Source of the DNA: Pseudomonadota bacterium
GTDB taxonomy: Bacteria; Pseudomonadota; Alphaproteobacteria; Rhizobiales; Beijerinckiaceae
Direction of reading: 5' to 3'
Assembly (NCBI GenBank): GCA_023423995.1
Contig: JAFAEL010000031.1
Location: 15,004-79,003, forward strand
DNA: 64,000 bases
The notes under the pieces were generated by a model. The model saw only the letters and a program-made list of their open reading frames with translations. It searched no databases and had not been told where the DNA came from. The translations under genes were made by a program, and so were the position numbers. Below, piece by piece: positions 1-64,000 of the stretch. Position 1 is the stretch's first letter; each line of letters opens with the position of its first letter.

Positions 1-607
1 TGCTCGCGAGCGGTCGTGGCCCGGACCGGGTCGCTCCCGGCTCGGGAGGGGGGAACCGGCCCTTCGGAATGCCGAGATGCAGCGGCACCGTCGCAAGCGC
101 GATCCCGGCATAGCAGACCACGGCGATGCGCCAGCCGAACGCGTCCGCGAGCGCGGCACCAACCGGCCAGAGCGCCGTCGAAGCGAGGCCGCCCAGAAGG
201 GTGATCTGCGAGATCGGCTTGCGCGCCTGCGGGCCGGCGATGCGGACCAGGGTGGCGAAAGCGGCGTCGTAGAGCGACATGCGCATCGCGACGCCGAGCA
301 GGATCCAGGCGGCGTAGAATGTCGGGAGATTCGTGGCCGCGGCGAGCAGGAGGCAGCCCGACGCCATCAGCAGGGAGCCTGCCGTCATGATCCTGCGGCC
401 GCCATGGCGATCGACCGCGCGCCCCACCACTGACGAGGTGACGCCCATCGTTATAAGGGCCGCGGAGAAGCCGCCATAGACGGCGGCGGCGGGCCAGCCC
501 GTCTCCTGCCCGATCCGCTCGCCGAAGATGGCGATCAGGTAGTAGGAGATCCCCCAGCAGAGCAGCTGTGAGAAGCCCAGCCGCCAGACGAGACCGCGCG
601 TCACCAT
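1..607 (-). CDS. MFS transporter, N-terminal part (gene runs off left edge)
   Basis: About 202 N-terminal residues of a major facilitator superfamily transporter are present; the C-terminal half lies outside the window. The reading frame has alternating hydrophobic segments, and residues 62-72 (GRAVDRHGGRR) match MFS motif A, the charged loop between TM2 and TM3. The ATG at 607 overlaps the TGA of the upstream acetyltransferase (TGATG), so the two are translationally coupled. The substrate cannot be read from this fragment. Pairing with an acetyltransferase of the phosphinothricin type suggests export of, or resistance to, a small amine compound, but that is inference. Confidence 0.8.
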   Translation of the reverse strand, partial: MVTRGLVWRLGFSQLLCWGISYYLIAIFGERIGQETGWPAAAVYGGFSAALITMGVTSSVVGRAVDRHGGRRIMTAGSLLMASGCLLLAAATNLPTFYAAWILLGVAMRMSLYDAAFATLVRIAGPQARKPISQITLLGGLASTALWPVGAALADAFGWRIAVVCYAGIALATVPLHLGIPKGRFPPPEPGATRSGPRPLAS

Positions 608-1140
608 CACGTTGGCTGGCCGAGTTCGCTTGGCACTTCGTTGCCGGCTCCCAAGGCCCGCTGCATAAGGACGGTGTCGAGCCAGCGGCCGTGCTTCCAC
701 CCAACCGAACGCAGCACGCCCGTATGGCTGAACCCGGCGGCCTCGTGCAGGCGGATGGAGGCGAGGTTCGCTGAATCGCCGATCACGGCGATCATCTGCC
801 GGAAGCCGCGGGCGGCGGACTCGTCGATCAGTCGGGCGAGGAGCTTGCGGGCGACGCCGGTCCGACGCGCGTCCTCCGCGACATAGACCGAGTTCTCCAC
901 GGTGCTCCGATAGGCCAGCCTCGCCCGGTAGGGGCCGGCATAGGCGTACCCGGCCACCCGGTCGCCGAGCTCGGCGACGAGATAGGGGTGACCTGCCTCG
1001 ACCAGGGCCGCCCGGCGCCGCGCCATCTCCGCCTCGTCCGGCGGATCGATCTCGAACGAAGCCGTCCCGTGCAGAACCGCCTGCCGGTAGATCGCCGTGA
1101 TCTCGGGAATGTCGCGGATCTCGCAGGCGCGAAGCAGCAA
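607..1140 (-). CDS. GNAT N-acetyltransferase, phosphinothricin/methionine-sulfone type
   Basis: 177-residue single-domain GNAT enzyme that would transfer an acetyl group from acetyl-CoA to a small amine. The N-terminal stretch with YRQAVLHGTASFE and the acetyl-CoA loop around RRTGVARKLL, followed by DSANLASIRLHEAAGF, are typical of the PAT/bar family that acetylates phosphinothricin, methionine sulfone or sulfoximine. No ATG is near the N-terminus; the start is a TTG at 1140 preceded by GGAGG about 9 nt upstream. Its stop overlaps the start of the MFS gene. It is divergent from the LysR gene, which may regulate the pair. Substrate assignment is by family only. Confidence 0.85.
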   Translation of the reverse strand: MLLRACEIRDIPEITAIYRQAVLHGTASFEIDPPDEAEMARRRAALVEAGHPYLVAELGDRVAGYAYAGPYRARLAYRSTVENSVYVAEDARRTGVARKLLARLIDESAARGFRQMIAVIGDSANLASIRLHEAAGFSHTGVLRSVGWKHGRWLDTVLMQRALGAGNEVPSELGQPT

Positions 1141-1200
1141 GGCGGGGCTCCTCCGGTATCGGACCCCTGGCTTCTCGCTCTGCTGGCACGCAAAGTGAAG

Positions 1201-1226
1201 CTTATGGTTCTGATGCAGACGATAAG
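1201..1226. promoter_or_regulatory. Candidate LysR operator between GNAT and lysR
   Basis: The inverted repeat CTTAT-N16-ATAAG lies 10 bases before the lysR start codon, in the 96-base divergent interval. LysR regulators usually bind imperfect dyads in such intervals and repress themselves while controlling the divergent gene. The dyad is seen in the sequence; the role is inferred. Confidence 0.35.
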
Positions 1227-1236
1227 GTCAGCTTAG

Positions 1237-2160
1237 ATGTTTGCGCTGCCTGACTTTCCAGCGCTGGAGAGCTTCGCGGATGTCGCCGCCCTGGGCAGCT
1301 TCACGGCCGCCGCGGAGAAGCGGGGGGTGTCCCAGCCGGCGATCAGCATGCAGGTGCGGCAGTTGGAGCGGCGCCTAGGCGTCGTTCTTCTCGAACGGGT
1401 CGGACGGCGGGCCCAGCCGACGGCCGCCGGGCGAACCCTGCTGGTCCATGTGGAGCGCCTTCGGACGGACATGGCGGCGGCCATGGAGGCCCTCGCACCG
1501 CACCGGGACGGGCGAACCGGCCGGATCAGGATCGGAACGGGTGCCACGGCCTGCATCTACCTCCTGCCGCCGCTCCTGCGCACGTTGCGACGGCGCATGC
1601 CGCTGCTGGAGATCGTCGTCCAGACGGGCAACGCGGCCGAGATGGTTCGCCTCGTGGAGGAGAACGAGATCGATTTCGCGCTCGTGACGCTGCCGGCGCA
1701 CGGGCGGGCGCTCGACGTCAGGGAAATCCTCACGGATGAACTCGTGGCCGTCTTCGCGGGCGGCGACGCCGTCCCGGAGGGACCTGTGGAGGCGGCCCAA
1801 CTCGCGGCCCGGCCACTCGCGCTCTACGCCGACGGGGGCAATACCCGGGGCCACATCGATGCCTGGCTCGAGGCCGGCGGGGTTAAGCCGAAGCCGCCCA
1901 TGCAGTTCGGAAGCGTGGAGGCGATCAAGGAGTTGGTTTCCGCCGGGATCGGCTGCTCCATCTTGCCGGCCATGTCGGTTTCGGGGCGGGGAGCCCGGGC
2001 GGACCTGACCGTCCGGTCGCTCGAGCCGCGGCTCTGGCGCTCGCTGGGACTCGTCCTTCGCCGCGACAAGAGGCTGGACCGCAGCCTTCGCTTGGTCGTG
2101 CAGGCGCTTGAGGCACTCGGCACGAAAAAGCCGGCCGGCTCTTGCGAACCGGCCGGCTGA
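1237..2160 (+). CDS. LysR-family transcriptional regulator
   Basis: 307 residues, the usual LysR length. The N-terminal winged helix-turn-helix is clear (residues 11-65, with GSFTAAAEKRGVSQPAISMQ and the LERRLG turn). The effector-binding domain follows from about residue 95, with the IRIGTGATACIYLLPPLL start typical of type-2 periplasmic-like folds. It is divergent from the acetyltransferase/MFS pair, which is the likely target. The last codons (GTKKPAGSCEPAG) are encoded by the arms of a strong inverted repeat that reads as a terminator for the converging gene on the other strand. Confidence 0.9.
   Translation: MFALPDFPALESFADVAALGSFTAAAEKRGVSQPAISMQVRQLERRLGVVLLERVGRRAQPTAAGRTLLVHVERLRTDMAAAMEALAPHRDGRTGRIRIGTGATACIYLLPPLLRTLRRRMPLLEIVVQTGNAAEMVRLVEENEIDFALVTLPAHGRALDVREILTDELVAVFAGGDAVPEGPVEAAQLAARPLALYADGGNTRGHIDAWLEAGGVKPKPPMQFGSVEAIKELVSAGIGCSILPAMSVSGRGARADLTVRSLEPRLWRSLGLVLRRDKRLDRSLRLVVQALEALGTKKPAGSCEPAG
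2129..2158 (-). terminator. Intrinsic terminator of the TRAP binding-protein gene, inside lysR 3' end
   Basis: Perfect 10-bp arms (AGCCGGCCGG / CCGGCCGGCT) flank a 10-nt loop. Read on the minus strand the stem is followed by TTTTTC, the classical intrinsic terminator layout, 26 bases after the stop of the gene at 2185. The hairpin lies wholly within the last codons of the convergent lysR. Confidence 0.8.
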
Positions 2161-2184
2161 TCTCTCCTGTGGCGCTAGGGGAAC

Positions 2185-3276
2185 CTAGCCGCCGCGGGCG
2201 CGCGCCCGGATCATGAAGTTGTCGTAGGTGTACTCGGCGACCTGGAACCAGAGGTATTCCTCGCCGCGGAACGCCCGCATATTCTCCCAGATCTTCTTGA
2301 AGTCCGGGTTCTTGGCCATGGTCTCGTCGTACATCTCGTTCGAGGCCTTGTAGCAGGCCTCCATGATCTCCTGGCTGAAGGGCCGGAGCTGCGCGCCGGC
2401 GCCGACGAGCCGGCGGAGCGCGCCGGGGTTCCTGGCGTCGTACTTCGCCGTCATGTCGATGTTGGCGTAGGCGCAGGCGGCCTCGGCGATGGCCTTGTAG
2501 GCCTTCGGCAGCGAGTTCCACTTGTCCTTGTTGAACCAGAAGTGGATCGTGGCGCCGCCTTCCCACCAGCCGGGGTAGTAGTAGAACGGCGCGACCTTGT
2601 TGAAGCCGAGCTTCTCGTCGTCATAGGGGCCGACCCACTCGGTCGCGTCGATCGTGCCGCGCTCCAGCGCCGGGTAGATGTCGCCGCCCGGGATCTGCTG
2701 CGGGATGACGCCGAGCTTCTGCACGACCTGACCGGCAATGCCGGCGATGCGCATCTTGAGGCCCTTCAGGTCCTCGACCGTCTTGATCTCCTTGCGGAAC
2801 CAGCCGCCCATCTGCGTGCCGGTGTTGCCGCCCGGAAGCGCGTAGAGGCCGGACTTGCCGTAGAACTCGTTGGCGAGCTCGTTGCCGCCGTTGTGGTAGA
2901 ACCAGGAGTTCTGCTGGCGGGTGTTCAGGCCGAAGGGCGCCGCGGTCAGGATGCCGTAGGTCGGGTCCTTGCCGACGTAGTAGTAGGACGCCGTGTGCGC
3001 CATCTCGACGGTGTTGTTGGAGACCGCATCGATCGCCTGGGGCGTGCCGACGATCTCGCCCGCCGCGAAGGGCTGGACCTGGAACTTGCCGTCCGTGGCC
3101 TCGGAAACGTACTTCGCGAAGAGCTCGGCCGCGCCGTAGATGGTGTCGAGCGACTTCGGGAAGCCGGAGGTCAGGCGCCACTTCACCTCGGGCATGGATT
3201 GCGCGATGGCCGGTGCTGCGACGCCGCCCACCGCAGCCGTCGCGGCGCCAGCCGCCAGGAATTGCCGTCTCTTCAT
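2185..3276 (-). CDS. TRAP transporter solute-binding protein, DctP/TakP family
   Basis: 363-residue periplasmic binding protein of a tripartite ATP-independent transporter. It starts KRRQFLAAGAA and runs to an APAIAQS cleavage region, a twin-arginine type signal peptide. The mature part has the family core WRLTSGFPKSLDTIYGAAE, the GGDIYPALERGTIDATEW ligand-pocket region and a conserved YYYPGWWEGG segment, closest to the TakP branch that binds 2-oxoacids. The start at 3276 is chosen because GGGAG lies 6 nt upstream and the signal peptide begins there. No DctQ or DctM membrane subunits are nearby, so the partner permease must be elsewhere. Ligand class is by family resemblance only. Confidence 0.88.
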   Translation of the reverse strand: MKRRQFLAAGAATAAVGGVAAPAIAQSMPEVKWRLTSGFPKSLDTIYGAAELFAKYVSEATDGKFQVQPFAAGEIVGTPQAIDAVSNNTVEMAHTASYYYVGKDPTYGILTAAPFGLNTRQQNSWFYHNGGNELANEFYGKSGLYALPGGNTGTQMGGWFRKEIKTVEDLKGLKMRIAGIAGQVVQKLGVIPQQIPGGDIYPALERGTIDATEWVGPYDDEKLGFNKVAPFYYYPGWWEGGATIHFWFNKDKWNSLPKAYKAIAEAACAYANIDMTAKYDARNPGALRRLVGAGAQLRPFSQEIMEACYKASNEMYDETMAKNPDFKKIWENMRAFRGEEYLWFQVAEYTYDNFMIRARARGG

Positions 3277-3407
3277 GTTCACTCCCGTTGGATCTGCGAA
3301 GGTTCCCGGCCGGCTCACCGCTCGCGGGATGTCGGCCTGGTCAGGCGAAAGTCATGTTCGTCTTGCGTCCCTCTAGCACGGGAAACACCTGACGAAACAA
3401 GGCATTG

Positions 3408-5573
3408 CTACGATTTTAGTCTCATTGCCAGAGACAGAAGAGCGCGGTCGTTGAGCACCACCATCCGCTCCTTCGGCTTGAGCCAGGCGAGCGCCTCATC
3501 GAGCTTCTCGGCGTCGATGATCTTCGCCTCCGCCATCACGCGGTCGCTCTCGAACTCCCCGCGCTCGCGGTGCGGCCGATGGGGCAGCATCGCCTCGTGC
3601 TGCTCGCGGAACGCCCGGTCGCGGTGCAGCACCGCGAGCGCGTCCTCGTCGTCGAAGCCGGAGGCGGCGTTTTCGCGCTGAAGCTCGTTCGAACGCTCGA
3701 CGATGGGGGGCACGCGGTATTCGTCCGGCGTCTGCAGCAATCCAAGCCGCTTCAGGGCCAGGCCGGCCGCGAGGGAGCCCGACAGCCAGGAGAGCGGGAT
3801 CGCGAGCACGAGACCCAGGATCGTCGGAGACATCCAGAGGAACAGGGATGTCGCGATGAGGAAGGCCGACAGCCCCGTGAGCACTCCGAGAAGCGTGTGC
3901 CATCGATGGCGGCGCACGATGTCGCGTAGGGGGATCGAGCCGTCGTCCCGCCGCTGCGGGTTCCAGCCGGTATCGCCGCCGATCAGGATCTGGAACACCG
4001 AGCCCGACTGGATGAGCATCAGGATCGGCGCGACGAGCGCCGAGAGGATGATCTCGATCAGGGCCGAAAGGGTCAGGCGAATGGCGCCGCCCGACGCGCG
4101 CCGCTTCGCCCCGTCGACCAGCATCAGGATGAGGCCGAGGATTTTGGGCGCCAGCAGCACGGCCATCGTCAGGCCGAACAGCCATAGAGCGCGCTCGGGA
4201 TCGAAACGTGGCCATGACGGGAACAGGCGGAAGTCGCGGCTGAAATATTCAGGGCGGATGTAGGTCGTCTGCAGGACGAGCGCGATACCCACCACCAGTT
4301 GCAGCAGCCAGAGTGGCGACGCGAGATAAGACATGATCCCGGTCGCGAAATGCTGGCGCGTCGGCAGTCGGAGCCCGCGAGCGCCGATGATGCGCGAGTG
4401 CTGCAGGTTGCCTTGGCACCAGCGCCGGTCGCGGACCGACAGATCGATGAGAGAGGGGGGGCTCTCCTCGTAGCTGCCCTCGAGTTCAGGGAGCATGTAG
4501 ACGGACCAGCCGCCCCGCCGCATCAGCGCCGCCTCGACGAAGTCATGGCTAAGGACGTGGCCACCGAACGGCGGCTTGCCCTTCAGGTCGGGCAGGCCGC
4601 AATGCGCCGCGAATGCGCGCGTGCGGATGATCGCGTTGTGCCCCCAGTAATTTCCGTCGCGGCCCGACCAGACGGCGAGCCCCGTGGCGATCACCGGCCC
4701 CGCGAGCCGGGCCGCAAATTGCTGCAGGCGGGCAAAGAGCGTGTTGCGGTTCACGATGATCGGCAGCGACTGGATGATGCCGGCCCTGGGGTCCGCCTCC
4801 ATGGCGGCCGCAAGCCGCACGATGCAGTCGCCCGTCATGAGGCTGTCGGCGTCGAGCACGAGCATGTGCTCGTAGGCGCCGCCCCAGCGGGTCACGAAAT
4901 CCGCGATGTTTCCCGCCTTGCGATGGTGGTTCTTCTCGCGGTGCCGGTAATAGATCCGGCTGTCCGGGCCGGCCTTCTCGCGCAGGCGTAGGAAGGCGCG
5001 TTCCTCCGCGATCCAGGCGTCCGGGTTCGTGGAATCGGACAGGATGAAATAGTCGAACGCCGCGCCGTGGCCCGTCGCCTCGACCGATTCCCGGATGGCC
5101 TCCAGGGCCGCGAAGGTCCGGGCGGTCAGTTCGTTGTAGACCGGCATCACGATCGCGGTGCGCGAGGCGAGGCGGGTCACCGTCTTCGGAGGCTGCTTCG
5201 CCCAGCCGAAGAGGAGAGCAAAGAAGCCGACGAGCGCGCCCGTGAAGGCGAGCGCGATCCAGGAGAAGTTCAGGACGAAGAGGCCGAGCAGGCCGTACTG
5301 CAGAACCGTCGTGCGGCTGACCGACACGACCGCGTACATCTCGTACGCGCCATAGGCCGTGAGCGCCGCCGCCCCCCCGAATACGAAGAACCGGGCGAGA
5401 AGCGGCGTTGCGGGGCGCGGCCCCTCGAAGCGGTCTTCCTGCGACTTGGACCACTTGCCCAATGCCTGAACCGGCATGTCGAGCCGGTTCTCTGGGGGTG
5501 TCGGCGGTTCGGGGCGCGGCAGCACGACCGGCCGCACCGCCTCTGAGGTCAAGGCGTCCAACGATAAAGCCAT
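3408..5573 (-). CDS. opgH: Glucans biosynthesis glucosyltransferase (OpgH/MdoH)
   Basis: 721-residue inner-membrane GT2 enzyme that polymerises glucose from UDP-glucose into the beta-glucan backbone of osmoregulated periplasmic glucans and passes it through the membrane. Two N-terminal membrane segments precede the catalytic loop, which carries ILSDSTNP, VLDADSLM (metal-binding DxD type) and RDRRWCQGN (the QxxRW-type acceptor motif). Several more membrane segments follow from about residue 395 and there is a cytoplasmic C-terminal tail. It starts inside the 3' end of opgG (25-base overlap), so the two form one operon in the usual G-H order. Confidence 0.93.
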   Translation of the reverse strand: MALSLDALTSEAVRPVVLPRPEPPTPPENRLDMPVQALGKWSKSQEDRFEGPRPATPLLARFFVFGGAAALTAYGAYEMYAVVSVSRTTVLQYGLLGLFVLNFSWIALAFTGALVGFFALLFGWAKQPPKTVTRLASRTAIVMPVYNELTARTFAALEAIRESVEATGHGAAFDYFILSDSTNPDAWIAEERAFLRLREKAGPDSRIYYRHREKNHHRKAGNIADFVTRWGGAYEHMLVLDADSLMTGDCIVRLAAAMEADPRAGIIQSLPIIVNRNTLFARLQQFAARLAGPVIATGLAVWSGRDGNYWGHNAIIRTRAFAAHCGLPDLKGKPPFGGHVLSHDFVEAALMRRGGWSVYMLPELEGSYEESPPSLIDLSVRDRRWCQGNLQHSRIIGARGLRLPTRQHFATGIMSYLASPLWLLQLVVGIALVLQTTYIRPEYFSRDFRLFPSWPRFDPERALWLFGLTMAVLLAPKILGLILMLVDGAKRRASGGAIRLTLSALIEIILSALVAPILMLIQSGSVFQILIGGDTGWNPQRRDDGSIPLRDIVRRHRWHTLLGVLTGLSAFLIATSLFLWMSPTILGLVLAIPLSWLSGSLAAGLALKRLGLLQTPDEYRVPPIVERSNELQRENAASGFDDEDALAVLHRDRAFREQHEAMLPHRPHRERGEFESDRVMAEAKIIDAEKLDEALAWLKPKERMVVLNDRALLSLAMRLKS

Positions 5574-7105
5574 GTCTCGCTTAGGGGCCGAGTGCCCGCC
5601 TCGAGCACCAGCCGCATCTCACACGCGTTTTCCCCGCCCGGGTCAAGGTCGAACGAGACCCGCACGGTACGCCGTTCCGGGTAAGACCAAAATCGGAGGT
5701 TCTGGATCGCGCCGCTGGAGGTCGCCACCACCGGCTTGAGGTCCGGCGGCACGGTGCTCAGGTTCTCGCCGGAGAATTCGACGAGAAAGCGACGGCGACG
5801 GCCACCGGCTCCTCTCCCGGAACGGGTCGACGCGACGGCCGCGAGGGCCGGGCGCTCGGGCGGGGCCCAGCACCAGAACTGCCGGTAGGCAAAGAACACC
5901 TCCGAACCCGCCTGCACGGGAGCGCGGGGACGCCAATAGGCCAGGATGTTGTCGTTCACCTCCGAGTCGGAGGGAATTTCGATCAGCTGCACGGCGCCCT
6001 GGGCCCATTCGCCGATCGGCTCGATCCACACGCTCGGGCGACGCTCCGGCTGCTGGGCGTCGTCCTGGAAGAACATGGGGTCGCGCTCGCGCTGGATCAG
6101 TCCGAAACCCTTCGGATTTTCGTCCACGAAGGCGGAGATCTGGAGCATGGTCGGGTTGTTGAGCGGCCGCCACAGCCACTCGCCCTTACCATTGAGCATC
6201 TGAAGCGCAGCGGCGTCGTAGACCGCCGGGCGGAGATCATCGGTCGCCTGACGGACGTTCGGCCCGAACATGAAAGTCGCAGCGAGCCCGCCCAGGCCGA
6301 CATGCTCCAGGTTCACCCGCGGGAACAGGGTCGTCTCGACGTCGACGATGGTCGCCTCGCCGGGCCGGAACGTCATCCGGACGGCGCCGGAGACCGACTC
6401 GGAATCGAGCAGCCCGTGCACGATGACGGCGTTCGTCCCCGGGTTCGGCCGCTCGAGCCAGAATGCGCGGAAAGCCGGGAATTCCTCCCCCTTGGTTTCC
6501 GCGGGCTTGAGAGTCAGGGCCCGGGCGACCGTGCCGAAGAGCTGGCCTCGCGCCAAGGCGCGGAAGAAGGTCGCGCCCTGGACCAGGGCGAATTCGAAGG
6601 GCGCGCCGCCGAGGGCTGTCGAGATCAGGCGAAAGCCGGAGAAACCGAGATCCCCGGAATTGTTCGGAACGTTCAGGCCGCCGAAATCGAAACGGTTGCG
6701 GTCGAACAGGATGCGCCGGACAAGCCCGTCCTCCACGGTGAAGATCGTCACGGGAGTCGTGAAGACGAAGCCTCGGGGCAGGGGCTCGGCGACGAAGCCC
6801 CTGCCTTCCCCCTCCCAGATCCGAGCCGAAGGCTGGGCCTTGATGTCGATATACTGCTCGTAGTTCAGGTTGCCGAACGGCTCCGGCAGATCGGTCGGCG
6901 CCGCCACGAACGGCCGCCGTGCCAGCGCGCGCGCGATGTCCACGACCCCTGCGGGATCGAAGCGCTGGCCCTCGCCGAGGGTACCCTGGATGATGGCTTG
7001 CGGGCTGCCGGCGGCGGGCTGGGCGCCGGCCCTGGTGGCCATAGCGAGCGGCGCGGCGGTGATCAGGCCGACCGCTTGGCGCCGCGTTAGCGTGGGCACG
7101 CGCAT
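5549..7105 (-). CDS. opgG: Glucan biosynthesis periplasmic protein OpgG/OpgD family
   Basis: 518-residue periplasmic protein needed for making or branching periplasmic glucans. The N-terminus has TRRQAVGL followed by a hydrophobic stretch ending near RAGAQPA, a twin-arginine signal as in OpgD-like members. The mature part contains LNYEQYIDI, GFSGFRL and DENPKGFGLIQRER, all characteristic of this family. The ATG at 7105 is used; a TTG 15 bases earlier is the alternative. The gene overlaps opgH and is divergent from glmU. OpgG and OpgD are hard to separate by eye; OpgG is given because it is the usual partner of opgH. Confidence 0.9.
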   Translation of the reverse strand: MRVPTLTRRQAVGLITAAPLAMATRAGAQPAAGSPQAIIQGTLGEGQRFDPAGVVDIARALARRPFVAAPTDLPEPFGNLNYEQYIDIKAQPSARIWEGEGRGFVAEPLPRGFVFTTPVTIFTVEDGLVRRILFDRNRFDFGGLNVPNNSGDLGFSGFRLISTALGGAPFEFALVQGATFFRALARGQLFGTVARALTLKPAETKGEEFPAFRAFWLERPNPGTNAVIVHGLLDSESVSGAVRMTFRPGEATIVDVETTLFPRVNLEHVGLGGLAATFMFGPNVRQATDDLRPAVYDAAALQMLNGKGEWLWRPLNNPTMLQISAFVDENPKGFGLIQRERDPMFFQDDAQQPERRPSVWIEPIGEWAQGAVQLIEIPSDSEVNDNILAYWRPRAPVQAGSEVFFAYRQFWCWAPPERPALAAVASTRSGRGAGGRRRRFLVEFSGENLSTVPPDLKPVVATSSGAIQNLRFWSYPERRTVRVSFDLDPGGENACEMRLVLEAGTRPLSETWLYRWTP

Positions 7106-7240
7106 GTCCTGGTGACTCAAACCATCTGTCTCGGGTGAAGGTCGGCGGGGTGCTTCCGCCTTCGCGAGGTTTGCCGAGGTGGCACGCCTTGGGGTAGGTC
7201 CGCGCGAAACCGATCACAGTTCCGCCGAGCCCGATCCGCC

Positions 7241-8605
7241 ATGACAGACGCACCTCACCAGGAACCCGCGAAACGGGATCGATCCTGCTTAGCAATCATC
7301 CTGGCGGCTGGCGAGGGCACCAGGATGCGCTCGTCCGTACCGAAGGTGCTGCATCGGATCGCGGGCCGCAGCATGCTTGCGCATGTGCTTCACGCGGTGC
7401 GTGCGGCTGGCGCGGACCGGATCGCCGTCGTCGTAGGGCCGAACCGTGACGATGTTGCGGCGGAGGCTCGCACTGTCGCGCCGGAGGCAGAGGTCTTCGT
7501 CCAGTCGGAGCGGCTCGGCACCGCGCACGCCGTCCTCGCCGCCCGGCGGGCGCTGGAGCGCGGAGCGGACGACGTGATGGTTGCGTTCGCGGATACACCG
7601 CTCGTGACCGCCGAGACCTTCTCGGCACTCCGAGTCCCGCTCGCCGAAGGTGCCGCGCTTGCGGTACTGGGCTTCGAAGCTCGTACGCCCACCGGGTATG
7701 GGCGGCTCATCCAGGGGGGCGGCAAGCTCGTCGCGATCCGGGAGGAGCGGGACGCTTCCCCTGAAGAGCGGAGCATCACGCTCTGCAATGCCGGTTTGAT
7801 GGCGATGGCGGGCCCGCACGCCTTGTCGCTTCTGTCGACGATCGGCAACGCCAACGCCAAGGGCGAGTACTACCTCACGGACGCCGTCGCTCTCGCGGCG
7901 GAGAAGGGTCTCGTCGTTGACGTCGTGCTCGCTCCCGAGGCCGAGGTGCAGGGCGTCAACGACCGTGTGCAACTCGCGGCGGCGGAGGCCGACATGCAGA
8001 ACAGGCTGCGGCGCGAGGTGATGAGCGCGGGCGTGACGCTGGTCGCGCCGGAGACGGTGTTCCTCCAGGCCGACACGAAGATCGGCCAGGATGTGATCAT
8101 CGAGCCGAATGTCTGGTTCGGTCCCGGTGTGGCCGTGGAGGACGACGTCCAGATCCGCTGCTTCTCCCACATCGAGGGCGCTCGGATCGGCAAGAGCGCG
8201 ATCATCGGTCCTTTCGCGCGCCTCCGGCCAGGCGCGAAGCTCGGCGACGACGTCCATATCGGCAACTTCGTCGAGGTGAAGAACGCGGAACTCGCGGCAG
8301 GCGTGAAGGCTAATCACCTCGCCTATCTGGGCGACGCGACGGTGGGCGCCGGGACAAATGTCGGGGCGGGCACCATAACCTGCAATTATGATGGCGCGTT
8401 CAAACATCGCACCGAGATCGGCGCGAACGCCTTCATCGGGACGAACACGTCGCTCGTCGCCCCTGTAACCGTCGGGGACGGTGCTTATATCGGGTCAGGC
8501 TCCGTCATTACGGAGAATGTGCCTGCCGATGCGCTGGCTCTCGGGAGAGGCAGACAGGTGGTCAAGGAGAATTGGGCGAAGACCCGGCGGCCGACCAAGG
8601 CCTGA
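7241..8605 (+). CDS. glmU: Bifunctional UDP-GlcNAc pyrophosphorylase / GlcN-1-P acetyltransferase GlmU
   Basis: 454-residue cytoplasmic enzyme that acetylates glucosamine-1-phosphate and couples it to UTP to give UDP-GlcNAc for peptidoglycan and lipid A. The nucleotidyltransferase domain opens with LAAGEGTRM (residues 21-29) and includes the YGRLI and [10 protein letters not shown] regions. From about residue 260 come the hexapeptide repeats of the left-handed beta helix, with GPFARLRPG, the [17 protein letters not shown] active-site region and [13 protein letters not shown]. It lies 86 bases before glmS in the same direction, so both steps of amino-sugar synthesis are likely co-transcribed. 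Confidence 0.97.
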
Positions 8606-8691
8606 ACCGCGGCAGCGCGATTGGCAATCGTTCAACCTTATCAGCTATGTAACTCTCGCCCGCGACGGATGCGGGCGGACGGGATCCCTTC

Positions 8692-10515
8692 ATGTGCGGC
8701 ATTGTTGGCATCCTCGGACGGAGCGCTGTTGCTCCCCTCCTGATCGATGCGCTGAAGCGCCTCGAGTATCGGGGCTATGATTCCGCCGGCGTGGCGACGC
8801 TGGAACACGGACATATCGAGCGAAGGCGCGCGGAGGGAAAGCTCCGCAATCTGGAGCTGAAGCTCTCCCATTCGCCCCTCATGGGCACGATCGGAATCGG
8901 CCACACGCGTTGGGCGACGCATGGGCGTCCGAACGAGACCAACGCCCACCCGCATGCGACCGACAAGCTGGCCGTCGTCCACAACGGCATCATCGAGAAT
9001 TTTCGGCCTCTTCGGGAGGAACTCCAGGCGAAGGGTGTTGTCTTCGAGACGGAGACGGACACCGAGGTCGTCGCCCAACTCGTGACGGAGGAGATCGTCC
9101 AGGGGCGCAGCCCCGTCGATGCGGTCGCCGCGACGCTGCCGCGGCTTCGCGGCGCCTTCGCGCTCGTGTTCCTGTTCGAGGGCGAGGAGAACCTGCTGAT
9201 CGGGGCCCGGCACGGGGCACCGCTCGCGATCGGCTACGGCGACGGCGAGATGTATTTCGGCTCGGACGCGCTCGCGCTCGCGCCCTTCACGGACGAGATC
9301 TCCTATCTCGAGGATGGGGACTGGGCCGTGCTGTCGCGCTCGCGTGCGACGATCAGGGATGCCCAGGGCGGCCTGGTCGAGCGACCGCGGCAGACAGTGC
9401 CAGTCGGGTCCGTGATCACCAGCAAGGGCAACTACCGCCACTTCATGGCGAAGGAGATCTACGAGCAGCCGGAAGTCGTCGGCCGCACCCTGGCGCATTA
9501 CGTCGACTTCGGCCGGTGCGCGGTGCGCCTGCCGGAGCTGCCCTTCTCGTTTGCGGATGTCTCCCGGCTGTCCATCTCGGCCTGCGGCACCGCCTATTAT
9601 GCGGGGCTCGTCGCCAAGTACTGGTTCGAGCGGCTGGCGCGGCTGCCGGTCGAGATCGACGTCGCGTCGGAGTTCCGCTACCGCGACTCGCCTCTCGAGC
9701 CTGGGCAGGCGGCGCTCTTCGTCTCCCAGTCCGGCGAGACGGCGGACACCCTGGCTTCGCTGCGCTACGCCAAGGCTCACGGCCAGCACACGCTCTCGAT
9801 CCTGAATGTGCCGACCTCCACGATGGGCCGCGAGAGCGCCGTCGTGGCACCGACCCTTGCGGGCCCGGAGATCGGCGTCGCCTTGACCAAGGCTTTCACC
9901 TGCCAGCTCTCCGTGCTCCTGGCGCTCGCGATCGGCGCGGCCCGGCAGCGCGAAACGCTTTCTCAGGCCGAAGAGCAGCGGCTGGTCGAGGCGCTGGTCG
10001 CCGTCCCGAGCCTGATGACGGAAGCCTTCCGCACGGAAGCGGAGATCGAGACGATCTCGCGCGAGCTCTCCAAGGCCAAGGACGTGCTCTATCTCGGCCG
10101 CGGGACCTCGTTCCCGCTGGCGCTCGAAGGCGCGCTGAAGCTGAAGGAGATCTCCTACATTCACGCCGAGGGCTATGCCGCCGGCGAGCTGAAGCACGGG
10201 CCAATCGCGCTGATCGACGAGGCGATGCCCGTGATCGTCATCGCGCCGCATGACATCGTATTCGAGAAGACGGTGTCCAACATGCAGGAGGTGGCGGCCC
10301 GCGGCGGCCGCATCCTGCTGATCACGGACGAGCGCGGCGCCGCGGAGGCCGCCATGGACACGATGGCGACGGTGATCATGCCGGATTGCGATCCAGTGGT
10401 GGCGCCTATCGTCTTCGCCGTACCGGCGCAGCTTCTCGCCTACCACACGGCCGTGTTCATGGGGAAAGACGTCGACCAGCCGCGCAACCTCGCGAAGTCC
10501 GTCACGGTCGAGTAG
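8692..10515 (+). CDS. glmS: Glutamine--fructose-6-phosphate aminotransferase (isomerizing) GlmS
   Basis: 607 residues, the standard GlmS length. It makes glucosamine-6-phosphate from fructose-6-phosphate and glutamine. The N-terminal MCGIVGILG exposes the catalytic cysteine of the class-II glutaminase after Met removal; GHTRWATHG and HPHATD follow. Two SIS domains begin near residue 280 (SISACGTAYYAG, VSQSGETADT) and the end KSVTVE is the family C-terminus. A perfect inverted repeat starts 6 bases after the stop. No glmS ribozyme is expected or seen in this lineage. Confidence 0.97.
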   Translation: MCGIVGILGRSAVAPLLIDALKRLEYRGYDSAGVATLEHGHIERRRAEGKLRNLELKLSHSPLMGTIGIGHTRWATHGRPNETNAHPHATDKLAVVHNGIIENFRPLREELQAKGVVFETETDTEVVAQLVTEEIVQGRSPVDAVAATLPRLRGAFALVFLFEGEENLLIGARHGAPLAIGYGDGEMYFGSDALALAPFTDEISYLEDGDWAVLSRSRATIRDAQGGLVERPRQTVPVGSVITSKGNYRHFMAKEIYEQPEVVGRTLAHYVDFGRCAVRLPELPFSFADVSRLSISACGTAYYAGLVAKYWFERLARLPVEIDVASEFRYRDSPLEPGQAALFVSQSGETADTLASLRYAKAHGQHTLSILNVPTSTMGRESAVVAPTLAGPEIGVALTKAFTCQLSVLLALAIGAARQRETLSQAEEQRLVEALVAVPSLMTEAFRTEAEIETISRELSKAKDVLYLGRGTSFPLALEGALKLKEISYIHAEGYAAGELKHGPIALIDEAMPVIVIAPHDIVFEKTVSNMQEVAARGGRILLITDERGAAEAAMDTMATVIMPDCDPVVAPIVFAVPAQLLAYHTAVFMGKDVDQPRNLAKSVTVE

Positions 10516-10521
10516 CCGACC

Positions 10522-10570
10522 GAACCGCTTCCGCACTCGGGCGTTCAAGGCTCGGGCAAGGAAGCGGTTC
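10522..10570 (+). promoter_or_regulatory. Perfect inverted repeat between glmS and the next small gene
   Basis: GAACCGCTTCC (10522-10532) and GGAAGCGGTTC (10560-10570) are perfect 11-bp arms around a 27-base loop. The right arm ends immediately before the ATG at 10571 and contains the only Shine-Dalgarno-like AAGGAAG, so folding would hide the ribosome site. There is no U tract, so a simple terminator is less likely. The function is inferred. Confidence 0.5.
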
Positions 10571-10810
10571 ATGAACAAGGGTTTTGGGGTCACGGTCACC
10601 CGACCCCGCAACGGGGGCGGGCAAGACAGGTCGGCGCTCGTGGTCGTGGCGACGGACGAGTTCGACGCCGAGCTCATCGCAACCCGCCTCGCCGGGGCTT
10701 CCGGCGAGACCGAGATATTTCGCGAGCTGACCGCCGACGAGGTCAAGGAATACGGGCTCGATCTTTCGGCTCATGGAACCGCGAAGGCGCTGTCCGTGCC
10801 GGACCTCTAG
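10571..10810 (+). CDS. Small hypothetical protein downstream of glmS
   Basis: 79 residues, not recognised. It has no signal peptide or membrane segment. After a basic N-terminus (GFGVTVTRPRNGG) comes an alternating pattern, SALVVVATDEFDAELIATRLAG, that looks like a beta-strand followed by a helix, then an acidic middle part. The TAG stop at 10808-10810 is made of the TA target duplicate and the first G of the IS630 element. Joining the flanks after removing the element also gives CTC-TAG, so the protein is unchanged by the insertion. The start is set by AAGGAAG, which lies inside an inverted repeat. Confidence 0.5.
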   Translation: MNKGFGVTVTRPRNGGGQDRSALVVVATDEFDAELIATRLAGASGETEIFRELTADEVKEYGLDLSAHGTAKALSVPDL

Positions 10811-10835
10811 AGCATGCTGTTATTAGACGGCAGCG
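10810..10835 (+). repeat. IS630 left terminal inverted repeat
   Basis: 26-bp terminal repeat beginning GAGCATGCTGTT, directly after the TA at 10808. It pairs with 11821-11846 at 20 of 26 positions. The transposase stop codon (10823-10825) falls within it. Confidence 0.8.
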
Positions 10836-11764
10836 TATCCTGAGTTTCTGAGGTAGTTGGCGCATTCGGTTGGCGAGAATGCGTCGAGGAGGTCTCCGAC
10901 CTTTCGCCAGGTCGCCTCGACGGTGCGCGGCTCCGCGCGTCTCATCAGATGCTTGAGCTTGGCGAAGAGCTGTTCGATCGGGTTCAGGTCGGGGCTGTAA
11001 GGGGGCAAGAAGAGGAGATGCGCTCGGGCGGCCCGAACGGCGCGCCGGACGCCCTGACCCTTATGGCTCCCGAGGTTGTCCAGGATCACGATGTCGCCGG
11101 GCGAGAGCGTCGGCGCGAGCACCTTCTCGGCGTACAGGGTGAAGAGCTCGCCGTTGATCGGACCGTCAATCACCCACGGGGCATCGACCCGATCGACCCG
11201 CAGAGCAGCCACGAAGGTGAGCGTCTTCCAGTGATTGTGAGGGACGCGCGCCTCGACACGCTGCCCCCGCGGCCCCCAGCCCCTCAGCGGCGCCATGTTG
11301 GTCTTCACCCATGTCTCGCCGATGAAGACCAGCCGCTCGGGTGCGACCCGGCCCTGATGGGCCTTCCAGCGCTCCCGCTTGCGGGCAATGTCAGGACGCG
11401 TCTGCTCGGCCGGCAGCACGGTTTTTTTGAAGCTCAGCCCCTCGGCATGCACGAACACCCAGACGGCCCGCCGGTCCGTCTTGATGCCCCGGGCCGTCAG
11501 TTCCGCGGTGAGCCCCCGCGTCGTGAACGGCCCGGAGCGGCAGCGCTCCCGCAGCCACACGGCGACATCCCCGGACAGGGTGCGCTTCTTGTGGCCGCCC
11601 ACCTGGCCGGGCGCGAGCGAACCCGTCTCGCGCCGGCGCTTCGTCCATTTCGAGATGCAGGAGGGGCTGATCCGCAGCGATACCGCAATCGAGCGCGTCG
11701 TCTCGCCAGCCTCATGGCGCGCCACGGCGCGCTCACGCAGATCCTCAGAATAGGGACGCGTCAT
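10823..11764 (-). CDS. IS630-family transposase, first catalytic Asp replaced by Gly
   Basis: 313 residues, full length. The N-terminal helix-turn-helix (YSEDLRERAVARHEAGETTRS and ISPSCISKW) is followed by a second HTH and the DDE domain. The second and third catalytic residues are present: D229 in VILDNLGSH and E264 in NPIEQLF. The first, normally Asp in a FIDETW motif, is Gly here (FIGETW, residue 149, codon GGC instead of GAC). With the first metal ligand lost, the enzyme is probably inactive even though the frame is intact. In some genomes this family is expressed by frameshifting; here it is one frame. Confidence 0.92.
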   Translation of the reverse strand: MTRPYSEDLRERAVARHEAGETTRSIAVSLRISPSCISKWTKRRRETGSLAPGQVGGHKKRTLSGDVAVWLRERCRSGPFTTRGLTAELTARGIKTDRRAVWVFVHAEGLSFKKTVLPAEQTRPDIARKRERWKAHQGRVAPERLVFIGETWVKTNMAPLRGWGPRGQRVEARVPHNHWKTLTFVAALRVDRVDAPWVIDGPINGELFTLYAEKVLAPTLSPGDIVILDNLGSHKGQGVRRAVRAARAHLLFLPPYSPDLNPIEQLFAKLKHLMRRAEPRTVEATWRKVGDLLDAFSPTECANYLRNSGYAAV

Positions 11765-11820
11765 CCGTGCTGGCCTCCCAACACGGACCTTGAATCACAA
11801 ACAATCCGACTTGAGAATCC

Positions 11821-11846
11821 CGATTCCGTCAGATCACAGCCTGCTC
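11821..11846 (-). repeat. IS630 right terminal inverted repeat
   Basis: Read inward this end starts GAGCAGGCTGTGATCTGACG and matches the left end at 20 of 26 positions. It is followed by the TA duplicate at 11847-11848. Confidence 0.8.
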
Positions 11847-11884
11847 TAGGAAGCTCGCGTCTCTCCGTCTCTGACGCGCTGATC

Positions 11885-11906
11885 GGGGACGCGTGACAAC
11901 GTCCCC
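11885..11906. terminator. Hairpin between the IS element and panB
   Basis: GGGGACG and CGTCCCC form perfect 7-bp arms with an 8-base loop, 19 bases beyond the panB stop on the minus strand. No clear U tract follows on either strand. It probably ended transcripts of the small gene and/or panB before the IS arrived; this is inference. Confidence 0.4.
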
Positions 11907-11924
11907 GCCTTCGCGCCCGTCTTC

Positions 11925-12707
11925 TCAGTAGCAGTGGTCGGCCGAGGGGAAGGTTCCGGCCCTGATCTCGTCGGCATAAGCCTGCACGGCTTCCCGGGTG
12001 ATCGACCGCAGGTCGGCGTAGCACTTCACGAACTTGGCCGGCCGCTCTGCCATTCCGAGGAGGTCGGACAGAACCAGCACCTGCCCGTCACAGGCGGGCG
12101 AGGCGCCGATCCCGATCACCGGAATGGAGACTTCCGCCGTGACCCGGTCGGCAAGGGCGCGCGTCACGCCTTCGACCACGATCGAGAAGCAGCCCGCGGC
12201 CTCCATGGCGCGCGCGTCCGCCAGCACCTGTTCCGCCGCCTCGGCAGTCCGCCCCTGAACCCGGAAGCCGCCATAGGCATTCACCGATTGGGGCCGGAGC
12301 CCGACATGGCCCATGACGGGGATGCTGCGTGCGACCAAGAAGGCGACCGTCTCCGCCATCTCCGTGCCGCCCTCGAGCTTCACGGCCTTGGCGCCCGTTT
12401 CGATCATCACCCGGGCAGAGTTGGCGAAGGCCTGGGCCGGCGATTCCTGGTAGCTGCCGAAGGGCAGGTCGACGACGACGAAGCTTTCGGATGCCCCGCG
12501 CGCCACGGCCCGCCCGTGCGCGATCATCATGTCCAGGGTGACGGGCAGCGTCGAGTCGAGGCCGTAGACGACCATCCCCAGCGAGTCGCCGACAAGGAAC
12601 ATGTCCACCGCGCCGTCGAGCAGCTTCGCGCTCGTGTAATCGTAGAGGCTCAGGACGGTGATCTTCTCCTTGCCCTTGCGAGCCTTCAGACTGGGTAGGT
12701 TGGGCAT
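11925..12707 (-). CDS. panB: 3-methyl-2-oxobutanoate hydroxymethyltransferase PanB
   Basis: 260-residue cytoplasmic enzyme that adds a hydroxymethyl group from methylenetetrahydrofolate to 2-oxoisovalerate, giving ketopantoate, the first step of pantothenate and CoA synthesis. The TIM-barrel signatures are present: LSLYDYTSAKL, VGDSLGMVVYG (Mg ligand), VKLEGG, VMGHVGLRPQSVN and GIGASPACDGQVLV. ATG codons at 12710 and 12707 follow GGAGGA closely; 12707 fits both the spacing and the family N-terminus. An in-frame ATG at 12737 lacks a ribosome site. No panC is adjacent. Confidence 0.93.
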   Translation of the reverse strand: MPNLPSLKARKGKEKITVLSLYDYTSAKLLDGAVDMFLVGDSLGMVVYGLDSTLPVTLDMMIAHGRAVARGASESFVVVDLPFGSYQESPAQAFANSARVMIETGAKAVKLEGGTEMAETVAFLVARSIPVMGHVGLRPQSVNAYGGFRVQGRTAEAAEQVLADARAMEAAGCFSIVVEGVTRALADRVTAEVSIPVIGIGASPACDGQVLVLSDLLGMAERPAKFVKCYADLRSITREAVQAYADEIRAGTFPSADHCY

Positions 12708-12771
12708 CATTCCTCCGGGGATTCGAAGCGCAGCCATAGCGACCCGGATGGGTTGGGTGAACCCGCCCGGA

Positions 12772-15003
12772 TCATCCGGCCCGAAGCAGCCGAACGCCTG
12801 CGTCGCGATCGAACAGATAAAGAAGGAGGCGCAGCGCCTTTCCGCGCTCGCTCGTGAGGTCCCGGTCGCGCTCGACGATCAGCCGCGCGTCGTCGCGAGC
12901 TGCCGCGAGCAGGTCCGCGTCGGTATCGAGCCGCGCGATCCTGAACGCGGCCATCCCGGATTGTCGCGCGCCGAGGAGTTCGCCTTCTCCCCGCAGCCGC
13001 AGGTCCTCCTCCGCGATCTCGAACCCGTTCTCTGTCCGGCGCATGGTCTCCAGTCGCGCCTTGGCGGTCTCGCCGAGCGGTCCCTTGTAGAGGAGGAGGC
13101 AGGTCGAAGCCTTGTCGCCGCGGCCGATCCGACCCCGCAACTGATGGAGTTGGGCCAGCCCGAAGCGCTCGGCGTGCTCGATCACCATCACGGTCGCTGC
13201 GGCGACGTCGACCCCGACCTCGATGACCGTGGTCGAGACGAGCACCTGGACTTCGCCGCGCTGGAATCGCTCCATCACGGCATCCTTCTCCGGCCCCTTC
13301 ATGCGGCCATGGACGAGCCCGACGCGATCCTCGCCGAGCACGGCCGCAAGCTCGACATGGCGATCCTCGGCCGCCGCGAGATCGACCGCCTCCGATTCCG
13401 CGACGAGCGGGCATACCCAATAGACCCGGTCCCCTGCCGCGATGGCCCGCGCGATCGCGTCCGTTACCTGGTCCAGCCTCTCGATCGAGACGAGCCGCGT
13501 AGCGATGGGTTTCCGCCCCGGCGGCTTCTCGTCCAGCACGGAAATGTCCATGTCGCCGAAAGAAGCGAGGGCGAGCGTCCGCGGGATCGGGGTGGCGGTC
13601 ATCACGAGCATGTCGACTGCCTCGCCCTTCCGGCCGAGCGCGAGGCGCTGATGCACGCCGAAACGGTGCTGCTCGTCGATCACCGCAAGGCCTAGATCGC
13701 GGAACACGACCTCATCCTGCATCAGCGCATGCGTGCCGATCACGATGTCGACCTCGCCGGCCTCCATCGCGGCGACCGTCGCCCGCCGTTCTGCTGGCCG
13801 GTCGCGGCCAGTCAGGACAGCAACCCGCAAGCCGGCCGGCTCGGCCAGCGCGGCGATGCGTTCGGCATGCTGGCGGGCCAGGATCTCGGTCGGCGCGACC
13901 AGCGCCGCCTGCCGGCCCGCCTCGACGGCGCTCGCCATCGCGAGCAGGGCGACGAGGGTCTTGCCGGCCCCGACATCGCCCTGGAGCAGGCGGAGCATGC
14001 GATGAGCCGAGACGAGGTCGTCCCGGATCTCCTTCACGGCCCGCTCCTGCGCGCCGGTCAGCCCGAAGGGAAGGCTCTCGACGATGCGCCGCACCAACGA
14101 GCCGTCGCCCGCATTCACCCGGCCGGCCTTGCGGCGATTGCTGGCCCTGACGAGGGCGAGCGCGAGCTGGGAGGCGAGCAACTCGTCATAGGCGAGGCGG
14201 CGACGGGAGGGGCTTTGCACCACGCTCGATCCCTCTCCTGCAGGGGAGGGCGTGTCGCCGAAGCCAACCGGAGTGGGCTCGCCTTGGCCGGGCGCTCCCC
14301 CTCCGTCAGACCCTGCGGGCCTGCTGTCCCCCGCTGGAGCTGGAGGATCGGCGGCGAGCCTCGGATCGTGCGCCTCCCGCAGGGCCTCGACGAAGCCCGG
14401 ATACCCGTTCCGTTGCAACCAGGCGGGGTCCTGCCATTCGGGAAGGGCAGGGACCTTCTTCAGAGCCGCCCCGACATAGCGGGCGATCAGGCGCGACGAG
14501 ACGCCCTCCGTCAGCCCATAGACGAGCTCGGATGCAGGCATCTCGGCCGCCTGCCGCTCGTCCAGGATCCGGCTCGGATGGACCATCTGCCGGTGTCCGT
14601 CCCAGAGCTCGATCGTCCCGGAAACGAGCCGTCGCGCGCCCATCGGCAGCATCTGCTCGATCCGCTGACGGGGGAGGTTGAAGAAGACGAGCGTGACGTC
14701 GCCCGTCTCGTCCTCGACCAGCACCCGATAGGGTGCCCTGGCGCGGGCATAGGGGGAGGGTCGGTGGGCGGTCACCTTGACGGCGAGCGTCACCGGCTGG
14801 CCGATCGGTGCGTCCTTCACGGCACCGAGGGCGCCGCGAGAGACAGAGCCGGTGGGCAGGTGGAACAGGAGGTCGAGCACCCGCGCGGGCTGGCCAGGCT
14901 CGCCGATGAGCCTGTCCAGGGCGGGCGCGATCTTCGGCCCGACCCCGGGAAGCGTCGAGGCGGAGGCGAAGAGAGGATCGAGAAGCGACGGTCTGAGCGA
15001 CAT
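12772..15003 (-). CDS. recG: ATP-dependent DNA helicase RecG, with low-complexity insert
   Basis: 743-residue SF2 helicase that remodels stalled forks and Holliday junctions. The N-terminal wedge/OB domain (FHLPTGSV, FFNLPRQRIEQML) is followed by the helicase core with LLQGDVGAGKT (Walker A), VIDEQHRFGV (DEEQ-like box), MTATPIPRTL and QLRGRIGRG (motif VI). Residues about 217-267 form a Pro/Gly/Ala-rich insert between the wedge and the RRRLAYDELLASQLAL linker that most relatives lack. The DNA for it holds a near-perfect palindrome (14231-14250). The frame is kept, so the helicase should be functional. It is divergent from sdhE-mfd, the usual rhizobial arrangement. Confidence 0.95.
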   Translation of the reverse strand: MSLRPSLLDPLFASASTLPGVGPKIAPALDRLIGEPGQPARVLDLLFHLPTGSVSRGALGAVKDAPIGQPVTLAVKVTAHRPSPYARARAPYRVLVEDETGDVTLVFFNLPRQRIEQMLPMGARRLVSGTIELWDGHRQMVHPSRILDERQAAEMPASELVYGLTEGVSSRLIARYVGAALKKVPALPEWQDPAWLQRNGYPGFVEALREAHDPRLAADPPAPAGDSRPAGSDGGGAPGQGEPTPVGFGDTPSPAGEGSSVVQSPSRRRLAYDELLASQLALALVRASNRRKAGRVNAGDGSLVRRIVESLPFGLTGAQERAVKEIRDDLVSAHRMLRLLQGDVGAGKTLVALLAMASAVEAGRQAALVAPTEILARQHAERIAALAEPAGLRVAVLTGRDRPAERRATVAAMEAGEVDIVIGTHALMQDEVVFRDLGLAVIDEQHRFGVHQRLALGRKGEAVDMLVMTATPIPRTLALASFGDMDISVLDEKPPGRKPIATRLVSIERLDQVTDAIARAIAAGDRVYWVCPLVAESEAVDLAAAEDRHVELAAVLGEDRVGLVHGRMKGPEKDAVMERFQRGEVQVLVSTTVIEVGVDVAAATVMVIEHAERFGLAQLHQLRGRIGRGDKASTCLLLYKGPLGETAKARLETMRRTENGFEIAEEDLRLRGEGELLGARQSGMAAFRIARLDTDADLLAAARDDARLIVERDRDLTSERGKALRLLLYLFDRDAGVRLLRAG
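14231..14250. repeat. Palindromic repeat inside recG
   Basis: CCCTCTCC-TGCA-GGGGAGGG is a palindrome with one mismatch. It resembles the CTCTCCCC...GGGGAGAG hairpins of the intergenic repeat at 33714-33911. It encodes the TPSPAGEG part of the RecG insert, so a dispersed palindromic repeat seems to have been captured in frame. That origin is inference. Confidence 0.55.
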
Positions 15004-15055
15004 CGTGAGCTGACGGCCCTGGCACGGCCGGGCTCACCCGCTATATAGCCTCCTG

Positions 15056-15373
15056 ATGTCCCAATCACACGCAGGAACGGACGTCGCGGGCTCTGGCGCC
15101 GGCGAGACCGGGGAACTCGATCCGCGGCGCAAGCGCGCGCTGTTCCGCGCCTGGCATCGCGGCACGCGCGAAATGGACCTCGTCATGGGCCGGTTCGCCG
15201 ATCGCGAGATCAAGACTATGTCCGACGAGGACCTCGCCGAGTTCGAGCGGCTGTTGGACCTGCCCGAGCCTGACGTATTCGGCTGGATCACTGGCCAGCT
15301 TCCGCCGCCGGCCGGCATCGATGCCGGCCTCCTTGATCGCCTCGGCCAGTTCCGAGGCTTCGACCAGCATTGA
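15056..15373 (+). CDS. sdhE: FAD assembly factor SdhE (succinate dehydrogenase assembly factor 2)
   Basis: 105-residue soluble protein that promotes covalent attachment of FAD to SdhA. The diagnostic RGxxEMD motif is at residues 35-41 (RGTREMD), within the helical core RRKRALFRAWHRG...LDLVMGRF; DLPEPDVFGWITG is the conserved C-terminal helix region. Residues 1-20 are a family-variable tail. The stop overlaps a possible TTG start of mfd. sdhE between recG (divergent) and mfd is a common order in this lineage. Confidence 0.93.
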   Translation: MSQSHAGTDVAGSGAGETGELDPRRKRALFRAWHRGTREMDLVMGRFADREIKTMSDEDLAEFERLLDLPEPDVFGWITGQLPPPAGIDAGLLDRLGQFRGFDQH

Positions 15374-15399
15374 AGGCGCGCTCCGGCGCCCACCGACCG

Positions 15400-18300
15400 A
15401 TGGCCAAGACGAAAACCTTCCTCACGGGCCCGCTCGCGCGCGCCCTGGATCTCCTCAAGAGCGGGGACAGCCTGACGCTCGCGAGCGTGCCGGACGGGTT
15501 CGACGCGCTCGTGATTGCGGACCTCGCGCGGGGATTGTCGCGCGATGCGGAGGGGCCCGCCGTCCTTGTCCATGTCGCCCGGGACGGGCAGCGGCGGCAG
15601 AATCTCGAGAACGCGCTGCGGTTCATCGCGCCGGAGATCGAGGTGCTCGCCTTCCCGGCATGGGATTGCCAGCCCTACGATCGCGTCTCGCCGACCTCGG
15701 GGATCACTGCCCAGCGCATGACGGCGCTCGCCCGTCTCGCCCGCTCGAGCACCTCGGAGGAGCGGCCGCGCATCCTCTCCACGACCGTCAACGCACTCGT
15801 CCAGCGCGTGCCGCCCCGCTCCCGCATCGGCGCGGAGACGTTTTCGGCGGCGCCCGGCAACGTCGTGAAGACGGACACCCTGGTCGCCTGGCTGGAGACG
15901 AACGGCTTCACCCGAACGGGCACGGTGCGTGAGGCGGGCGAGTATGCGGTTCGCGGCGGCATCGTGGACCTCTACGCCCCCGGGCTGCCGGCTCCCGTCC
16001 GCCTCGACTTCTTCGGCGACACGCTCGAATCGATCCGGTCCTTCGATCCCGAGACGCAGCGCTCCGTCGGTCAGCTGCGCTCGCTCGACCTCGTGCCGAT
16101 GAGCGAGATCCAGCTCACGACCGATTCGATCCGCCGCTTCCGCCAGGCCTATGTCGCCCAGTTCGGGGCGCCGCGCCGCGATGATCGCCTCTACGAGGCG
16201 GTGAGCGAGGGGCGCCGCTATCCCGGCATGGAGCATTGGCTGCCGCTGTTCCACGAGCGGATGGACACGCTGCTCGACTACGTGCCCGATGTGCCGGTGA
16301 TCTTCGACGCGCTCGTTGAGGATGCGGCCGGCGAGCGGCTCGCGCAGGTGAAGGACTATTTCGACGCCCGCGCCTCCTCGGTCGCGAGCGCCGACGCCTC
16401 GTCCACCCCTTACCGGCCCCTGAAGCCCGAAGCGCTATACTTCGGGCCGGAGGAATGGGCGAAGAAGGTCGGCGATCTGCCCCTGGCGCGCCTGACGCCC
16501 TTCGCCCAGCCCTCGGCCGACGGCCGGCCGGTCGTGGATGCCGGGGCGCGGCGCGGGCGGGACTTCATCGCCGAGCGCGCCGACCCGAACGCCAACGTGT
16601 TCCAGGCGGCCGTCGATCATATCCGGGCGCTGAAAGGGCAGGGCAAGCGGGTCCTCGTCGGAGCATGGTCGGAAGGCTCGCGCGAGCGCCTCTGCCACGT
16701 GCTCGAGGACCACGGCCTCGCCGAAACCAAGCCCGCCGGCCGCTTCGCGGATGCGGTGGCGATGCCGAAGGGCGATGTCGGCGTCGTCGTCTGGGGCTTC
16801 GAGGCCGGGTTCGAGACGCCCGACCTCGCCGTCATCGGCGAGCAGGACATCCTGGGCGACCGCCTGGTCCGGCCGAAGCGCGCATCCAAGCGCCCGCAGG
16901 ACTTCCTCGCCGAGGTCACCGCCCTCACGCCGGGCGACCTCGTCGTCCATGTCGACCACGGCATCGGCCGCTTCGAGGGTCTGAAGACGATCACGGCCGC
17001 CGGCGCGCCGCATGATTGCCTCGACCTCGAATATGCGGGGGATGCCCGGCTCTACCTGCCGGTGGAGAATATCGAGCTCCTGAGCCGCTACGGCTCGGAG
17101 GAGACCGAGGTTCAGCTCGACAGGCTGGGCGGCGGCGCCTGGCAGGCCCGCAAGGCCAAGATGAAGAGTCGCATCCGCGAAATGGCGGGTGCGCTCATGA
17201 AGATCGCGGCAGCGCGCTTCCTCAAGGAGGCGCCGAAGGTCTCTCCGCCCGAGGGGCTCTACGACGAATTCGCCGCCCGCTTCCCCTACGAGGAGACCGA
17301 GGACCAGCTGAACGCCATCGAGGCGGTGCTGGGCGACCTCTCGTCCGGACGCCCGATGGACCGGCTCGTCTGCGGCGATGTCGGCTTCGGCAAGACCGAG
17401 GTCGCGCTCCGGGCGGCCTTCGCGGTCGCGATGTCGGGCAGGCAGGTTGCGGTCGTGGTGCCGACGACGCTCCTGGCGCGCCAGCACTACAAGACCTTTG
17501 CCGAGCGCTTCCGCGGGCTGCCCCTGAACGTCGCCCAGCTGTCGCGATTCGTGCCCGCCGCGGAGCTCAAGGCCACCAAGACCGGGCTGCTGGAGGGTGG
17601 CGTCGACATCGTCGTCGGCACCCACGCGCTGCTCGGAAAGGCCATGAAGTTCAAGGATCTGGGCCTCATCATCGTCGACGAGGAGCAGCATTTCGGCGTC
17701 GGCCACAAGGAGCGCCTTAAGGAGCTCCGCGCCGAGGTCCACGTCCTCACCCTGTCGGCAACCCCGATCCCGCGCACCCTGCAGCTCGCGCTCACGGGCG
17801 TGCGCGAGCTGTCGATCATCGCGACGCCTCCGGTCGACCGCCTCGCGGTCCGTACCTTCGTCATGCCCTTCGATCCGCTCGCGATCCGGGAAGCGCTGCT
17901 GCGGGAGCGCTATCGCGGCGGGCAGGCCTTCTACGTCGTGCCCCGCATTCAGGACCTCGACGAGGTGCGCGAGTTCCTGGCCCGCGAGGTGCCGGAGGCG
18001 AAGGTCGCTGTCGCGCACGGCCAGATGGCGGCCGGCCAGCTCGAGGACGTCATGACGGCCTTCTATGACGGCCAGTACGACGTGCTCCTGTCGACCACGA
18101 TCGTGGAATCGGGCCTCGACATCCCGAGCGCGAACACGCTGATCGTGCACCGGGCCGACATGTTCGGCCTCGCCCAGCTCTATCAGCTGCGGGGCCGGGT
18201 CGGGCGGTCGAAGACCCGCGCCTACGCGCTCTTCACCACCCCCGCGAACCGGACGCTCACCGTCCAGGCCGAGCGGCGCCTCAAGGTGCTGCAATCGCTC

Positions 18301-19047
18301 GACACCCTCGGGGCCGGCTTCCAGCTCGCCTCCCACGACCTCGACATTCGCGGCGCGGGCAACCTGCTCGGCGAGGAGCAGTCTGGCCACATCAAGGAGG
18401 TCGGCTACGAGCTCTACCAGCAGATGCTGGAGGATGCCGTCGCGGCGCTGAAGGCGGGCGTTGAGGACGAGGAGGAGACGGACGAGCAATGGTCGCCGAC
18501 GATCGCGATCGGCGCCCCCGTCATGATCCCGGAGAGCTATGTCTCCGACCTGCAGCTTCGGCTCGCGCTCTACCGCCGTCTCGCGACCTTCGAGACGGAA
18601 GAGGAGCTCGTGACCTTCCGGGCCGAGCTCGTGGACCGTTTCGGTCCGATCCCGCCCGAGATCGATCAGCTCCTGGCCGTGATGGCCATCAAGGTGCTCT
18701 GCCGGCGCGCGAATATCGAGAAGGTGGAGGCCGGGCCGAAGGGCATCATCGTGTCCTTCCGCGACAACTCCTTCGCGAACCCGGCGGGTCTCGTGAAATA
18801 TGTCGGCGAGCAGGGCTCCTTCGCGAAGGTGCGGCCCGACATGAAGGTCGTGTTCCTGCGCGAGACGGAAGACATCGGTCGGCGGCTGAAGACGACGAAC
18901 CGGATCGTTAAGGAGCTGCTGGCTGTGTCCGAGGGGAAGGCGGTTTCCGCTCTGGTGCCGCCGGCGCCGCCGCCTCCTGCTCAACCGGCGCGGCCTATTC
19001 AGGCTAGGTCCCGGCTGCAGTCATTTCCGCCGCGCGGACGCCGGTGA
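15400..19047 (+). CDS. mfd: Transcription-repair coupling factor Mfd
   Basis: 1215-residue DNA translocase that removes stalled RNA polymerase and recruits UvrA. In order: the UvrB-like damage-recognition module (AFPAWDCQPYDR, GGIVDLYAPG), the RNA-polymerase-interaction domain (DLVVHVDHGIGRFEGL), the RecG-like helicase core with GDVGFGKTE (Walker A, near residue 659), VDEEQHFGV (motif II, near 758), LSATPIPRTLQ and QLRGRVGRS, and the C-terminal TRCF domain ending near residue 1180. The ATG at 15400 is chosen; a TTG at 15370 overlapping the sdhE stop would add 10 residues and couple the genes. Confidence 0.95.
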   Translation: MAKTKTFLTGPLARALDLLKSGDSLTLASVPDGFDALVIADLARGLSRDAEGPAVLVHVARDGQRRQNLENALRFIAPEIEVLAFPAWDCQPYDRVSPTSGITAQRMTALARLARSSTSEERPRILSTTVNALVQRVPPRSRIGAETFSAAPGNVVKTDTLVAWLETNGFTRTGTVREAGEYAVRGGIVDLYAPGLPAPVRLDFFGDTLESIRSFDPETQRSVGQLRSLDLVPMSEIQLTTDSIRRFRQAYVAQFGAPRRDDRLYEAVSEGRRYPGMEHWLPLFHERMDTLLDYVPDVPVIFDALVEDAAGERLAQVKDYFDARASSVASADASSTPYRPLKPEALYFGPEEWAKKVGDLPLARLTPFAQPSADGRPVVDAGARRGRDFIAERADPNANVFQAAVDHIRALKGQGKRVLVGAWSEGSRERLCHVLEDHGLAETKPAGRFADAVAMPKGDVGVVVWGFEAGFETPDLAVIGEQDILGDRLVRPKRASKRPQDFLAEVTALTPGDLVVHVDHGIGRFEGLKTITAAGAPHDCLDLEYAGDARLYLPVENIELLSRYGSEETEVQLDRLGGGAWQARKAKMKSRIREMAGALMKIAAARFLKEAPKVSPPEGLYDEFAARFPYEETEDQLNAIEAVLGDLSSGRPMDRLVCGDVGFGKTEVALRAAFAVAMSGRQVAVVVPTTLLARQHYKTFAERFRGLPLNVAQLSRFVPAAELKATKTGLLEGGVDIVVGTHALLGKAMKFKDLGLIIVDEEQHFGVGHKERLKELRAEVHVLTLSATPIPRTLQLALTGVRELSIIATPPVDRLAVRTFVMPFDPLAIREALLRERYRGGQAFYVVPRIQDLDEVREFLAREVPEAKVAVAHGQMAAGQLEDVMTAFYDGQYDVLLSTTIVESGLDIPSANTLIVHRADMFGLAQLYQLRGRVGRSKTRAYALFTTPANRTLTVQAERRLKVLQSLDTLGAGFQLASHDLDIRGAGNLLGEEQSGHIKEVGYELYQQMLEDAVAALKAGVEDEEETDEQWSPTIAIGAPVMIPESYVSDLQLRLALYRRLATFETEEELVTFRAELVDRFGPIPPEIDQLLAVMAIKVLCRRANIEKVEAGPKGIIVSFRDNSFANPAGLVKYVGEQGSFAKVRPDMKVVFLRETEDIGRRLKTTNRIVKELLAVSEGKAVSALVPPAPPPPAQPARPIQARSRLQSFPPRGRR

Positions 19048-19099
19048 TCGGCCTGTCCTGCTGACGGGCTCCCGAGGGCTCCAGCCCGCGGGCGGTCGT

Positions 19100-19453
19100 T
19101 CAGGCCCGGGCGAGGGGGCGGGCGTTGAGATGGCCGTTGAGCAGGGCGGAGACGCCGCCGTTCTCGAGCATGCGGGCGCGGTCCCATACGAAAACCGGCG
19201 CGCCGGCCGAGCCCTGGGTCAAGCGCAACCGGGCCGCGAGGGCGAGGATCTCGTCCGAGCTCTTGTCGCCCGGCTTCTGCGGCACCTTCAGGAAGATGGC
19301 CGATGGCTGCGGGATGACTTCAAGCACGTCGTCAGCAGCTTCGAAGGAGGTCGTGACGCTCGAGAACCCGAGCTCAGCGAGTTCGGCGGCGAGCGGATCG
19401 ACGCCGTCGCGTTCCCCGTTGTCGACCACCAGCACCTTCTGAAGATCGTTCAT
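19100..19453 (-). CDS. Receiver-like protein lacking the phospho-acceptor Asp
   Basis: 117 residues if started at MNDLQKVLVVDNGERDG (in-frame ATGs 12 and 36 bases upstream are alternatives). The pattern of hydrophobic strands and helices (VLVVDN, LAAELAELGFSSVTT, PSAIFLKVP, APVFVWD) follows the receiver fold of response regulators. The residue at the end of the third strand, where the phosphorylated Asp sits, is Lys in FLKVP, and only one acidic residue remains in the first-strand pocket. If it is a receiver it is a pseudo-receiver. No kinase or output domain is attached. It is convergent with mfd. The assignment is a fold guess. Confidence 0.55.
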   Translation of the reverse strand: MNDLQKVLVVDNGERDGVDPLAAELAELGFSSVTTSFEAADDVLEVIPQPSAIFLKVPQKPGDKSSDEILALAARLRLTQGSAGAPVFVWDRARMLENGGVSALLNGHLNARPLARA

Positions 19454-19521
19454 GCCCGCCTGCATCGATTTTACGCCGCAGCGCAACAACTCTGGAGCAT
19501 GAAGAAGGTTTCACTGTCCAG

Positions 19522-20775
19522 TCAAGCTATCCCGACGGGCCTGCCGCCGATCCGTTCGATATGCAACCCAGCCTGTTGCCACTCGAATTCGTCTGGTTTG
19601 ACGTGCTCTGGCCAGGCGAGAGCGGGCCCGCGCAGCAGGATTTGGTCGTCGGAATCGACGCGGAGCTGAAGGAGAGCCGCATCCGGCGCATCCGGTCCCG
19701 CGTTGCACAATTCCGGAAGCGAAATCTGGTTGCGGTCAAGCCGCGCCGACGGGATGAGCGCCAACTCGGCGCAGCAGACGACATCGACGACGCTGCACGT
19801 TGGCGATTGTCGTCCGTCGAGGGCCAGCGGCGCCTCGTGCACGAGAATGACGGATCGGAGCGTGGAAGGAAGATCCATCCTGGCGAGCGCCGGCTCCATC
19901 CAGCCCGGCGCCACCAGATGGGTCGGCTCGGGCCGCAGGAGCGTTGCGCCGAAGGCCGCGGCGTCGAAGACGGCCAGAAATTCGACGGTCGCGCCTGCGA
20001 CCAAGCCTGCCGCGAGACCCGTCGCGAGTCCCTTCAGGTCGTCCGGCGCGAGCAGGGTCAGCAGGCGCTCTCCGGGCCGCAGCCGCGCCGCGCGAACGAT
20101 GGGCGCAGCGGCCGCGATAAGGGACCGATAGCTGCGGAAGTAGGCCAGCTTCCCGGACGAGCCGCGCGAGAAACTGACGAGACCTGGCTCCTGCGAAGCA
20201 CTCCTGACGGGCTGCCTCTCCCGGCGTGGCTCCAGGAGGATTGGGTCGAGGTCGACGACGCCGTCGGGCACCTCAGGCCCGAAGGCAAGCAGGAACCGAA
20301 GCCGGAAGAACCCTGCCGCGACGAAGCAGAGCTTCTCGGCGAGCCGCTCGGGACCAAACCTCGTCTGTGTGATGATGGCGCGGATATCGGCCGCTCCTAT
20401 CGCGTTCGACAATTCGCCCGCGTCGGCGGTCACGTCGAGGAGACACGGCGTCAGCCCCGCATCCCCTGCGGCGAGGATCGACATGGCCGCCTCCGAGCCG
20501 TTGGGAAGGCAGATGCCGAGCCTGGCGCCGGGTTCCAGACCGAGACCCGCCAGATAGGCCGAGAGACGCGCGACGGCCTCGGTGCCGACCTCCGCGGTGA
20601 GTTCGAAGCTCGGCCGACCGGCCCACTCCTCCCGCCCGGCGGAGTCGCGGAAGGCGGGTCTATCCGGCGTGATCTGCGCGGCGTCGCCGAGCAGGCGACC
20701 AAGAGCCGAGCTCGGACCACTTCCCCCCAAGCCGGAATATTCGGCGTGCGGCCGCCCTGGCGCGACGATGGCCAT
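19522..20775 (-). CDS. AMP-binding (acyl-CoA synthetase-like) protein, short and degenerate
   Basis: 417 residues with the layout of the large N-terminal domain of ANL adenylating enzymes: LEPGARLGICLPNGSEAAMSILAAGDAG is the typical early helix-strand region. The ATP-phosphate loop is recognisable but altered: SFSRGSSGKLAYF in place of YTSGSTGKPKG. The C-terminal lid domain, with the catalytic lysine, is missing; the protein ends after DDQILLRGPALAWPEH. It may bind but not activate an acid, or work with a separate lid protein. Genes on both sides give no pathway clue. The frame is intact, so this is not a simple pseudogene. Confidence 0.7.
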   Translation of the reverse strand: MAIVAPGRPHAEYSGLGGSGPSSALGRLLGDAAQITPDRPAFRDSAGREEWAGRPSFELTAEVGTEAVARLSAYLAGLGLEPGARLGICLPNGSEAAMSILAAGDAGLTPCLLDVTADAGELSNAIGAADIRAIITQTRFGPERLAEKLCFVAAGFFRLRFLLAFGPEVPDGVVDLDPILLEPRRERQPVRSASQEPGLVSFSRGSSGKLAYFRSYRSLIAAAAPIVRAARLRPGERLLTLLAPDDLKGLATGLAAGLVAGATVEFLAVFDAAAFGATLLRPEPTHLVAPGWMEPALARMDLPSTLRSVILVHEAPLALDGRQSPTCSVVDVVCCAELALIPSARLDRNQISLPELCNAGPDAPDAALLQLRVDSDDQILLRGPALAWPEHVKPDEFEWQQAGLHIERIGGRPVGIA

Positions 20776-21100
20776 GCCGCTTCGATCAACCCCGATGCAT
20801 TCGAATCACTTGGCTTCACCTTGGCCGATCGCCTGCCTGGCCGCCATTGCGCGCGGACGGAATCACCAGGATTCTCATGAGCTTCGAGCAGGAGGGCGAG
20901 ATTCCAGAGACGGGCGGCGCGCGCCGGGAAGGCTCAGTCCGGTACACACCCCTGGAAAACGGGCAGCAGAGCCGCTAGACGAGCGGGTGCGCGTCATGCC
21001 CTCGCCTCATTCCGTGGGGATTGACCGGTAGCGCGAAGCGTCGAAAGCGTCTGAGAGCAGCGGCGGCTCCGTCCTACAATCCAAAGAACGAGGAACAGGG
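20776..21100. other. 325-base interval between the AMP-binding gene and ialB
   Basis: It holds the divergent promoters of the two flanking genes and one possible 33-codon frame (20877-20978). TTGACC at 21021 could be a -35 element for ialB, but no good -10 partner is visible. Nothing else was recognised. Confidence 0.5.
20877..20978 (+). CDS. Possible 33-residue small protein
   Basis: ATG follows AGGA by 6 bases and opens a 33-codon hydrophilic frame rich in Glu, Gly and Arg, ending in TAG. There is no known motif. It could be chance in high-GC DNA; it is listed because of the ribosome site and its place in an otherwise empty interval. Confidence 0.2.
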   Translation: MSFEQEGEIPETGGARREGSVRYTPLENGQQSR

Positions 21101-21886
21101 ATGTCTTCAAGGACACGTCTCGCGTGGTTGGCCAAGCCGCTGGGGCTCGCGATTTCCACGGTGGCCATTCTGGGAGCCAGCAATGCGCTCGCCCAGGCTC
21201 AGCGTCCGGCGCAGCGCCCGGCCGCGCCTGCCCAGAGCGCGCCCGCCCAGGACAACAATCAGCAGAATCAACAGGCCCAGACCGGCCCGCTCGTCGTCCA
21301 GGTGAAGGCCGAGCCGTCCCAGGCTGAATGGACGAAGGTCTGCGGCAAGGATCCCGGCAACCAGACCGAGATCTGCTACACCACCCGGGACTTCGTGTCC
21401 GACCAGGGCCAGCCGGTTCTCGCGGCGGCGGTCTATGACATCAAGTCGAACCCGCCCCAGAAGGTCGTGCGCTTCCTCATGCCGCTCGGCCTGCTGATCC
21501 GCCCGGGAATCCGCTTCGCGGTCGACAAGGGCCAGCCGATTCCGGGCGCCTACACGATGTGCTTCCCGAACGGCTGCTTCGCCGAGGCGACCGGCCTGAA
21601 GGACGACGTGGTCAACGCCATGAAGAAGGGCACGACGGTCAATGTCAGCGTGCAGAACCAGGTCGGCCGCGAAGTGACCTTCGCGGTTCCGCTCGCCGGG
21701 TTCGGCAAGGCCTTCGACGGTGCGCCGATCGACCCGCAGGTTCTCGCCGACCAGCAGAAGCGCCTGCAGGAAGAGCTGGAGAAGCGCAGCGAGGAGCTCC
21801 GCAAGCGCCTCGAGGCCTCCGCTGGCCAGGGCGGCGCTCCGGCACCTGCCGGTACGCCGCCGGCCACCCCGGCTCCGAAGCAGTAA
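21101..21886 (+). CDS. Invasion associated locus B (IalB) family secreted protein
   Basis: 261 residues. A Sec signal peptide ends near SNALAQA (about residue 32), then a Gln/Ala/Pro-rich linker (residues 33-65), then the IalB domain with EWTKVCGKD, ICYTTRDF, MPLGLLIRPG and MCFPNGCFAEA. The paired cysteines suggest disulfides in the periplasm. After residue 205 comes a charged helical tail (QQKRLQEELEKRSEELRKRLE), likely a short coiled coil, and a Pro/Ala end. In Bartonella the family affects erythrocyte invasion; free-living relatives have it too, and its role there is unknown. It ends at a strong shared terminator. Confidence 0.9.
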   Translation: MSSRTRLAWLAKPLGLAISTVAILGASNALAQAQRPAQRPAAPAQSAPAQDNNQQNQQAQTGPLVVQVKAEPSQAEWTKVCGKDPGNQTEICYTTRDFVSDQGQPVLAAAVYDIKSNPPQKVVRFLMPLGLLIRPGIRFAVDKGQPIPGAYTMCFPNGCFAEATGLKDDVVNAMKKGTTVNVSVQNQVGREVTFAVPLAGFGKAFDGAPIDPQVLADQQKRLQEELEKRSEELRKRLEASAGQGGAPAPAGTPPATPAPKQ

Positions 21887-21890
21887 GAAA

Positions 21891-21925
21891 AAGAGGCCGC
21901 GTCGCCCAGAGCGCCGCGGCCTCTT
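21891..21925. terminator. Bidirectional intrinsic terminator between ialB and hspQ
   Basis: AAGAGGCCGCG and CGCGGCCTCTT are perfect 11-bp arms with a 13-base loop. On the plus strand it follows ialB by 4 bases. On the minus strand it follows hspQ and runs into a TTTTTCTTA tract, so it should stop both convergent transcripts. Confidence 0.88.
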
Positions 21926-21940
21926 CTCATTTCCGGCGGG

Positions 21941-22282
21941 TCAGTTCGCCCCGCTCATCCTGATCCGGTACGAGCCGTCGCCCTTCGGCTCCAGCACCTC
22001 CTCGATCTGTCGATGCCGCAGAGGCACGCCCGAGGTGTCCGGAAGCAGGTTCTGCTCCGAGACATAGGCGATGTACTCGGTCTCCTCGTTTTCCGCGAAG
22101 AGATGGTAGAAGGGCTGGTCCTTGGACGGCCGGATCTCTTCCGGAATCGCAAGCCACCATTCCTCCGTGTTGTTGAACACGGGATCCACGTCGAAGATCA
22201 CGCCCCGGAACGGAAAGATCCGGTGACGGACGATCTGTCCGATCGAGAAGCGGGCGGTGCGGGCCGGAGCCGAGACGGGCAT
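21941..22282 (-). CDS. hspQ: Heat shock protein HspQ (hemimethylated-DNA-binding fold)
   Basis: 113 residues. The YccV/HspQ fold is evident: FSIGQIVRHRIFPFRGVIFDVDPVFNNTEEWW, then QPFYHLFAENEETEYIAYVSEQNLLPD, both near-invariant in the family. In E. coli HspQ is an adaptor and enhancer for Lon protease and also affects mutant DnaA; the name 'hemimethylated DNA-binding' comes from the fold. The ATG at 22282 gives the usual length. It is convergent with ialB, sharing the terminator, and 42 bases downstream of the malyl-CoA lyase family gene in the same direction. Confidence 0.93.
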   Translation of the reverse strand: MPVSAPARTARFSIGQIVRHRIFPFRGVIFDVDPVFNNTEEWWLAIPEEIRPSKDQPFYHLFAENEETEYIAYVSEQNLLPDTSGVPLRHRQIEEVLEPKGDGSYRIRMSGAN

Positions 22283-22324
22283 GGAAGGCGATATAGGTTC
22301 GGTGGAGTCCTAGCGGAAGCGGTA

Positions 22325-23359
22325 TCAGGCCTTCGAGGCGGAGCTGCCGTCCTTCGTCTCGACGAGGTCGGCGAGATCCGCGATCACCTTCGCCTGCTTC
22401 CAGGTGGCATCGTCCTGCATCTTGCCGTCGATCATCACGGCGCCGGTGCCATCCGGCATGGCCGCGAGGATCTTGCGGGCAAAGGCCACCTCGCCGGGAT
22501 CCGGCGAGAAGACACGCTTTGCGATCTCGATCTGCGTCGGATGGAGCGACCATGCTCCCACGCATCCCATCAGGAAGGCGTTTCTGAACTGGGATTCGCA
22601 CGCCTCCGGATCGGAGAAATCGCCGAACGGGCCGTAGAACGGCTTGATGCCGTTCGCGAGGCACGCATCGACCATGCGGGCGACCGTATAGTGCCAGAGG
22701 TCCTGCTGGGCGACCGAGCGGGCCTGGCCGCCGGCCGGATCTCCGAGCACCTTGTAGTCCGGGTGCCCCCCGCCGACGCGCGTCGTCTTCATCCCGCGCG
22801 AGGCGGCGAGGTCGGCCGGGCCGAGGCTCATCCCATGCATGCGGGGGGAGGCGGCGGCGATCTCGTCCACGTTCTTCACGCCTTCCGCCGTCTCCAAGAT
22901 GGCGTGGACGAGGATCGGCTTCGTGATGCCGTGCCTGGCCTCCAGCTGGGCAAGGAGCTGGTCCACGTAATGGATGTCCCAGACGCCTTCGACCTTGGGC
23001 ACCATGACGACGTCGAGCTTGGAGCCTACGGCCCCGACGATCTCGAGGAGGTCATCCAGCGCCCAGGGCGAGTTCAGGGCGTTCATCCGGATCCACAGCC
23101 CCGTCGTGCCGAAATCCGTCTCCTCGGCCATGCGGATGAACCCCTGTCGCGCCTCCAGCTTCTTGTCGGCCGGGATGGCGTCCTCGAGATTGCCGAGGAT
23201 CACGTCGACCTGTGAGATGAGGTCAGGGACCTTCGCCCGCATCTTCTCCACGTGCGGCGGGACGAAATGGATCATCCGCTCGAGCCGGATCGGCAGTTCA
23301 CGCAGCGGCGCCGGAGCCCCGATGGCTAACGGCTGGAAGAAACGGCGCGGGAGCTTCAT
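22325..23359 (-). CDS. HpcH/HpaI (CitE-like) lyase, malyl-CoA lyase family
   Basis: 344 residues. TIM-barrel CoA-ester lyase cleaving or hydrolysing malyl-CoA-type substrates, as used in the glyoxylate-regeneration, ethylmalonyl-CoA and serine pathways. Seen are [12 protein letters not shown] (the ED pair binding Mg), [12 protein letters not shown] (substrate Arg), [10 protein letters not shown] (catalytic/metal Glu) and [16 protein letters not shown] (metal Asp). ATG 23359 is preceded by GAGG at a good distance, and the family N-terminus ([15 protein letters not shown]) begins there. The exact activity (L-malyl-CoA/beta-methylmalyl-CoA lyase or malyl-CoA thioesterase) cannot be decided by eye. 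It is divergent from the AEC carrier. Confidence 0.85.
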
Positions 23360-23486
23360 CGGGACCTCGGCAACATCGGCAACGGTGAAGCTTTGTGAGC
23401 CGCGCGGCGCGCCAGTCAACCATGCATCGCCGCGCTTGCGAACGCGCTCCCGCATTGCGAGAAGCGCCCGATCCCCGCGAGGCCCG

Positions 23487-24455
23487 ATGCCCGACACGGT
23501 CGGCCTGTTCAATCTGCTCTTCCCGTTCTTCGGAGTCATCGCGCTAGGCGTGCTGTTCGCGCGTCTCGCGAAGGTGCCGGAGGCTGGGCTCGCCTGGATG
23601 CAGCTCTTCCTGATCTATCTGGCGCTGCCTTGCCTTTTCTTCCGGCTGATTTCCGACAAGCCCATCGGCGAGCTGGCGAACTGGCGCTTCATCGCCGGCA
23701 CGACGCTGTCCACCGCCATCGCCTTCGCGCTGTCCTTCCTCGCGGGGCGCCTCAACGGCTTGCGGCCGCCCGAGACGGTGCTCGGCGCCGTGGCGGGCTC
23801 CTATTCCAACATCGGCTATATGGGGCCGCCGATGATCCTCGGCCTCCTGGGGTCGGCGGCGAGCGCCCCGGTCGCGCTGATCTTCGTGTTCGACACCGTC
23901 TTCCTGTTCTCGGTGACCCCGGCGCTCATGGCGGTCGCCGGCATCGAGCGTCGGAGCGCGATCGCGACCGGCATCGACGTCCTGCGGAAGGTCTTCACCC
24001 ACCCTTTCGTGGTCGCCACCATCGTGGCGGTCCTGTCGAGCCTGCTGGGCATACGTCCTCCGGCCGCCATCGACACGATGATCGGCTGGCTCTCGGGCGC
24101 CTCTGCGCCGTGCGCGCTGTTCCTGCTCGGGGTCACGGTCGCGCTTCGGCCGGTTGGCAAGCTCCCGCCGGAGGTCAGCTGGCTCGTCCTCATCAAGCTC
24201 GTGCTGCACCCGCTGATCGTGTGGCTGGTGCTGGCGACGATCGGGGGCTTCGATCCGGTCTGGGTCGAAGCGGCGATCGTCATGGCGGCGCTGCCGCCCG
24301 CGCTCAACATCTTCGTCCTCGCGCGCCAGTACGACACCGGCATCGAGCGCGCCTCGGCCTGCGTTCTCGTCGGAACAATCTTGTCGATCGTGACGCTGAC
24401 CGGCTTCATCCTCCTTACGCAGAGCGGGATTCTGCCGCTGACCCCGTTCCGGTAG
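23487..24455 (+). CDS. AEC-family (auxin efflux carrier-like) transporter
   Basis: 322-residue inner-membrane protein with about ten hydrophobic segments in the two-bundle pattern of the AEC family, whose bacterial members include malate/malonate carriers (MdcF type). Recognisable stretches are [39 protein letters not shown] (the conserved NxGYMG region) and [17 protein letters not shown] near the C-terminus. The start at 23487 begins the first membrane segment; the frame is open further upstream but in unlikely sequence. Divergence from a malyl-CoA lyase gene would fit an organic-acid substrate, but this is only a hint. The last 41 bases overlap the convergent ubiH-like gene. Confidence 0.85.
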
Positions 24456-25623
24456 GCTTTCCGCCGCCGAGCCCGGCCCGCATGACCATGCGCCGGAGCG
24501 GACCCACCCGGGCCAGGAGCCCGAGCCCGAAGCCCCGCGCCATGTCGAGTGGCAGAAGCCCCGACAGGATCGCGCGGTTCAGACCGTCGATCGCCGTGCT
24601 CCGGATCTGCACGTCGTGCAGCCGCATCCGCTGGTAGCGGGCGAGGAGCGCGGGACTGCCGATATCCTCGCCGGCGGCCCTTGCGGCCGCCACGAGTTCG
24701 GTGAGGGCGGCGATATCCGCGAAACCAAGATTCAGGCCCTGCGCCCCGATCGGCGGCACCGCGTGTGCGGCCTCGCCGGCCAGGACCAGCCGTCCGCGGT
24801 GAAGCTCTCCCACCCGTAGCGTCGAGAGGGGAACGAGCCCGCGCGGGCCATCGATACCGATCCTCCCGAGGATCCGGTGCGAGCGCGCCTCGATGGCGGC
24901 TCCGAGCTCGGCGTCGGGCAGCTTCACCAGGCGTTCCGCGACCCGGGGGCGATTGACCCAAACGAGGCTCGACCTCCGGCCGGGCAACGGCACGAGCGTG
25001 AACGGGCCGGAATCGGTGTGGAACTCCGTCGAGACGTCGCGGTGGTCGCGCTCGTGGCGGAGGATGGTCGTGAGGGCGACCTGCGGGTAGCGCGTCTCGC
25101 GCGCCTCGAGGCCGGCCATGTCACGCAGGTGGGACTTGCGGCCGTCGGCGGCGACGACGATCCGGCCCGCCACGGCCGAGCCGCTGGCGAGGGTTACCGT
25201 CCCCAGTTCCGGGCCTGCCAGCCCGGAGGCGAATTCCGGCACCCAGGCGATCCGGCCATCGCGCTCGACGGCCTTGCCCAGCAGCTCGACCAGGGCCGCG
25301 TTCCCGATGTTGCGGCCGAAGGCGGAGAGACCGATCTCCTCCGCTCGGAACTCGACCGGCGGCGGCCGGAAAAGGCTGCCCGTATCGTCCACCAGCCGGA
25401 GCACGCGCAGCGGCTGGGACGCGGCCTCGAGCGCCTCCTCCAGGCCGAGGCTCCGGAGGAACGCGAGCGACGTCTCGAGAAGGGCGGCTGTCCGTCCGTC
25501 CCGGCGGTCACCGGGCGGTCCGACGAGGGCCGTCGAGAGACCTGCGCGCGAAAAGGCGAGGGCGGCGGCGAGGCCGACCGCCCCTGCGCCCACCACGACG
25601 GCATCGAAGTGCTTTTCGGTCAT
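24415..25623 (-). CDS. UbiH/UbiF/COQ6-family FAD-dependent hydroxylase
   Basis: 402-residue flavoprotein monooxygenase of the ubiquinone-ring hydroxylase family. The N-terminal dinucleotide fold is VVVGAGAVGLAAALAFSRAG, the middle DG motif is VVAADGRKSHLRDM, and the second FAD motif is LVLAGEAAHAVPPIGAQGLNLGFADI, where PxGAQGLN is the UbiH-family signature. It would act at the membrane in ubiquinone synthesis. Which ring position it attacks (UbiH, UbiF, UbiL type) is not decidable here. The C-terminus extends 41 bases into the convergent AEC gene. Confidence 0.88.
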   Translation of the reverse strand: MTEKHFDAVVVGAGAVGLAAALAFSRAGLSTALVGPPGDRRDGRTAALLETSLAFLRSLGLEEALEAASQPLRVLRLVDDTGSLFRPPPVEFRAEEIGLSAFGRNIGNAALVELLGKAVERDGRIAWVPEFASGLAGPELGTVTLASGSAVAGRIVVAADGRKSHLRDMAGLEARETRYPQVALTTILRHERDHRDVSTEFHTDSGPFTLVPLPGRRSSLVWVNRPRVAERLVKLPDAELGAAIEARSHRILGRIGIDGPRGLVPLSTLRVGELHRGRLVLAGEAAHAVPPIGAQGLNLGFADIAALTELVAAARAAGEDIGSPALLARYQRMRLHDVQIRSTAIDGLNRAILSGLLPLDMARGFGLGLLARVGPLRRMVMRAGLGGGKPTGTGSAAESRSA

Positions 25624-25701
25624 GTGGTCCCCAAGCCACAGGGCAGTTGCCGCCGGCCATCGCGGCTTCTAATGGGTCGGCCAGTGAAGAGGGAGAGAGA
25701 C

Positions 25702-26676
25702 ATGGTCGCGGCAGTTCGGGTTCATCAGTACGGCGGGCCCGAGGTACTCACTTACGAAGAAGTCGATCTGCCGGCCCCCGGGCCCGGCGAGCTCCGCGTC
25801 CGCCAGACCGCGATCGGCGTCAACTACATCGATACCTATTTCCGCAGCGGCCACTACCAGGCCCCGTCGCTCCCCTTCATCGCCGGCAACGAGGCGGCGG
25901 GCGAGGTCACGGCGCTCGGGGAAGGCGTCACCGGCTTCAGCGTCGGCGATCGCGTGGCCTATGTGACGGCGCTGGGCTGCTACACGGCCGAGCGCAACGT
26001 GCCCGCGGCCGTTGCCGTGAAGCTGCCGGAAGGCGTCTCCGATGAGACCGCCGCCGCCATGATGCTGAAGGGCATGACCGTCGAGTACCTGCTCCACCGC
26101 TCCTACAAGGTGCGGAAGGGCGACGCGATCCTCGTCCATGCTGCGGCTGGCGGCGTCGGCCTCATCCTCTCGCAATGGGCGAAGCATCTCGGCGCGACGG
26201 TCATCGGAACCGCAGGCAGCGAGGCCAAGGCCGAACTCGCCCGCCAGAACGGCTGTGATCATGTGATCCTGTACCGTCAGGAGAACTTCGTCGATCGCGT
26301 CCGGGAGATCACCGGCGGCGAGAAATGCGCCGTGGTCTATGACGGCATCGGCAAGGACACCGTCGTCCAGTCGCTCGACTGCCTCAAGCCGCTCGGGACG
26401 CTCGTGAATTTCGGCTCGGCCTCGGGCCCGGTCGAGAACTTCAACCTCGGCCTGCTCGCCCCGAAGGGCTCGCTCTATGTCACGCGGCCCACGCTCAACA
26501 CCTTCACGGCGAAGCGCGAGTGGCTGGAGGAGATCGCCAAGAACCTCTTCGACGTGGTCGCGTCGGGCGTGGTGAAGATCACCATCAACAAGCGCGCGAA
26601 GCTCGCCGAGGCGGCCGATGTGCATCGCGCCCTGGAGGGCCGCGAGACCACCGGCGCGACGATCATGACGCCCTGA
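25702..26676 (+). CDS. NADPH:quinone oxidoreductase (Qor-type zinc-free MDR)
   Basis: 324-residue medium-chain dehydrogenase/reductase without zinc ligands. The quinone reductase family core is complete: VNYIDTYFRSGHY, PFIAGNEAAGEV, MMLKGMTVEYLLHRSY and the NADPH fold HAAAGGVGLILSQWAKHLGA. It reduces quinones or related carbonyls with NADPH in the cytoplasm. ATG 25702 is preceded by GGGAGAGAG; the open frame extends further upstream but only as antisense to the ubiH-like gene. The stop codon lies inside the terminator hairpin at 26667-26688. Confidence 0.92.
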   Translation: MVAAVRVHQYGGPEVLTYEEVDLPAPGPGELRVRQTAIGVNYIDTYFRSGHYQAPSLPFIAGNEAAGEVTALGEGVTGFSVGDRVAYVTALGCYTAERNVPAAVAVKLPEGVSDETAAAMMLKGMTVEYLLHRSYKVRKGDAILVHAAAGGVGLILSQWAKHLGATVIGTAGSEAKAELARQNGCDHVILYRQENFVDRVREITGGEKCAVVYDGIGKDTVVQSLDCLKPLGTLVNFGSASGPVENFNLGLLAPKGSLYVTRPTLNTFTAKREWLEEIAKNLFDVVASGVVKITINKRAKLAEAADVHRALEGRETTGATIMTP

Positions 26677-26688
26677 CCCCAGGGCGTC
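26667..26688. terminator. Terminator-like hairpin between qor-type gene and rimO
   Basis: GACGCCCTG and CAGGGCGTC are perfect 9-bp arms with a 4-base loop. It includes the stop codon of the quinone reductase and lies 6 bases beyond the rimO stop, so it can serve both convergent genes. There is no long U tract. Confidence 0.65.
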
Positions 26689-26694
26689 TCGCGG

Positions 26695-28011
26695 TCAGAC
26701 GGCCTGCCCGAACAGGTCGTAATCGTCCGAGCGCTCGATCCGGCAGGTGACGATGTCGCCTTGCCGGAGCGGACGCCGCGAAGCGATGTGGATGGTGCCG
26801 TCGATCTCCGGCGCCTCGTATTTCGAGCGGCCCTTCGCGATCGGGCCGCTCGCCTCGTCGATGATGACCGGCAGGCGCTTGCCGACCTTCCGGGCAAGGT
26901 TCTTGCGGCTGATCTCGCGCTGGGCGGCCATGAAGCGGTGCCAGCGCCGCTCCTTCACGTCCTCCGGGACAGGCGCGGCGAACTCGTTCGCGGGAGCCCC
27001 TGCCACCGGCTCGAACTTGAAGCAGCCGACGCGGTCGAGCTTGGCCTCCTTTAGCCACTCCAGAAGAAGCTCGAAGTCTTCGTCCGTCTCGCCGGGGAAG
27101 CCGACGATGAAGGTCGAGCGGATCGCGAGGTCCGGCACGGCAGCCCGCCACGCCTTGATCCGCTCCAGCGTCTTCTCGCCATGGGCCGGGCGGCGCATTG
27201 CCTTCAGGACGCTGTGCGAGGCGTGCTGGAAGGGAATGTCGAGATAGGGAAGGACGAGGCCGTCGGCCATCAGCTGCATGATCTCGTCGACATGCGGATA
27301 GGGATAGACGTAGTGCAGCCGGACCCAGGCGCCGAGCTGGCCGAGCTCCTTGCTCAGATCGAAAAAGCGTGCGCGAACAGAGTGATCGCGCCACATGCTC
27401 TCCGAGTACTTGAGGTCGATGCCGTAGGCACTCGTGTCCTGAGAGACGACGAGCAACTCCTTCACGCCCGCCTTCACGAGCTTCTCGGCCTCGCGCAGCA
27501 CATCGGCGGCGGGGCGGCTGACGAGGTCACCCCGCAGCTTGGGGATGATGCAGAAGGTGCACCGGTGATTGCAGCCTTCGGAAATCTTCAGATAGGCGTA
27601 GTGCCGGGGCGTGAGCTTGATCCCCTGCGGCGGCACGAGGTCCATGAACGGGTCGTGCCGGGGTGGCGACGCCTGGTGGACGGCCGCAAGGACGCTCTCG
27701 TATTGCTGTGGGCCTGTGATCGACAGGACCTCGGGGAACCGCTCTCGGATGGCCTCGGGCTCGGCGCCCATGCAGCCCGTCACGATCACCCGGCCGTTCT
27801 CGGCCAACGCATCCCCGATCGCCCCGAGCGACTCGGCCTTGGCCGAATCGAGGAAGCCGCAGGTGTTCACGATGACAACGTCGGCCCCATCATGCCGCTT
27901 CGTGAGCTCGTAACCCTGCGCCCTGAGCTGCGTGATGATGCGCTCGGAATCGACGAGCGCCTTCGGGCAGCCGAGCGACACGAAGGAGATCTTGGGGGCG
28001 ACAGCGTTCAT
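26695..28011 (-). CDS. rimO: Ribosomal protein S12 methylthiotransferase RimO
   Basis: 438-residue radical-SAM enzyme that adds a methylthio group to the conserved aspartate of ribosomal protein S12. The N-terminal UPF0004 domain ([35 protein letters not shown]) supplies three cysteines for one cluster. The radical-SAM motif is [14 protein letters not shown], and the C-terminal TRAM domain runs from about residue 375. LGCPK...S identifies RimO rather than MiaB. It is 27 bases upstream of nothing co-directional of related function; the allA gene ahead may be co-transcribed. Confidence 0.95.
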
Positions 28012-28038
28012 CGGTAACGGACGTCCTGGATCCTGGTA

Positions 28039-28548
28039 TCAGCCGATCCCGGCATCCCAGGATCCCTCCACGACAAGTGGAGCGTCGAGCTCGAAGGTTT
28101 CGCAATCGGCGGGGGTGCCGGTCTCTTGCATCGCCATGAGGAAGGCTCCGCCGTCGCCAAGTGCGAAGAGCGGTGCATGCCATGTTCCGGGCGAATAGAG
28201 AAATGGGGTTTGCGGTCGCGCGATGAAAGCCCGGGCCGATGGGATGTCGGGCGTGCCGTCCGCGGCGGCACCGGAGACGACCACCAGCGCGGCCGCGCCG
28301 TCCAGGGCGAAAAAGGCCTGATCCGACTCCGTGTGGCGCTCCAAGAGCATGACCCGGACCGGAAGCGTGCTGCCCGTCACATCGTATCTGGCAAGAACCG
28401 CCCGGCCGGAGGAAGCCCGGAAGCTTGCGAGGTCGCGCCGGGTGGCCCGACCCTCGTTGACCAGCCGCGGCGGCAGGTCCGTACCGCTGAGCAGGTGGCC
28501 GAATGGGGCGAAAGCTTCTCGCGTGAGTCGCTCGGCGACGAGGCGCAT
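28039..28548 (-). CDS. allA: Ureidoglycolate lyase AllA
   Basis: 169-residue cupin-fold enzyme that splits ureidoglycolate into glyoxylate and urea at the end of allantoin and purine breakdown. The family features seen are LTREAFAPFGHLL at the N-terminus, LLERHTESDQAFFAL and the QTPFLYSPGTWHAPLFAL metal/active-site region. ATG 28548 gives the family N-terminus (RLVAERLTREAFAPFG). No other allantoin genes are in the window. It sits 4 bases after the stop of the BrnA-like gene, so they may share a transcript. Confidence 0.9.
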   Translation of the reverse strand: MRLVAERLTREAFAPFGHLLSGTDLPPRLVNEGRATRRDLASFRASSGRAVLARYDVTGSTLPVRVMLLERHTESDQAFFALDGAAALVVVSGAAADGTPDIPSARAFIARPQTPFLYSPGTWHAPLFALGDGGAFLMAMQETGTPADCETFELDAPLVVEGSWDAGIG

Positions 28549-28552
28549 CGGG

Positions 28553-28798
28553 CTAGAGCCCGGCCGCCTTCCGGAGTGCCGCGTTGATCCGCTCCTGCCA
28601 TCCGGCACCCTCTGCCTGGAAGTGCTCGAGCACCTCGCGATCGAGGCGAATGGACACGAGCTCCCTGGCCGCCGGGAGCTTCACAGGCTTCGGGGATGCC
28701 GTCGCAGGCTCCCCGAGGGGCTTCGTCGTGGCTGCCCGGAACGCTCGCTCCGCCGTTGCTCTCGCGTCGCCGCCACTCCGTCTCGACCGATCCACCAT
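28553..28798 (-). CDS. Orphan BrnA-like antitoxin
   Basis: 81 residues. The C-terminal part, VSIRLDREVLEHFQAEGAGWQERINAALRKA, is the ribbon-helix-helix signature of the BrnA family (xSIRLDxxVLxxFxxxGxGxQxRIN). In type II systems BrnA neutralises the RNase BrnT and represses the brnTA promoter. Here no brnT is present: the 67 bases upstream carry no toxin frame, and the next gene is a DUF4399 protein. The start ATG 28798 follows AGGGAAG. It may be a lone regulator or the remains of a lost module. The basic, Ala-rich N-terminal half is typical of unfolded toxin-binding segments. Confidence 0.75.
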   Translation of the reverse strand: MVDRSRRSGGDARATAERAFRAATTKPLGEPATASPKPVKLPAARELVSIRLDREVLEHFQAEGAGWQERINAALRKAAGL

Positions 28799-28865
28799 GG
28801 CTTCCCTAACTCCTCGTCGAGGACCCGATACACGGAAGCTGCGCCGGGGACGACCTCGATCGCTA

Positions 28866-29366
28866 TCAGCCGCGCCTGCGCTTCTTCTTCGGCGTGGGCC
28901 GAAGGACGATGATCTCGATCCGTTCGGAGGCGACGCTGGGCTGGAAGGGGCGGTGGAGGGAGTCACCGAGGACGAGCTGAAGGGTATGCCGTCCCGGCGG
29001 GAGGTCGAGCCTCGTCTCCGTCTGCCCGCCGCCGAAATGGATGTGGTTCTTGTCGGCGGGGATCGGCTCGAGTGGATCGAGCGGCGTCTTCACATCGACG
29101 AGGAGGTGGTGATGACCTGTGTTGGCGGTCGTCACGCCTGCCTGGGTGACACCCATGCCGCGAAGCCCGAATTGAACGACGAAGGGGCCGCGGATGCGCG
29201 CGCCGTTCACGGGGGCGATGAAGTAGACCCTGGCGTCCGCCGGGGCCGCCGTGGGCGGAGGATTGGCCGGCGCCGTGTGGCCGGTATGAGGCGGCGTCGG
29301 CTGTGCGAGGGCCGAGACTGGCAGCAACAGAGTCGCCGCCGCGATCAGGTAACGTACCCTTCCCAT
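28866..29366 (-). CDS. DUF4399-domain periplasmic protein
   Basis: 166 residues. A Sec signal peptide ends near VSALAQP (about residue 22), followed by a Pro/His/Ala linker, then the DUF4399 domain: ARVYFIAPVNGARIRGPFVVQFGLRGMGV, NTGHHHLLVD and NHIHFGGGQTETRLDLPPGRHTLQL. The conserved histidines suggest metal binding, but no function is established for the family. The basic C-terminus (KKKRRRG) is unusual for an exported domain and may bind the envelope. It is 31 bases downstream of the kinase gene on the same strand, so it may be a partner. Confidence 0.85.
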   Translation of the reverse strand: MGRVRYLIAAATLLLPVSALAQPTPPHTGHTAPANPPPTAAPADARVYFIAPVNGARIRGPFVVQFGLRGMGVTQAGVTTANTGHHHLLVDVKTPLDPLEPIPADKNHIHFGGGQTETRLDLPPGRHTLQLVLGDSLHRPFQPSVASERIEIIVLRPTPKKKRRRG

Positions 29367-29397
29367 CGATGCTCCCCCTTCGCTTCGATCCGCGATC

Positions 29398-31530
29398 TCA
29401 CATGTCGCGCGCCACCCTGAAGCCGTGGTTCGGATATCTCACGGAGGCGTCGTAGAATTCCCGGCTTGAGATCCGCAGCCCCGCCTCGTCGCTGTTCCAG
29501 GCCCCGCCGCGGAGCACGCGCTCGCGGCATTGAGGGCCCGTCCAGGCGGAGCCGTCGCGCGGCGCGCCGCGATAATCCTTGTGCCAGCAATCCTGCGTCC
29601 ACTGCGTCACCGAGCCGGTGACGCCATGCAGTCCGAAGGCATTGGCCGGGAAGGCCGCGACGTTCGGCGGCGAGCGGGGCACGGGGCGGGTACAGCCGCG
29701 GCAGGGGGACATGTCGCTCCGGAACTGGTCCCCCCACCAGAACTTCGTGGTCGTTCCCGCGCGAGCCGCATATTCCCATTCCGCTTCGGTCAGCAGCCGA
29801 TAGGCGCGGGCGGCTCGCCGGGACAGCCAGGAGAGATAGGCTTGCGCGTCGTTCCAGCTGACGTTGCGAACCGGTTCGTTCGGCTCCCCGCCGGGATCGA
29901 AGGAGCATGCCCCTTCGGCCGCGCATTCCCGCCACTCGGCGACCGTCACGGGAAAGCGGCCGGCTGCGAACCGGCCGACCGTCACCTCGCGAACCGGGCG
30001 CTCGGTTGGATCGGCCGTGCTCCCCATGCGGAACTTGCCCGCCGGCAGCGCGACCAGTTGCGGGCACCCCTGGCAATCCTGGGTGACGCCCGGCGGCAGA
30101 GCCGGGAGTTCAGGCCGGGAAGGCGCCGCAACCTCCTGGGTCTGAGCGGGCCGGGGCGCCTCGCGCCGGCTGGGCTGTTCGGCGGGCGCGATGAGCGGGG
30201 CCGGTGCCGGCGGAACCGCCGCCGGCGGCGGGAGCACCGCCTCGGCCGGCGCCGGTCGTGGCTCCGGAGGCGAGGGTGCAGGAGGAGGTAGCAGAGCGAC
30301 GCTCGGTGCCGGATCGGGCGTGGTACGAGCAGGATCAGGGCCGGGACGAGCCGGCTCCGGAGTTGGACGCGCGGCTTCCTGGAGGGGACGAGTCTGCTCT
30401 GGGGCCGGACGCGCCGGTTCCGTGGGCGGCTCGGGCGCCCGCACGGTCTGCCTTTCGGGAGATCGCTGCGGCACCGTAACGGGTGCCGGAGCAGGCTGCG
30501 TGACAGCCGCTGTGTTTCCGGACGTCGTTTGCGCCGAACCCGGCGAGGGCGAGGAATCCTCGCCGAGCCGCTGCGAGAGGAAAAAGCCTGCCCCGGCGCT
30601 CACGAGCAGCGCCAGGGCGGCCGCGCCGGCCACCAGCCAGCGCGGCCGCGGTGCGGCGGAACCACGGGTCGATATCCGTGTGGTTTCCGGCTCCCAGGCG
30701 GCGACCTCCGCCATGCTCGCAGGGCGGTCCTCCGGCCGCGGCTGGAGCATCTTGGCCAGGAGCGGCCGGAAGGATGGGTCGATCCGCTTGAGGTCCGGGA
30801 GGACCTGGCGCTTCCGAACCACATCGAGCTGCGTGCCGCCCATGTTGAGCGGCTCCCCGAGGAGCGCTGCCGCGAGGGTCAGCCCGAAACTGTAGATGTC
30901 GGACTTGGTCCCCGCCGTGCCGCCATAGAGGCCGACCTGCTCGGGCGAGGCGTAGTTCGACTTGCCGGCAAACCGGTCGCCGATGACGGTTCCGCCCCCG
31001 AAGGCGCTCCGGGCGATGCCGAAATCGATGAGCTTCGCCCGTGACGCGTCGCCGTCCGGAAGGATGATGTTGTCCGGCGAGACGTCGCGGTGGACGATGC
31101 CCGCCCGGTGGGCGGAGTCCAGCGCCGAACCGATGCGGCGCTGCAGGATGCGCACGCTCGAGAGCGGCAGGGGCCCCTGCGCGATGAGGTTCGAAAGCGA
31201 GGTGCCCTCGACCAGTTCCATCGCCAGGTAGGGGCATTGCAGGTCCGGATCCGTCGTGAAGACGTAGTAGCGGACGACGGCCTCGTGCTGGAGGTTGTGG
31301 AGTGCCGCAGCCTCCTTCCGAAACAGCGCGAGGACGGTGTCGTTCTCGGTCAGGTCCGCCCTGACCATCTTGATGGCGACCTTGATCCCGGTCTCGATGG
31401 CCCGGCCGCTGAAGACCTCGCCCATCCCGCCGGTCGCGATCAGCGACTCGATCTCGTAGATGCCGTTGAGGCGGGTTCCCGGACGGATCTGCCGCCGGAA
31501 CTGCGCCGGGAAATCCGATGGCTCCTTCAT
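29398..31530 (-). CDS. Membrane Ser/Thr protein kinase fused to a cysteine-less FGE-like domain
   Basis: 710 residues. The N-terminal Hanks-type kinase has a Gly-rich loop (ATGGMGEVF), VAIK lysine 54, HRDVSPDN (147-154) and DFG (169-171), so it should be active. A membrane segment follows at about 297-318, then a long Pro/Ala/Glu-rich periplasmic linker (about 325-480), then a formylglycine-generating-enzyme/sulfatase-modifying-factor fold (VALPAGKFRMGS, RNVSWNDAQAYLSWLS, YRLLTEAEWEYAARAG, HGVTGSVTQWTQD, LRGGAWNSDE). Both catalytic cysteines of true FGE are absent: the end reads NHGFRVARD instead of GFRCA. It is therefore likely a sensor or ligand-binding module. ATG 31530 follows GGAGG; a TTG 12 bases earlier is the alternative. 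Confidence 0.92.
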   Translation of the reverse strand: MKEPSDFPAQFRRQIRPGTRLNGIYEIESLIATGGMGEVFSGRAIETGIKVAIKMVRADLTENDTVLALFRKEAAALHNLQHEAVVRYYVFTTDPDLQCPYLAMELVEGTSLSNLIAQGPLPLSSVRILQRRIGSALDSAHRAGIVHRDVSPDNIILPDGDASRAKLIDFGIARSAFGGGTVIGDRFAGKSNYASPEQVGLYGGTAGTKSDIYSFGLTLAAALLGEPLNMGGTQLDVVRKRQVLPDLKRIDPSFRPLLAKMLQPRPEDRPASMAEVAAWEPETTRISTRGSAAPRPRWLVAGAAALALLVSAGAGFFLSQRLGEDSSPSPGSAQTTSGNTAAVTQPAPAPVTVPQRSPERQTVRAPEPPTEPARPAPEQTRPLQEAARPTPEPARPGPDPARTTPDPAPSVALLPPPAPSPPEPRPAPAEAVLPPPAAVPPAPAPLIAPAEQPSRREAPRPAQTQEVAAPSRPELPALPPGVTQDCQGCPQLVALPAGKFRMGSTADPTERPVREVTVGRFAAGRFPVTVAEWRECAAEGACSFDPGGEPNEPVRNVSWNDAQAYLSWLSRRAARAYRLLTEAEWEYAARAGTTTKFWWGDQFRSDMSPCRGCTRPVPRSPPNVAAFPANAFGLHGVTGSVTQWTQDCWHKDYRGAPRDGSAWTGPQCRERVLRGGAWNSDEAGLRISSREFYDASVRYPNHGFRVARDM

Positions 31531-31962
31531 GCGAGCCTCCAAGGTCGCGCCGAACCTCTGCCCCCAGCGGCTCGGACGAACGGGATGGGTTCCCGAAAGC
31601 TTCCCAGACTCTGACTGGGACTCGGTTCCCAGGCTGCGCGTTTCACCGCCTATGCCCCGCCTCTGCCACTCGCATCATGCACAAGAGGCACGTGGCGAGT
31701 GTGCTCCAGGGCACACGACGCGTGATCCGCGCTCTCTGAAGAATAGCGCGACTGAAGCCGTCGGCGAAGTGGTGCAAAGAAGAATCGGGCCCCGTTTCCT
31801 GCGGAAGACGCGTCCGAGGCTCGTTCAGGAAACCCTCCGTCTGCTGACGGTGACATCTTCACGGCCGAGACTAAGCCTCGGGCGGCCCTCACGGCAGGAT
31901 CGGGCTGCGCACGACAGGAGCGGCTTCGCTCAAGACGCCGTGCGTCGAGATGGATTAGGATT

Positions 31963-31979
31963 TCGGCGATTTGCGCCGA
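31963..31979 (+). terminator. Terminator-like hairpin with no gene in front of it
   Basis: TCGGCG-N5-CGCCGA is followed directly by TTTTCTCTTTCT, the plus-strand layout of an intrinsic terminator. The only gene to its left is on the opposite strand, so it would end a leader or small RNA started between 31540 and 31960. Confidence 0.5.
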
Positions 31980-31991
31980 TTTTCTCTTTCT

Positions 31992-32028
31992 GTCACCGCA
32001 GGGAGAAGATTCATTCTCCCAGGGTGAC
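31992..32028 (+). promoter_or_regulatory. Two-part hairpin in the leader of the peptide ABC operon
   Basis: GTCACC (31992-31997) pairs with GGTGAC (32023-32028), and inside it GGGAGAA (32001-32007) pairs with TTCTCCC (32014-32020). It lies 79 bases before the start of the binding-protein gene. It could be a leader structure or protein site; the role is unknown. Confidence 0.45.
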
Positions 32029-32107
32029 TGCGATCGCCTGCTCCCTTTCCTTGCCCTTCCTTGTTCAAGCCGCAATATTGCACTGCACGTTCTGACAGGT
32101 CGGGTAG

Positions 32108-33700
32108 ATGAACCGTCGAGAGATTTTGGCCACGATCGGCGCGGTCGCGCTCAGCGCTGGTTCTGCGCGCACGGCGTTCGCAGAAGCGCCCCGCCGGGGC
32201 GGCGTGCTCACCGTGCAGCTCAATGGCGAGCAGCGGGTCCTGAACCCCGCCATCCGGGCCTCGACGGGCGTCTACATCATTACCTCCAAGATCATGGAGG
32301 CGCTGGTCGATCTCGATAAGGACGGAAAGCCGAGCCCGGTCCTCGCGACGAGCTGGGAGGCGGCCCCGGACGGGAAGACGATCACGTTCAAGCTGCGCGA
32401 AGGCGTGACCTGGCATGACGGCAAGCCCTTCACCTCCGCGGACGTCCAGTACACGGCCATGGAGATGTGGAAGAAGTACCTGAATTACGGTACCCAGCTT
32501 CAGCAATATCTCGACGCCGTCGATACGCCGGACGCCAATACGGCCGTGTTCCGCTATTCCCGGCCGATGCCGACGGACCTGCTTCTCCGCGCGCTCTGCG
32601 ACCTCGGCTACATCGCCCCGAAGCACGTCTTCGAGGGGACGAACGTCCTCGAGAACCCGGCGAATACGGCCCCGATCGGCACCGGCCCGTTCAAGTTCGT
32701 CCAGTACGAGCGGGGCCAGTACGTCATCGCCGAGCGGAATCCGAACTACTGGCGCAAGGATTTCCCCTATCTCGACCGCATCGTCTGGCGCTTCATCACG
32801 GACAAGGCGGCGGCTACGGCCGCGCTCGAGACAGGGCAGGTGCAGACTTCGGAATACAATGCGCTCGCGCTAGCCGATCTCGACCGGCTGAAGAGCGACA
32901 AGCGGTTCACGGTTTCGAGCCGCGGCCTCGAGGCGAACGCGTTCAACAACACCCTCGAGTTCAACACCCGCCGGAAGGAACTCTCGGACGTACGGGTCCG
33001 GCGCGCGATCGCGCATGCGATCGACGTGCCCTTCTTCATCGAGAACTTCATCTACGGCGAGGGCAAGCCCGCTACGGGGCCGATCCCATCCTCCTCGACC
33101 GCCTTCTATCCGGAAGGATCGAAGCCGCCCTACGAGTTCGACGTGAAGCGCTCGAACGCGCTGCTTGACGAGGCCGGCTACAAGCGCGGCGCCGGCGGCA
33201 TCCGCTTCTCGCTGAAGCTCGTACCGATCCAGAACGGCGAGGACGTGCCGCTGCTCGCGACGTTCATCCAGCAGTCGCTCCAGAATGTCGGCATCCGGGT
33301 CGAGATCGTGAACCTCGACAATGCCGGCGCGCTCGCCACCGTCTATCGCGAGTGGAACTTCGACCTGGCGACGGGCTGGCACCAGTACCGGGGCGACCCG
33401 GCGGTCTCCACGACCGTCTGGTATCGTTCCGGCTCGCCGAGGGGCGCGCCGTGGACGAACCAGTATGGCTGGCAGTCGGACGCCGTCGACAAGCTCGTCG
33501 ACGATGCGGCGGCCGAACTCGATCCGGCCAAGCGCAAGGCGCTCTACGCCCAGTGGGTGAAGGCCGTGAACGAGGAGATCCCCGTTTGGATGATGACCGA
33601 GCGGACCTTCCTGGCGGCCACGTCCAAGAAGGTGAAGAACGACCACAACTACCCGCGCTGGGGCTCGGGCGACTGGCACGACACCTGGATCGAGGGGTAA
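32108..33700 (+). CDS. ABC transporter substrate-binding protein, peptide/nickel type (SBP_bac_5)
   Basis: 530-residue periplasmic binding protein. The N-terminus NRREILATIGAVALSAGSARTAFA is a twin-arginine signal. The mature part has the family regions VLATSWEAAPDGKTITFKLREGVTWHDG, GTGPFKFV, ERNPNYWRKDFPYLDRI and DVRVRRAIAHAIDVP. These proteins bind di- or oligopeptides, glycosides or related solutes; the ligand is not predictable here. Two permease genes follow after a 211-base gap filled by a multi-hairpin repeat. No ATPase genes of the DppD/DppF kind are present. Confidence 0.92.
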   Translation: MNRREILATIGAVALSAGSARTAFAEAPRRGGVLTVQLNGEQRVLNPAIRASTGVYIITSKIMEALVDLDKDGKPSPVLATSWEAAPDGKTITFKLREGVTWHDGKPFTSADVQYTAMEMWKKYLNYGTQLQQYLDAVDTPDANTAVFRYSRPMPTDLLLRALCDLGYIAPKHVFEGTNVLENPANTAPIGTGPFKFVQYERGQYVIAERNPNYWRKDFPYLDRIVWRFITDKAAATAALETGQVQTSEYNALALADLDRLKSDKRFTVSSRGLEANAFNNTLEFNTRRKELSDVRVRRAIAHAIDVPFFIENFIYGEGKPATGPIPSSSTAFYPEGSKPPYEFDVKRSNALLDEAGYKRGAGGIRFSLKLVPIQNGEDVPLLATFIQQSLQNVGIRVEIVNLDNAGALATVYREWNFDLATGWHQYRGDPAVSTTVWYRSGSPRGAPWTNQYGWQSDAVDKLVDDAAAELDPAKRKALYAQWVKAVNEEIPVWMMTERTFLAATSKKVKNDHNYPRWGSGDWHDTWIEG

Positions 33701-33713
33701 GGAAGCCCTGTCG

Positions 33714-33911
33714 CCTCTCCCCGTGCGAACGGGGAGAGGTCGAGCGACCCAAAGCGTCGACCGCGTGAGGGGCAGAATGCTGCGCCTCCCACCGCCCCTC
33801 ATCCGGTTGCTCTGAACCCGGCTGTTGCCGAGTTCAGCCTATCGGCACCCAAGTCGGGCAGGCCCGACTTGCGTTCGAGCAACTCGACTTCTCCCCGCTG
33901 GCGGGGAGAAG
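33714..33911. repeat. Composite intergenic palindromic repeat (five hairpins)
   Basis: Between the binding protein and first permease gene lie five inverted repeats in a row: CCTCTCCCC/GGGGAGAGG (33714-33739), TGAGGGGC/GCCCCTCA (33766-33801), CTGAAC-N-CGGC/GCCG-N-GTTCAG (33812-33837), AAGTCGGGC/GCCCGACTT (33851-33870) and CTTCTCCCCG/CGGGGAGAAG (33888-33911). It has the look of a dispersed REP-like element of alphaproteobacteria. The last arm supplies the ribosome site of the permease gene. Confidence 0.75.
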
Positions 33912-34901
33912 ATGGCCGCACCCATGACCATCCTCCTCCTCGCCCTCCGCCGGCTGGCCGCGAGCCTCCCGACGCTGCTCCTGATCCTCGTCGGACTGTT
34001 CCTGCTGCTGCAGCTCGCGCCCGGGGACACCGTTGACGCGCTCATGGCGCAGATGGGCGGGGGAGACCCGGCGACGGCCGCCGAGCTCCGCCGGTATTAC
34101 GGGCTGGACCTTTCGGCGGCCGCGCAGCTCGGGCGCTATGTCCTCCGTCTCGTCCAGCTCGATCTCGGGATGTCGGCGATCTACGGCAAGCCAGTCGCGG
34201 ACGTCATTGCCGAGCGGCTCCCTGTAACGCTCCTCCTGATGGGAACTTCGCTCACGCTCGCCTTCATCGGCGGGATGACCCTCGGCGTGATTGCGGCGCG
34301 GACCGTCGGCCGCTGGCCCGACACCCTGCTGTCGACCTTCGGCCTGATCTTCTACGCGACGCCGTCCTTCTGGTTCGGCCTGATGGGGATCGTGGTCTTC
34401 GCGATCACGCTCGGCTGGCTGCCGTCAGGCGGCTTCGAGGAGGTCGGGTCGGGCGCAACGGGCCTGGAGAGAGCGCTCGACATCGCGCGCCACCTGGTGC
34501 TCCCGACCGTGACACTCGCCCTCATCTTCCTGGCGACCTACCTCCGGGTGATGCGGACCGCGATGCTGGAGGTCATGAACCTCGACTTCGTCCGCACGGC
34601 CCGCGCCAAGGGCGTCGGCCAGACGGCAGTCACCATCCGTCACGCGCTCCGCAATGCGCTCCTGCCCATGGTCACGATCCTCGGCCTGCAGGCGGGCACG
34701 ATGCTCGGCGGTTCGGTCGTGGTGGAAAGCGTCTTCGCGCTGCCCGGCCTTGGCCGCCTCGCCTATGAATCGGTCGTCCAGCGCGATCTCAACACGCTTC
34801 TCGGCATCGTGTTCGTCTCCGCCATCCTCGTCATCCTCATCAACTTCGTGGTCGACCTTCTCTACGCCTGGCTCGACCCGCGCATCGCGGCGGGCGCCTG
34901 A
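33912..34901 (+). CDS. ABC transporter permease, DppB/OppB type
   Basis: 329-residue inner-membrane subunit. Membrane segment 1 (SLPTLLLILVGLFLLLQLAPGD) is the typical DppB N-terminus with PGD, and the EAA loop is DFVRTARAKGVGQTAVTIRHALRNALLP, which docks onto the ATPase. The end GRLAYESVVQRDLNTLLGIVFVSAILVILINFVVDLLYAWLDPRI is conserved. ATG 33912 has GGGGAGA just upstream, inside the right arm of a palindromic repeat; ATG 33924 is the alternative. The stop is separated from the next gene by one base (TGAGATG). Confidence 0.92.
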   Translation: MAAPMTILLLALRRLAASLPTLLLILVGLFLLLQLAPGDTVDALMAQMGGGDPATAAELRRYYGLDLSAAAQLGRYVLRLVQLDLGMSAIYGKPVADVIAERLPVTLLLMGTSLTLAFIGGMTLGVIAARTVGRWPDTLLSTFGLIFYATPSFWFGLMGIVVFAITLGWLPSGGFEEVGSGATGLERALDIARHLVLPTVTLALIFLATYLRVMRTAMLEVMNLDFVRTARAKGVGQTAVTIRHALRNALLPMVTILGLQAGTMLGGSVVVESVFALPGLGRLAYESVVQRDLNTLLGIVFVSAILVILINFVVDLLYAWLDPRIAAGA

Positions 34902-34902
34902 G

Positions 34903-35739
34903 ATGGTGCTGCTCGACCGCTATCGGCGCAGCCCGGCCTCGATCGTCGGGGCCGTGCTTCTTCTTCTCGTGATCGGGGTCGCCGTCGCGGCGCCGTTCGT
35001 GTTCCCGAAGGACCCGCTGAGCCTCGCCGGACGCCCGCTGCAATGGCCGATGGCGAACCCGCGCTTCTGGCTCGGGACGGATCCGAGCGGCCGCGACATC
35101 GCCTCGCAGATCTTCCACGGCGCCCGCGTGGCCCTGCTCATCGGGCTCGTCGCGGCCGTGATCTCGGTTGGAATCGGGATCGTCATCGGAGCCCTCGCGG
35201 GCTTCTACGGCGGCTGGGTCGACACGCTGCTGATGCGCGTGGCGGAGGCCTTCCAGACGCTTCCGAGCTTCCTCCTGCTGCTCGTGTTCGTCGCGGTGTT
35301 CGGGTCCGACATCATCACCGTGACGATCGCGATCGGCCTCGTCTCCTGGCCGGCACCGGCACGCCTCACGCGGGCCGAGTTCCTCTCGCTGAAGAACCGC
35401 GAATTCGTGCAGGCCTGCAGGGTGCTCGGCATGAGCGATGCCAAGATCATCTTCCAGGAGATGCTGCCGAACGCGCTTCCCCCCGTGATCGTCTACGGCA
35501 GCATCGTCATGGCGACAGCGATCCTGCTGGAGAGCGCACTCGCCTTCCTGTCGCTCTCAGATCCGAACATCGCCTCATGGGGCAACCTGATCGGGGCCGG
35601 CCGCGGCGTGCTGCGCACGCAATGGTACGTGTCGGCCATTCCCGGCGTTGCGATCCTGCTCACCGTGTTGGCCGTATCGCTCGTCGGGCAGGGGCTCAAC
35701 GACGCGCTCAATCCGCAACTCCGCAACTCCGGCGATTGA
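34903..35739 (+). CDS. ABC transporter permease, DppC/OppC type
   Basis: 278-residue partner permease. It opens with a short cytoplasmic N-terminus and a membrane segment, then the DppC hallmark HxLGTDPSGRDI-like stretch (FWLGTDPSGRDIASQIFHGAR). The EAA loop is NREFVQACRVLGMSDAKIIFQEMLPNALPP, followed by the conserved PNIASWGNLIGAGR. The start at 34903 lies one base after the previous stop, so the pair is translationally coupled. No ATP-binding genes follow; the next gene, 30 bases on, is a glyoxalase-like protein. The ATPases must come from elsewhere or be shared with another transporter. Confidence 0.92.
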   Translation: MVLLDRYRRSPASIVGAVLLLLVIGVAVAAPFVFPKDPLSLAGRPLQWPMANPRFWLGTDPSGRDIASQIFHGARVALLIGLVAAVISVGIGIVIGALAGFYGGWVDTLLMRVAEAFQTLPSFLLLLVFVAVFGSDIITVTIAIGLVSWPAPARLTRAEFLSLKNREFVQACRVLGMSDAKIIFQEMLPNALPPVIVYGSIVMATAILLESALAFLSLSDPNIASWGNLIGAGRGVLRTQWYVSAIPGVAILLTVLAVSLVGQGLNDALNPQLRNSGD

Positions 35740-35769
35740 GCCGGGGCGCTTCTCTAGAGGAAACCTCCC

Positions 35770-36555
35770 ATGTCCCTGGCGCTCGACCATATCGTGATCG
35801 CAGTTGCGGATCTCGACGCAGCCTTCGACGACTACACGAAGCTCGGCTTCACGGTGATCCGCGGCGGCGAGCACGCGAACGGCATCACGCACAACGTGCT
35901 CGTCGTCTTCCAGGACGGAGCCTATCTCGAATTGATCGGCTGGAAGACGCCGGAGCCGGGCAACCGCTGGTCCGACATCTTCCACACTCATGGCGAGGGC
36001 TTCGTCGACCATGCGCTCCTGCCCGACGACATCCCCGGGATCGTCTCGCGCGCCCAATCACGCGGGCTGGACATCGCCGACCCGATCGATGGTGGGCGCA
36101 ACCGCCCGGACGGACAGCGCCTGGAATGGCAGACGGCGCGCTCGCCGAAGCCGGACGTGCCGTTCCTGTGCGGGGACGTCACGCCGCGTGCCGGTCGGGT
36201 GCAGGAGGGCGAGGTGCGGGTTCACCCGAACGGCGTCACAGGTGTGGCGAGCCTCACGATCGCCGTGAACGACGCCGACGTGTCCGCGAAGCGGTATGCG
36301 GCGCTGCTCGGCGGCGACGTTCCGAAGGTTGAGGAGGGCGTCGTCGGCGATGCCCCGGCGCGCACGGCCTCTTTCCGGCTCGCGAACGGCACCCGCGTGA
36401 CCCTGGCGAGCCCGGTCGGCGCCGAGGGCGAGCTCGCGAAGGCGCTCGCGGAGCGCGGCGAGGGTCCCTTCGCGGCCGTGTTCGCCGCGACCGGCGGCGC
36501 CGCGCGGGAACTCGATCCGGCGCTCACGCACGGGGCGCGCCTGTCGATCGCCTGA
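35770..36555 (+). CDS. VOC-superfamily protein, glyoxalase-like
   Basis: 261 residues. The first beta-alpha-beta-beta-beta unit begins LDHIVIAVADLDAAFDDYTKLGFTV with the metal-type His in HIV; AYLELIGW and FVDHALLP follow, matching the Glyoxalase_3-type subgroup. A second, weaker unit begins near residue 158 (GVASLTIAVNDADVSAKRYAALLG). Members are often uncharacterised; the domain could act on a small metabolite or bind it. It is 30 bases behind the permease gene and 12 bases ahead of the DsbA-family isomerase, so it likely belongs to the same operon, suggesting a link between the imported solute and its processing. Confidence 0.8.
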   Translation: MSLALDHIVIAVADLDAAFDDYTKLGFTVIRGGEHANGITHNVLVVFQDGAYLELIGWKTPEPGNRWSDIFHTHGEGFVDHALLPDDIPGIVSRAQSRGLDIADPIDGGRNRPDGQRLEWQTARSPKPDVPFLCGDVTPRAGRVQEGEVRVHPNGVTGVASLTIAVNDADVSAKRYAALLGGDVPKVEEGVVGDAPARTASFRLANGTRVTLASPVGAEGELAKALAERGEGPFAAVFAATGGAARELDPALTHGARLSIA

Positions 36556-36567
36556 ATGGAGGGTACG

Positions 36568-37197
36568 ATGCTCGAGCTGCCCTGCTTCTACACGCTCTCG
36601 TCCCCCTGGGCTTATCTCGGGGGGCCGCAACTCCAGGACATCGTGCGGCGGCATCGGGTTCGGCTCGTGCTGAAGCCGTACGATTTTCAGGAGGTCGTGC
36701 CGAAGACCGGCGGCGTGCCGATCCGGACCCGGCCGCAGCCTCGGCGCGACTACCATCGCACCGAGCTGGCACGCTGGAGCGCCTATCTCGGCCTGCCGCT
36801 CAATCTCGAGCCAAAGCATTACCCGATGCAGAACCCGGCCCCGAACTGGAACAAGTTCGCGGGCTGGACGGTCATCGCGGCCCAGCAAGCCGGCCTGGAT
36901 GCCTTTCCGCTCTCGCACGCGATTCTGCGCGCGCTCTGGGCGGAGGAGCAGGACATCGCTGACCCGGCCGTGCGCCGCCGCATCGCGGACGAGAACGGCT
37001 ATGACGGGGCGGCGCTCGTGTCGCTGGAGACGAGCGATACGGTCCAGGCCGAGTACCGGGCGAACGGCGAGGAGGCGGAACGCCTGGGCGTGTTCGGCTC
37101 ACCCACGCTCGTCATCGGCGACGAGCTGTTCTGGGGCCAGGACCGCTACGGCTTCGCCGACCGGGCGCTTGCCCTTCGGGCGGCCGCGAGGTCTTAG
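36568..37197 (+). CDS. 2-hydroxychromene-2-carboxylate isomerase / DsbA-family (kappa GST-like)
   Basis: 209 residues with the DsbA-like thioredoxin fold of HCCA isomerase and kappa-class GSTs. FYTLSSPWAYLGG replaces the CxxC motif with SPWAY, where the serine binds glutathione. RDYHRTELARWSAYLGLPLN and VFGSPTLVIGDELFWGQDR are the conserved C-terminal features. In naphthalene degraders it isomerises hydroxychromene carboxylate; most other members have unknown substrates. GGAGGG fixes the start at 36568; an ATG 12 bases earlier overlaps the previous stop. It is convergent with bluB. Confidence 0.87.
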   Translation: MLELPCFYTLSSPWAYLGGPQLQDIVRRHRVRLVLKPYDFQEVVPKTGGVPIRTRPQPRRDYHRTELARWSAYLGLPLNLEPKHYPMQNPAPNWNKFAGWTVIAAQQAGLDAFPLSHAILRALWAEEQDIADPAVRRRIADENGYDGAALVSLETSDTVQAEYRANGEEAERLGVFGSPTLVIGDELFWGQDRYGFADRALALRAAARS

Positions 37198-37255
37198 CTC
37201 CCCAGGCCTGAAGCGATCCTCCGGCCGGGCTCGACCCGGAGTGGAGTGGGACGCG

Positions 37256-37885
37256 TCAGCGCCTGATCACCACGGCATCGGGGGCGCGGCGGCGCTCCCA
37301 GCCTTCCCGCTCCAGCTCGGGCACGAGTTCCTGCCCGGCCGGATAGCCGAGGCAGAAATAGCCGATCAGATTCCAGGACGGCGGGACGTCGAGGGCGGCG
37401 GCGACCTCCGCTGGATCCAGGATCGAGATCCAGCCGAGCCCGATGCCCTCGGCCCGCGCCGCGAGCCAGATCGTGTGGACCGCCATCACGGCCGAGTAGG
37501 CGAGCGTGGCCGGCATGGTCCGGCGGCCGAGGCCGTGGCCCTGGGGCGGATCGGGATCGACAAACACCGCGAACTGGCACGGCGCCTCGTCGAAGCCGGC
37601 GAGCTTGAGCCGGGCGTAGAGGGCGGCGCGGTCCTCCGACTGGGACTGCAGCGCATCGGCGTTGCATCGCTCGAAGGAAGCCCGGACGGCGGCGCGGCGC
37701 CCGGGCTCTTCGACCACGACGAACCGCCAGGGCTCGCTCAAGCCGACCGAGGGCGCGAGGCAGGCAAGCTGGATCAGGCGCTCCAGCGTGCCGTCCGGGA
37801 GCGGGTCCGTCTTGAACCGACGCACATCCCGCCGCCAGGCGATCAGCTGCGCGAGGCCATCTCGAAAGTCCGTGCCGAACTGCAT
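37256..37885 (-). CDS. bluB: 5,6-dimethylbenzimidazole synthase BluB
   Basis: 209-residue nitroreductase-fold enzyme that cannibalises reduced FMN with oxygen to give the lower ligand of vitamin B12. Features that separate it from ordinary nitroreductases are WRRDVRRFKTDPLP, LACLAPSVGLSEPWRFV, LGRRTMPATLAYSAV and GLGWISILDP. ATG 37885 gives the family N-terminus. Together with the upstream monooxygenase gene (10-base gap) it forms a two-gene unit on this strand. No other cobalamin genes and no obvious B12 riboswitch are nearby. Confidence 0.9.
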   Translation of the reverse strand: MQFGTDFRDGLAQLIAWRRDVRRFKTDPLPDGTLERLIQLACLAPSVGLSEPWRFVVVEEPGRRAAVRASFERCNADALQSQSEDRAALYARLKLAGFDEAPCQFAVFVDPDPPQGHGLGRRTMPATLAYSAVMAVHTIWLAARAEGIGLGWISILDPAEVAAALDVPPSWNLIGYFCLGYPAGQELVPELEREGWERRRAPDAVVIRR

Positions 37886-37895
37886 GGCAGCACCT

Positions 37896-39317
37896 TCAGA
37901 GGGCAAAGAACGGCGTGCTCTCGAGTTCCGGCTCGGCGAAGGCTTCGAGCAGCTTTCGCTGGTGATCGAGGTCCTCGCGGAAGAGCGCCTGCGCGACGCC
38001 GACCGCGAGCTTGTTTGCGCCGATTTCGACGCCGGGGATATCGCCGGAGAGCTGGCGATGGCTCAGATGGGCGGAGTAGTTGAACAGGTGGATGCGGGAC
38101 AGGGCCGGGCTGCTGTCGGGCATCTTTCCGACCAGTTCGAACGCCCGGCCGAGATAGGGGAAGCGCGCGAGGGCCGGACGCCGGAGTTCCTCGGGCGGCT
38201 GGTAGCGATCGCCCCAGGTCGCCGCCTCGTCAGCGATCGCCCGCAGTTCGGGCGTGGCCGCGAGGTCGACCTTGAACCCCGTCCCGACGATCAGGAAGTC
38301 GGCGCGGGCATCGGGCCGCCCATCGATGCCGAGCCGGACACCCGACCCGTCCCGGGCGGCGGAGGTGATCGGTGATCCAAGGTGGATGCGGAATTGCTCG
38401 TGCCGGATCGTCCTGTGCACGGTCTCGTGCGGGGGCGGCGCCTGCAGGTCCTCGAGATAGACGCTGAACGCCCATCTCTCGGCATCGTCCAGCGCCTCCC
38501 AGCCATGGTACCAGCCCGGATTGGCGGTGCCGCGGCTCTTGTTGACCTGGGGCAGGACCTTGCGGCGGACATACATGTCGACGGCGCGGGCGCCAGCCTC
38601 GAGCGCGGTCGCAGCGTTGTCCCAGGCCGAAGCGCCGCCGCCCAGGACGGCGACCTTCCGGCCGCGGAGCCTCTCGAAGTCGATCGGGTCGGCAGAGTGC
38701 GCAGCAAGGTCGGAGAAGAGCGAGGCATCGACGAAATCGGGGATGTAGCCGCCCCCGATCCCGCCACGTCCCGTCGCGAGGACGAGGTGCCGGACGAAGC
38801 GGGTGCGGTCTCCCTCCGGGCCGCGCAGCGAAACCTGGAGCAGGTTGCCGGCAGGCTCGACGCTCACGAGTTCCGTTTCGTTCGTGACCGGCAGCGCGAG
38901 AACCCGGGCCAGCCAGCCCAGATACTCCGCCCAGACGGCGTTCGGGATCTTGTAGAGCGCTTCCCAGCCGGCATCGCCCTCCCGGGCCTCGTACCAGGCA
39001 CGGAAGGTGAGGGCTGGGATGCCGAGCGCCGGCCCGGTCAGGTGCTTCGGCGAGCGAAGCGTCTCCATGCGGGCGAAGGTGGTCCAGGGACCCTCTCGGC
39101 CGGCTGGCGCACGGTCCACCAACTCCAGGTGCCGCACGCCAACGGAGATCAGGGCGGATGCCGCAGCGATGCCGAGCATTCCCGCCCCGACGACGAGCAC
39201 GTCGAGCACCTCCGAGCCGTCGGGCGCGGTGACGCGGGCAGGCCAGTTCGCAGGGGGGAAGTTGAGACGCGCAAGGTCGGCCCGCAGGCGGCCTTCGAGC
39301 GCAGCAAGGCCGCTCAT
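37896..39317 (-). CDS. Flavin-containing (FAD/NADPH) monooxygenase
   Basis: 473 residues. The FAD fold is VLVVGAGMLGIAAASALISVG and the NADPH fold is KVAVLGGGASAWDNAATALEAGA, the two-fold layout of class B flavin monooxygenases (FMO/BVMO/SidA-like). LVLATGRGGIGGGYIP and LIVGTGFKVDL are the linking motifs, the latter corresponding to the ATG motif of this group. The exact FxGxxxHxxxW(P/D) fingerprint was not found, so a hydroxylase acting on a soluble amine or sulfur compound is possible. ATG 39317 is used. The stop lies 10 bases before the bluB start. Confidence 0.85.
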   Translation of the reverse strand: MSGLAALEGRLRADLARLNFPPANWPARVTAPDGSEVLDVLVVGAGMLGIAAASALISVGVRHLELVDRAPAGREGPWTTFARMETLRSPKHLTGPALGIPALTFRAWYEAREGDAGWEALYKIPNAVWAEYLGWLARVLALPVTNETELVSVEPAGNLLQVSLRGPEGDRTRFVRHLVLATGRGGIGGGYIPDFVDASLFSDLAAHSADPIDFERLRGRKVAVLGGGASAWDNAATALEAGARAVDMYVRRKVLPQVNKSRGTANPGWYHGWEALDDAERWAFSVYLEDLQAPPPHETVHRTIRHEQFRIHLGSPITSAARDGSGVRLGIDGRPDARADFLIVGTGFKVDLAATPELRAIADEAATWGDRYQPPEELRRPALARFPYLGRAFELVGKMPDSSPALSRIHLFNYSAHLSHRQLSGDIPGVEIGANKLAVGVAQALFREDLDHQRKLLEAFAEPELESTPFFAL

Positions 39318-39660
39318 GGGTGGGTCATCTACCCGGCAAGGGAACCGTGGAAAAGGGGAATCCGACGCCCCGTCTTCCACTTGTCGACAAAGCCGCCTGA
39401 GAGGCCTGATCGGCGCTCCGTTCCGGCCAGACCTAGGCGCAGGAAGTAGTCCCGACAGAGCACGAGGGAAACTGCCCCGCACCTCGGAATAACCGTCGAG
39501 ACCATCCGCCATGCACACGGGCGGACCGGCGGGGTCCGGAGGTACGTCCAAGTTGAAGAAGCACCCTCGACCGCCCTGTGATGAAGCTTGAAGGTGGGGT
39601 GCCGCCAGTCGGCGCCGTCGAGGACATCCCTTGGGCAGGCACCTGATTCCGGAGAGCTGC
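39318..39660. other. 343-base interval without a recognised gene
   Basis: Divergent promoter region of the flavin monooxygenase and the BcsL-type gene. No convincing frame, hairpin or operator was seen. A TTG at 39631 is in frame with the following gene but has no ribosome site. Confidence 0.5.
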
Positions 39661-40776
39661 GTGAGCGACGTGCAGCATGAGATCCTCGAAGCGGACCAAC
39701 TCCCTCAGCTGCGAAATGATTGGCTCAGCCTGGAGGCGTCGGCGACCGGCTTCCAGACCTATGATTGGTGCCACGCCTGGGTGAAGGCGGCCGGCGAGGC
39801 CGGCAGCCCGGAGAGCGTCCGGATCCTGGTTCAGAGAGTGGCCGGGAAGGTGGCGCTGATCTGGCCCATGGCCATTCGGCAGCTCGGACCCTGCCTCATC
39901 CTGCATACGCTGGGAGAGCCCGCGACGCAGTACAGCGAGGTTCTGATCCGCGACGATCCCCAGGGCCAGGAACTGCTCGCACTGGCCTGGGCCGCCATCT
40001 CGTCATGGAAGGGCATCGACGCGATCGAACTGCGCCGCGTGCGTCAGACCTCCAAACTGTCGCAACTGGAGGCCCTGCGCCGTTTCGAAGCTCCCGGATC
40101 GCTCGAGGCGGCCCCCTATGTCGATGTCTCTGGAAAGGCTGGCGGAAGCGCCATCGGGCAGCGGACGGGCCGATCCCGGAATGCGCTCCGCCGCCATGAG
40201 CGCCTCCTGTCCGAGCGCGGGGAGGTCCGGTTCGAGATCCTCAGGGGCCCAGAGGACCAACTCGGCGCCTGCCGCGAGGCCCGGATCCTCAAGGACAGTT
40301 GGCGCGCGCGTAAGATGATCGTCACGGCCGGTTACGCGCACCCGGCAAGCCAGGGCTTTCTGGAAAGCCTGGCCGAGCAGGGTCAGCTCTGTGGGGCGAG
40401 GTTGCGGGTGGGCGAGGACACCGCGGCGATCGAGATCGGGATGGTGAGGAACGGCGTCTACCTGTCGCTCGTGCAGAGCTACGACGAGCGCTTCTCCCGC
40501 CATGCTCCAGGCCGGATTCTCTTCTGGCGCTTTCTCGACGAGTGCCCGAAGCTCGGCATAAGCGTTTTCGACTTCCTTGCTCCGGCGACCAGGCACAAGC
40601 AGGAATGGTCGGAGGGTGCCGTCGCAACGCGGGACTACTTCGTCCCGATCTCCAGGCGGGGGCGCGTCGCCGCCTACTACCTCTCCCACACGAAGCCGGC
40701 CCTCAAGCGGATCTATCTCAGGCTTCCCGGATGGGGGAAGAAGATCGCGGAACGGTCCCTGCTGCGATTGAGCTGA
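39661..40776 (+). CDS. GNAT-fold acetyltransferase of the BcsL/CelD family
   Basis: 371 residues. The protein has the two-part GNAT layout of the BcsL/CelD group: N-terminal WLSLEASATGFQTYDWCHAWV and C-terminal YLSLVQSYDERFSRHAPGRILFWRFLDE...ISVFDFLAP, where HAPGRIL is the acyl-carrier binding loop. Such enzymes modify exopolysaccharides or related surface glycans. The start is a GTG at 39661 with GGAG 8 bases upstream. No polysaccharide cluster is adjacent; the neighbour is a convergent FAD monooxygenase. Confidence 0.85.
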   Translation: MSDVQHEILEADQLPQLRNDWLSLEASATGFQTYDWCHAWVKAAGEAGSPESVRILVQRVAGKVALIWPMAIRQLGPCLILHTLGEPATQYSEVLIRDDPQGQELLALAWAAISSWKGIDAIELRRVRQTSKLSQLEALRRFEAPGSLEAAPYVDVSGKAGGSAIGQRTGRSRNALRRHERLLSERGEVRFEILRGPEDQLGACREARILKDSWRARKMIVTAGYAHPASQGFLESLAEQGQLCGARLRVGEDTAAIEIGMVRNGVYLSLVQSYDERFSRHAPGRILFWRFLDECPKLGISVFDFLAPATRHKQEWSEGAVATRDYFVPISRRGRVAAYYLSHTKPALKRIYLRLPGWGKKIAERSLLRLS

Positions 40777-40791
40777 GAGGCAAGTCTCCGC

Positions 40792-40807
40792 GGGCGCGCC
40801 AGCGCCC
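40792..40807. terminator. Short hairpin between the BcsL-type gene and the FAD monooxygenase
   Basis: GGGCGC-GCCA-GCGCCC lies in the 34-base gap between two convergent genes. The stem is only 6 bp and no U tract follows, so this is a weak terminator candidate. Confidence 0.4.
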
Positions 40808-40810
40808 CCT

Positions 40811-41989
40811 CTATGCGGACTTGGCGAACCTCTCCGGCCGGTTCGGCGCTCCGGGCCTGAGCCGACGGAGACCTCGAAGCATCCGCCTGGCGACACGCGA
40901 CACGAACCGTGCCCAGTGATGCGCGTGCGATGCGGGGCCGGTGTCGGTCGCCAGCCACCTGAGCCTGGACGCATAGGCGAGGGAGGCTTCATCGCAGGCA
41001 CGCTTGAGCGGATCGGCATAGAAGGCCGCGATCTTGCCCGATGACATGCCGGGGCTCGCCAGCCAGCCGGGAACATGCTCCCGCAGGCGTTCGACATCCG
41101 TCAGGACCTTGAGGGTCCCGGTGCCCGTCGCCGGGCAGGGCACCGCGAACGCGTCCCCGATCGCCACGACCCCGTCGGCCTCGACCTTGCGCATCGCCTG
41201 GAGGTCGGTGGGCCGGATCTTCACCGGTCCGACCACCTGATAGGGCCCGGTCAGCCGCGCGAGGCGCGGCAGCAGAGCCTCGAGGGCCTGCGTCGGGTCT
41301 TCCCGAAACCTTGCCACCCTCGGGTCCTTCAGCGGCATGTACAGGAAGAGATTGGCGCGCATGGTCCGCTCGAGGCGGAAGAGCGTGATGTAGCCGACGT
41401 CGTCGCCGACCCGTTCCGCATTGTACTGCAGGCCCTGGAAGGCGAACTCGAGCCCGTCCGTACGCTGGAGGTCGAAGCCGAGCGTGAGGGAATGGCACCT
41501 GCTGAGCAACTCGCGCTCCATGCCGAGCTTCTCGAGCAGGGACCAATTCAACCCGCTGGCCATGACGACCAGGCGCCCCTTGATCTCGCTGCCATCGAGG
41601 AGGCGTACGCTTGGCGCGGTGGCGCTCGGCTGGATCTCCTCCGCCCAGGAGACGTACCTCTTCACGGCGTTCGGGACCTGCGCCCGGACCGCGTTGACGA
41701 GGTCTTCGTAGCGAAAGCTGCCCTGGTGGAACGGCACCTTGTCCAGGAGCCGTCCGAAGCGGGCTATCCAGAGTTCCTCCATATGCGTGGAGATCCTGGA
41801 GACGCATTCGAAGAGACCCAGCCGACGAAGAATCTCGAAGCGGTAGCCTTCGAGCTTTTCGCACCGGAAATCGGCGGGGTATTTCTCGTGCGGATCGATG
41901 AGAGCCACGTCATAGCCGGCTCGGCCAAAGACTGTCGCTACGAGGGCGCCGGCAAACCCGCCCCCGACGACGATGATCTCTGCTTCCAT
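40811..41989 (-). CDS. FAD-dependent monooxygenase (PHBH fold)
   Basis: 392 residues. N-terminal FAD fold IIVVGGGFAGALVATVFGRAGYDVALIDP, the GRLVVMASG segment in the place of the DG motif, and the second FAD motif DGVVAIGDAFAVPCPATGTGTLKVLTDVERL. The layout is that of para-hydroxybenzoate hydroxylase-type enzymes and flavin halogenases; the halogenase WxWxIP motif is absent. The substrate is unknown. The C-terminus is strongly basic (RRMLRGLRRLRPG). ATG 41989 begins the FAD fold; upstream codons are not conserved-looking. It is convergent with the BcsL-type gene. Confidence 0.8.
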   Translation of the reverse strand: MEAEIIVVGGGFAGALVATVFGRAGYDVALIDPHEKYPADFRCEKLEGYRFEILRRLGLFECVSRISTHMEELWIARFGRLLDKVPFHQGSFRYEDLVNAVRAQVPNAVKRYVSWAEEIQPSATAPSVRLLDGSEIKGRLVVMASGLNWSLLEKLGMERELLSRCHSLTLGFDLQRTDGLEFAFQGLQYNAERVGDDVGYITLFRLERTMRANLFLYMPLKDPRVARFREDPTQALEALLPRLARLTGPYQVVGPVKIRPTDLQAMRKVEADGVVAIGDAFAVPCPATGTGTLKVLTDVERLREHVPGWLASPGMSSGKIAAFYADPLKRACDEASLAYASRLRWLATDTGPASHAHHWARFVSRVARRMLRGLRRLRPGAPNRPERFAKSA

Positions 41990-42414
41990 CAAGATTTTGT
42001 CTCTGAGGCTGATCGAAGAGAGGCAATCCGAAACAGCATCAGGTTGCCGGATTGACTGGCGAGGAGAGTGTTTGGAGCGGGTGGGTCGGTGCCGCCCCGA
42101 CCGCCAGACGAGGGGGAACCTCGTCGTCGCCTGCTTCACCCGCGTTGGATCAAGCATCCGATGCTCGCGGCAGCCCCACAACTTGTCTGGCGAGGTAATC
42201 CTCCGCGCCGGCTTCCGCGAAAGCTCATCTGGCGTAGGGCCTGATCGCGTCAGCTCCTCGGGTGGCGCCAGGGCTCCGGACGGGCGAGCAGCCCGTCCGG
42301 CCGCATCGGGCAGCCGCCGCCTTCGGAACGCAGGCCGGCCGAACCCACTTGATCCGTCTCAATCTGCCGAGCCGCGCGCTTGCTAGCTTAGCGGCAGGAT
42401 CTGGGGGATTGCTC
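41990..42414. other. 425-base interval upstream of the stress-protein gene
   Basis: Divergent promoter region. It contains a clear FNR/FixK-like box at 42349-42362 and nothing else recognisable. A GATCAA at 42146 lacks a second half-site. Confidence 0.55.
42349..42362 (+). promoter_or_regulatory. FNR/FixK-like box upstream of the universal stress gene
   Basis: TTGATCCGTCTCAA matches the TTGAT-N4-ATCAA consensus at 9 of 10 fixed positions. It ends 52 bases before the ATG at 42415, a distance that suits a class-II activator site near -41 with a short leader. It differs by one base from the box at 55054 read on the other strand. Confidence 0.7.
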
Positions 42415-43251
42415 ATGGCCATCGAGGGTTTGAAGAACCTGCTTGTCGGCTTCACCAAGGACGATGCGCGCCCGAGTTGCGCGGCGGCCTATGCCATCTC
42501 GCTCGCCAGGCAAGCCGGCGCGCACCTCACGATCCAGGGTCTATCCGCGCGGATCGTCGTCGCCGCCGTGGTTGCGACGGAGTTCGCACAGGGACTCGTC
42601 GCCGACGACAACCGCCGTCGCCTCGCATTGGCGGAGGCCGCCACGGACTCGGCGCGGCAGGACGCGGCGGCGCAAGGCGTTCCCTGCACAAGCGAGGCGA
42701 TGCAGCTGCCGCTGACCGATGCCGCGTCCGCGTTGGGTCGGCGGGCGCGCCTGCATGACCTGACGATCATGGACGGGCCGGAGGACCTGCTCTCGTTTCC
42801 GAGGGCGATGGTGGAGGAGGTGCTGTTCACGAGCGGGAGGCCGGCCATCATCCTTCCGAGAGCGGCCGAGTCGTTCCAGCCCGGTCACGTCATGGTGGCG
42901 TGGGACGGCAGTGCCGCGGCCGCCCGGGCGGTGAACGAGGCGATGCCGCTTCTCAGGGCCGCGGAGGAAGTCAGCCTGGTTACGGTGGCCGAGGCGAAGA
43001 AGGAGGCCATGATCCCAGGCTCCGAAATCGCCCCCCACCTCGCGCGACACGGGGTGAATGCGACGGTGGTCGATCTTCATCCCGGCACGCGCGATGTCGC
43101 GACCGCGCTCCGCGAGCAGGCGCAGACCCGGCGGACGAGCCTCATCGTGATGGGCGCCTTCGTCCATTCCTGGTGGCGCGAGGTCACGCTCGGGGGTGTG
43201 ACGGAGGCGTTCCTGGAGAAGCCGCCGGCTCCCCTCTTCCTGGCCCATTGA
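42415..43251 (+). CDS. Universal stress protein (UspA family)
   Basis: 278 residues, about twice the single-domain size, so two Usp-like units. The C-terminal unit is the clearer: GHVMVAWDGSAAAARAVNEAMPLL, then LIVMGAFVHSWWREVTLGGVTEAFLEKPPAPLFLAH, close to the ATP-binding G2xG9xG(S/T) end but with the pattern weakened. The N-terminal unit begins KNLLVGFTKDDARPSCAAAYAISLA. Usp proteins accumulate under oxygen or energy limitation in alphaproteobacteria. GGGGG precedes ATG 42415, and an FNR-like box lies 52 bases upstream. It is convergent with the alcohol dehydrogenase. Confidence 0.87.
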   Translation: MAIEGLKNLLVGFTKDDARPSCAAAYAISLARQAGAHLTIQGLSARIVVAAVVATEFAQGLVADDNRRRLALAEAATDSARQDAAAQGVPCTSEAMQLPLTDAASALGRRARLHDLTIMDGPEDLLSFPRAMVEEVLFTSGRPAIILPRAAESFQPGHVMVAWDGSAAAARAVNEAMPLLRAAEEVSLVTVAEAKKEAMIPGSEIAPHLARHGVNATVVDLHPGTRDVATALREQAQTRRTSLIVMGAFVHSWWREVTLGGVTEAFLEKPPAPLFLAH

Positions 43252-43259
43252 GGGCAGCG

Positions 43260-44243
43260 CTACGGAACCAGGACGGCGGCGCCGATGAGGCGTCCCTCGC
43301 GGAGGTCGGACAAGGCCTCGTTCGCCTGGGACAGCGGGTAGGGCACCGTCTGTGTCCTCACGCCGGCTTTTGGTGCGATGCTCAGGAAATCGAGCCCGTC
43401 CTGCCGCGTGAGGTTCGCCACGGAGACGACCTGCCGCTCCTCCCAGAGGATGCGGTAGGGAAAGCTCGGGATGTCGCTCATATGGATCCCGCCGCAGACG
43501 ACACGGCCGCCCTTGCCGACCGCCCGTAGCGCCCCCGGCACGAGCGGTCCCACCGGAGCGAAGATGATCGCCGCGTCCAGAGGGGAAGGAGGCGCCTCGT
43601 CGGACCCTCCCGCCCAGGCTGCGCCAAGCGAGCGCGCGAAGTCCTGCGCCGCGTCGTCACCCGGCCGCGTGAAGGCGAAGACCCGGCGTCCCTGCCACGA
43701 GCAAACCTGCGCGATGATGTGGGCCGCGGCGCCGAACCCGTAGATACCGACCGTCCCCGCATCGCCCGCAGCCACGAGCGATCGCCATCCGATGAGGCCG
43801 GCGCAGAGCAGCGGGGCCGTCGCGACCGGATCGTCGAAGCCGTCCAGAGGGAAGGCGAAATGCGCATCGGCGACCACGTGGGTCGCAAAGCCTCCATCCC
43901 GCGTGTAGCCGGTGAAGAGCGGCGTATCGCACAGGTTCTCCCGGCCGCCGGCGCAATAGGGGCAATGCCCGCAGGTATGGCCCAGCCAGGGCACGCCGAC
44001 CCGCTGGCCGAGCGAGAGCCCGGCAACGCCCACTCCGACGGCGTCGATCCGGCCGACGATCTCGTGGCCCGGTATGATCGGCAGCTTCGGGTCGGGCAGG
44101 TCGCCATCGACAACGTGCAGATCGGTCCGGCAGACGGCGCAGGCCTCGACGGCGAGGCGTATCTCGCCAGGTCCAGGCGCGGGCAGAGTGAGCTCCTCCA
44201 TCCGGAGAGGCTGGCCAAGGGCGTGCAGGACCATGGCCCTCAT
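43260..44243 (-). CDS. Zinc-dependent alcohol dehydrogenase family protein
   Basis: 327-residue medium-chain dehydrogenase. Catalytic zinc ligands are in CAVCRTDLHVVDGDLPDPKLPIIPGHEIVG (Cys and His-Glu), and the structural zinc lobe is GHTCGHCPYCAGGRENLCD with four cysteines. The NAD fold is VGIYGFGAAAHII. The 'CRTDLH' form is the AdhP-like/AdhA group that reduces acetaldehyde or oxidises primary alcohols. ATG 44243 has GGAGG upstream. It is the last gene of a unit with the small protein at 46011 and the NRAMP-like gene, so it would be under the same FNR-like box. Confidence 0.9.
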   Translation of the reverse strand: MRAMVLHALGQPLRMEELTLPAPGPGEIRLAVEACAVCRTDLHVVDGDLPDPKLPIIPGHEIVGRIDAVGVGVAGLSLGQRVGVPWLGHTCGHCPYCAGGRENLCDTPLFTGYTRDGGFATHVVADAHFAFPLDGFDDPVATAPLLCAGLIGWRSLVAAGDAGTVGIYGFGAAAHIIAQVCSWQGRRVFAFTRPGDDAAQDFARSLGAAWAGGSDEAPPSPLDAAIIFAPVGPLVPGALRAVGKGGRVVCGGIHMSDIPSFPYRILWEERQVVSVANLTRQDGLDFLSIAPKAGVRTQTVPYPLSQANEALSDLREGRLIGAAVLVP

Positions 44244-44348
44244 CGAAACCTCCGCTTCGCCAGCAGGTCTGCCTTCCCCGCCCGGCACCCAGTCACCGGC
44301 GGACCGGCGGACCGGCGATGCCTGACAGCGGGCCTCGCTGCGCAACGC

Positions 44349-45686
44349 TCAAACGGCCGCGGCAACCATCGCGCAGCTCGCGAGCGCCATCACGCCCGTC
44401 GAAACCCAACCGAGCCACTTGAGACCGCCCGCAACAGCGAACCGCCCCATCACGTCCTGGCGCGTACTGAACAGCATGATGATCGCCATGACGGGTACGG
44501 CGGTGACGCCGTTGATCACCGCGCTCCAGAACAACGCCTTGATCGGGTCGATCCCCGTGAAGTTCATCGCCATCCCGACGAGCGTGGCGAGGCCGACCGT
44601 GCCGTAGAAGGCCTTCGCCTCGTTCCAGCGCCTGGAGTACCCCGTCGGCCAGCGCCGGGCTTCACCGAGCGCGTAGGCCGCCGAACCTGCCAGGACGGGC
44701 ACTGCCAGCAGGCCCGTCCCGATGATGCCGAGCGCGAAGACGGCAAACGCGAACTGCCCAGCGATGGGCCGCAAGGCTTCAGCGGCCTGAGCGGATGTCT
44801 GGATCTCCGTGATGCCATGGGCATGCAGGGCCGCGGCGGTGGTGACGATGATGGCAAGGGCCACGATGTTCGACACTCCCATTCCGACGAGCGTGTCGAT
44901 CTCGATCCGGTGGAGCGCCACTTGCCCTTGCTCAGGGGCGTCGAGCAGGTCCTTGCGGCGGGCGTATGCGCCGATCTCCTCGACCTCCTCGGCGGCCTGC
45001 CAGAAGAACAGGTAGGGGCTGATCGTCGTGCCGAAGACGGCAACCACGGTGGTCAGGTAATCCGCCGAGAAAGTGATCTGCGGCCAGAAGAGGGATGCCG
45101 CAAGCGCTCCCCAATCCACATGCACAGTCACCAGGGCCGCGAAATAGGCGAAGAGGGCGAGCGTGAGCCACTTCAGTACGGCTACGTACCGCGAATACTG
45201 AAGAAAGACCTGCAGGTACACGCAAAGGCCTGCGAACAGGAGGATGTAGGGCCAGCGCGGGCCCGGAGCCAGCAGCGTCACAGCATCGGCCATCGCGCCG
45301 AGATCTGCTCCGAGATTGATGGTGTTCGCCGTGAGAAGGAGCAGGACGACCAGCTGGAGCAGCCAGTTCGGATAGTGCATGCGCAGCACGCCGGCGATGC
45401 CGTGGCCCGTGGTGCGTCCGACCCGGGCGGAGATCATCTGGATCGCCGCCATGAGCGGGTACGAGAACAGGAGAATCCAGGAAAGCTGGTAGCCGAACTG
45501 CGCCCCGGCCTGGCTATACGCCGCTATGCCGCTCGGATCGTCGTCGGATGCCCCGGTGATGAGGCCGGGACCGAGCACGCGGAAAAGCCGCGACCGGAAT
45601 CGCTCGATGGCAGGGGAGGGCCACTCGGGATCGTCGAGTTCCGTCCGATCCTGTTCGGCCTCCTGCTTGTCTCGGCCGTCCTGCAT
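44349..45686 (-). CDS. NRAMP-family transporter with altered metal-site motifs
   Basis: 445-residue membrane protein with about eleven hydrophobic segments. The first segment reads GPGLITGASDDDPSGIAAYSQ: DPSG (residues 50-53) in place of the DPGN that binds Mn/Fe in MntH. In the sixth segment the usual MPH motif is replaced by GTTISPYLFFWQA, so the coordinating methionine is missing. This branch is usually annotated 'divalent metal cation transporter', but its ion is uncertain (Mg or none cannot be excluded). ATG 45686 follows GGAGGG. It lies between the small unknown gene (25-base gap) and the alcohol dehydrogenase. Confidence 0.87.
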   Translation of the reverse strand: MQDGRDKQEAEQDRTELDDPEWPSPAIERFRSRLFRVLGPGLITGASDDDPSGIAAYSQAGAQFGYQLSWILLFSYPLMAAIQMISARVGRTTGHGIAGVLRMHYPNWLLQLVVLLLLTANTINLGADLGAMADAVTLLAPGPRWPYILLFAGLCVYLQVFLQYSRYVAVLKWLTLALFAYFAALVTVHVDWGALAASLFWPQITFSADYLTTVVAVFGTTISPYLFFWQAAEEVEEIGAYARRKDLLDAPEQGQVALHRIEIDTLVGMGVSNIVALAIIVTTAAALHAHGITEIQTSAQAAEALRPIAGQFAFAVFALGIIGTGLLAVPVLAGSAAYALGEARRWPTGYSRRWNEAKAFYGTVGLATLVGMAMNFTGIDPIKALFWSAVINGVTAVPVMAIIMLFSTRQDVMGRFAVAGGLKWLGWVSTGVMALASCAMVAAAV

Positions 45687-45711
45687 CGGGGAACCCTCCG
45701 GGACAGGGCAC

Positions 45712-46011
45712 TCAGTGCTGCCGGCAATGCCGGAGCAAATTGCGCCGGAGTTGCGGCCTGGCTCTCGTCGATAGGCCCGTCGTCCGCCTCGGTCTGGAGA
45801 TGTGTCCCGCGGACAGTTGCCGTGCCTCCAGGGCGTCGGCGAAGTGCGTCCAGTCGGCGACGCCGCGGCTGCGGCAAAACGCGGCGACCGCCTGCTGGCA
45901 GGCTTCCCGATCGTTCCTCGCCTCGAGCTGGACCTGCCACTGGCACGCAAGATGATCGTGCCCCTGATCATCGGGTACGGACTTCAGGAGCCGCAGCTGG
46001 AAGATCGGCAT
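45712..46011 (-). CDS. Hypothetical protein heading the NRAMP-ADH operon
   Basis: 99 residues, not recognised. GGAGG lies 6 bases before the ATG at 46011. The first 60 residues look structured: IFQLRLLKSV as a strand, CQWQVQLEARNDREACQQAVAAFCRSRGVADW as strand and helix, with three cysteines; the last 30 are basic and low-complexity. No signal or membrane segment. It is 25 bases ahead of the NRAMP-like gene and 52 bases behind an FNR-like box, which supports it being a real, co-regulated gene. Confidence 0.6.
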   Translation of the reverse strand: MPIFQLRLLKSVPDDQGHDHLACQWQVQLEARNDREACQQAVAAFCRSRGVADWTHFADALEARQLSAGHISRPRRTTGLSTRARPQLRRNLLRHCRQH

Positions 46012-46063
46012 AGAGGCCTCCAAGGCTTGCCGGACCAGTCTGAGGCGACAGAAAACCCGCGCC

Positions 46064-46077
46064 TTGCGCGAGATCAA
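46064..46077 (-). promoter_or_regulatory. FNR/FixK-like box upstream of the NRAMP-ADH operon
   Basis: Read on the minus strand: TTGATCTCGCGCAA, 8 of 10 matches to TTGAT-N4-ATCAA. It ends 52 bases before the ATG at 46011, the same distance as the boxes before the stress protein and phaC. Confidence 0.6.
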
Positions 46078-46208
46078 CCGGAAGTTGGTCGAGGAAGGCT
46101 GCGAGTCCCGTCCTGACAGGCAACCGGAGGCGACGCTCGGCTCGGGGGAAGGCGGAGGCTCTGACCGAGCCCGGCTAACTCAAGCCGTGGCACCGACCGG
46201 ACAGGAAG

Positions 46209-46238
46209 GAACGGCTCTGTCCCGATACGGAGCCGTTC
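46209..46238 (-). terminator. Terminator of the lipoyl-like gene
   Basis: GAACGGCTC and GAGCCGTTC are perfect 9-bp arms with a 12-base loop, 35 bases past the stop at 46273. On the minus strand it is followed by TTCCTTCCTGT. Confidence 0.65.
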
Positions 46239-46272
46239 GGCGGTGATTGACGGCGCTAGGGCAGCGACGCGC

Positions 46273-46512
46273 TCACGCGGAGAGCTCGGCGATAAGCGAG
46301 CCGGGCTCGACCATGCTGGATGCCGCCATCGTCGTCCGCAGGAGCCCGCCGGCGGGTGCGGATATCTCGTGCAGGTTCTCGCCGACCCGGATCATGGCGA
46401 TCGGCTGCCCCTGGGTCACGCTCGCTCCATCGGAAACGAGCCAGCGCTCGAGGATCGCCTCCGGCATGAGGCTGGTCGACCAAAGATCGTCGGGCACGCG
46501 GATGTCGGGCAT
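46273..46512 (-). CDS. Lipoyl/biotinyl-like domain protein lacking the modified lysine
   Basis: 79 residues, one complete lipoyl-type beta-barrel half: ILERWLVSDGASVTQGQPIAMI matches the EWLVKEGDxVxxGQPLAxx part of dehydrogenase E2 lipoyl domains, and HEISAPAGGLL matches the strand after the hairpin. In the hairpin the expected D-K-A is G-E-N (residues 44-46), so the lysine that carries lipoate or biotin is Glu45. It cannot be a normal carrier. GGGAG precedes ATG 46512; an ATG at 46617 with its own ribosome site would add 35 residues. It is divergent from phaC and may share its FNR-like box. Confidence 0.75.
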   Translation of the reverse strand: MPDIRVPDDLWSTSLMPEAILERWLVSDGASVTQGQPIAMIRVGENLHEISAPAGGLLRTTMAASSMVEPGSLIAELSA

Positions 46513-46682
46513 GCTGGTCTCCCTTGTGGATGGAGGACTGACGGCCACCGCCGAGGATCGTAGCAGGCGCGGCGTCAAAATGTCCTTCGCCTTGAGGGCG
46601 GCGATGCGGGTTTTCATCTGAGCTTCCGCCTTCCTGGCCCGGCGGACCCATGGGGAGCCTAGGTCCGGCGGCGCGACATGCC

Positions 46683-46696
46683 TTGATCTGAGTCAC
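46683..46696 (+). promoter_or_regulatory. FNR/FixK-like box upstream of phaC
   Basis: TTGATCTGAGTCAC: perfect first half-site, second half TCA kept. It ends 52 bases before the phaC ATG at 46749. It could also serve the divergent lipoyl-like gene. Confidence 0.6.
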
Positions 46697-46748
46697 AACA
46701 CCTCGAACCAGGCGGCCTATCTGGCGACCGGGACAGGAGTTCAGTCTG

Positions 46749-48605
46749 ATGCAGGCGAGACCGAGTGCCATAGCTCACCCCCAGCCACTCGCGGATTCGA
46801 ACGTCGTAGCGCTGCGGCCGGCCGGTCAGACGCCCCGAGAGGACACGTCGAAGCCGGTGCGAGGTCTCGACGACCGCTCGCTCGTCCAGTTCGGAAACTC
46901 GATCGACAATGCGGCGCATGCTGCTCTCGCCCGCCTCACCGGAGGCCTCTCGCCGGCAGCATTGGGCGGCGCCTATCTCGATTGGGCGGTCCATCTCGCC
47001 TTTTCGCCCGGCAAACAGACCGAACTGGCCGTCAAGGCCCAGCGCAAATGGATGCGGCTCGCCCATTACGGGCTATCCTGCTTCTTCGGCGGCGGGACGG
47101 CCGAGCCGTGCATCACGCCCCTGCCGCAGGACCGCCGGTTCTCGGATCCGCTCTGGCAGACCTGGCCGTATAATCTGGCCCACCAGGCGTTCCTCCTGAA
47201 CCAGCAATGGTGGCACAACGCCACCACCGGGGTCGCCGGCGTAACCCAGCCGCACGAGAACCTCGTCGAGTTCGCGACACGCCAGGCGCTCGACGTATTC
47301 TCCCCCTCGAACTACCTGCTCACCAATCCGGTCGCCCTGGACGAGACCGTCAAGACAGGCGGCAGGAACCTCGCCGTGGGCCTCAGAAACCTTGCCGAGG
47401 ACCTCGAGCGGGAGATCCGTGGCCGCGGACCTGCCGGAACGGAGGCGTTCCAGGTCGGGAAGGATGTCGCGGTGACGCCGGGCAAGGTCGTGTACCGGAA
47501 CCGCCTGATCGAGCTCATCCAGTACGCCCCCGCCACCGAGACGGTGAGGCCCGAGCCGGTGCTGATCGTGCCGGCCTGGATCATGAAGTACTACATCCTC
47601 GATCTTTCGCCGGGGAACTCGCTCGTCCGCTACCTGACGGAGCAGGGGTTCACGGTGTTCATCGTGTCCTGGCGCAATCCCGGCCCCGAGGAGCGCGACC
47701 TCAGCTTCGATGATTACCGGACGCTCGGCGTCATGGCTGCCCTGGATGCGATCGCTGCCATCGTGCCGGGCCGAAAGGTGCATGCGACCGGATACTGCCT
47801 CGGAGGCACGCTGCTTTCAATCGCAGCGGCCGCGATGGCGCGGGATGGCGACGACCGTCTCGCCACCATCAGCCTCTTCGCCGCCCAGCAGGACTTCACC
47901 GAGGCTGGCGAACTCACGCTCTTCATCAACGAGAGCCAGGTCAGCTTCCTGGAGAGCCTGATGTGGGCGCAGGGCACGCTCGATTCGGCCCAGATGGCCG
48001 GGGCGTTCCAGCTCCTGCGCTCGAACGATCTCATCTGGTCGCGGGTGGTGAATACCTACCTCATGGGCAAGCGGCAGGGGATGACGGACCTCATGGCCTG
48101 GAACGCCGATGCGACCGGAATGCCCTGCCGGATGCACTCGGAATACCTGCGCCACCTCTTCCTCGACAACGACCTCGCTGAAGGCCGCTTCAAGGTGGAT
48201 GGCCGCGCGGTCGCGCTGACCGACATCCGCGCACCGATCTGTGCGGTAGGTACGGAGCGCGACCACGTCGCGCCGTGGCGGTCCGCCTTCAAGGTGCACC
48301 TCCTCACGGACACGGAGGTCACCTTCATGCTGGCGAGCGGGGGACATAACGGCGGGATCGTCTCCCCGCCCGGCCGTTCCGGCCGCTTCTACCGCGTGCT
48401 CACGAAGGGCGCCCACGACCGGTATTCCGGTCCTGACGAGTGGCTGACCATCGCGAGACGGGAGGAGGGCTCCTGGTGGCCGGCATGGGCGGCATGGCTC
48501 GCGGAACGGTCCGGCGAGCCAGTCGCGCCTCCCACGATGGGTAGCGGCGACGGGCGATATGTGCCCCTCTGCGACGCCCCGGGAACCTACGTTCTCGAGG
48601 CGTGA
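46749..48605 (+). CDS. phaC: Poly(3-hydroxyalkanoate) synthase PhaC
   Basis: 618 residues, class-I size. It polymerises (R)-3-hydroxyacyl-CoA at the granule surface. The N-terminal PhaC domain holds DPLWQTWPYNLAHQAFLLNQQWW; the alpha/beta-hydrolase core has VPAWIMKYYILDLSPGNSLVRYL and the lipase-like box GYCLGG with catalytic Cys350. The Asp (TERDHVAPW) and His (GGHNGGIVSPP) of the triad follow. Its stop overlaps a GTG and lies 8 bases before the maoC-pta start, so the genes are one operon with ackA. It is preceded by an FNR-like box. Confidence 0.93.
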   Translation: MQARPSAIAHPQPLADSNVVALRPAGQTPREDTSKPVRGLDDRSLVQFGNSIDNAAHAALARLTGGLSPAALGGAYLDWAVHLAFSPGKQTELAVKAQRKWMRLAHYGLSCFFGGGTAEPCITPLPQDRRFSDPLWQTWPYNLAHQAFLLNQQWWHNATTGVAGVTQPHENLVEFATRQALDVFSPSNYLLTNPVALDETVKTGGRNLAVGLRNLAEDLEREIRGRGPAGTEAFQVGKDVAVTPGKVVYRNRLIELIQYAPATETVRPEPVLIVPAWIMKYYILDLSPGNSLVRYLTEQGFTVFIVSWRNPGPEERDLSFDDYRTLGVMAALDAIAAIVPGRKVHATGYCLGGTLLSIAAAAMARDGDDRLATISLFAAQQDFTEAGELTLFINESQVSFLESLMWAQGTLDSAQMAGAFQLLRSNDLIWSRVVNTYLMGKRQGMTDLMAWNADATGMPCRMHSEYLRHLFLDNDLAEGRFKVDGRAVALTDIRAPICAVGTERDHVAPWRSAFKVHLLTDTEVTFMLASGGHNGGIVSPPGRSGRFYRVLTKGAHDRYSGPDEWLTIARREEGSWWPAWAAWLAERSGEPVAPPTMGSGDGRYVPLCDAPGTYVLEA

Positions 48606-48613
48606 GGTCTCAC

Positions 48614-50023
48614 ATGGCGCTCAACTACGTCGAGAACCGGCTGGTCGGGGAGATCTCGGTCGGCGATCATGCCAGCCTCGTTCGGACGCTCAGGCCGGAG
48701 GACATCAGCCTCTTCGCCGTCGTGTCCGGGGACGTGAACCCCGCCCACCTGGACGCCGATTACGCGGCGACCGACATCTTCCACGGCGTCGTCGCGCACG
48801 GGATGTGGGGAGGATCCCTCATCTCGGCCGTTCTCGGAACCGAGCTCCCGGGCCCGGGCACGATCTATCTCGGCCAGACCCTCAAATTCGTGCATCCCAT
48901 CAGGGTCGGCGACACGATCACGGCGAGCGTGACGGTGCGGAGCAAGGACGAGGCCCGGTCTCGGCTCGTCCTCGACTGCCGGTGCGAAAACCAGGCCGGG
49001 GAAGCGGTCATCCTCGGCGAAGCGGAGGTGATCGCCCCCACGAAGAAGGTCCGTGTCCCGCGGGTGGTGCTGCCGGACGTGCATCTGCATGAGCGCGCTG
49101 CCCATTACGCGCGCCTCCTCGAGGCGGCGCGGAGCGCACCGCCGATCCGCACCGCGGTTGTCCATCCCTGCGATGAGCTGTCCATCCGGGGCGCCCTGGA
49201 TGCCGCCGAGGAAGGCCTGATCGTGCCCGTGCTGGTCGGGCCGCGGGCGAAGATCGAGGCGGCGGCTTGCCAGGCAGGCCTCTCCCTCGGCTCGCTCGAG
49301 CTGGTCGAGGCGCCGCACAGCCACGCGGCCGCGACGGCGGCCGTCGCCCTCGCGCGCTCGGGCAAGGTCCAGGCGCTGATGAAAGGGGCCCTGCATACCG
49401 ACGAGGTGATGGGCGCGGCCGTCGCACGCGAGGGCGGGCTCAGGACCGAGCGGCGGATGAGCCATGTCTTCGCGTTCGATGTCCCGAACTACAGGAAGCC
49501 GCTTTTCATCACGGATGCGGCCGTGAACATCGTGCCCACCCTCGAGGAGAAGCGCGACATCATCCAGAACGCGATCGATCTCTGCCGGGCGCTCGGCATC
49601 AGCGAGCCGAAGGTCGCGATCCTGTCGGCGGTCGAGACCATCTCGCCCAAGCTGGGTTCTACCGTGGATGCAGCCGCGCTCTGCAAGATGGCCGCCCGCG
49701 GCCAGATCACCGGCGGCCTGCTCGAAGGCCCGCTCGCATTCGACAATGCCGTCTCTCGCGAGGCCGCTGCCACGAAGGGCATCGTGTCGGCCGTTGCAGG
49801 GGACGCGGATATCCTCGTCGTGCCGGACCTGGAGGCGGGGAACATGCTCGCGAAGCAGCTCATCTACCTGGCGGGCGCGGATGCGGCGGGGCTCATTCTC
49901 GGCGCGCGCGTTCCGATTATCCTGACGAGCCGGGCAGACAGCCTCGAGGCCCGGATGGCGTCCTGCGCCCTGGCGAAGATCTTCGTCCAGCGCCAGATCG
50001 AGCCGCTGAAACTCGACGTGTGA
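48614..50023 (+). CDS. Bifunctional MaoC-type enoyl-CoA hydratase / phosphate acetyltransferase
   Basis: 469-residue fusion. Residues about 10-145 are an (R)-specific hydratase of the MaoC hot-dog fold, with SGDVNPAHLDADYAA containing the catalytic Asp/His. Residues about 165-469 are the phosphate acetyl/butyryltransferase domain (HPCDELSIRGALDAAEEGLIVPVLVG, MKGALHTDEVMGAAV, RRMSHVF, GALFDNAVS-like region). The hydratase half could feed (R)-3-hydroxyacyl-CoA to the adjacent PhaC; the transferase half interconverts acetyl-CoA and acetyl phosphate with AckA. GAGG lies upstream of ATG 48614. Confidence 0.92.
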   Translation: MALNYVENRLVGEISVGDHASLVRTLRPEDISLFAVVSGDVNPAHLDADYAATDIFHGVVAHGMWGGSLISAVLGTELPGPGTIYLGQTLKFVHPIRVGDTITASVTVRSKDEARSRLVLDCRCENQAGEAVILGEAEVIAPTKKVRVPRVVLPDVHLHERAAHYARLLEAARSAPPIRTAVVHPCDELSIRGALDAAEEGLIVPVLVGPRAKIEAAACQAGLSLGSLELVEAPHSHAAATAAVALARSGKVQALMKGALHTDEVMGAAVAREGGLRTERRMSHVFAFDVPNYRKPLFITDAAVNIVPTLEEKRDIIQNAIDLCRALGISEPKVAILSAVETISPKLGSTVDAAALCKMAARGQITGGLLEGPLAFDNAVSREAAATKGIVSAVAGDADILVVPDLEAGNMLAKQLIYLAGADAAGLILGARVPIILTSRADSLEARMASCALAKIFVQRQIEPLKLDV

Positions 50024-50095
50024 TCCGGGGCCGAATCCTCGTGTCCCATGCAGCTGACCTGTGCCGGAGCTGAATGCGCGGCGAGGAGATACCCG

Positions 50096-51259
50096 ATGAG
50101 CAACGCGATCCTCGTTCTCAATGCGGGCTCCTCAACTGTGAAATTCGCGCTGTACGAGGCCGAGACGCTGCAGCCGCTGTGCCGCGGCGAGGTTGACCGC
50201 GTCGGGGCGGATTCCCGCCTCCACGTATCGGGAGCTCACGCCGCCTCGTTCGAGACCGCATCGCCGCCGCCGGCACGCGGCAACCACGAGGATGCGGCCG
50301 CCTGGCTCCTCGACACGATACGGCACGAGCCCCAGTTCGCCCTGAAGGCGGCGGGCCACCGGGTCGTGCATGGCGGGCAGAGTTTTGGGGCTCCGGTCCT
50401 CGTCGACGATGTCGTGGCGGCAGAGCTTGCTGAACTCATCCCGCTTGCGCCGGCTCATCAGCCGCACAACCTCGCCGCGATCCGGGCCGTCGGGAGGGCC
50501 TGGCCGGGCCTGCCTCAGGTCGCATGCTTCGACACGGCCTTCCACCGCACCCAGCCGCGCCTCGCCCAACTCTTTCCGATCCCGCACGAACTCACGGCGG
50601 AGGGGATGCTCCGCTACGGCTTCCACGGCCTGTCGTACCAGCATGTCGCGGAGGTTCTCCCCGGGCTTGCGGGTGAGCGGGCGAAGGGCAGGGTGATCGT
50701 CGCCCACCTCGGTCAGGGAGCGAGCCTCTGCGCCATGAAGGACGGCCAAAGCATCGCCACCACGATGGGGTTCACGGCGCTCGATGGCCTGATGATGGGA
50801 ACCCGCTCGGGCGCGGTCGATCCGGGGCTCGTGCTCCACCTCATCCGGGAGCGGGGGATGGAACCGGCCGCAGTGGCCGAGGTCCTGAACAAGAAGTCGG
50901 GGCTCCTTGGCGTCTCCGGCGTCAGCAGCGACGTCCGCGATCTCCTGGCGACCTCCGATCCCCGCGCCGCCGAGGCGCTCGACCTTTTCGCCTACCGGGC
51001 GGTCCGCGAGATGGGTTCCCTCATGGCGGCGCTCGGAGGACTCGATGTCCTTGTCTTCACGGCCGGCATCGGCGAGCACGCGCCGGCCGTCCGGGCAGGG
51101 ATCTGCGCGGGCCTCTCCTGGGCGGGCGTGGTGCTGGACCCCACCCTCAACGAGGCTGGTCAGGGCCGGATCAGCGCGGCTTCCGCGCCGGTCGAGACCT
51201 GGGTGTTGCCCGCCAACGAGGAACTGCCCATCGCCAGGGCAACCCGCGCGCTCATCTGA
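50096..51259 (+). CDS. ackA: Acetate kinase AckA
   Basis: 387 residues. It transfers phosphate between acetyl phosphate and ADP, giving ATP. Signature 1 is LVLNAGSSTVKFALYE, signature 2 is YGFHGLSYQHV; HLGQGASLCAM, DGLMMGTRSGAVDPG and FTAGIGEHAP complete the ASKHA fold. Usual members have SSSxKF; here SSTVKF. GAGGAG precedes ATG 50096. It is the third gene of the phaC operon (72-base gap). The stop codon is inside a hairpin shared with the convergent kinase gene. Confidence 0.95.
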   Translation: MSNAILVLNAGSSTVKFALYEAETLQPLCRGEVDRVGADSRLHVSGAHAASFETASPPPARGNHEDAAAWLLDTIRHEPQFALKAAGHRVVHGGQSFGAPVLVDDVVAAELAELIPLAPAHQPHNLAAIRAVGRAWPGLPQVACFDTAFHRTQPRLAQLFPIPHELTAEGMLRYGFHGLSYQHVAEVLPGLAGERAKGRVIVAHLGQGASLCAMKDGQSIATTMGFTALDGLMMGTRSGAVDPGLVLHLIRERGMEPAAVAEVLNKKSGLLGVSGVSSDVRDLLATSDPRAAEALDLFAYRAVREMGSLMAALGGLDVLVFTAGIGEHAPAVRAGICAGLSWAGVVLDPTLNEAGQGRISAASAPVETWVLPANEELPIARATRALI

Positions 51260-51284
51260 CAGGGCCTCACCGGCCCTCGGTCAG
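51256..51284. terminator. Hairpin shared by ackA and the convergent kinase gene
   Basis: CTGAC-AGGGCC-N5-GGCCCT-N2-GTCAG folds into a two-part stem. The stop codons of both convergent genes fall inside the stem arms. No U tract follows on the plus strand, so termination efficiency is uncertain. Confidence 0.5.
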
Positions 51285-52831
51285 GCCGGGTCGGCGATCG
51301 CGGCAATCTCGGCGGCAAGCTCCGAAACCGGCCTCGCCGCATCGAGCGGCGCCCACGTGATCCTGCCGGTTGCTCGCGCCTCCTGCGCCAGCGCTACCTC
51401 CGGCCCGGCGTCGGAGGCATCTCCCCGGCGACCTGCAACGCGGCGGACGCGCTCATCCGTCGAAAGCGCCAGCCAGACTCCGATGAACGGGACGCCCGCC
51501 TCCCGGGCAAGGTGCTCGATCGCCTCTCGCTCCCCGGGCTCGCCGTGGACGGCGTCGACGACCACGGCGCTGCCTGCCTTGGCGGCGAGCAGCGCCAGGT
51601 CCCTCAGGCGCGCATAGACCTGCGCCGTTACGCCCGGTCCGTATGCCTCGCCCGGCAGCCGCTCCGTCTCGCCGACGCCGAAGAGGCGCTTGCGTTCGAT
51701 GTCGCTGCGCAGATGCACGGCGCCAGGAGCGGAGCCCAGATGCGGCGCGAGTTCCGCCGCGATCGTGCTCTTGCCCGTTCCGGACAGCCCGCCGATCGCC
51801 ACCAGGGGACCGCGAGACGAGCGCAGGAAGCCTGCCGCCGCATCGAAGTAGGTGCGGGCCGAGCGTTCTGCATCCGTGCGGGCGCGACCTTCGACGACGA
51901 GCGATCGAGCCGCCGTGACATGGGCGCGGATGGCGGCCCGCAGGCTCAGGAACAAGGGGAGGGCGGCCAGCCCAGGCAACTGGTCGTCAGTCCCGGACGC
52001 GATCAGGTAGCGGTTGAAGACGAGGTTTGCGCCGCGCCTGTCCCCTCGGACCCACAGGTCCATGAGGAGGAAGGCGAGATCATAGAGGACGTCTCCCGTA
52101 GCGATGTCCTCGTCGAACTCGATGGCATCGAAGAGGACCGGCCCACGCCCGGTCAGGACGATGTTGCCGAGGTGAAGATCGCCGTGGATGCGACGGACAT
52201 GGCCTTCCGCTCTTCGGAGCTCGAGAAGGGGACGACCCCGGTCGAGGGCCGCGCATTGGCCGGAATGGAGCGCCTCGACGGCCCCCGCCGGGAAAAGGTC
52301 CGGGAACCGCAGCACTGCGTCGCGAGCCTCTTCGATGAAGCGCGACAGGGATGGCAGCCACCGGTCACCAGGGGAGGGCGCTGCCCGGGCGTGCGACGCA
52401 GCAACCGCTGCAGCGAGCTGGCTCGCGAGCTCGGAAGGCAGCGCGGCACCCGCCGGCGTGCAGTCGAGCGTCCGGCTCTCGTCGAAGCGGCGCATGTGCA
52501 CCGCCCATTCCACCACCTCCCCCTCGCCGCCGAGCTCCAGTCCCCTCGCGGATCGGGTGATCGGGACGACGCCGAGGTAGAGCTCCGGTGCGTTGGGCTG
52601 GTTGAGGGCGAGCTCCGCCTCGCAGGCCGCCTTCCTCCGCGCCAACGTGGAATAGTCCATGTAGGGGAAGCGAACCGCTCGCTTGACCTTGTAGACATCC
52701 GAGCCGGCGAGGAAGACGGCGGCCCCATGGGTGTCGATCCGGCGAACCGCCGGGGCGCCCGGATAGGTGCCCGGCTCCGCCAGGACGGCAAAGACGCATT
52801 CCTGCGCGTCTGCTGCGCTCTGCCTGCTCAT
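51281..52831 (-). CDS. Aminoglycoside-phosphotransferase-like / AAA ATPase two-domain kinase
   Basis: 516 residues. The N-terminal half is an APH/choline-kinase-like fold with HGDLHLGNI (residues 216-224) as catalytic loop and FDAIEFDEDIATGDVLYDLAFL as the metal-binding segment. The C-terminal half is a P-loop kinase, AIGGLSGTGKST (347-356), with DAVHGEPGERE and RRGDASDAGPE as in small-molecule kinases of the gluconate/zeta type. This fusion is widespread and of unknown substrate. It ends an operon of SPW protein, CBS-BON and universal stress protein, all linked to energy or oxygen stress, so it may phosphorylate a stress metabolite. This is inference. Confidence 0.85.
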   Translation of the reverse strand: MSRQSAADAQECVFAVLAEPGTYPGAPAVRRIDTHGAAVFLAGSDVYKVKRAVRFPYMDYSTLARRKAACEAELALNQPNAPELYLGVVPITRSARGLELGGEGEVVEWAVHMRRFDESRTLDCTPAGAALPSELASQLAAAVAASHARAAPSPGDRWLPSLSRFIEEARDAVLRFPDLFPAGAVEALHSGQCAALDRGRPLLELRRAEGHVRRIHGDLHLGNIVLTGRGPVLFDAIEFDEDIATGDVLYDLAFLLMDLWVRGDRRGANLVFNRYLIASGTDDQLPGLAALPLFLSLRAAIRAHVTAARSLVVEGRARTDAERSARTYFDAAAGFLRSSRGPLVAIGGLSGTGKSTIAAELAPHLGSAPGAVHLRSDIERKRLFGVGETERLPGEAYGPGVTAQVYARLRDLALLAAKAGSAVVVDAVHGEPGEREAIEHLAREAGVPFIGVWLALSTDERVRRVAGRRGDASDAGPEVALAQEARATGRITWAPLDAARPVSELAAEIAAIADPA

Positions 52832-52856
52832 CTGGCTCGAGGATCGTTCGGGAACC

Positions 52857-53678
52857 TCAATGGGACATGAGCACCGGCAGCGTCATCGCCTGGAGGATGG
52901 TGCGGCTCGTGCCGCCGAGCAGCGCCTCCCTGACGCGGGAATGTCCGTAAGCCCCGAGGACGAGAAGGTCGGAGTTCGAATCCGCGACCCGGGACAGCAG
53001 CGTCTCCGCGATCGGGATCGTCGTCGTCAGGCGCCGAAAGCTCGCCTCGATGCCGTGCCGCGCGAGATGCCGCACGAGCTTCGGCGCGAAGCTCTCGTCC
53101 TCTTCGTCACCCTCCCGGACGACGCTCACGACCTCGACGTGACCCGCACGGCGAAGGAGCGGGATCGCATCGGCGAGCGCGCGAGCCGCGGTCGAGCTGC
53201 CGTCCCAGGCGACGGTGGCGTGGGCGAAGCGAGGTGGAGCAACCTGCGTGTAGGGCACCAGCAGCGTCGGCCGGCCCGAGTGAATGAGCAATGCATCGAG
53301 ATAGAGGTCGCCGGGCTTCGCGCGCCCAGGCTCGGATTGTTCGATCACGCACAGGTCGCTCAGGCCTGCAGCCTGCCTGATCTGCTCCGACACCAGAACG
53401 GGCTCCGCGACGATCGACGTGCACTCGACCGTCAGATTGGCCTGCCTCGCTTCCGCTTCGAAGCGCAGCTTCACGGCATTGGCCATCTCGATCGCCTCGT
53501 CGCGGGCAGTCGCATAGACGCCGAGATCGACCGGGACGTAGGGGAGGGCGGGCACGGAGGGCTCCGGGGCAACGCATACGCCGGAGAGCGCGGCGTCGAA
53601 TACACGCGCCAGACCGAGCGCGTATGGTCCGGCGCGCTCGCCGACATTGTCCAGCAGAACGAGAATGTCCTTGATCAT
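52857..53678 (-). CDS. Universal stress protein, two-domain
   Basis: 273 residues, two Usp units. The N-terminal unit begins KDILVLLDNVGERAGPYALGLARVFDA. The C-terminal unit has ATVAWDGSSTAARALADAIPLL and ends DLLVLGAYGHSRVREALLGGTSRTILQAMTLPVLMSH, a complete ATP-binding G-xx-G-x9-G(T) motif. It resembles UspA-type proteins of rhizobial low-oxygen regulons. GGGAGG precedes ATG 53678. It lies 25 bases ahead of the APH-AAA gene and 164 bases behind the CBS-BON gene. Confidence 0.92.
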   Translation of the reverse strand: MIKDILVLLDNVGERAGPYALGLARVFDAALSGVCVAPEPSVPALPYVPVDLGVYATARDEAIEMANAVKLRFEAEARQANLTVECTSIVAEPVLVSEQIRQAAGLSDLCVIEQSEPGRAKPGDLYLDALLIHSGRPTLLVPYTQVAPPRFAHATVAWDGSSTAARALADAIPLLRRAGHVEVVSVVREGDEEDESFAPKLVRHLARHGIEASFRRLTTTIPIAETLLSRVADSNSDLLVLGAYGHSRVREALLGGTSRTILQAMTLPVLMSH

Positions 53679-53842
53679 CGCCGACCTCCCTGTGGCGGGC
53701 GAGCCCGAAGCCGCTCGGCGCTGGGTCTGCGCGAGCGGCGCTCGGCACGGGCCACGTCTCTGTCGCCCCTCGAACGTGAGCCTGTTTCTGCCCGCTGTCA
53801 CCCCGCCCGGATCGTCTCCCAAGCGGGCGCTCCGCGGAGGGT

Positions 53843-54532
53843 CTAGGCGGTCGCAGCTGCGATCGGGCTGACCTGGATATGGTCCTCGACGGCCTTCACA
53901 CCGGGTATTCGCTCCGCCGCAACGCGGACCGCCTCGCGCTCGGTCGTCGAACTGCAGAACCCCCAAAGGCTCACGACACCGCGGCTCACCGTGGCATTCA
54001 GGAGCGCGGTATGGGCCCAGGGCTGAGTATTGAGGTGTTTCATCAGCTCCTCGCGGATCACCTCGTCGGAACGCGCGCTCTCCTGCTCGACCCCGTGTGT
54101 CGCGATGGCTTGGACGAGGTTCGCCCGGCTGACGATGCCCAGGAGCTTGCCGTCCCTGACGATCGGAACGCGCTTGATGGCGTTCTTCTCCATGAGCATG
54201 GCGACCTCCTGGAGCGGGGTCTCGGGTTCCGCGGTGACGACCGTCCGCGTCATCACCTCCTCGACCTTGGACCCGTGGGACCTGACGTACTCGGCAGCGA
54301 GCAGCCGGTCGCTCGCGAGAAGCTGCAGCCACCATGACCTGCGCCGCTCGGTTCCGATTTCCACGCGATGGAGAAGGTCGCCTTCGCTGACGATCCCCAC
54401 GAGCTTGCCCGCCTCGTTCACGACCGGGGCAGCGCTGATGCGATGTTCGGTGAGCCGTGCGGCGGCCTCTCTCACCGTGGTGCAGGGCATCACTGTGACG
54501 ACGTTCGAAGTCATGACATCCCTGGCGTTCAT
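53843..54532 (-). CDS. CBS-domain pair with C-terminal BON domain
   Basis: 229 residues. Two CBS units (ARDVMTSNVVTVMPCTTVREAAARL and EEVMTRTVVTAEPETPLQEVAMLM), each ending in the usual KLVGIVSEGDLL / KLLGIVSRANLV, would bind an adenine nucleotide and sense energy charge. A BON domain follows from about residue 160 (LNTQPWAHTALLNATVSRGVVSLWGFCSS), usually a membrane- or phospholipid-binding fold, though no signal peptide is present here. GAGGAG precedes ATG 54532. Middle member of the SPW operon. Confidence 0.92.
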   Translation of the reverse strand: MNARDVMTSNVVTVMPCTTVREAAARLTEHRISAAPVVNEAGKLVGIVSEGDLLHRVEIGTERRRSWWLQLLASDRLLAAEYVRSHGSKVEEVMTRTVVTAEPETPLQEVAMLMEKNAIKRVPIVRDGKLLGIVSRANLVQAIATHGVEQESARSDEVIREELMKHLNTQPWAHTALLNATVSRGVVSLWGFCSSTTEREAVRVAAERIPGVKAVEDHIQVSPIAAATA

Positions 54533-54609
54533 GACATGCTCCTCTCTGCGGGCGGCCACGATCGGGACGGCGCACCCTGCGGCGGCGATCAGCTGGAGTC
54601 GGCCGGAGA

Positions 54610-54981
54610 TCACGCCCGCGCGGCGCCGCCCCCGTGGTGCGCGCGCCAGATCTCGATCAGCGCCAGGAGAGCGGTTGCAATGCCCAGTGTCGCGATGCTC
54701 CAGACCGCCGTGTCCGACAGGCCCGTGAAGCCCATTGCCCAAGGCGAGAGGGCTGCCCAGATCCCGAGCGCAGCCACGATCCAGTCTTCCCACTCGTCGA
54801 GATGCTTTGCTGCGCCCAGGCTCAGGGTCACTATGGCTGCGCCCGAAATGACGACACTCGTCAGGGCGGCGATGTTGTCGGCGAAGCCGGCGAGCCATGG
54901 CGTTGCGATCAACAGCGCGCCCAGCACGGCGTTGATATAGTTCGTTGCGGCGTATTCCTGCGGGTCCCTGAGGCGGATCAT
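54610..54981 (-). CDS. SPW-repeat membrane protein
   Basis: 123 residues with four hydrophobic segments in two repeats, each carrying the family motif: LIATPWLAGF (variant TPW) and WAALSPWAMGF (SPW). Function unknown; the family is common in rhizobia and actinobacteria. GGGGAGG precedes ATG 54981. It heads the operon SPW - CBS/BON - USP - APH/AAA and is preceded by an FNR-like box 72 bases upstream. Confidence 0.88.
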   Translation of the reverse strand: MIRLRDPQEYAATNYINAVLGALLIATPWLAGFADNIAALTSVVISGAAIVTLSLGAAKHLDEWEDWIVAALGIWAALSPWAMGFTGLSDTAVWSIATLGIATALLALIEIWRAHHGGGAARA

Positions 54982-55053
54982 TCCTACCTCCCCATGTAGC
55001 GCGCCCTGACGCTCAGGGCAGCGAATAGGATACGAGGTCCCCGGGCGAACGCT

Positions 55054-55067
55054 TTGAGACAGATCAA
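55054..55067 (-). promoter_or_regulatory. FNR/FixK-like box upstream of the SPW operon
   Basis: Read on the minus strand: TTGATCTGTCTCAA, 9 of 10 matches to TTGAT-N4-ATCAA and only one base different from the box before the stress-protein gene. It ends 72 bases before the SPW start codon. Confidence 0.7.
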
Positions 55068-55194
55068 CAGGTCTCAACAGGCTATGTCAGTGTCCTTTGC
55101 TCAATCTCTTGGGCCTCGGATGCGTGAGCCGGATGCGATCAACCGCGGCTGCATTCGGGGAGTTCGGCAATCGGGGCGGCCAGACCGATCATGG

Positions 55195-57699
55195 CTACAT
55201 GACCGGACAGGCTTTCACGTTCCAGATCTCGGAGGCGTATTGCGCGATCGTGCGGTCGCTCGAAAACTTCCCCGATCCGGCGACATTGAGGATCGCCTTG
55301 CGAACCCAACCGGCCCTGTCGGCGTAGAGCTGACGCACCCTGCCGTCGGCCTCCAGGTAGGAGGTCAGGTCGGCGAGGTGCATGTAATGATCGCCATGCG
55401 CGAGCAACGCGTCGTGCAGCGGCGCGAAGATGCCCGGCTCGTATCGGCTGAAATGGTCGCCGGCTATCAGATCGAGCGCTGCCCTGGTCTCCGGCTCGTT
55501 GTCGTAGTGCCATCGTGGGCTGTACCAGCCTCGGCTTTCCGCGACTTCCTCGGCGCTCAAGCCGAACAGGAAGAAGTTCTCTTCTCCGGCTTCCTCCATC
55601 ATCTCGATCGTGGCGCCGTCCCGGGTGCCGAGCGTCAGCGCGCCGTTCATCATGAACTTCATGTTGCTCGTGCCGCTCGCCTCGTAGCCGGCCGTCGAGA
55701 TCTGGTTGGAGACGTCGGCGGCCGGGATGAGGCGCTCGGCAAGCGAGACGCAGTAATCGGGCAGGAACACGACCTTCAGGCGCCCTCGGACGGCCGGATC
55801 CCCGTCGATCGTCCCGGCGAGGTTGTTGATGAACTTGATGATCAGCTTGGCCAGCACGTAGGCCGGCGCCGCCTTGCCGGCGAAGAAGAAGGTGCGAGGC
55901 GCCATGTCCAGGTCGGGATCGGCCCTAAGCCTGTCATAGAGAAAGATGATCCGCAGCGCGTTCAGCAGCTGGCGCTTGTATTCGTGGATGCGCTTGATCT
56001 GGCAGTCGAAGATGCTGTCCGGATCCACGACCTGGCCGTGCCGCGAGCTCAGCCAGGCGGCAAACCGCAACTTAGCCTCCCGCTTCGCCTCCGCGAAGCC
56101 CTCGATGAAGCTGGAATCGGAAGCGAAGCGCCGAAGGCCGGCAAGCTGGCCGAGATCCGTCGTCCAGCCGTCCCCGATGGCATCGGTGATGACCTGCGCG
56201 AGCTCAGGATTGGCGAGCAGCAACCATCGGCGCGGCGTCACGCCGTTCGTCTTGTTGTTGAAGCGCTCGGGATACAGCTCGGCGAGGTCCCGGACCGTGT
56301 TCTCGCGCAGCAGCTGGGAGTGGATCGCGGCAACGCCATTGGTGCTGTGGCTGCCGACGATGGCGAGATTGGCCATCCGGACCCGGTCCTCCGGGCCGCG
56401 CTCGACGAGGCTCGTCCGGCCGACGCGCTCCTCGTCGCCGGGATACCGATCCCGGACCTCGGCCCCGAGCCGGCGGTCGATCTCCAGCACGATGTCGAGA
56501 TGCCTTCGCCGGACCAACTCCAGGTATCGCAGCGGCCATTTCTCGAGCGCTTCCGGCAGCAGCGTGTGGTTCGTGTAGGCAAGCGTCCGTCTGGTGATGT
56601 CCCATGCTTCGTCCCATCCGAGGCGAGCCTCGTCGAGGAGGATGCGCATCAGCTCCGGCACCGCCAGCGACGGGTGCGTGTCGTTGAGCTGGATGGCGAC
56701 CTTGTCCGGAAGCAGGGACCAATCCGAATTTCCGCGACGGAAGCGGCGGATGAGGTCGGCCAGGGAGCAGGTGACCAGGAAATACTCCTGCAGGAACCGC
56801 AGGGCCTGCCCCCGTTGCGTGCTGTCGTCGGGATAGAGGACGCGCGTGGGGGTGTTGGCGGCGATGCTCGCCGCAAAGGCGCCCACGAAGTCGCCATGGC
56901 TGAAGATGTCCAGCTGGAAATTGTCTTGCGCCGCCGCATCCCAAAGGCGGAGCGTGTTGATGGTCTCCCCGCCATATCCGACCACAGGCCTGTCGAACGG
57001 GACGCCGAGGATGCTCGATGGCCGGCCGGGCACCGCGCGCAGGGTGCCGTTGTGCAGCTCGAAGGAGGAATCGAGGTTCACCTCGACCGCCTCCTCCAGG
57101 CGCTCCACCTCCCAGGGATCGGGGCGCCGAAGCCAGTTGTCCGGATACTCGCGCTGCCACCCATCCTCGATGGACTGACGGAACATGCCATATTCGTAGC
57201 GAAGGCCGTAGCCCATCGCCGGGAGCTGCATCGTCGCCATCGAATCCAGGAAACAGGCGGCTAGTCTGCCCAGCCCGCCATTGCCGAGGCCGGCATCCGG
57301 CTCCTGCTCGAGGAGGCCGAGCCAGTCGAGGTTCATCTGCCCGGTCGCCCGGGCGACGAATGGATCGAGCTGCAGGTTCGTGATGTTGTTGGCCAGTGAC
57401 CGGCCGATGAGGAACTCCATCGAGAGGTAGTATGCCCGCTTGGGGTTCTGCCTCTCGTAGGTGCTCTCCGTCAGCACCCAGCGCTGGGACAGGATGTCCC
57501 TGACGGCGTGAGCCGCAGCCTCGAATTTCTCGCGCAGGCCCGCCTTTTGCGGATCGATGACGTTGTCGAACAGGAGGTGACGCTCGTAGAGGGCGTCCCG
57601 GTCGCCCGTGAAGTGGAACGGCCCGCAGCCGTAGCGCTCCAGGAGGCTCTGCCGCGAAATGTGAGGGGTTGCCGGGCTGATGATGGCGGCCTGGCTCAT
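55195..57699 (-). CDS. glgP: Glycogen phosphorylase GlgP
   Basis: 834 residues. It releases glucose-1-phosphate from glycogen using pyridoxal phosphate. Clear features: NPKRAYYLSMEFLIGRSL, GNGGLGRLAACFLDSMATM, LPDKVAIQLNDTHPSLAVPELMR, QIKRIHEYKRQLLN and the PLP-lysine signature EASGTSNMKFMMNGALT. ATG 57699 is preceded by GGGAGG. It is last in the order glgX - histidine phosphatase - glgP on this strand. No glycogen synthesis genes (glgA, glgB, glgC) are in the window. Confidence 0.95.
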   Translation of the reverse strand: MSQAAIISPATPHISRQSLLERYGCGPFHFTGDRDALYERHLLFDNVIDPQKAGLREKFEAAAHAVRDILSQRWVLTESTYERQNPKRAYYLSMEFLIGRSLANNITNLQLDPFVARATGQMNLDWLGLLEQEPDAGLGNGGLGRLAACFLDSMATMQLPAMGYGLRYEYGMFRQSIEDGWQREYPDNWLRRPDPWEVERLEEAVEVNLDSSFELHNGTLRAVPGRPSSILGVPFDRPVVGYGGETINTLRLWDAAAQDNFQLDIFSHGDFVGAFAASIAANTPTRVLYPDDSTQRGQALRFLQEYFLVTCSLADLIRRFRRGNSDWSLLPDKVAIQLNDTHPSLAVPELMRILLDEARLGWDEAWDITRRTLAYTNHTLLPEALEKWPLRYLELVRRRHLDIVLEIDRRLGAEVRDRYPGDEERVGRTSLVERGPEDRVRMANLAIVGSHSTNGVAAIHSQLLRENTVRDLAELYPERFNNKTNGVTPRRWLLLANPELAQVITDAIGDGWTTDLGQLAGLRRFASDSSFIEGFAEAKREAKLRFAAWLSSRHGQVVDPDSIFDCQIKRIHEYKRQLLNALRIIFLYDRLRADPDLDMAPRTFFFAGKAAPAYVLAKLIIKFINNLAGTIDGDPAVRGRLKVVFLPDYCVSLAERLIPAADVSNQISTAGYEASGTSNMKFMMNGALTLGTRDGATIEMMEEAGEENFFLFGLSAEEVAESRGWYSPRWHYDNEPETRAALDLIAGDHFSRYEPGIFAPLHDALLAHGDHYMHLADLTSYLEADGRVRQLYADRAGWVRKAILNVAGSGKFSSDRTIAQYASEIWNVKACPVM

Positions 57700-57755
57700 G
57701 CGGTCCTCCCTCGCGTTGTCTGGCCTTCCGTGACCGGAGCCGCGTTCGTTGCGGC

Positions 57756-58322
57756 TCAGGTCAGGGGCCCGTTCCAGATCCTTATGGCCGGAATGTCGTA
57801 GTAGTAGCTCAGCACCGAGAGCGTGCCGGTCCCGAGCAGGAAATGCTGGCCCGCGCGCGTCGGAAGCCCGATCCACCGCGCGGCGAGCACGCGCAGGATG
57901 TGGCCGTGCGCGAACAATGCGACGTTCCCGTCAGCGCCACGCACACGGGCGATCACCCGGTCGACGCGTGCCCCGACCTGCTCCGGGCTCTCGCCACCGG
58001 GACAGCCATCCCGAAAGATCAGCCAGTCGGGAGCAGCGTCGTGGATCTGCTTCGGGGTGAGTCCCTCGTACTCGCCGTAATTCCACTCTGTCAGGTCTGG
58101 GTCGGTCACGGAGGTCGCGCCGACACCCGCGAGGTTGCAGGTCTCCCGGGCGCGCCCGAGCGGGCTCGTGAGGACGAGCCCAAAGGACTGCTGCGCGAGC
58201 ACGGGACGGAGCCGCGTTGCGAGCTGGCGGCCGTTTTCGGTCAGCGGGATGTCCGTCGTGCCGGTGTGCTGCGCACTCAGGCTCCACGCCGTTTCGCCAT
58301 GCCTGATCGCGAAGACGTCCAT
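57756..58322 (-). CDS. Histidine phosphatase family protein
   Basis: 188-residue phosphoglycerate-mutase-like enzyme. The catalytic RHG motif is at the N-terminus (AIRHGETAWS, with His as phospho-acceptor), the second His is in ALFAHGHILRVLAARW, and LTSPLGRARETC and EWNYGEYEGLTP complete the pocket. It removes phosphate from a small molecule, likely a sugar phosphate given its place between glgX and glgP. It may recycle a sugar phosphate in glycogen use; the substrate is not readable. Confidence 0.9.
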   Translation of the reverse strand: MDVFAIRHGETAWSLSAQHTGTTDIPLTENGRQLATRLRPVLAQQSFGLVLTSPLGRARETCNLAGVGATSVTDPDLTEWNYGEYEGLTPKQIHDAAPDWLIFRDGCPGGESPEQVGARVDRVIARVRGADGNVALFAHGHILRVLAARWIGLPTRAGQHFLLGTGTLSVLSYYYDIPAIRIWNGPLT

Positions 58323-58362
58323 CCTGGATCCCCGCCGCTCGAGCCGGGCCTGGCGCCGTTGC

Positions 58363-58379
58363 CCCCGGAATTTCCGGGG
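58363..58379. terminator. Palindrome in the interval between glgX and the phosphatase gene
   Basis: CCCCGGAA-T-TTCCGGGG, a perfect 8-bp palindrome in the 287-base gap. The rest of the gap includes a relatively A+T-rich part (58430-58590) that could hold a promoter; no FNR-like box was found. It could end a glgX transcript or be an operator. Confidence 0.4.
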
Positions 58380-58609
58380 TAGTCCATCCTTCCAAGTATC
58401 TGTCCGAATGGATCGTCTACAGGCGCACGCCCTTTCGTTCAGCTTAGGACAAGAAAAACGGGTTGTGAATACAGGAGAGCTTCGGCCTGCAGCAATTCGA
58501 GATATATTCGCTGAATGGAGCAGCCCTAACCAATTTTCTACAATGGCGATCGGCAGGGGCGAGGAAAATTATTCGGGTAACCGGACGTCGCCGCCCAGAA
58601 CCGCCTTGA

Positions 58610-60688
58610 TTATGAGGGGCGTTCCCCTAGGTGCGCGACGACAAGAACGACCGAACGGGGCTGGACGAGGTAGGTCGGGCCCTTCACCGTCGGGGCTTCC
58701 TCCAGGCTGCAGATGTCGCCGGGCGAGGCGACGGACGTGTCGATGAACCGTCGCCACGTGCCGCCGCGCTCGAGCACGGGGAGCTCGAACGCGAGCTCCT
58801 CCCAGAAGGCATTGACGATGATATGCATGGTCACGGGATATCCGAGGAGCTCGACCGTCGCCGCGAGCGTATGCGACTCGTGGCTCCAATCAGGCGCGTC
58901 CGGGTGCACGCCGTGCCAGCGGAACGGCTGACGTTGCAGCAACTCGCGCAGCGTCATCGCAAGTCGCTCGATCGGCAGCTCGCGGTTCATTCTTGCCGCG
59001 ATCAGGCCCTTGGTGAAGCGGTGGATATCCGCGTGCTTCCGAAGAAGGGCCCAATCGAACCAGGAGATCTCGTTGTCCTGGCAGAACGCGTTGTTGTTGC
59101 CCCCCTGGCTCCGGCGGACCTCGTCGCCCATCAGCAGCATCGGGGTGCCGGTCGACAGCAGGAGGAGGGTGAGGAAATTCTTGATCTGACGCTGGCGAAG
59201 CCGTTCGATTTCAGGATCGTCCGTCGGCCCTTCGACACCGCAGTTCCAGCTGAGATTGTCGTTCCCTCCGTCGCGATTGTCCTCCCGATTGTCCTCGTTG
59301 TGCTTGGTGTTGAACGACACGAGGTCATTGAGCGTGAACCCGTCATGCGAGGTCACGAAGTTCACGCTCTGCTCGGCCTCGCGGCCGTCGTGGATGTAGA
59401 CGTCCGGGCTGCCGGTCAGGCGATAGGCGAAGGCTCGAACCACCCCGGTGTCGCCCTTCAGGAAGGCGCGCACATCATCCCGATAGCGCCCGTTCAACTC
59501 CTTCCAGCTGTCTCCGACGAAGCTGCCGACCTGGTAGAGGCCCGCCGCGTCCCAGGCCTCGGCGATCAACTTGACATTGGCCAGGACGGGGTCAGATTCG
59601 ATCTCCCACAGGATGGGGGGATTGGCCATCGGCATGCCGTCCTGGTCGCGCGACAGGATCGACGCGAGATCGAAGCGAAAGCCGTCAACATGCATCTCGC
59701 TGACCCAGTAGCGTAGGGTGTCGAGGATCAGCCGCCGGACGACCGGCTCGTTGGCCTTCAAAGTATTGCCGCAGCCGCTGAAGTCGGCATAGCGAGACTT
59801 GTCGTGCCCGAGAATGTAGTAGGTCTCGTTCGAGAAGCCGCGGAAGCAGATCGTGGGACCGGCCGCGTCTCCTTCTGCCGTGTGATTGTAGACGACGTCG
59901 AGGATCACCTCGATGCCCGCACGGTGCAGCGCCTTGACCATGTCCCGGAATTCGTCGAGCGCTGCGAGCGGCTCGGGCCGCGAACTGTACCCTGGATGCG
60001 GTGCGAAGAAGGAGATCGGCTGGTAGCCCCAGTAATTGCCGAGCCCCGCCGGACCGTCCTGCTCGTCGAACGCAAAGACCGGCAGCAATTGGACCGCGCT
60101 GACGCCGAGGTCCTGAAGGTATGGGATCTTCTCGATCAGGCCGGCGAAGGTCCCCTTCCTTTCGGCCGCTACGCCGGAACCCGGATGGCGGGTGAACCCA
60201 CCCACATGCATCTCGTATATGACCGTGTGGGCGAACGGCCGCCGGGGCGGCGCGTCGTCCTCCCAGTCGTACAGGCCGGTGTCGACGACCACGCTCTTGA
60301 ATGCGGCGGCGGTGTTGTCGCCAGCGATCTGCGCTGCGCGCCGGCTCCGGGCCGCGGGACGCGCGACGCACCTTCCGTACGGGTCGAGCAACAGCTTCTC
60401 CGGGTCGAACCGGAGCCCCTGGGAGTGATCGACCGGACCCGCGACGCGGTAGCCGTAGAGCTGCCCCGCACGGAGGCCTGGCACGAAGACGTGCCAGTAA
60501 TGGTATGTGCGATGTCCCATCGCGTCGAGGTCGATGACCCCCGACGGAGCCGCGTCGTCGGCCTGATCGAAGAGCAGCAACTGCACGGACGTGCTGCGCT
60601 TGGCGAAGACGCTGAAATTCACCCCGCCGGGCGAAACCGTTGCGCCAAGCGGAAAGCTCGATCCGCGTTCGATCGGCCTGGAGGACAT
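58610..60688 (-). CDS. glgX: Glycogen debranching enzyme GlgX (isoamylase family)
   Basis: 692-residue GH13 enzyme that cleaves the alpha-1,6 links of limit dextrins. N-terminal CBM48-like domain (SSFPLGATVSPGGVNFSVFAKRS), then the catalytic barrel with VIYEMHVGGFT, DVVYNHTAEGD, DGFRFDLASILSRD (nucleophile Asp), LIAEAWDAAGLYQVG (acid Glu) and FVTSHDGFTLNDL. Together with GlgP it mobilises glycogen. It is divergent from phosphoketolase. Confidence 0.95.
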   Translation of the reverse strand: MSSRPIERGSSFPLGATVSPGGVNFSVFAKRSTSVQLLLFDQADDAAPSGVIDLDAMGHRTYHYWHVFVPGLRAGQLYGYRVAGPVDHSQGLRFDPEKLLLDPYGRCVARPAARSRRAAQIAGDNTAAAFKSVVVDTGLYDWEDDAPPRRPFAHTVIYEMHVGGFTRHPGSGVAAERKGTFAGLIEKIPYLQDLGVSAVQLLPVFAFDEQDGPAGLGNYWGYQPISFFAPHPGYSSRPEPLAALDEFRDMVKALHRAGIEVILDVVYNHTAEGDAAGPTICFRGFSNETYYILGHDKSRYADFSGCGNTLKANEPVVRRLILDTLRYWVSEMHVDGFRFDLASILSRDQDGMPMANPPILWEIESDPVLANVKLIAEAWDAAGLYQVGSFVGDSWKELNGRYRDDVRAFLKGDTGVVRAFAYRLTGSPDVYIHDGREAEQSVNFVTSHDGFTLNDLVSFNTKHNEDNREDNRDGGNDNLSWNCGVEGPTDDPEIERLRQRQIKNFLTLLLLSTGTPMLLMGDEVRRSQGGNNNAFCQDNEISWFDWALLRKHADIHRFTKGLIAARMNRELPIERLAMTLRELLQRQPFRWHGVHPDAPDWSHESHTLAATVELLGYPVTMHIIVNAFWEELAFELPVLERGGTWRRFIDTSVASPGDICSLEEAPTVKGPTYLVQPRSVVLVVAHLGERPS

Positions 60689-60711
60689 GACGACGAGCCT
60701 CGGCGCGCCTC

Positions 60712-60724
60712 AGCTGTAGCAGCT
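60712..60724. promoter_or_regulatory. Palindrome between glgX and phosphoketolase
   Basis: AGCTG-TAG-CAGCT lies in the 133-base divergent interval, 24 bases before the glgX start, flanked by CGCGC and GCGCG. It could be an operator for the divergent pair. No FNR-like box is present here. Confidence 0.3.
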
Positions 60725-60821
60725 TAGCGCGATCTCGTCCGGCGAGCATTTCTGCCGGGCGCATGTTGAGGCGGGAGGTTCGGAAGAGCGTTCTGAAAAT
60801 ACTCGGTCCAGGGAGGAAGAC

Positions 60822-63248
60822 ATGGACGTTGCGACAGCTGAATCGCTTGCCATCAGCACCCACGGTCCAGTCCGATCAACCGTGAAGGGTACTCCTCTGG
60901 AGAGCCGGGAACTTCAGCAGATCAACGCTTATTGGAACGCGACGCTCTACCTCGCGGCAGGGATGATCTACCTGAAGGACAACCCGCTGCTGCGCGAGCC
61001 CCTGAAGCCCGAGCACGTGAAGCGCCGCCTCCTCGGCCACTGGGGCAGCAGCCCGGGACTGAGCCTCGTCTACGTTCACCTCAACCGCCTGATCAAGAAA
61101 TACGACCTGGACGTCCTCTATGTGGCCGGGCCCGGGCATGGCGCGCCCGGCGTGATCTCGAACGTCTATCTGGAGGGCGTCTATTCCGAGATCTACGGCG
61201 CCGTGACCCAGGACGAGGTCGGCATGCGGCGGCTGTTTCGGCAGTTCTCGTTTCCGGGCGGCATCGGCAGCCATTGCACCCCGGAGACGCCCGGCTCCAT
61301 CCATGAGGGCGGAGAGCTCGGCTATTCGCTCTCCCATGCCTACGGCGCGGCCTTCGACAATCCGGGGCTGATCGTGGCTACGGTGGTCGGCGACGGCGAG
61401 TCCGAGACGGGCCCGCTCGCCACCGCCTGGCATTCCAACAAGTTTCTCAACCCCGTCCGCGACGGCGCGGTCCTGCCGATCCTCCACCTGAACGGCTACA
61501 AGATCGCGAACCCGACCATTCTCGCCCGCATCTCGCACGAGGAGCTGGAGGCCCTGTTCCGCGGCTACGGCTACGAGCCGTATTTCGTGGAGGGCGAGGA
61601 TATCGACGGCATGCACCAGGCGCTCGCCGCCACCCTGGAGCATTGCGTATCCGAGATCCGGCGCATCCAGGACGAGGCCCGCGGCTCCGCCGCCGAAATC
61701 GAGCGTCCCCGCTGGCCGATGGTGATCCTCCGCAGCCCGAAAGGCTGGACCGGCCCGAAGGAGGTCGACGGCCATGCCGTCGAAGGCTCATGGCGCTCCC
61801 ACCAGGTGCCGCTGGCCGGCGTGCACGAGAACCCGGCGCACCTGGCCCAGCTGGAGGAATGGCTGCGCAGCTACCACGCCGAGGAGCTCTTCGACGAGCG
61901 CGGACGGCTCCTGCCCGAGCTCGCCGAGTTCGCGCCGACCGGAACGCGGCGCATGGGGGCCAACCCGCATGCGAATGGCGGCGTGCGCCGGGCGCTCTGG
62001 ATGCCGGATTTCCGCGACTACGCGGTCTCGGTCCAGGCTCCGGGCGCAGCGGAAGTCAGCCCGACGAAGGTGTTCGGCGAGCTCCTCCGCGACGTCGCGC
62101 GCGAGAACCCGAACGACTTCCGCGTCTTCTGCCCCGACGAGAATGCCTCCAACCGGCTCACGGCCGTCTACGAGGCGACCAAGAAGACCTGGCTCGGCGA
62201 GTATCTGCCGGAGGACAGCGACGGCGGCGAACTTGCGCCCGACGGACGCGTCATGGAGATGCTGAGCGAGCACACGCTCGAAGGCTGGCTCGAGGGATAC
62301 GTCCTGACCGGCCGGCACGGCCTCCTCTCGACCTACGAGGCGTTCGTGCATGTGATCGACTCGATGTTCAACCAGCACGCGAAGTGGCTCGACAAGTGCC
62401 GGGAGCTGCCGTGGCGCGCCGACGTGCCCTCGCTCAACCTCCTGATCACCTCGACCGTCTGGCGGCAGGACCACAACGGGTTCACGCACCAGGATCCGGG
62501 CTTTCTCGACGTCGTGGCCAACAAGAGCCCGCACGTGACCCGGATCTACCTGCCGCCTGACGCCAATTGCCTGCTCTCCGTCGGGGATCACTGCCTGCGC
62601 AGCCACAACTACATCAACGTCATTGTGGCCGATAAGCAGCCCCACCTGACCTATCTCGATATGGACAGCGCGATCAGGCACTGCACGAAGGGCGTCGGGA
62701 TCTGGGACTGGGCGAGCACGGACCAGGACAGCGAGCCGGACGTCGTGATGGCGAGCTGCGGCGACGTCGCCACCATGGAAGCGCTCGCCGCCACGGCCCT
62801 GCTCCGCGAACACTTCCCCGAGCTGAAGATCCGCTTCGTCAATGTCGTGGATCTGTTCAGGCTCGTGCCCGGCACCGAGCATCCGCACGGGCTCTCCGAC
62901 CGCGAGTTCGACGCGCTGTTCACGCCGAACAAGCCGATCATCTTCAACTTCCACGCCTATCCGTGGCTCATTCACCGGCTCACCTACCGGCGGACCAACC
63001 ACGGCAACCTCCACGTCCGCGGCTACAAGGAGAAGGGCAACATCAACACGCCCATGGAACTCGCGATCGAGAACGAGGTCGACCGCTTCACGCTGGCGAT
63101 CGATGCGATCGACCGCATCCCGGCGCTGAAGCTGCGCGGCTCGCACGCGCGGGAGGCGCTGCGCGATCGCCAGCTCGAGTGCCGCCGCTACGCCCATGCG
63201 GAGGGGATCGATCCACCGGAGGTCGTCGGATGGCGCTGGATGCAGTGA
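60822..63248 (+). CDS. xfp: Xylulose-5-phosphate/fructose-6-phosphate phosphoketolase
   Basis: 808-residue thiamine-diphosphate enzyme that splits xylulose-5-P or fructose-6-P with phosphate into acetyl phosphate and glyceraldehyde-3-P or erythrose-4-P. Signature 1 is EGGELGY (residues 162-168); signature 2 ends in VVGDGESE around 190. The pyrimidine and C-terminal domains follow ([38 protein letters not shown]). GGGAGGAAG precedes ATG 60822. Its product acetyl phosphate is the substrate of the PTA and AckA encoded 10-14 kb upstream. Confidence 0.96.
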
Positions 63249-63314
63249 GGGGGTGTTGCGGTGATCGGGCGCCGCGACTCATGGCGATAGGCATCGTCAG
63301 TTTGACGGGGAAGG

Positions 63315-63355
63315 GGAGGGGAGCGGCCTGAGCCCAGGCCCGGCCGCTCCCCTCC
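63315..63355 (+). terminator. Strong hairpin after phosphoketolase
   Basis: GGAGGGGAGCGGCC and GGCCGCTCCCCTCC are perfect 14-bp arms with a 13-base loop, 66 bases after the stop. There is no U tract, but the stem is very stable. Confidence 0.7.
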
Positions 63356-63420
63356 GGCCCACCCGGGTCGGGCGACGTGGGAAAAGGACAAGCCCGAGGG
63401 GGTGAACGAGTCAGCCGCTC

Positions 63421-63672
63421 CTAGCTCACCGAGAGAGGCGCGCGCATTGTCGTCACGCGATCGCCGGTCGTCCCAAGGCTCCTGAGGCTGCCTCTCCCAC
63501 CAGCCCGGAGGAGTGAGGCGGGGAGGGCGGCACGGTCTCGGCGACCCAGACCGGTGGCGACGGTACTCTCCTCGATCATGCCTCGACCTGCGCCGCGGAG
63601 TTCGCGCGCGCTCATTCGAGCCTCCGCATTATCTCGCGCAAGATTCTTCCTGATGGTGTCTCCACATTGCAA
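63421..63672 (-). CDS. Doubtful 83-residue frame
   Basis: The start has no good ribosome site. The first 30 residues (IRKNLARDNAEARMSARELR) resemble the first helices of an XRE-type regulator (IRxxRxxxxxSxxELA), but the rest does not continue the domain in any frame. It may be a decayed regulator or chance. Confidence 0.2.
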   Translation of the reverse strand: MQCGDTIRKNLARDNAEARMSARELRGAGRGMIEESTVATGLGRRDRAALPASLLRAGGRGSLRSLGTTGDRVTTMRAPLSVS

Positions 63673-63822
63673 CAGCTAAAAACCGGGCGCAGCGGTGATT
63701 TAGGAAGTCCAACGTCTCGTTACCGAATTTAATATCCCAGTGTTGCTGAGCACCTATTGCGATAAATCGCCAATCATTGAATCAACACGATTTTAGCGAC
63801 CGGTTAATGTAGGTTGATAATC

Positions 63823-63836
63823 TTGATCTGAGTTAC
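63823..63836 (+). promoter_or_regulatory. Partial FNR/FixK-like box near the right edge
   Basis: TTGATCTGAGTTAC is nearly identical to the phaC box TTGATCTGAGTCAC. The second half-site is weak and no start codon lies at the expected distance on either strand, so the target, if any, is beyond the window or an RNA. Confidence 0.4.
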
Positions 63837-64000
63837 TGATGATCTTCCGATGAATCGCGCTTGTTGAAAAATTGGCTGGCAAGTGCGCTTTATCGTGCGA
63901 CAGGGGCCGTCGAGCGAGGTCCGCCGAAATCCGCCGACGCGGAAGAGGGCCTTACAAGCTTGGTGTGGAACAAACGGGTGGCGGTGTCAGACTGCGCAAC

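Follow-up and report, generated by a model that had tools for sequence, protein, structure and literature searches.

Among the described systems, the FixK2 regulon of B. diazoefficiens is that to which the locus analysed here may best be compared. Phosphoketolase-acetate kinase, Usp, phaC2 and CBS genes of this organism carry boxes of the form TTG(A/C)-N6-(T/G)CAA and fall in a fixK2 deletion (listed in Table 2 of PMC9104804), and the nosR start lies 40.5 nt from the axis of its FixK2 box (as given in PMC5582078). Predictions from 87 genomes (Dufour et al., 2010, PMC2908626) list a phosphoketolase, a CBS protein, a zinc ADH, a putative kinase and hypotheticals in the alphaproteobacterial FixK core regulon, and UspA in the FNR core regulon, which has the same site; the likeness of these entries to the genes considered below is one of listed description. 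The pioABC promoter of R. palustris TIE-1 (PMC3050613) is likewise of the CRP/FNR class II type, with a FixK box and a −10 that alone resembles the consensus, but its box is centred at −44.5, another lies at −137.5 and transcription starts 177 bp before the ATG.

The window, i.e. the whole 64-kb stretch of DNA that was analysed, contains a 12.7-kb stretch in which genes of stress and low-oxygen metabolism very probably form a compact island, with FixK-type class II sigma-70 promoters before its units. A low-oxygen regulon, as the earlier note had proposed, appears to be the best reading of its boxes, and the island is then a further example of the known FixK/FNR class II regulon with an ordinary oxygen-response set. 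It shares with the B. diazoefficiens FixK2 regulon both the form of the box and, as far as Table 2 lists them, the targets phosphoketolase-acetate kinase, Usp, phaC2 and CBS protein; it differs in the organism, in the unk-NRAMP-ADH, SPW-CBS-Usp-kinase and lipoyl/phaC arrangements and in being known from sequence alone. The features are as follows.

42349-42362, plus strand: box 1, TTGATCCGTCTCAA, before usp1
42384-42389, plus strand: −10-like TAGCTT, box 1 end +22 to +27; predicted start near 42396
42415-43251, plus strand: usp1, universal stress protein (Pfam Usp)
43260-44243, minus strand: zinc-type alcohol dehydrogenase, ADH (Pfam ADH_N)
44349-45686, minus strand: NRAMP-type metal transporter (Pfam Nramp)
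45712-46011, minus strand: unk, 99 aa, unnamed family with no convincing Pfam or NCBIfam match
46037-46042, minus strand: −10-like CAGACT (no TA), for box 2
46064-46077, minus strand: box 2, TTGATCTCGCGCAA, before unk-NRAMP-ADH
46273-46617, minus strand: lipoyl-like domain protein (Pfam Biotin_lipoyl)
46656-46661, minus strand: −10-like TAGGCT, box 3, towards the divergent lipoyl-like gene, same offset of +22
46683-46696, plus strand: box 3, TTGATCTGAGTCAC, before phaC; read on the minus strand, before the lipoyl-like gene
46718-46723, plus strand: −10-like TATCTG, box 3, phaC direction
46749-48605, plus strand: phaC, PHA synthase (Pfam PhaC_N)
48602-50023, plus strand: MaoC-Pta fusion, phosphate acetyltransferase (Pfam PTA_PTB, MaoC)
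50096-51259, plus strand: ackA, acetate kinase (Pfam Acetate_kinase)
51281-52831, minus strand: APH-fold/AAA_33 kinase-like protein (Pfam AAA_33, APH)
52857-53678, minus strand: usp2, universal stress protein (Pfam Usp)
53843-54532, minus strand: CBS-CBS-BON protein (Pfam CBS, BON)
54610-54981, minus strand: SPW-repeat membrane protein (Pfam SPW)
55027-55032, minus strand: −10-like TATCCT, box 4; predicted start near 55020
55054-55067, minus strand: box 4, TTGATCTGTCTCAA, before the SPW unit

All four boxes were found where the earlier note had placed them, each beginning TTGATC and ending 52 (ATG 42415), 52 (ATG 46011), 52 (ATG 46749) and 72 nt (ATG 54981) from the start codon for boxes 1 to 4, respectively; Shine-Dalgarno-like stretches, judged by eye, precede the four ATGs. 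The exact form TTGAT-N4-ATCAA occurs in none of the four (1, 2, 2 and 1 mismatches for boxes 1-4). Boxes 1, 2 and 4 fit the FixK2 consensus and box 3, which ends TCAC, departs from it once. Box 4 has the top box score in the window with the relative-trained matrix described below, and its 14-mer recurs identically in a relative (G405:C80, L175). The consensus was matched four times in the 64-kb window versus 1.25 expected, the fourth match (at 33869) lying within a transporter ORF, and at least four matches arose in 5 of 100 shuffles; thus, the count by itself is not significant, and the boxes owe their significance to their position, to the −10 register and to the boxes at orthologues in relatives. 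A possible fifth site, TTGATCTGAGTTAC, was seen at 63823 in AT-rich DNA close to the window end.

At each of the four boxes a −10-like hexamer occupies the positions +22 to +27 from the box end, which would place the transcription start some 40.5 nt from the box axis, in agreement with the mapped start of nosR in B. diazoefficiens (PMC5582078). The short leader suggested previously (about 18 bases) is supported, the −10 predicting approximately 19 nt for three units and approximately 39 nt for SPW. Using a matrix that combined the box with offsets 22-28 and was trained on 28 non-redundant promoters, all from relatives, the four window sites made up the top seven site/orientation matches of the window, although the margin of box 2 was small (13.9, the sites at 4048 and 18679 reaching 13.4 and 13.3). 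Of the three top matches, two were boxes oriented away from their gene, and their −10 scores were near zero. The −10 score reached at least 2.1 at all four sites (P = 8e-5 versus intergenic background, if these are independent). In the relatives, TA was present at offset 22 or 23 in 21 of 35 promoters, every other offset up to 40 giving at most three except for eight at offset 33; once eight similar Bradyrhizobium-type promoters were removed, it was present there in 13 of 27. The boxes together with this register thus point to FNR/FixK-type sites in class II promoter geometry, as previously put forward.

Perfect palindromes numbered 8, 9, 14, 70 and 19 in five related genomes, and the reversed pattern 1, 2, 5, 5 and 1. 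The expectation that such sites be denser outside genes was borne out in four of these relatives as to placement, since 16 of 44 palindromes lay deep in coding sequence whereas 86% of the sequence was coding by a crude gene caller; these 44 of the 50 perfect sites comprised 7 of 8 in G405, 9 of 9 in G331, 14 of 14 in G011 and 14 of 19 in G145, G051 being left out. TA, however, occurred at offset 21-24, on either side, in only 9 of the 44, and the −10 signal is therefore not general to all palindromes.

The proposal that the 52-nt distance to the ATG is a conserved layout did not hold, as none of 55 boxes of relatives, sought 25-120 nt before the start and observed at 26 to 118 nt (median 63), was located at 52. 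In the nearest orthologues, both from G478, the box TTGATCCGTCGCAA of the 71% identical usp1 orthologue lies 55 nt before a GTG start, and an identical copy of box 2 lies 48 nt before the unk orthologue but with a poor −10. At least three equal distances out of four have P = 0.042 under the distance distribution of the relatives, a value uncorrected for this comparison having been chosen post hoc. In three window units the first box nucleotide, numbered from the start codon, is at −66, and in one at −86; two of the 26 B. diazoefficiens units of Table 2 (PMC9104804) likewise have it at −66. What recurs is the spacing between the box and the −10 (offset 22/23), whereas the distance to the start codon does not; the equal 52 nt follow from leaders of similar length and set no rule.

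One set of loci comprised the 80 best among 582 confirmed ones; three of these 80 have hardly any sequence, or none, ahead of the reference start and were counted as having no box. The FixK2 consensus was present 25-120 nt upstream of 7/9 usp1 and 7/12 usp2 orthologues, 18/29 unk homologues (the 29 including about eight similar Bradyrhizobium-type copies) and 13/39 phaC genes, versus 1/247 in an inside-gene control. It was absent over the same interval from 26/39 phaC, 11/29 unk, 7/8 ADH and 2/2 NRAMP orthologues, and was found before 0/80 pta and 1/73 ackA genes, both of which lie inside operons. These counts leave out duplicates, loci from the regulator and palindrome searches (L113-L157, L177-L216), matches starting past 35% of the query (except for usp) and starts within 150 nt of a locus end. 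In a separate count, which excluded six loci overlapping longer ones and, from 255 gene matches, those having no start codon, 23 of 42 relatives carried a box no more than 250 nt from phaC, and SPW had one in 0/1; in the consensus count SPW had one in 1/2, at 112 nt. Conservation of the box before orthologous units is seen for usp1, usp2, unk and phaC; it is not evident for the SPW unit.

Much of the gene set recurs in G331 as an island of usp, SPW, a FixK2-like regulator (PDB 4i2o match, E = 1e-67), pta, ackA, phosphoketolase, ADH, NRAMP, unk and lipoyl genes, where 15 boxes reach 9/10 or better. The NRAMP transporter is 67-70% identical in G331 and G405, and the lipoyl-unk-NRAMP order is common to the window and G405; phaC was not found in the examined stretches of G331, G405 and G478. 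In M. nodulans, usp adjoins phosphoketolase. At E = 1e-20 a FixK2-like protein was detected in four of five relatives tested and not in G405, the assembly of which may be incomplete. The earlier statement that no regulator gene is in the window is correct for the CRP/FNR family, as no HTH_Crp domain was found by Pfam in 49 ORFs and tblastn of six CRP/FNR proteins gave a best E of 0.021, but a LysR-type gene is present at 1237-2160.

From the boxes, the −10 register, the boxes before many orthologues and the recurrence, in a relative, of much of the gene set together with a FixK2-like gene, we infer the regulator, its binding, the start sites, the dependence on oxygen and the operon extents as follows. 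Four, probably five, transcription units would each be transcribed from a class II sigma-70 promoter in which a FixK-type CRP/FNR box stands in for the −35 element. Under low oxygen, a dimer of FixK (or FNR), whose gene would lie elsewhere in the genome, would occupy the box, and RNA polymerase would engage the −10 hexamer 22 nt beyond it. The FixK/FNR low-oxygen regulon would thereby be extended to another organism, and likely class II promoters can be found in GC-rich DNA by reading the raw sequence.

That the activator is instead of the FNR/FnrN type, sensing oxygen directly through an iron-sulphur cluster rather than acting as FixK under FixLJ control, is a possible but rather unlikely alternative. 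The site is common to FNR and FixK in the accounts of PMC2908626 and PMC4999443, FnrN-looking proteins with N-terminal cysteines exist in the relatives G011 and G051 (L128, L124), and the ChIP targets of R. sphaeroides FnrL given in PMC2908626 include phbC-fabI and uspA. However, box 2 has a GCAA half and the relatives often have TTGCGC..GATCAA, a form covered by the FixK2 consensus; because of this GCAA half and of the FixK2-like regulator within the G331 island, we lean to FixK. A nitric oxide sensor of the DNR/NnrR type is improbable, for although the DNR site is nearly identical (PMC2908626), the scan of 49 window ORFs turned up no denitrification gene and the gene set agrees with the FixK/FNR lists of the same source. 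It is very improbable that TTGATC represents ordinary −35 elements used by sigma-70 with no activator, since its similarity to TTGACA and the −10-like hexamers preceding the genes are offset by the recurrence of the second half-site in relatives; the spacing to the −10, at 29 nt instead of 16-18, led us to reject TTGATC as a plain −35. Least credible of all is chance, in which AT-richer intergenic DNA yields TTGA..TCAA matches and the 52-nt coincidence caught attention; in its favour are the non-significant window count and the P-value of the three equal distances, and against it an independent training set, the −10 register, the orthologous boxes and the inside-gene control.

Returning to FixK-type activation, two unnamed small proteins, unk and the lipoyl-like protein, appear to be part of the low-oxygen response and offer fresh leads. 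The unk family has 1291 homologues of about 70 aa, conserved over residues 1-67, and a confident beta-beta-alpha-beta predicted model. For 17 members the best E in NCBIfam was 0.011 (one member), with one family matching five members at 0.033; the best in Pfam was 0.069 (one member). A Foldseek search of the PDB found nothing at E = 0.001, the best match having E = 0.22. The lipoyl-like protein, starting at ATG 46617 (65 nt from box 3) or ATG 46512, lacks a lysine where lipoyl domains usually carry one; it might dock onto 2-oxoacid dehydrogenases while bearing no cofactor.

Tentatively, and with some doubt, both proteins may be regular members of the low-oxygen programme of the Hyphomicrobiales, with box 3 firing phaC and the lipoyl-like gene. 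As a single FixK site, box 3 would fire the two genes divergently from −10s at the same offset; the candidate −10 of the lipoyl-like gene, TAGGCT, has a matrix score of 1.2, a level reached by 16% of intergenic places. Table 2 of PMC9104804 lists reverse-complement boxes for phaC2 and the CBS gene blr6074 of B. diazoefficiens, providing a precedent for a FixK2 box common to divergent genes, and likewise for hemN2 and bsr7087. In L107/L108, orthologues of the lipoyl-like gene are preceded by boxes at 72 and 113, and at 78 and 141 nt.

The window sequence confirmed the four FixK-type boxes of the earlier note at the positions and strands claimed for them, as well as their distances of 52, 52, 52 and 72 bases to the ATG. 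The gene names given there also agree with Pfam (Usp; unknown, NRAMP and ADH; PhaC, MaoC-Pta and AckA; SPW, CBS-BON, Usp and an APH/AAA_33 kinase). The features concerned are:

42349–42362 (+), box 1, before usp1
46064–46077 (−), box 2, before unk-NRAMP-ADH
46683–46696 (+), box 3, before phaC-MaoC-Pta-ackA
55054–55067 (−), box 4, before SPW-CBS-BON-usp2-kinase
45712–46011 (−), unk, encoding an unnamed protein of 99 aa
46273–46617 (−), lipoyl-like gene
60822–63248 (+), phosphoketolase gene (xfp), near glycogen genes

The island is tight: according to the gene coordinates, usp1 and the ADH gene converge with 8 bases between their stops, and ackA and the kinase gene with 21. Provided that each box heads an operon, almost all of 42.3–55.1 kb would belong to box-led units. 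The published FixK2 consensus (TTGA/C-N6-T/GCAA; PMC9104804) has four matches in the 64-kb window against 1.25 expected, a number equalled by 5 of 100 shuffles. As this count alone is hardly above chance, relatives were used as evidence. Of 16 genomes compared by their Mfd protein, a Methylobacterium genome came nearest to the window (71%), so the window probably comes from a member of Hyphomicrobiales.

Of 582 loci found around the MaoC-Pta gene, the best 80 were compared. In 35 of these a box (at least 9/10 consensus positions) stood in the 500 nt preceding phaC, or preceding pta if phaC was not its neighbour; all 80 loci together held 211 such sites in 1.5 Mb. Within 250 nt upstream, boxes were found at phaC (23/42), unk (12/18), usp2 (5/11), usp1 (2/6), cbs (2/7), adh (3/7), lipoyl (2/2) and xfp (1/2), and rarely or never at pta (4/80), ackA (0/71), aph (0/2), nramp (0/2), spw (0/1) and glgX (0/1). 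A second test, demanding the published consensus 25–120 nt before the start, gave usp1 7/9, usp2 7/12, unk 18/29, phaC 13/39, xfp 2/3, cbs 2/4, spw 1/2, lipoyl 1/2, adh 1/8 and FixK-like genes 2/12, with pta 0/80, ackA 1/73, aph 0/4, nramp 0/2 and glgX 0/1; the inside-gene control of this test yielded 1/247. Genes predicted to be operon-internal are mostly box-free, as expected, and conservation at the SPW unit is weak. A recurring variant, TTGCGCTGGATCAA, precedes unk, usp2 and BON/CBS-like genes in four loci (L107, L084, L112 and L164).

Promoter geometry was examined by aligning 35 relative promoters with a box 45–85 nt from the start, the −10 region having played no role in selection. A TA stood at offset 22 or 23 past the box end in 21 of them, and at any other offset up to 40 in at most 3, save 8 at offset 33. 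Eight similar Bradyrhizobium-type unk promoters were the source of the offset-33 peak too; without them, 13/27 retained the TA at offset 22/23. Collapse at 75% identity left 28 promoters, from which a matrix of box plus offset 22–28 was built, and in the window its seven top site/orientation hits were all at the four reported sites. This ranking has blemishes: owing to the near-symmetry of the box, boxes 1 and 4 scored highest facing away from their own genes, and box 2, at 13.9, came barely above sites at 4048 (13.4) and 18679 (13.3). The gene-ward hexamers at +22..27 of boxes 1–4 are TAGCTT, CAGACT, TATCTG and TATCCT; for four intergenic places all to score this well at −10, p is ∼8e-5 if they are independent. 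Such −10 elements place the predicted start some 34 nt beyond the box, at 40.5 nt from its axis, the same distance as that of one start mapped by RACE at Bradyrhizobium diazoefficiens nosR (box TTGATCCAGCGCAA), which has a second start 67.5 nt from the axis (PMC5582078). The R. palustris pio promoter, reported as class II too, has its own box centred at −44.5 (PMC3050613). The same matrix gave no high-scoring box upstream of the phosphoketolase gene in the window. In the AT-rich intergenic stretch 63804–63840, near the window end, TTGATCTGAGTTAC at 63823 shares 13/14 letters with box 3, and the gene next to it may lie beyond that end.

The fixed 52-nt layout proposed in the earlier note did not hold among relatives, where box-to-start distances within 25–120 nt had a median of 63, with 34/55 at 57–67 and 0/55 at 52. 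At the nearest usp1 orthologue (71% identical), a box with 13/14 letters the same stands 55 nt ahead of a GTG start; the nearest unk orthologue (61% identical) has an identical box at 48 nt. Table 2 of PMC9104804 gives a first-nucleotide position of −66, equivalent to 52 nt, for 2 of 26 FixK2 units. When four distances were drawn from the relative set, at least three were equal in 4.2% of draws. The equal distances are therefore a mild coincidence atop a real constraint, which lies between the box and the −10. Comparison with relatives lends good support to a class II regulon of FixK type for low oxygen, in which the regulator's identity, its binding and the oxygen dependence are presumed.

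In line with the earlier note, no regulator gene of the CRP/FNR kind was found in the window (Pfam scan of 49 ORFs and tblastn with six CRP/FNR proteins). One related genome (G331, contig C46, 84.6–124.4 kb; L173, L108) has a larger island sharing much of the window's gene set. Within 40 kb it contains two usp1-like genes and SPW, a CRP/FNR protein, a Pta that lacks the MaoC part, ackA, phosphoketolase and ADH, additional usp genes, BON, NRAMP, unk, lipoyl and another SPW match. The island also has 15 boxes that reach 9/10 or more, and no phaC turned up in it. The CRP/FNR protein (L117) resembles FixK2 (PDB 4i2o; E 1e-67) more closely than FNR (E 3e-22), and its recognition helix contains ETVSR, the FNR/FixK signature. 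Of five relatives searched, four have FixK2-like proteins (E ≤ 1e-20), the exception being G405. Perfect palindromes numbered 8, 9, 14, 70 and 19 in five related genomes, in which the reversed pattern occurs 1, 2, 5, 5 and 1 times. Among 44 palindromes fetched from four genomes, 9 had TA at offset 21–24 on either side; 16 lay deep in crudely called coding DNA, which makes up 86% of the stretches.

Such genes recur in known regulons. Dufour et al. (PMC2908626) assign phosphoketolase, a CBS protein, zinc ADH and a putative kinase to the core regulon of FixK and UspA to that of FNR, and name phbC-fabI among R. sphaeroides FnrL targets. The phosphoketolase-acetate kinase, Usp, phaC2 and CBS genes of B. 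diazoefficiens are reported to have FixK2 boxes and lower expression in a fixK2 deletion (PMC9104804), and its PhaC2, Usp, CBS and phosphoketolase proteins to increase under microoxia (PMC6515984). Phosphoketolase is a FixK target in other species. The window island would therefore be a further example of an already known regulon type.

Box 3 may be a divergent promoter shared by phaC and the lipoyl-like gene. Its minus strand reads GTGACTCAGATCAA, with TAGGCT at +22 and the ATG at 65 nt, so that −10-like hexamers stand at equal offset both ways (46656–46696; TATCTG towards phaC, TAGGCT towards the lipoyl-like gene). Lipoyl-like orthologues have GTGATCCAGATCAA at 72 nt (L107) and CTGATCCAGATCAA at 78 nt (L108), both with poor −10s. 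A precedent comes from B. diazoefficiens, where by our reading of Table 2 in PMC9104804 the boxes of phaC2 and the CBS gene blr6074 are mutual reverse complements. In all three genomes (the window; L107:10385; L108:10716) the stand-alone lipoyl-like domain lacks lysine at the lipoyl position, which reads ENL or EAL. The usual motif is DKA, its lysine carrying lipoyl.

The unk protein belongs to a family of ∼70 aa without a convincing match in Pfam or NCBIfam, invariant at M1, K10, V12, Q24, A31, A37, W54, A58 and D59 in 17 sequences; its ∼30-aa tail is shared in full by only one of the 17 (P0001). Homologues numbered 1291, the organism names among the best 120 being Bradyrhizobium, and the family is often box-led (18 of 29 homologues). 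Residues 1–67 were modelled as beta-beta-alpha-beta, with pLDDT mostly >90; a fold search of the PDB gave no hit at E 0.001. Elsewhere in the window, a DDE_3-type transposase ORF (10823–11764, −) adjoins a ketopantoate hydroxymethyltransferase gene, and 29398–31542 (−) encodes a fusion of a serine/threonine kinase domain with a sulfatase-modifying-factor domain.
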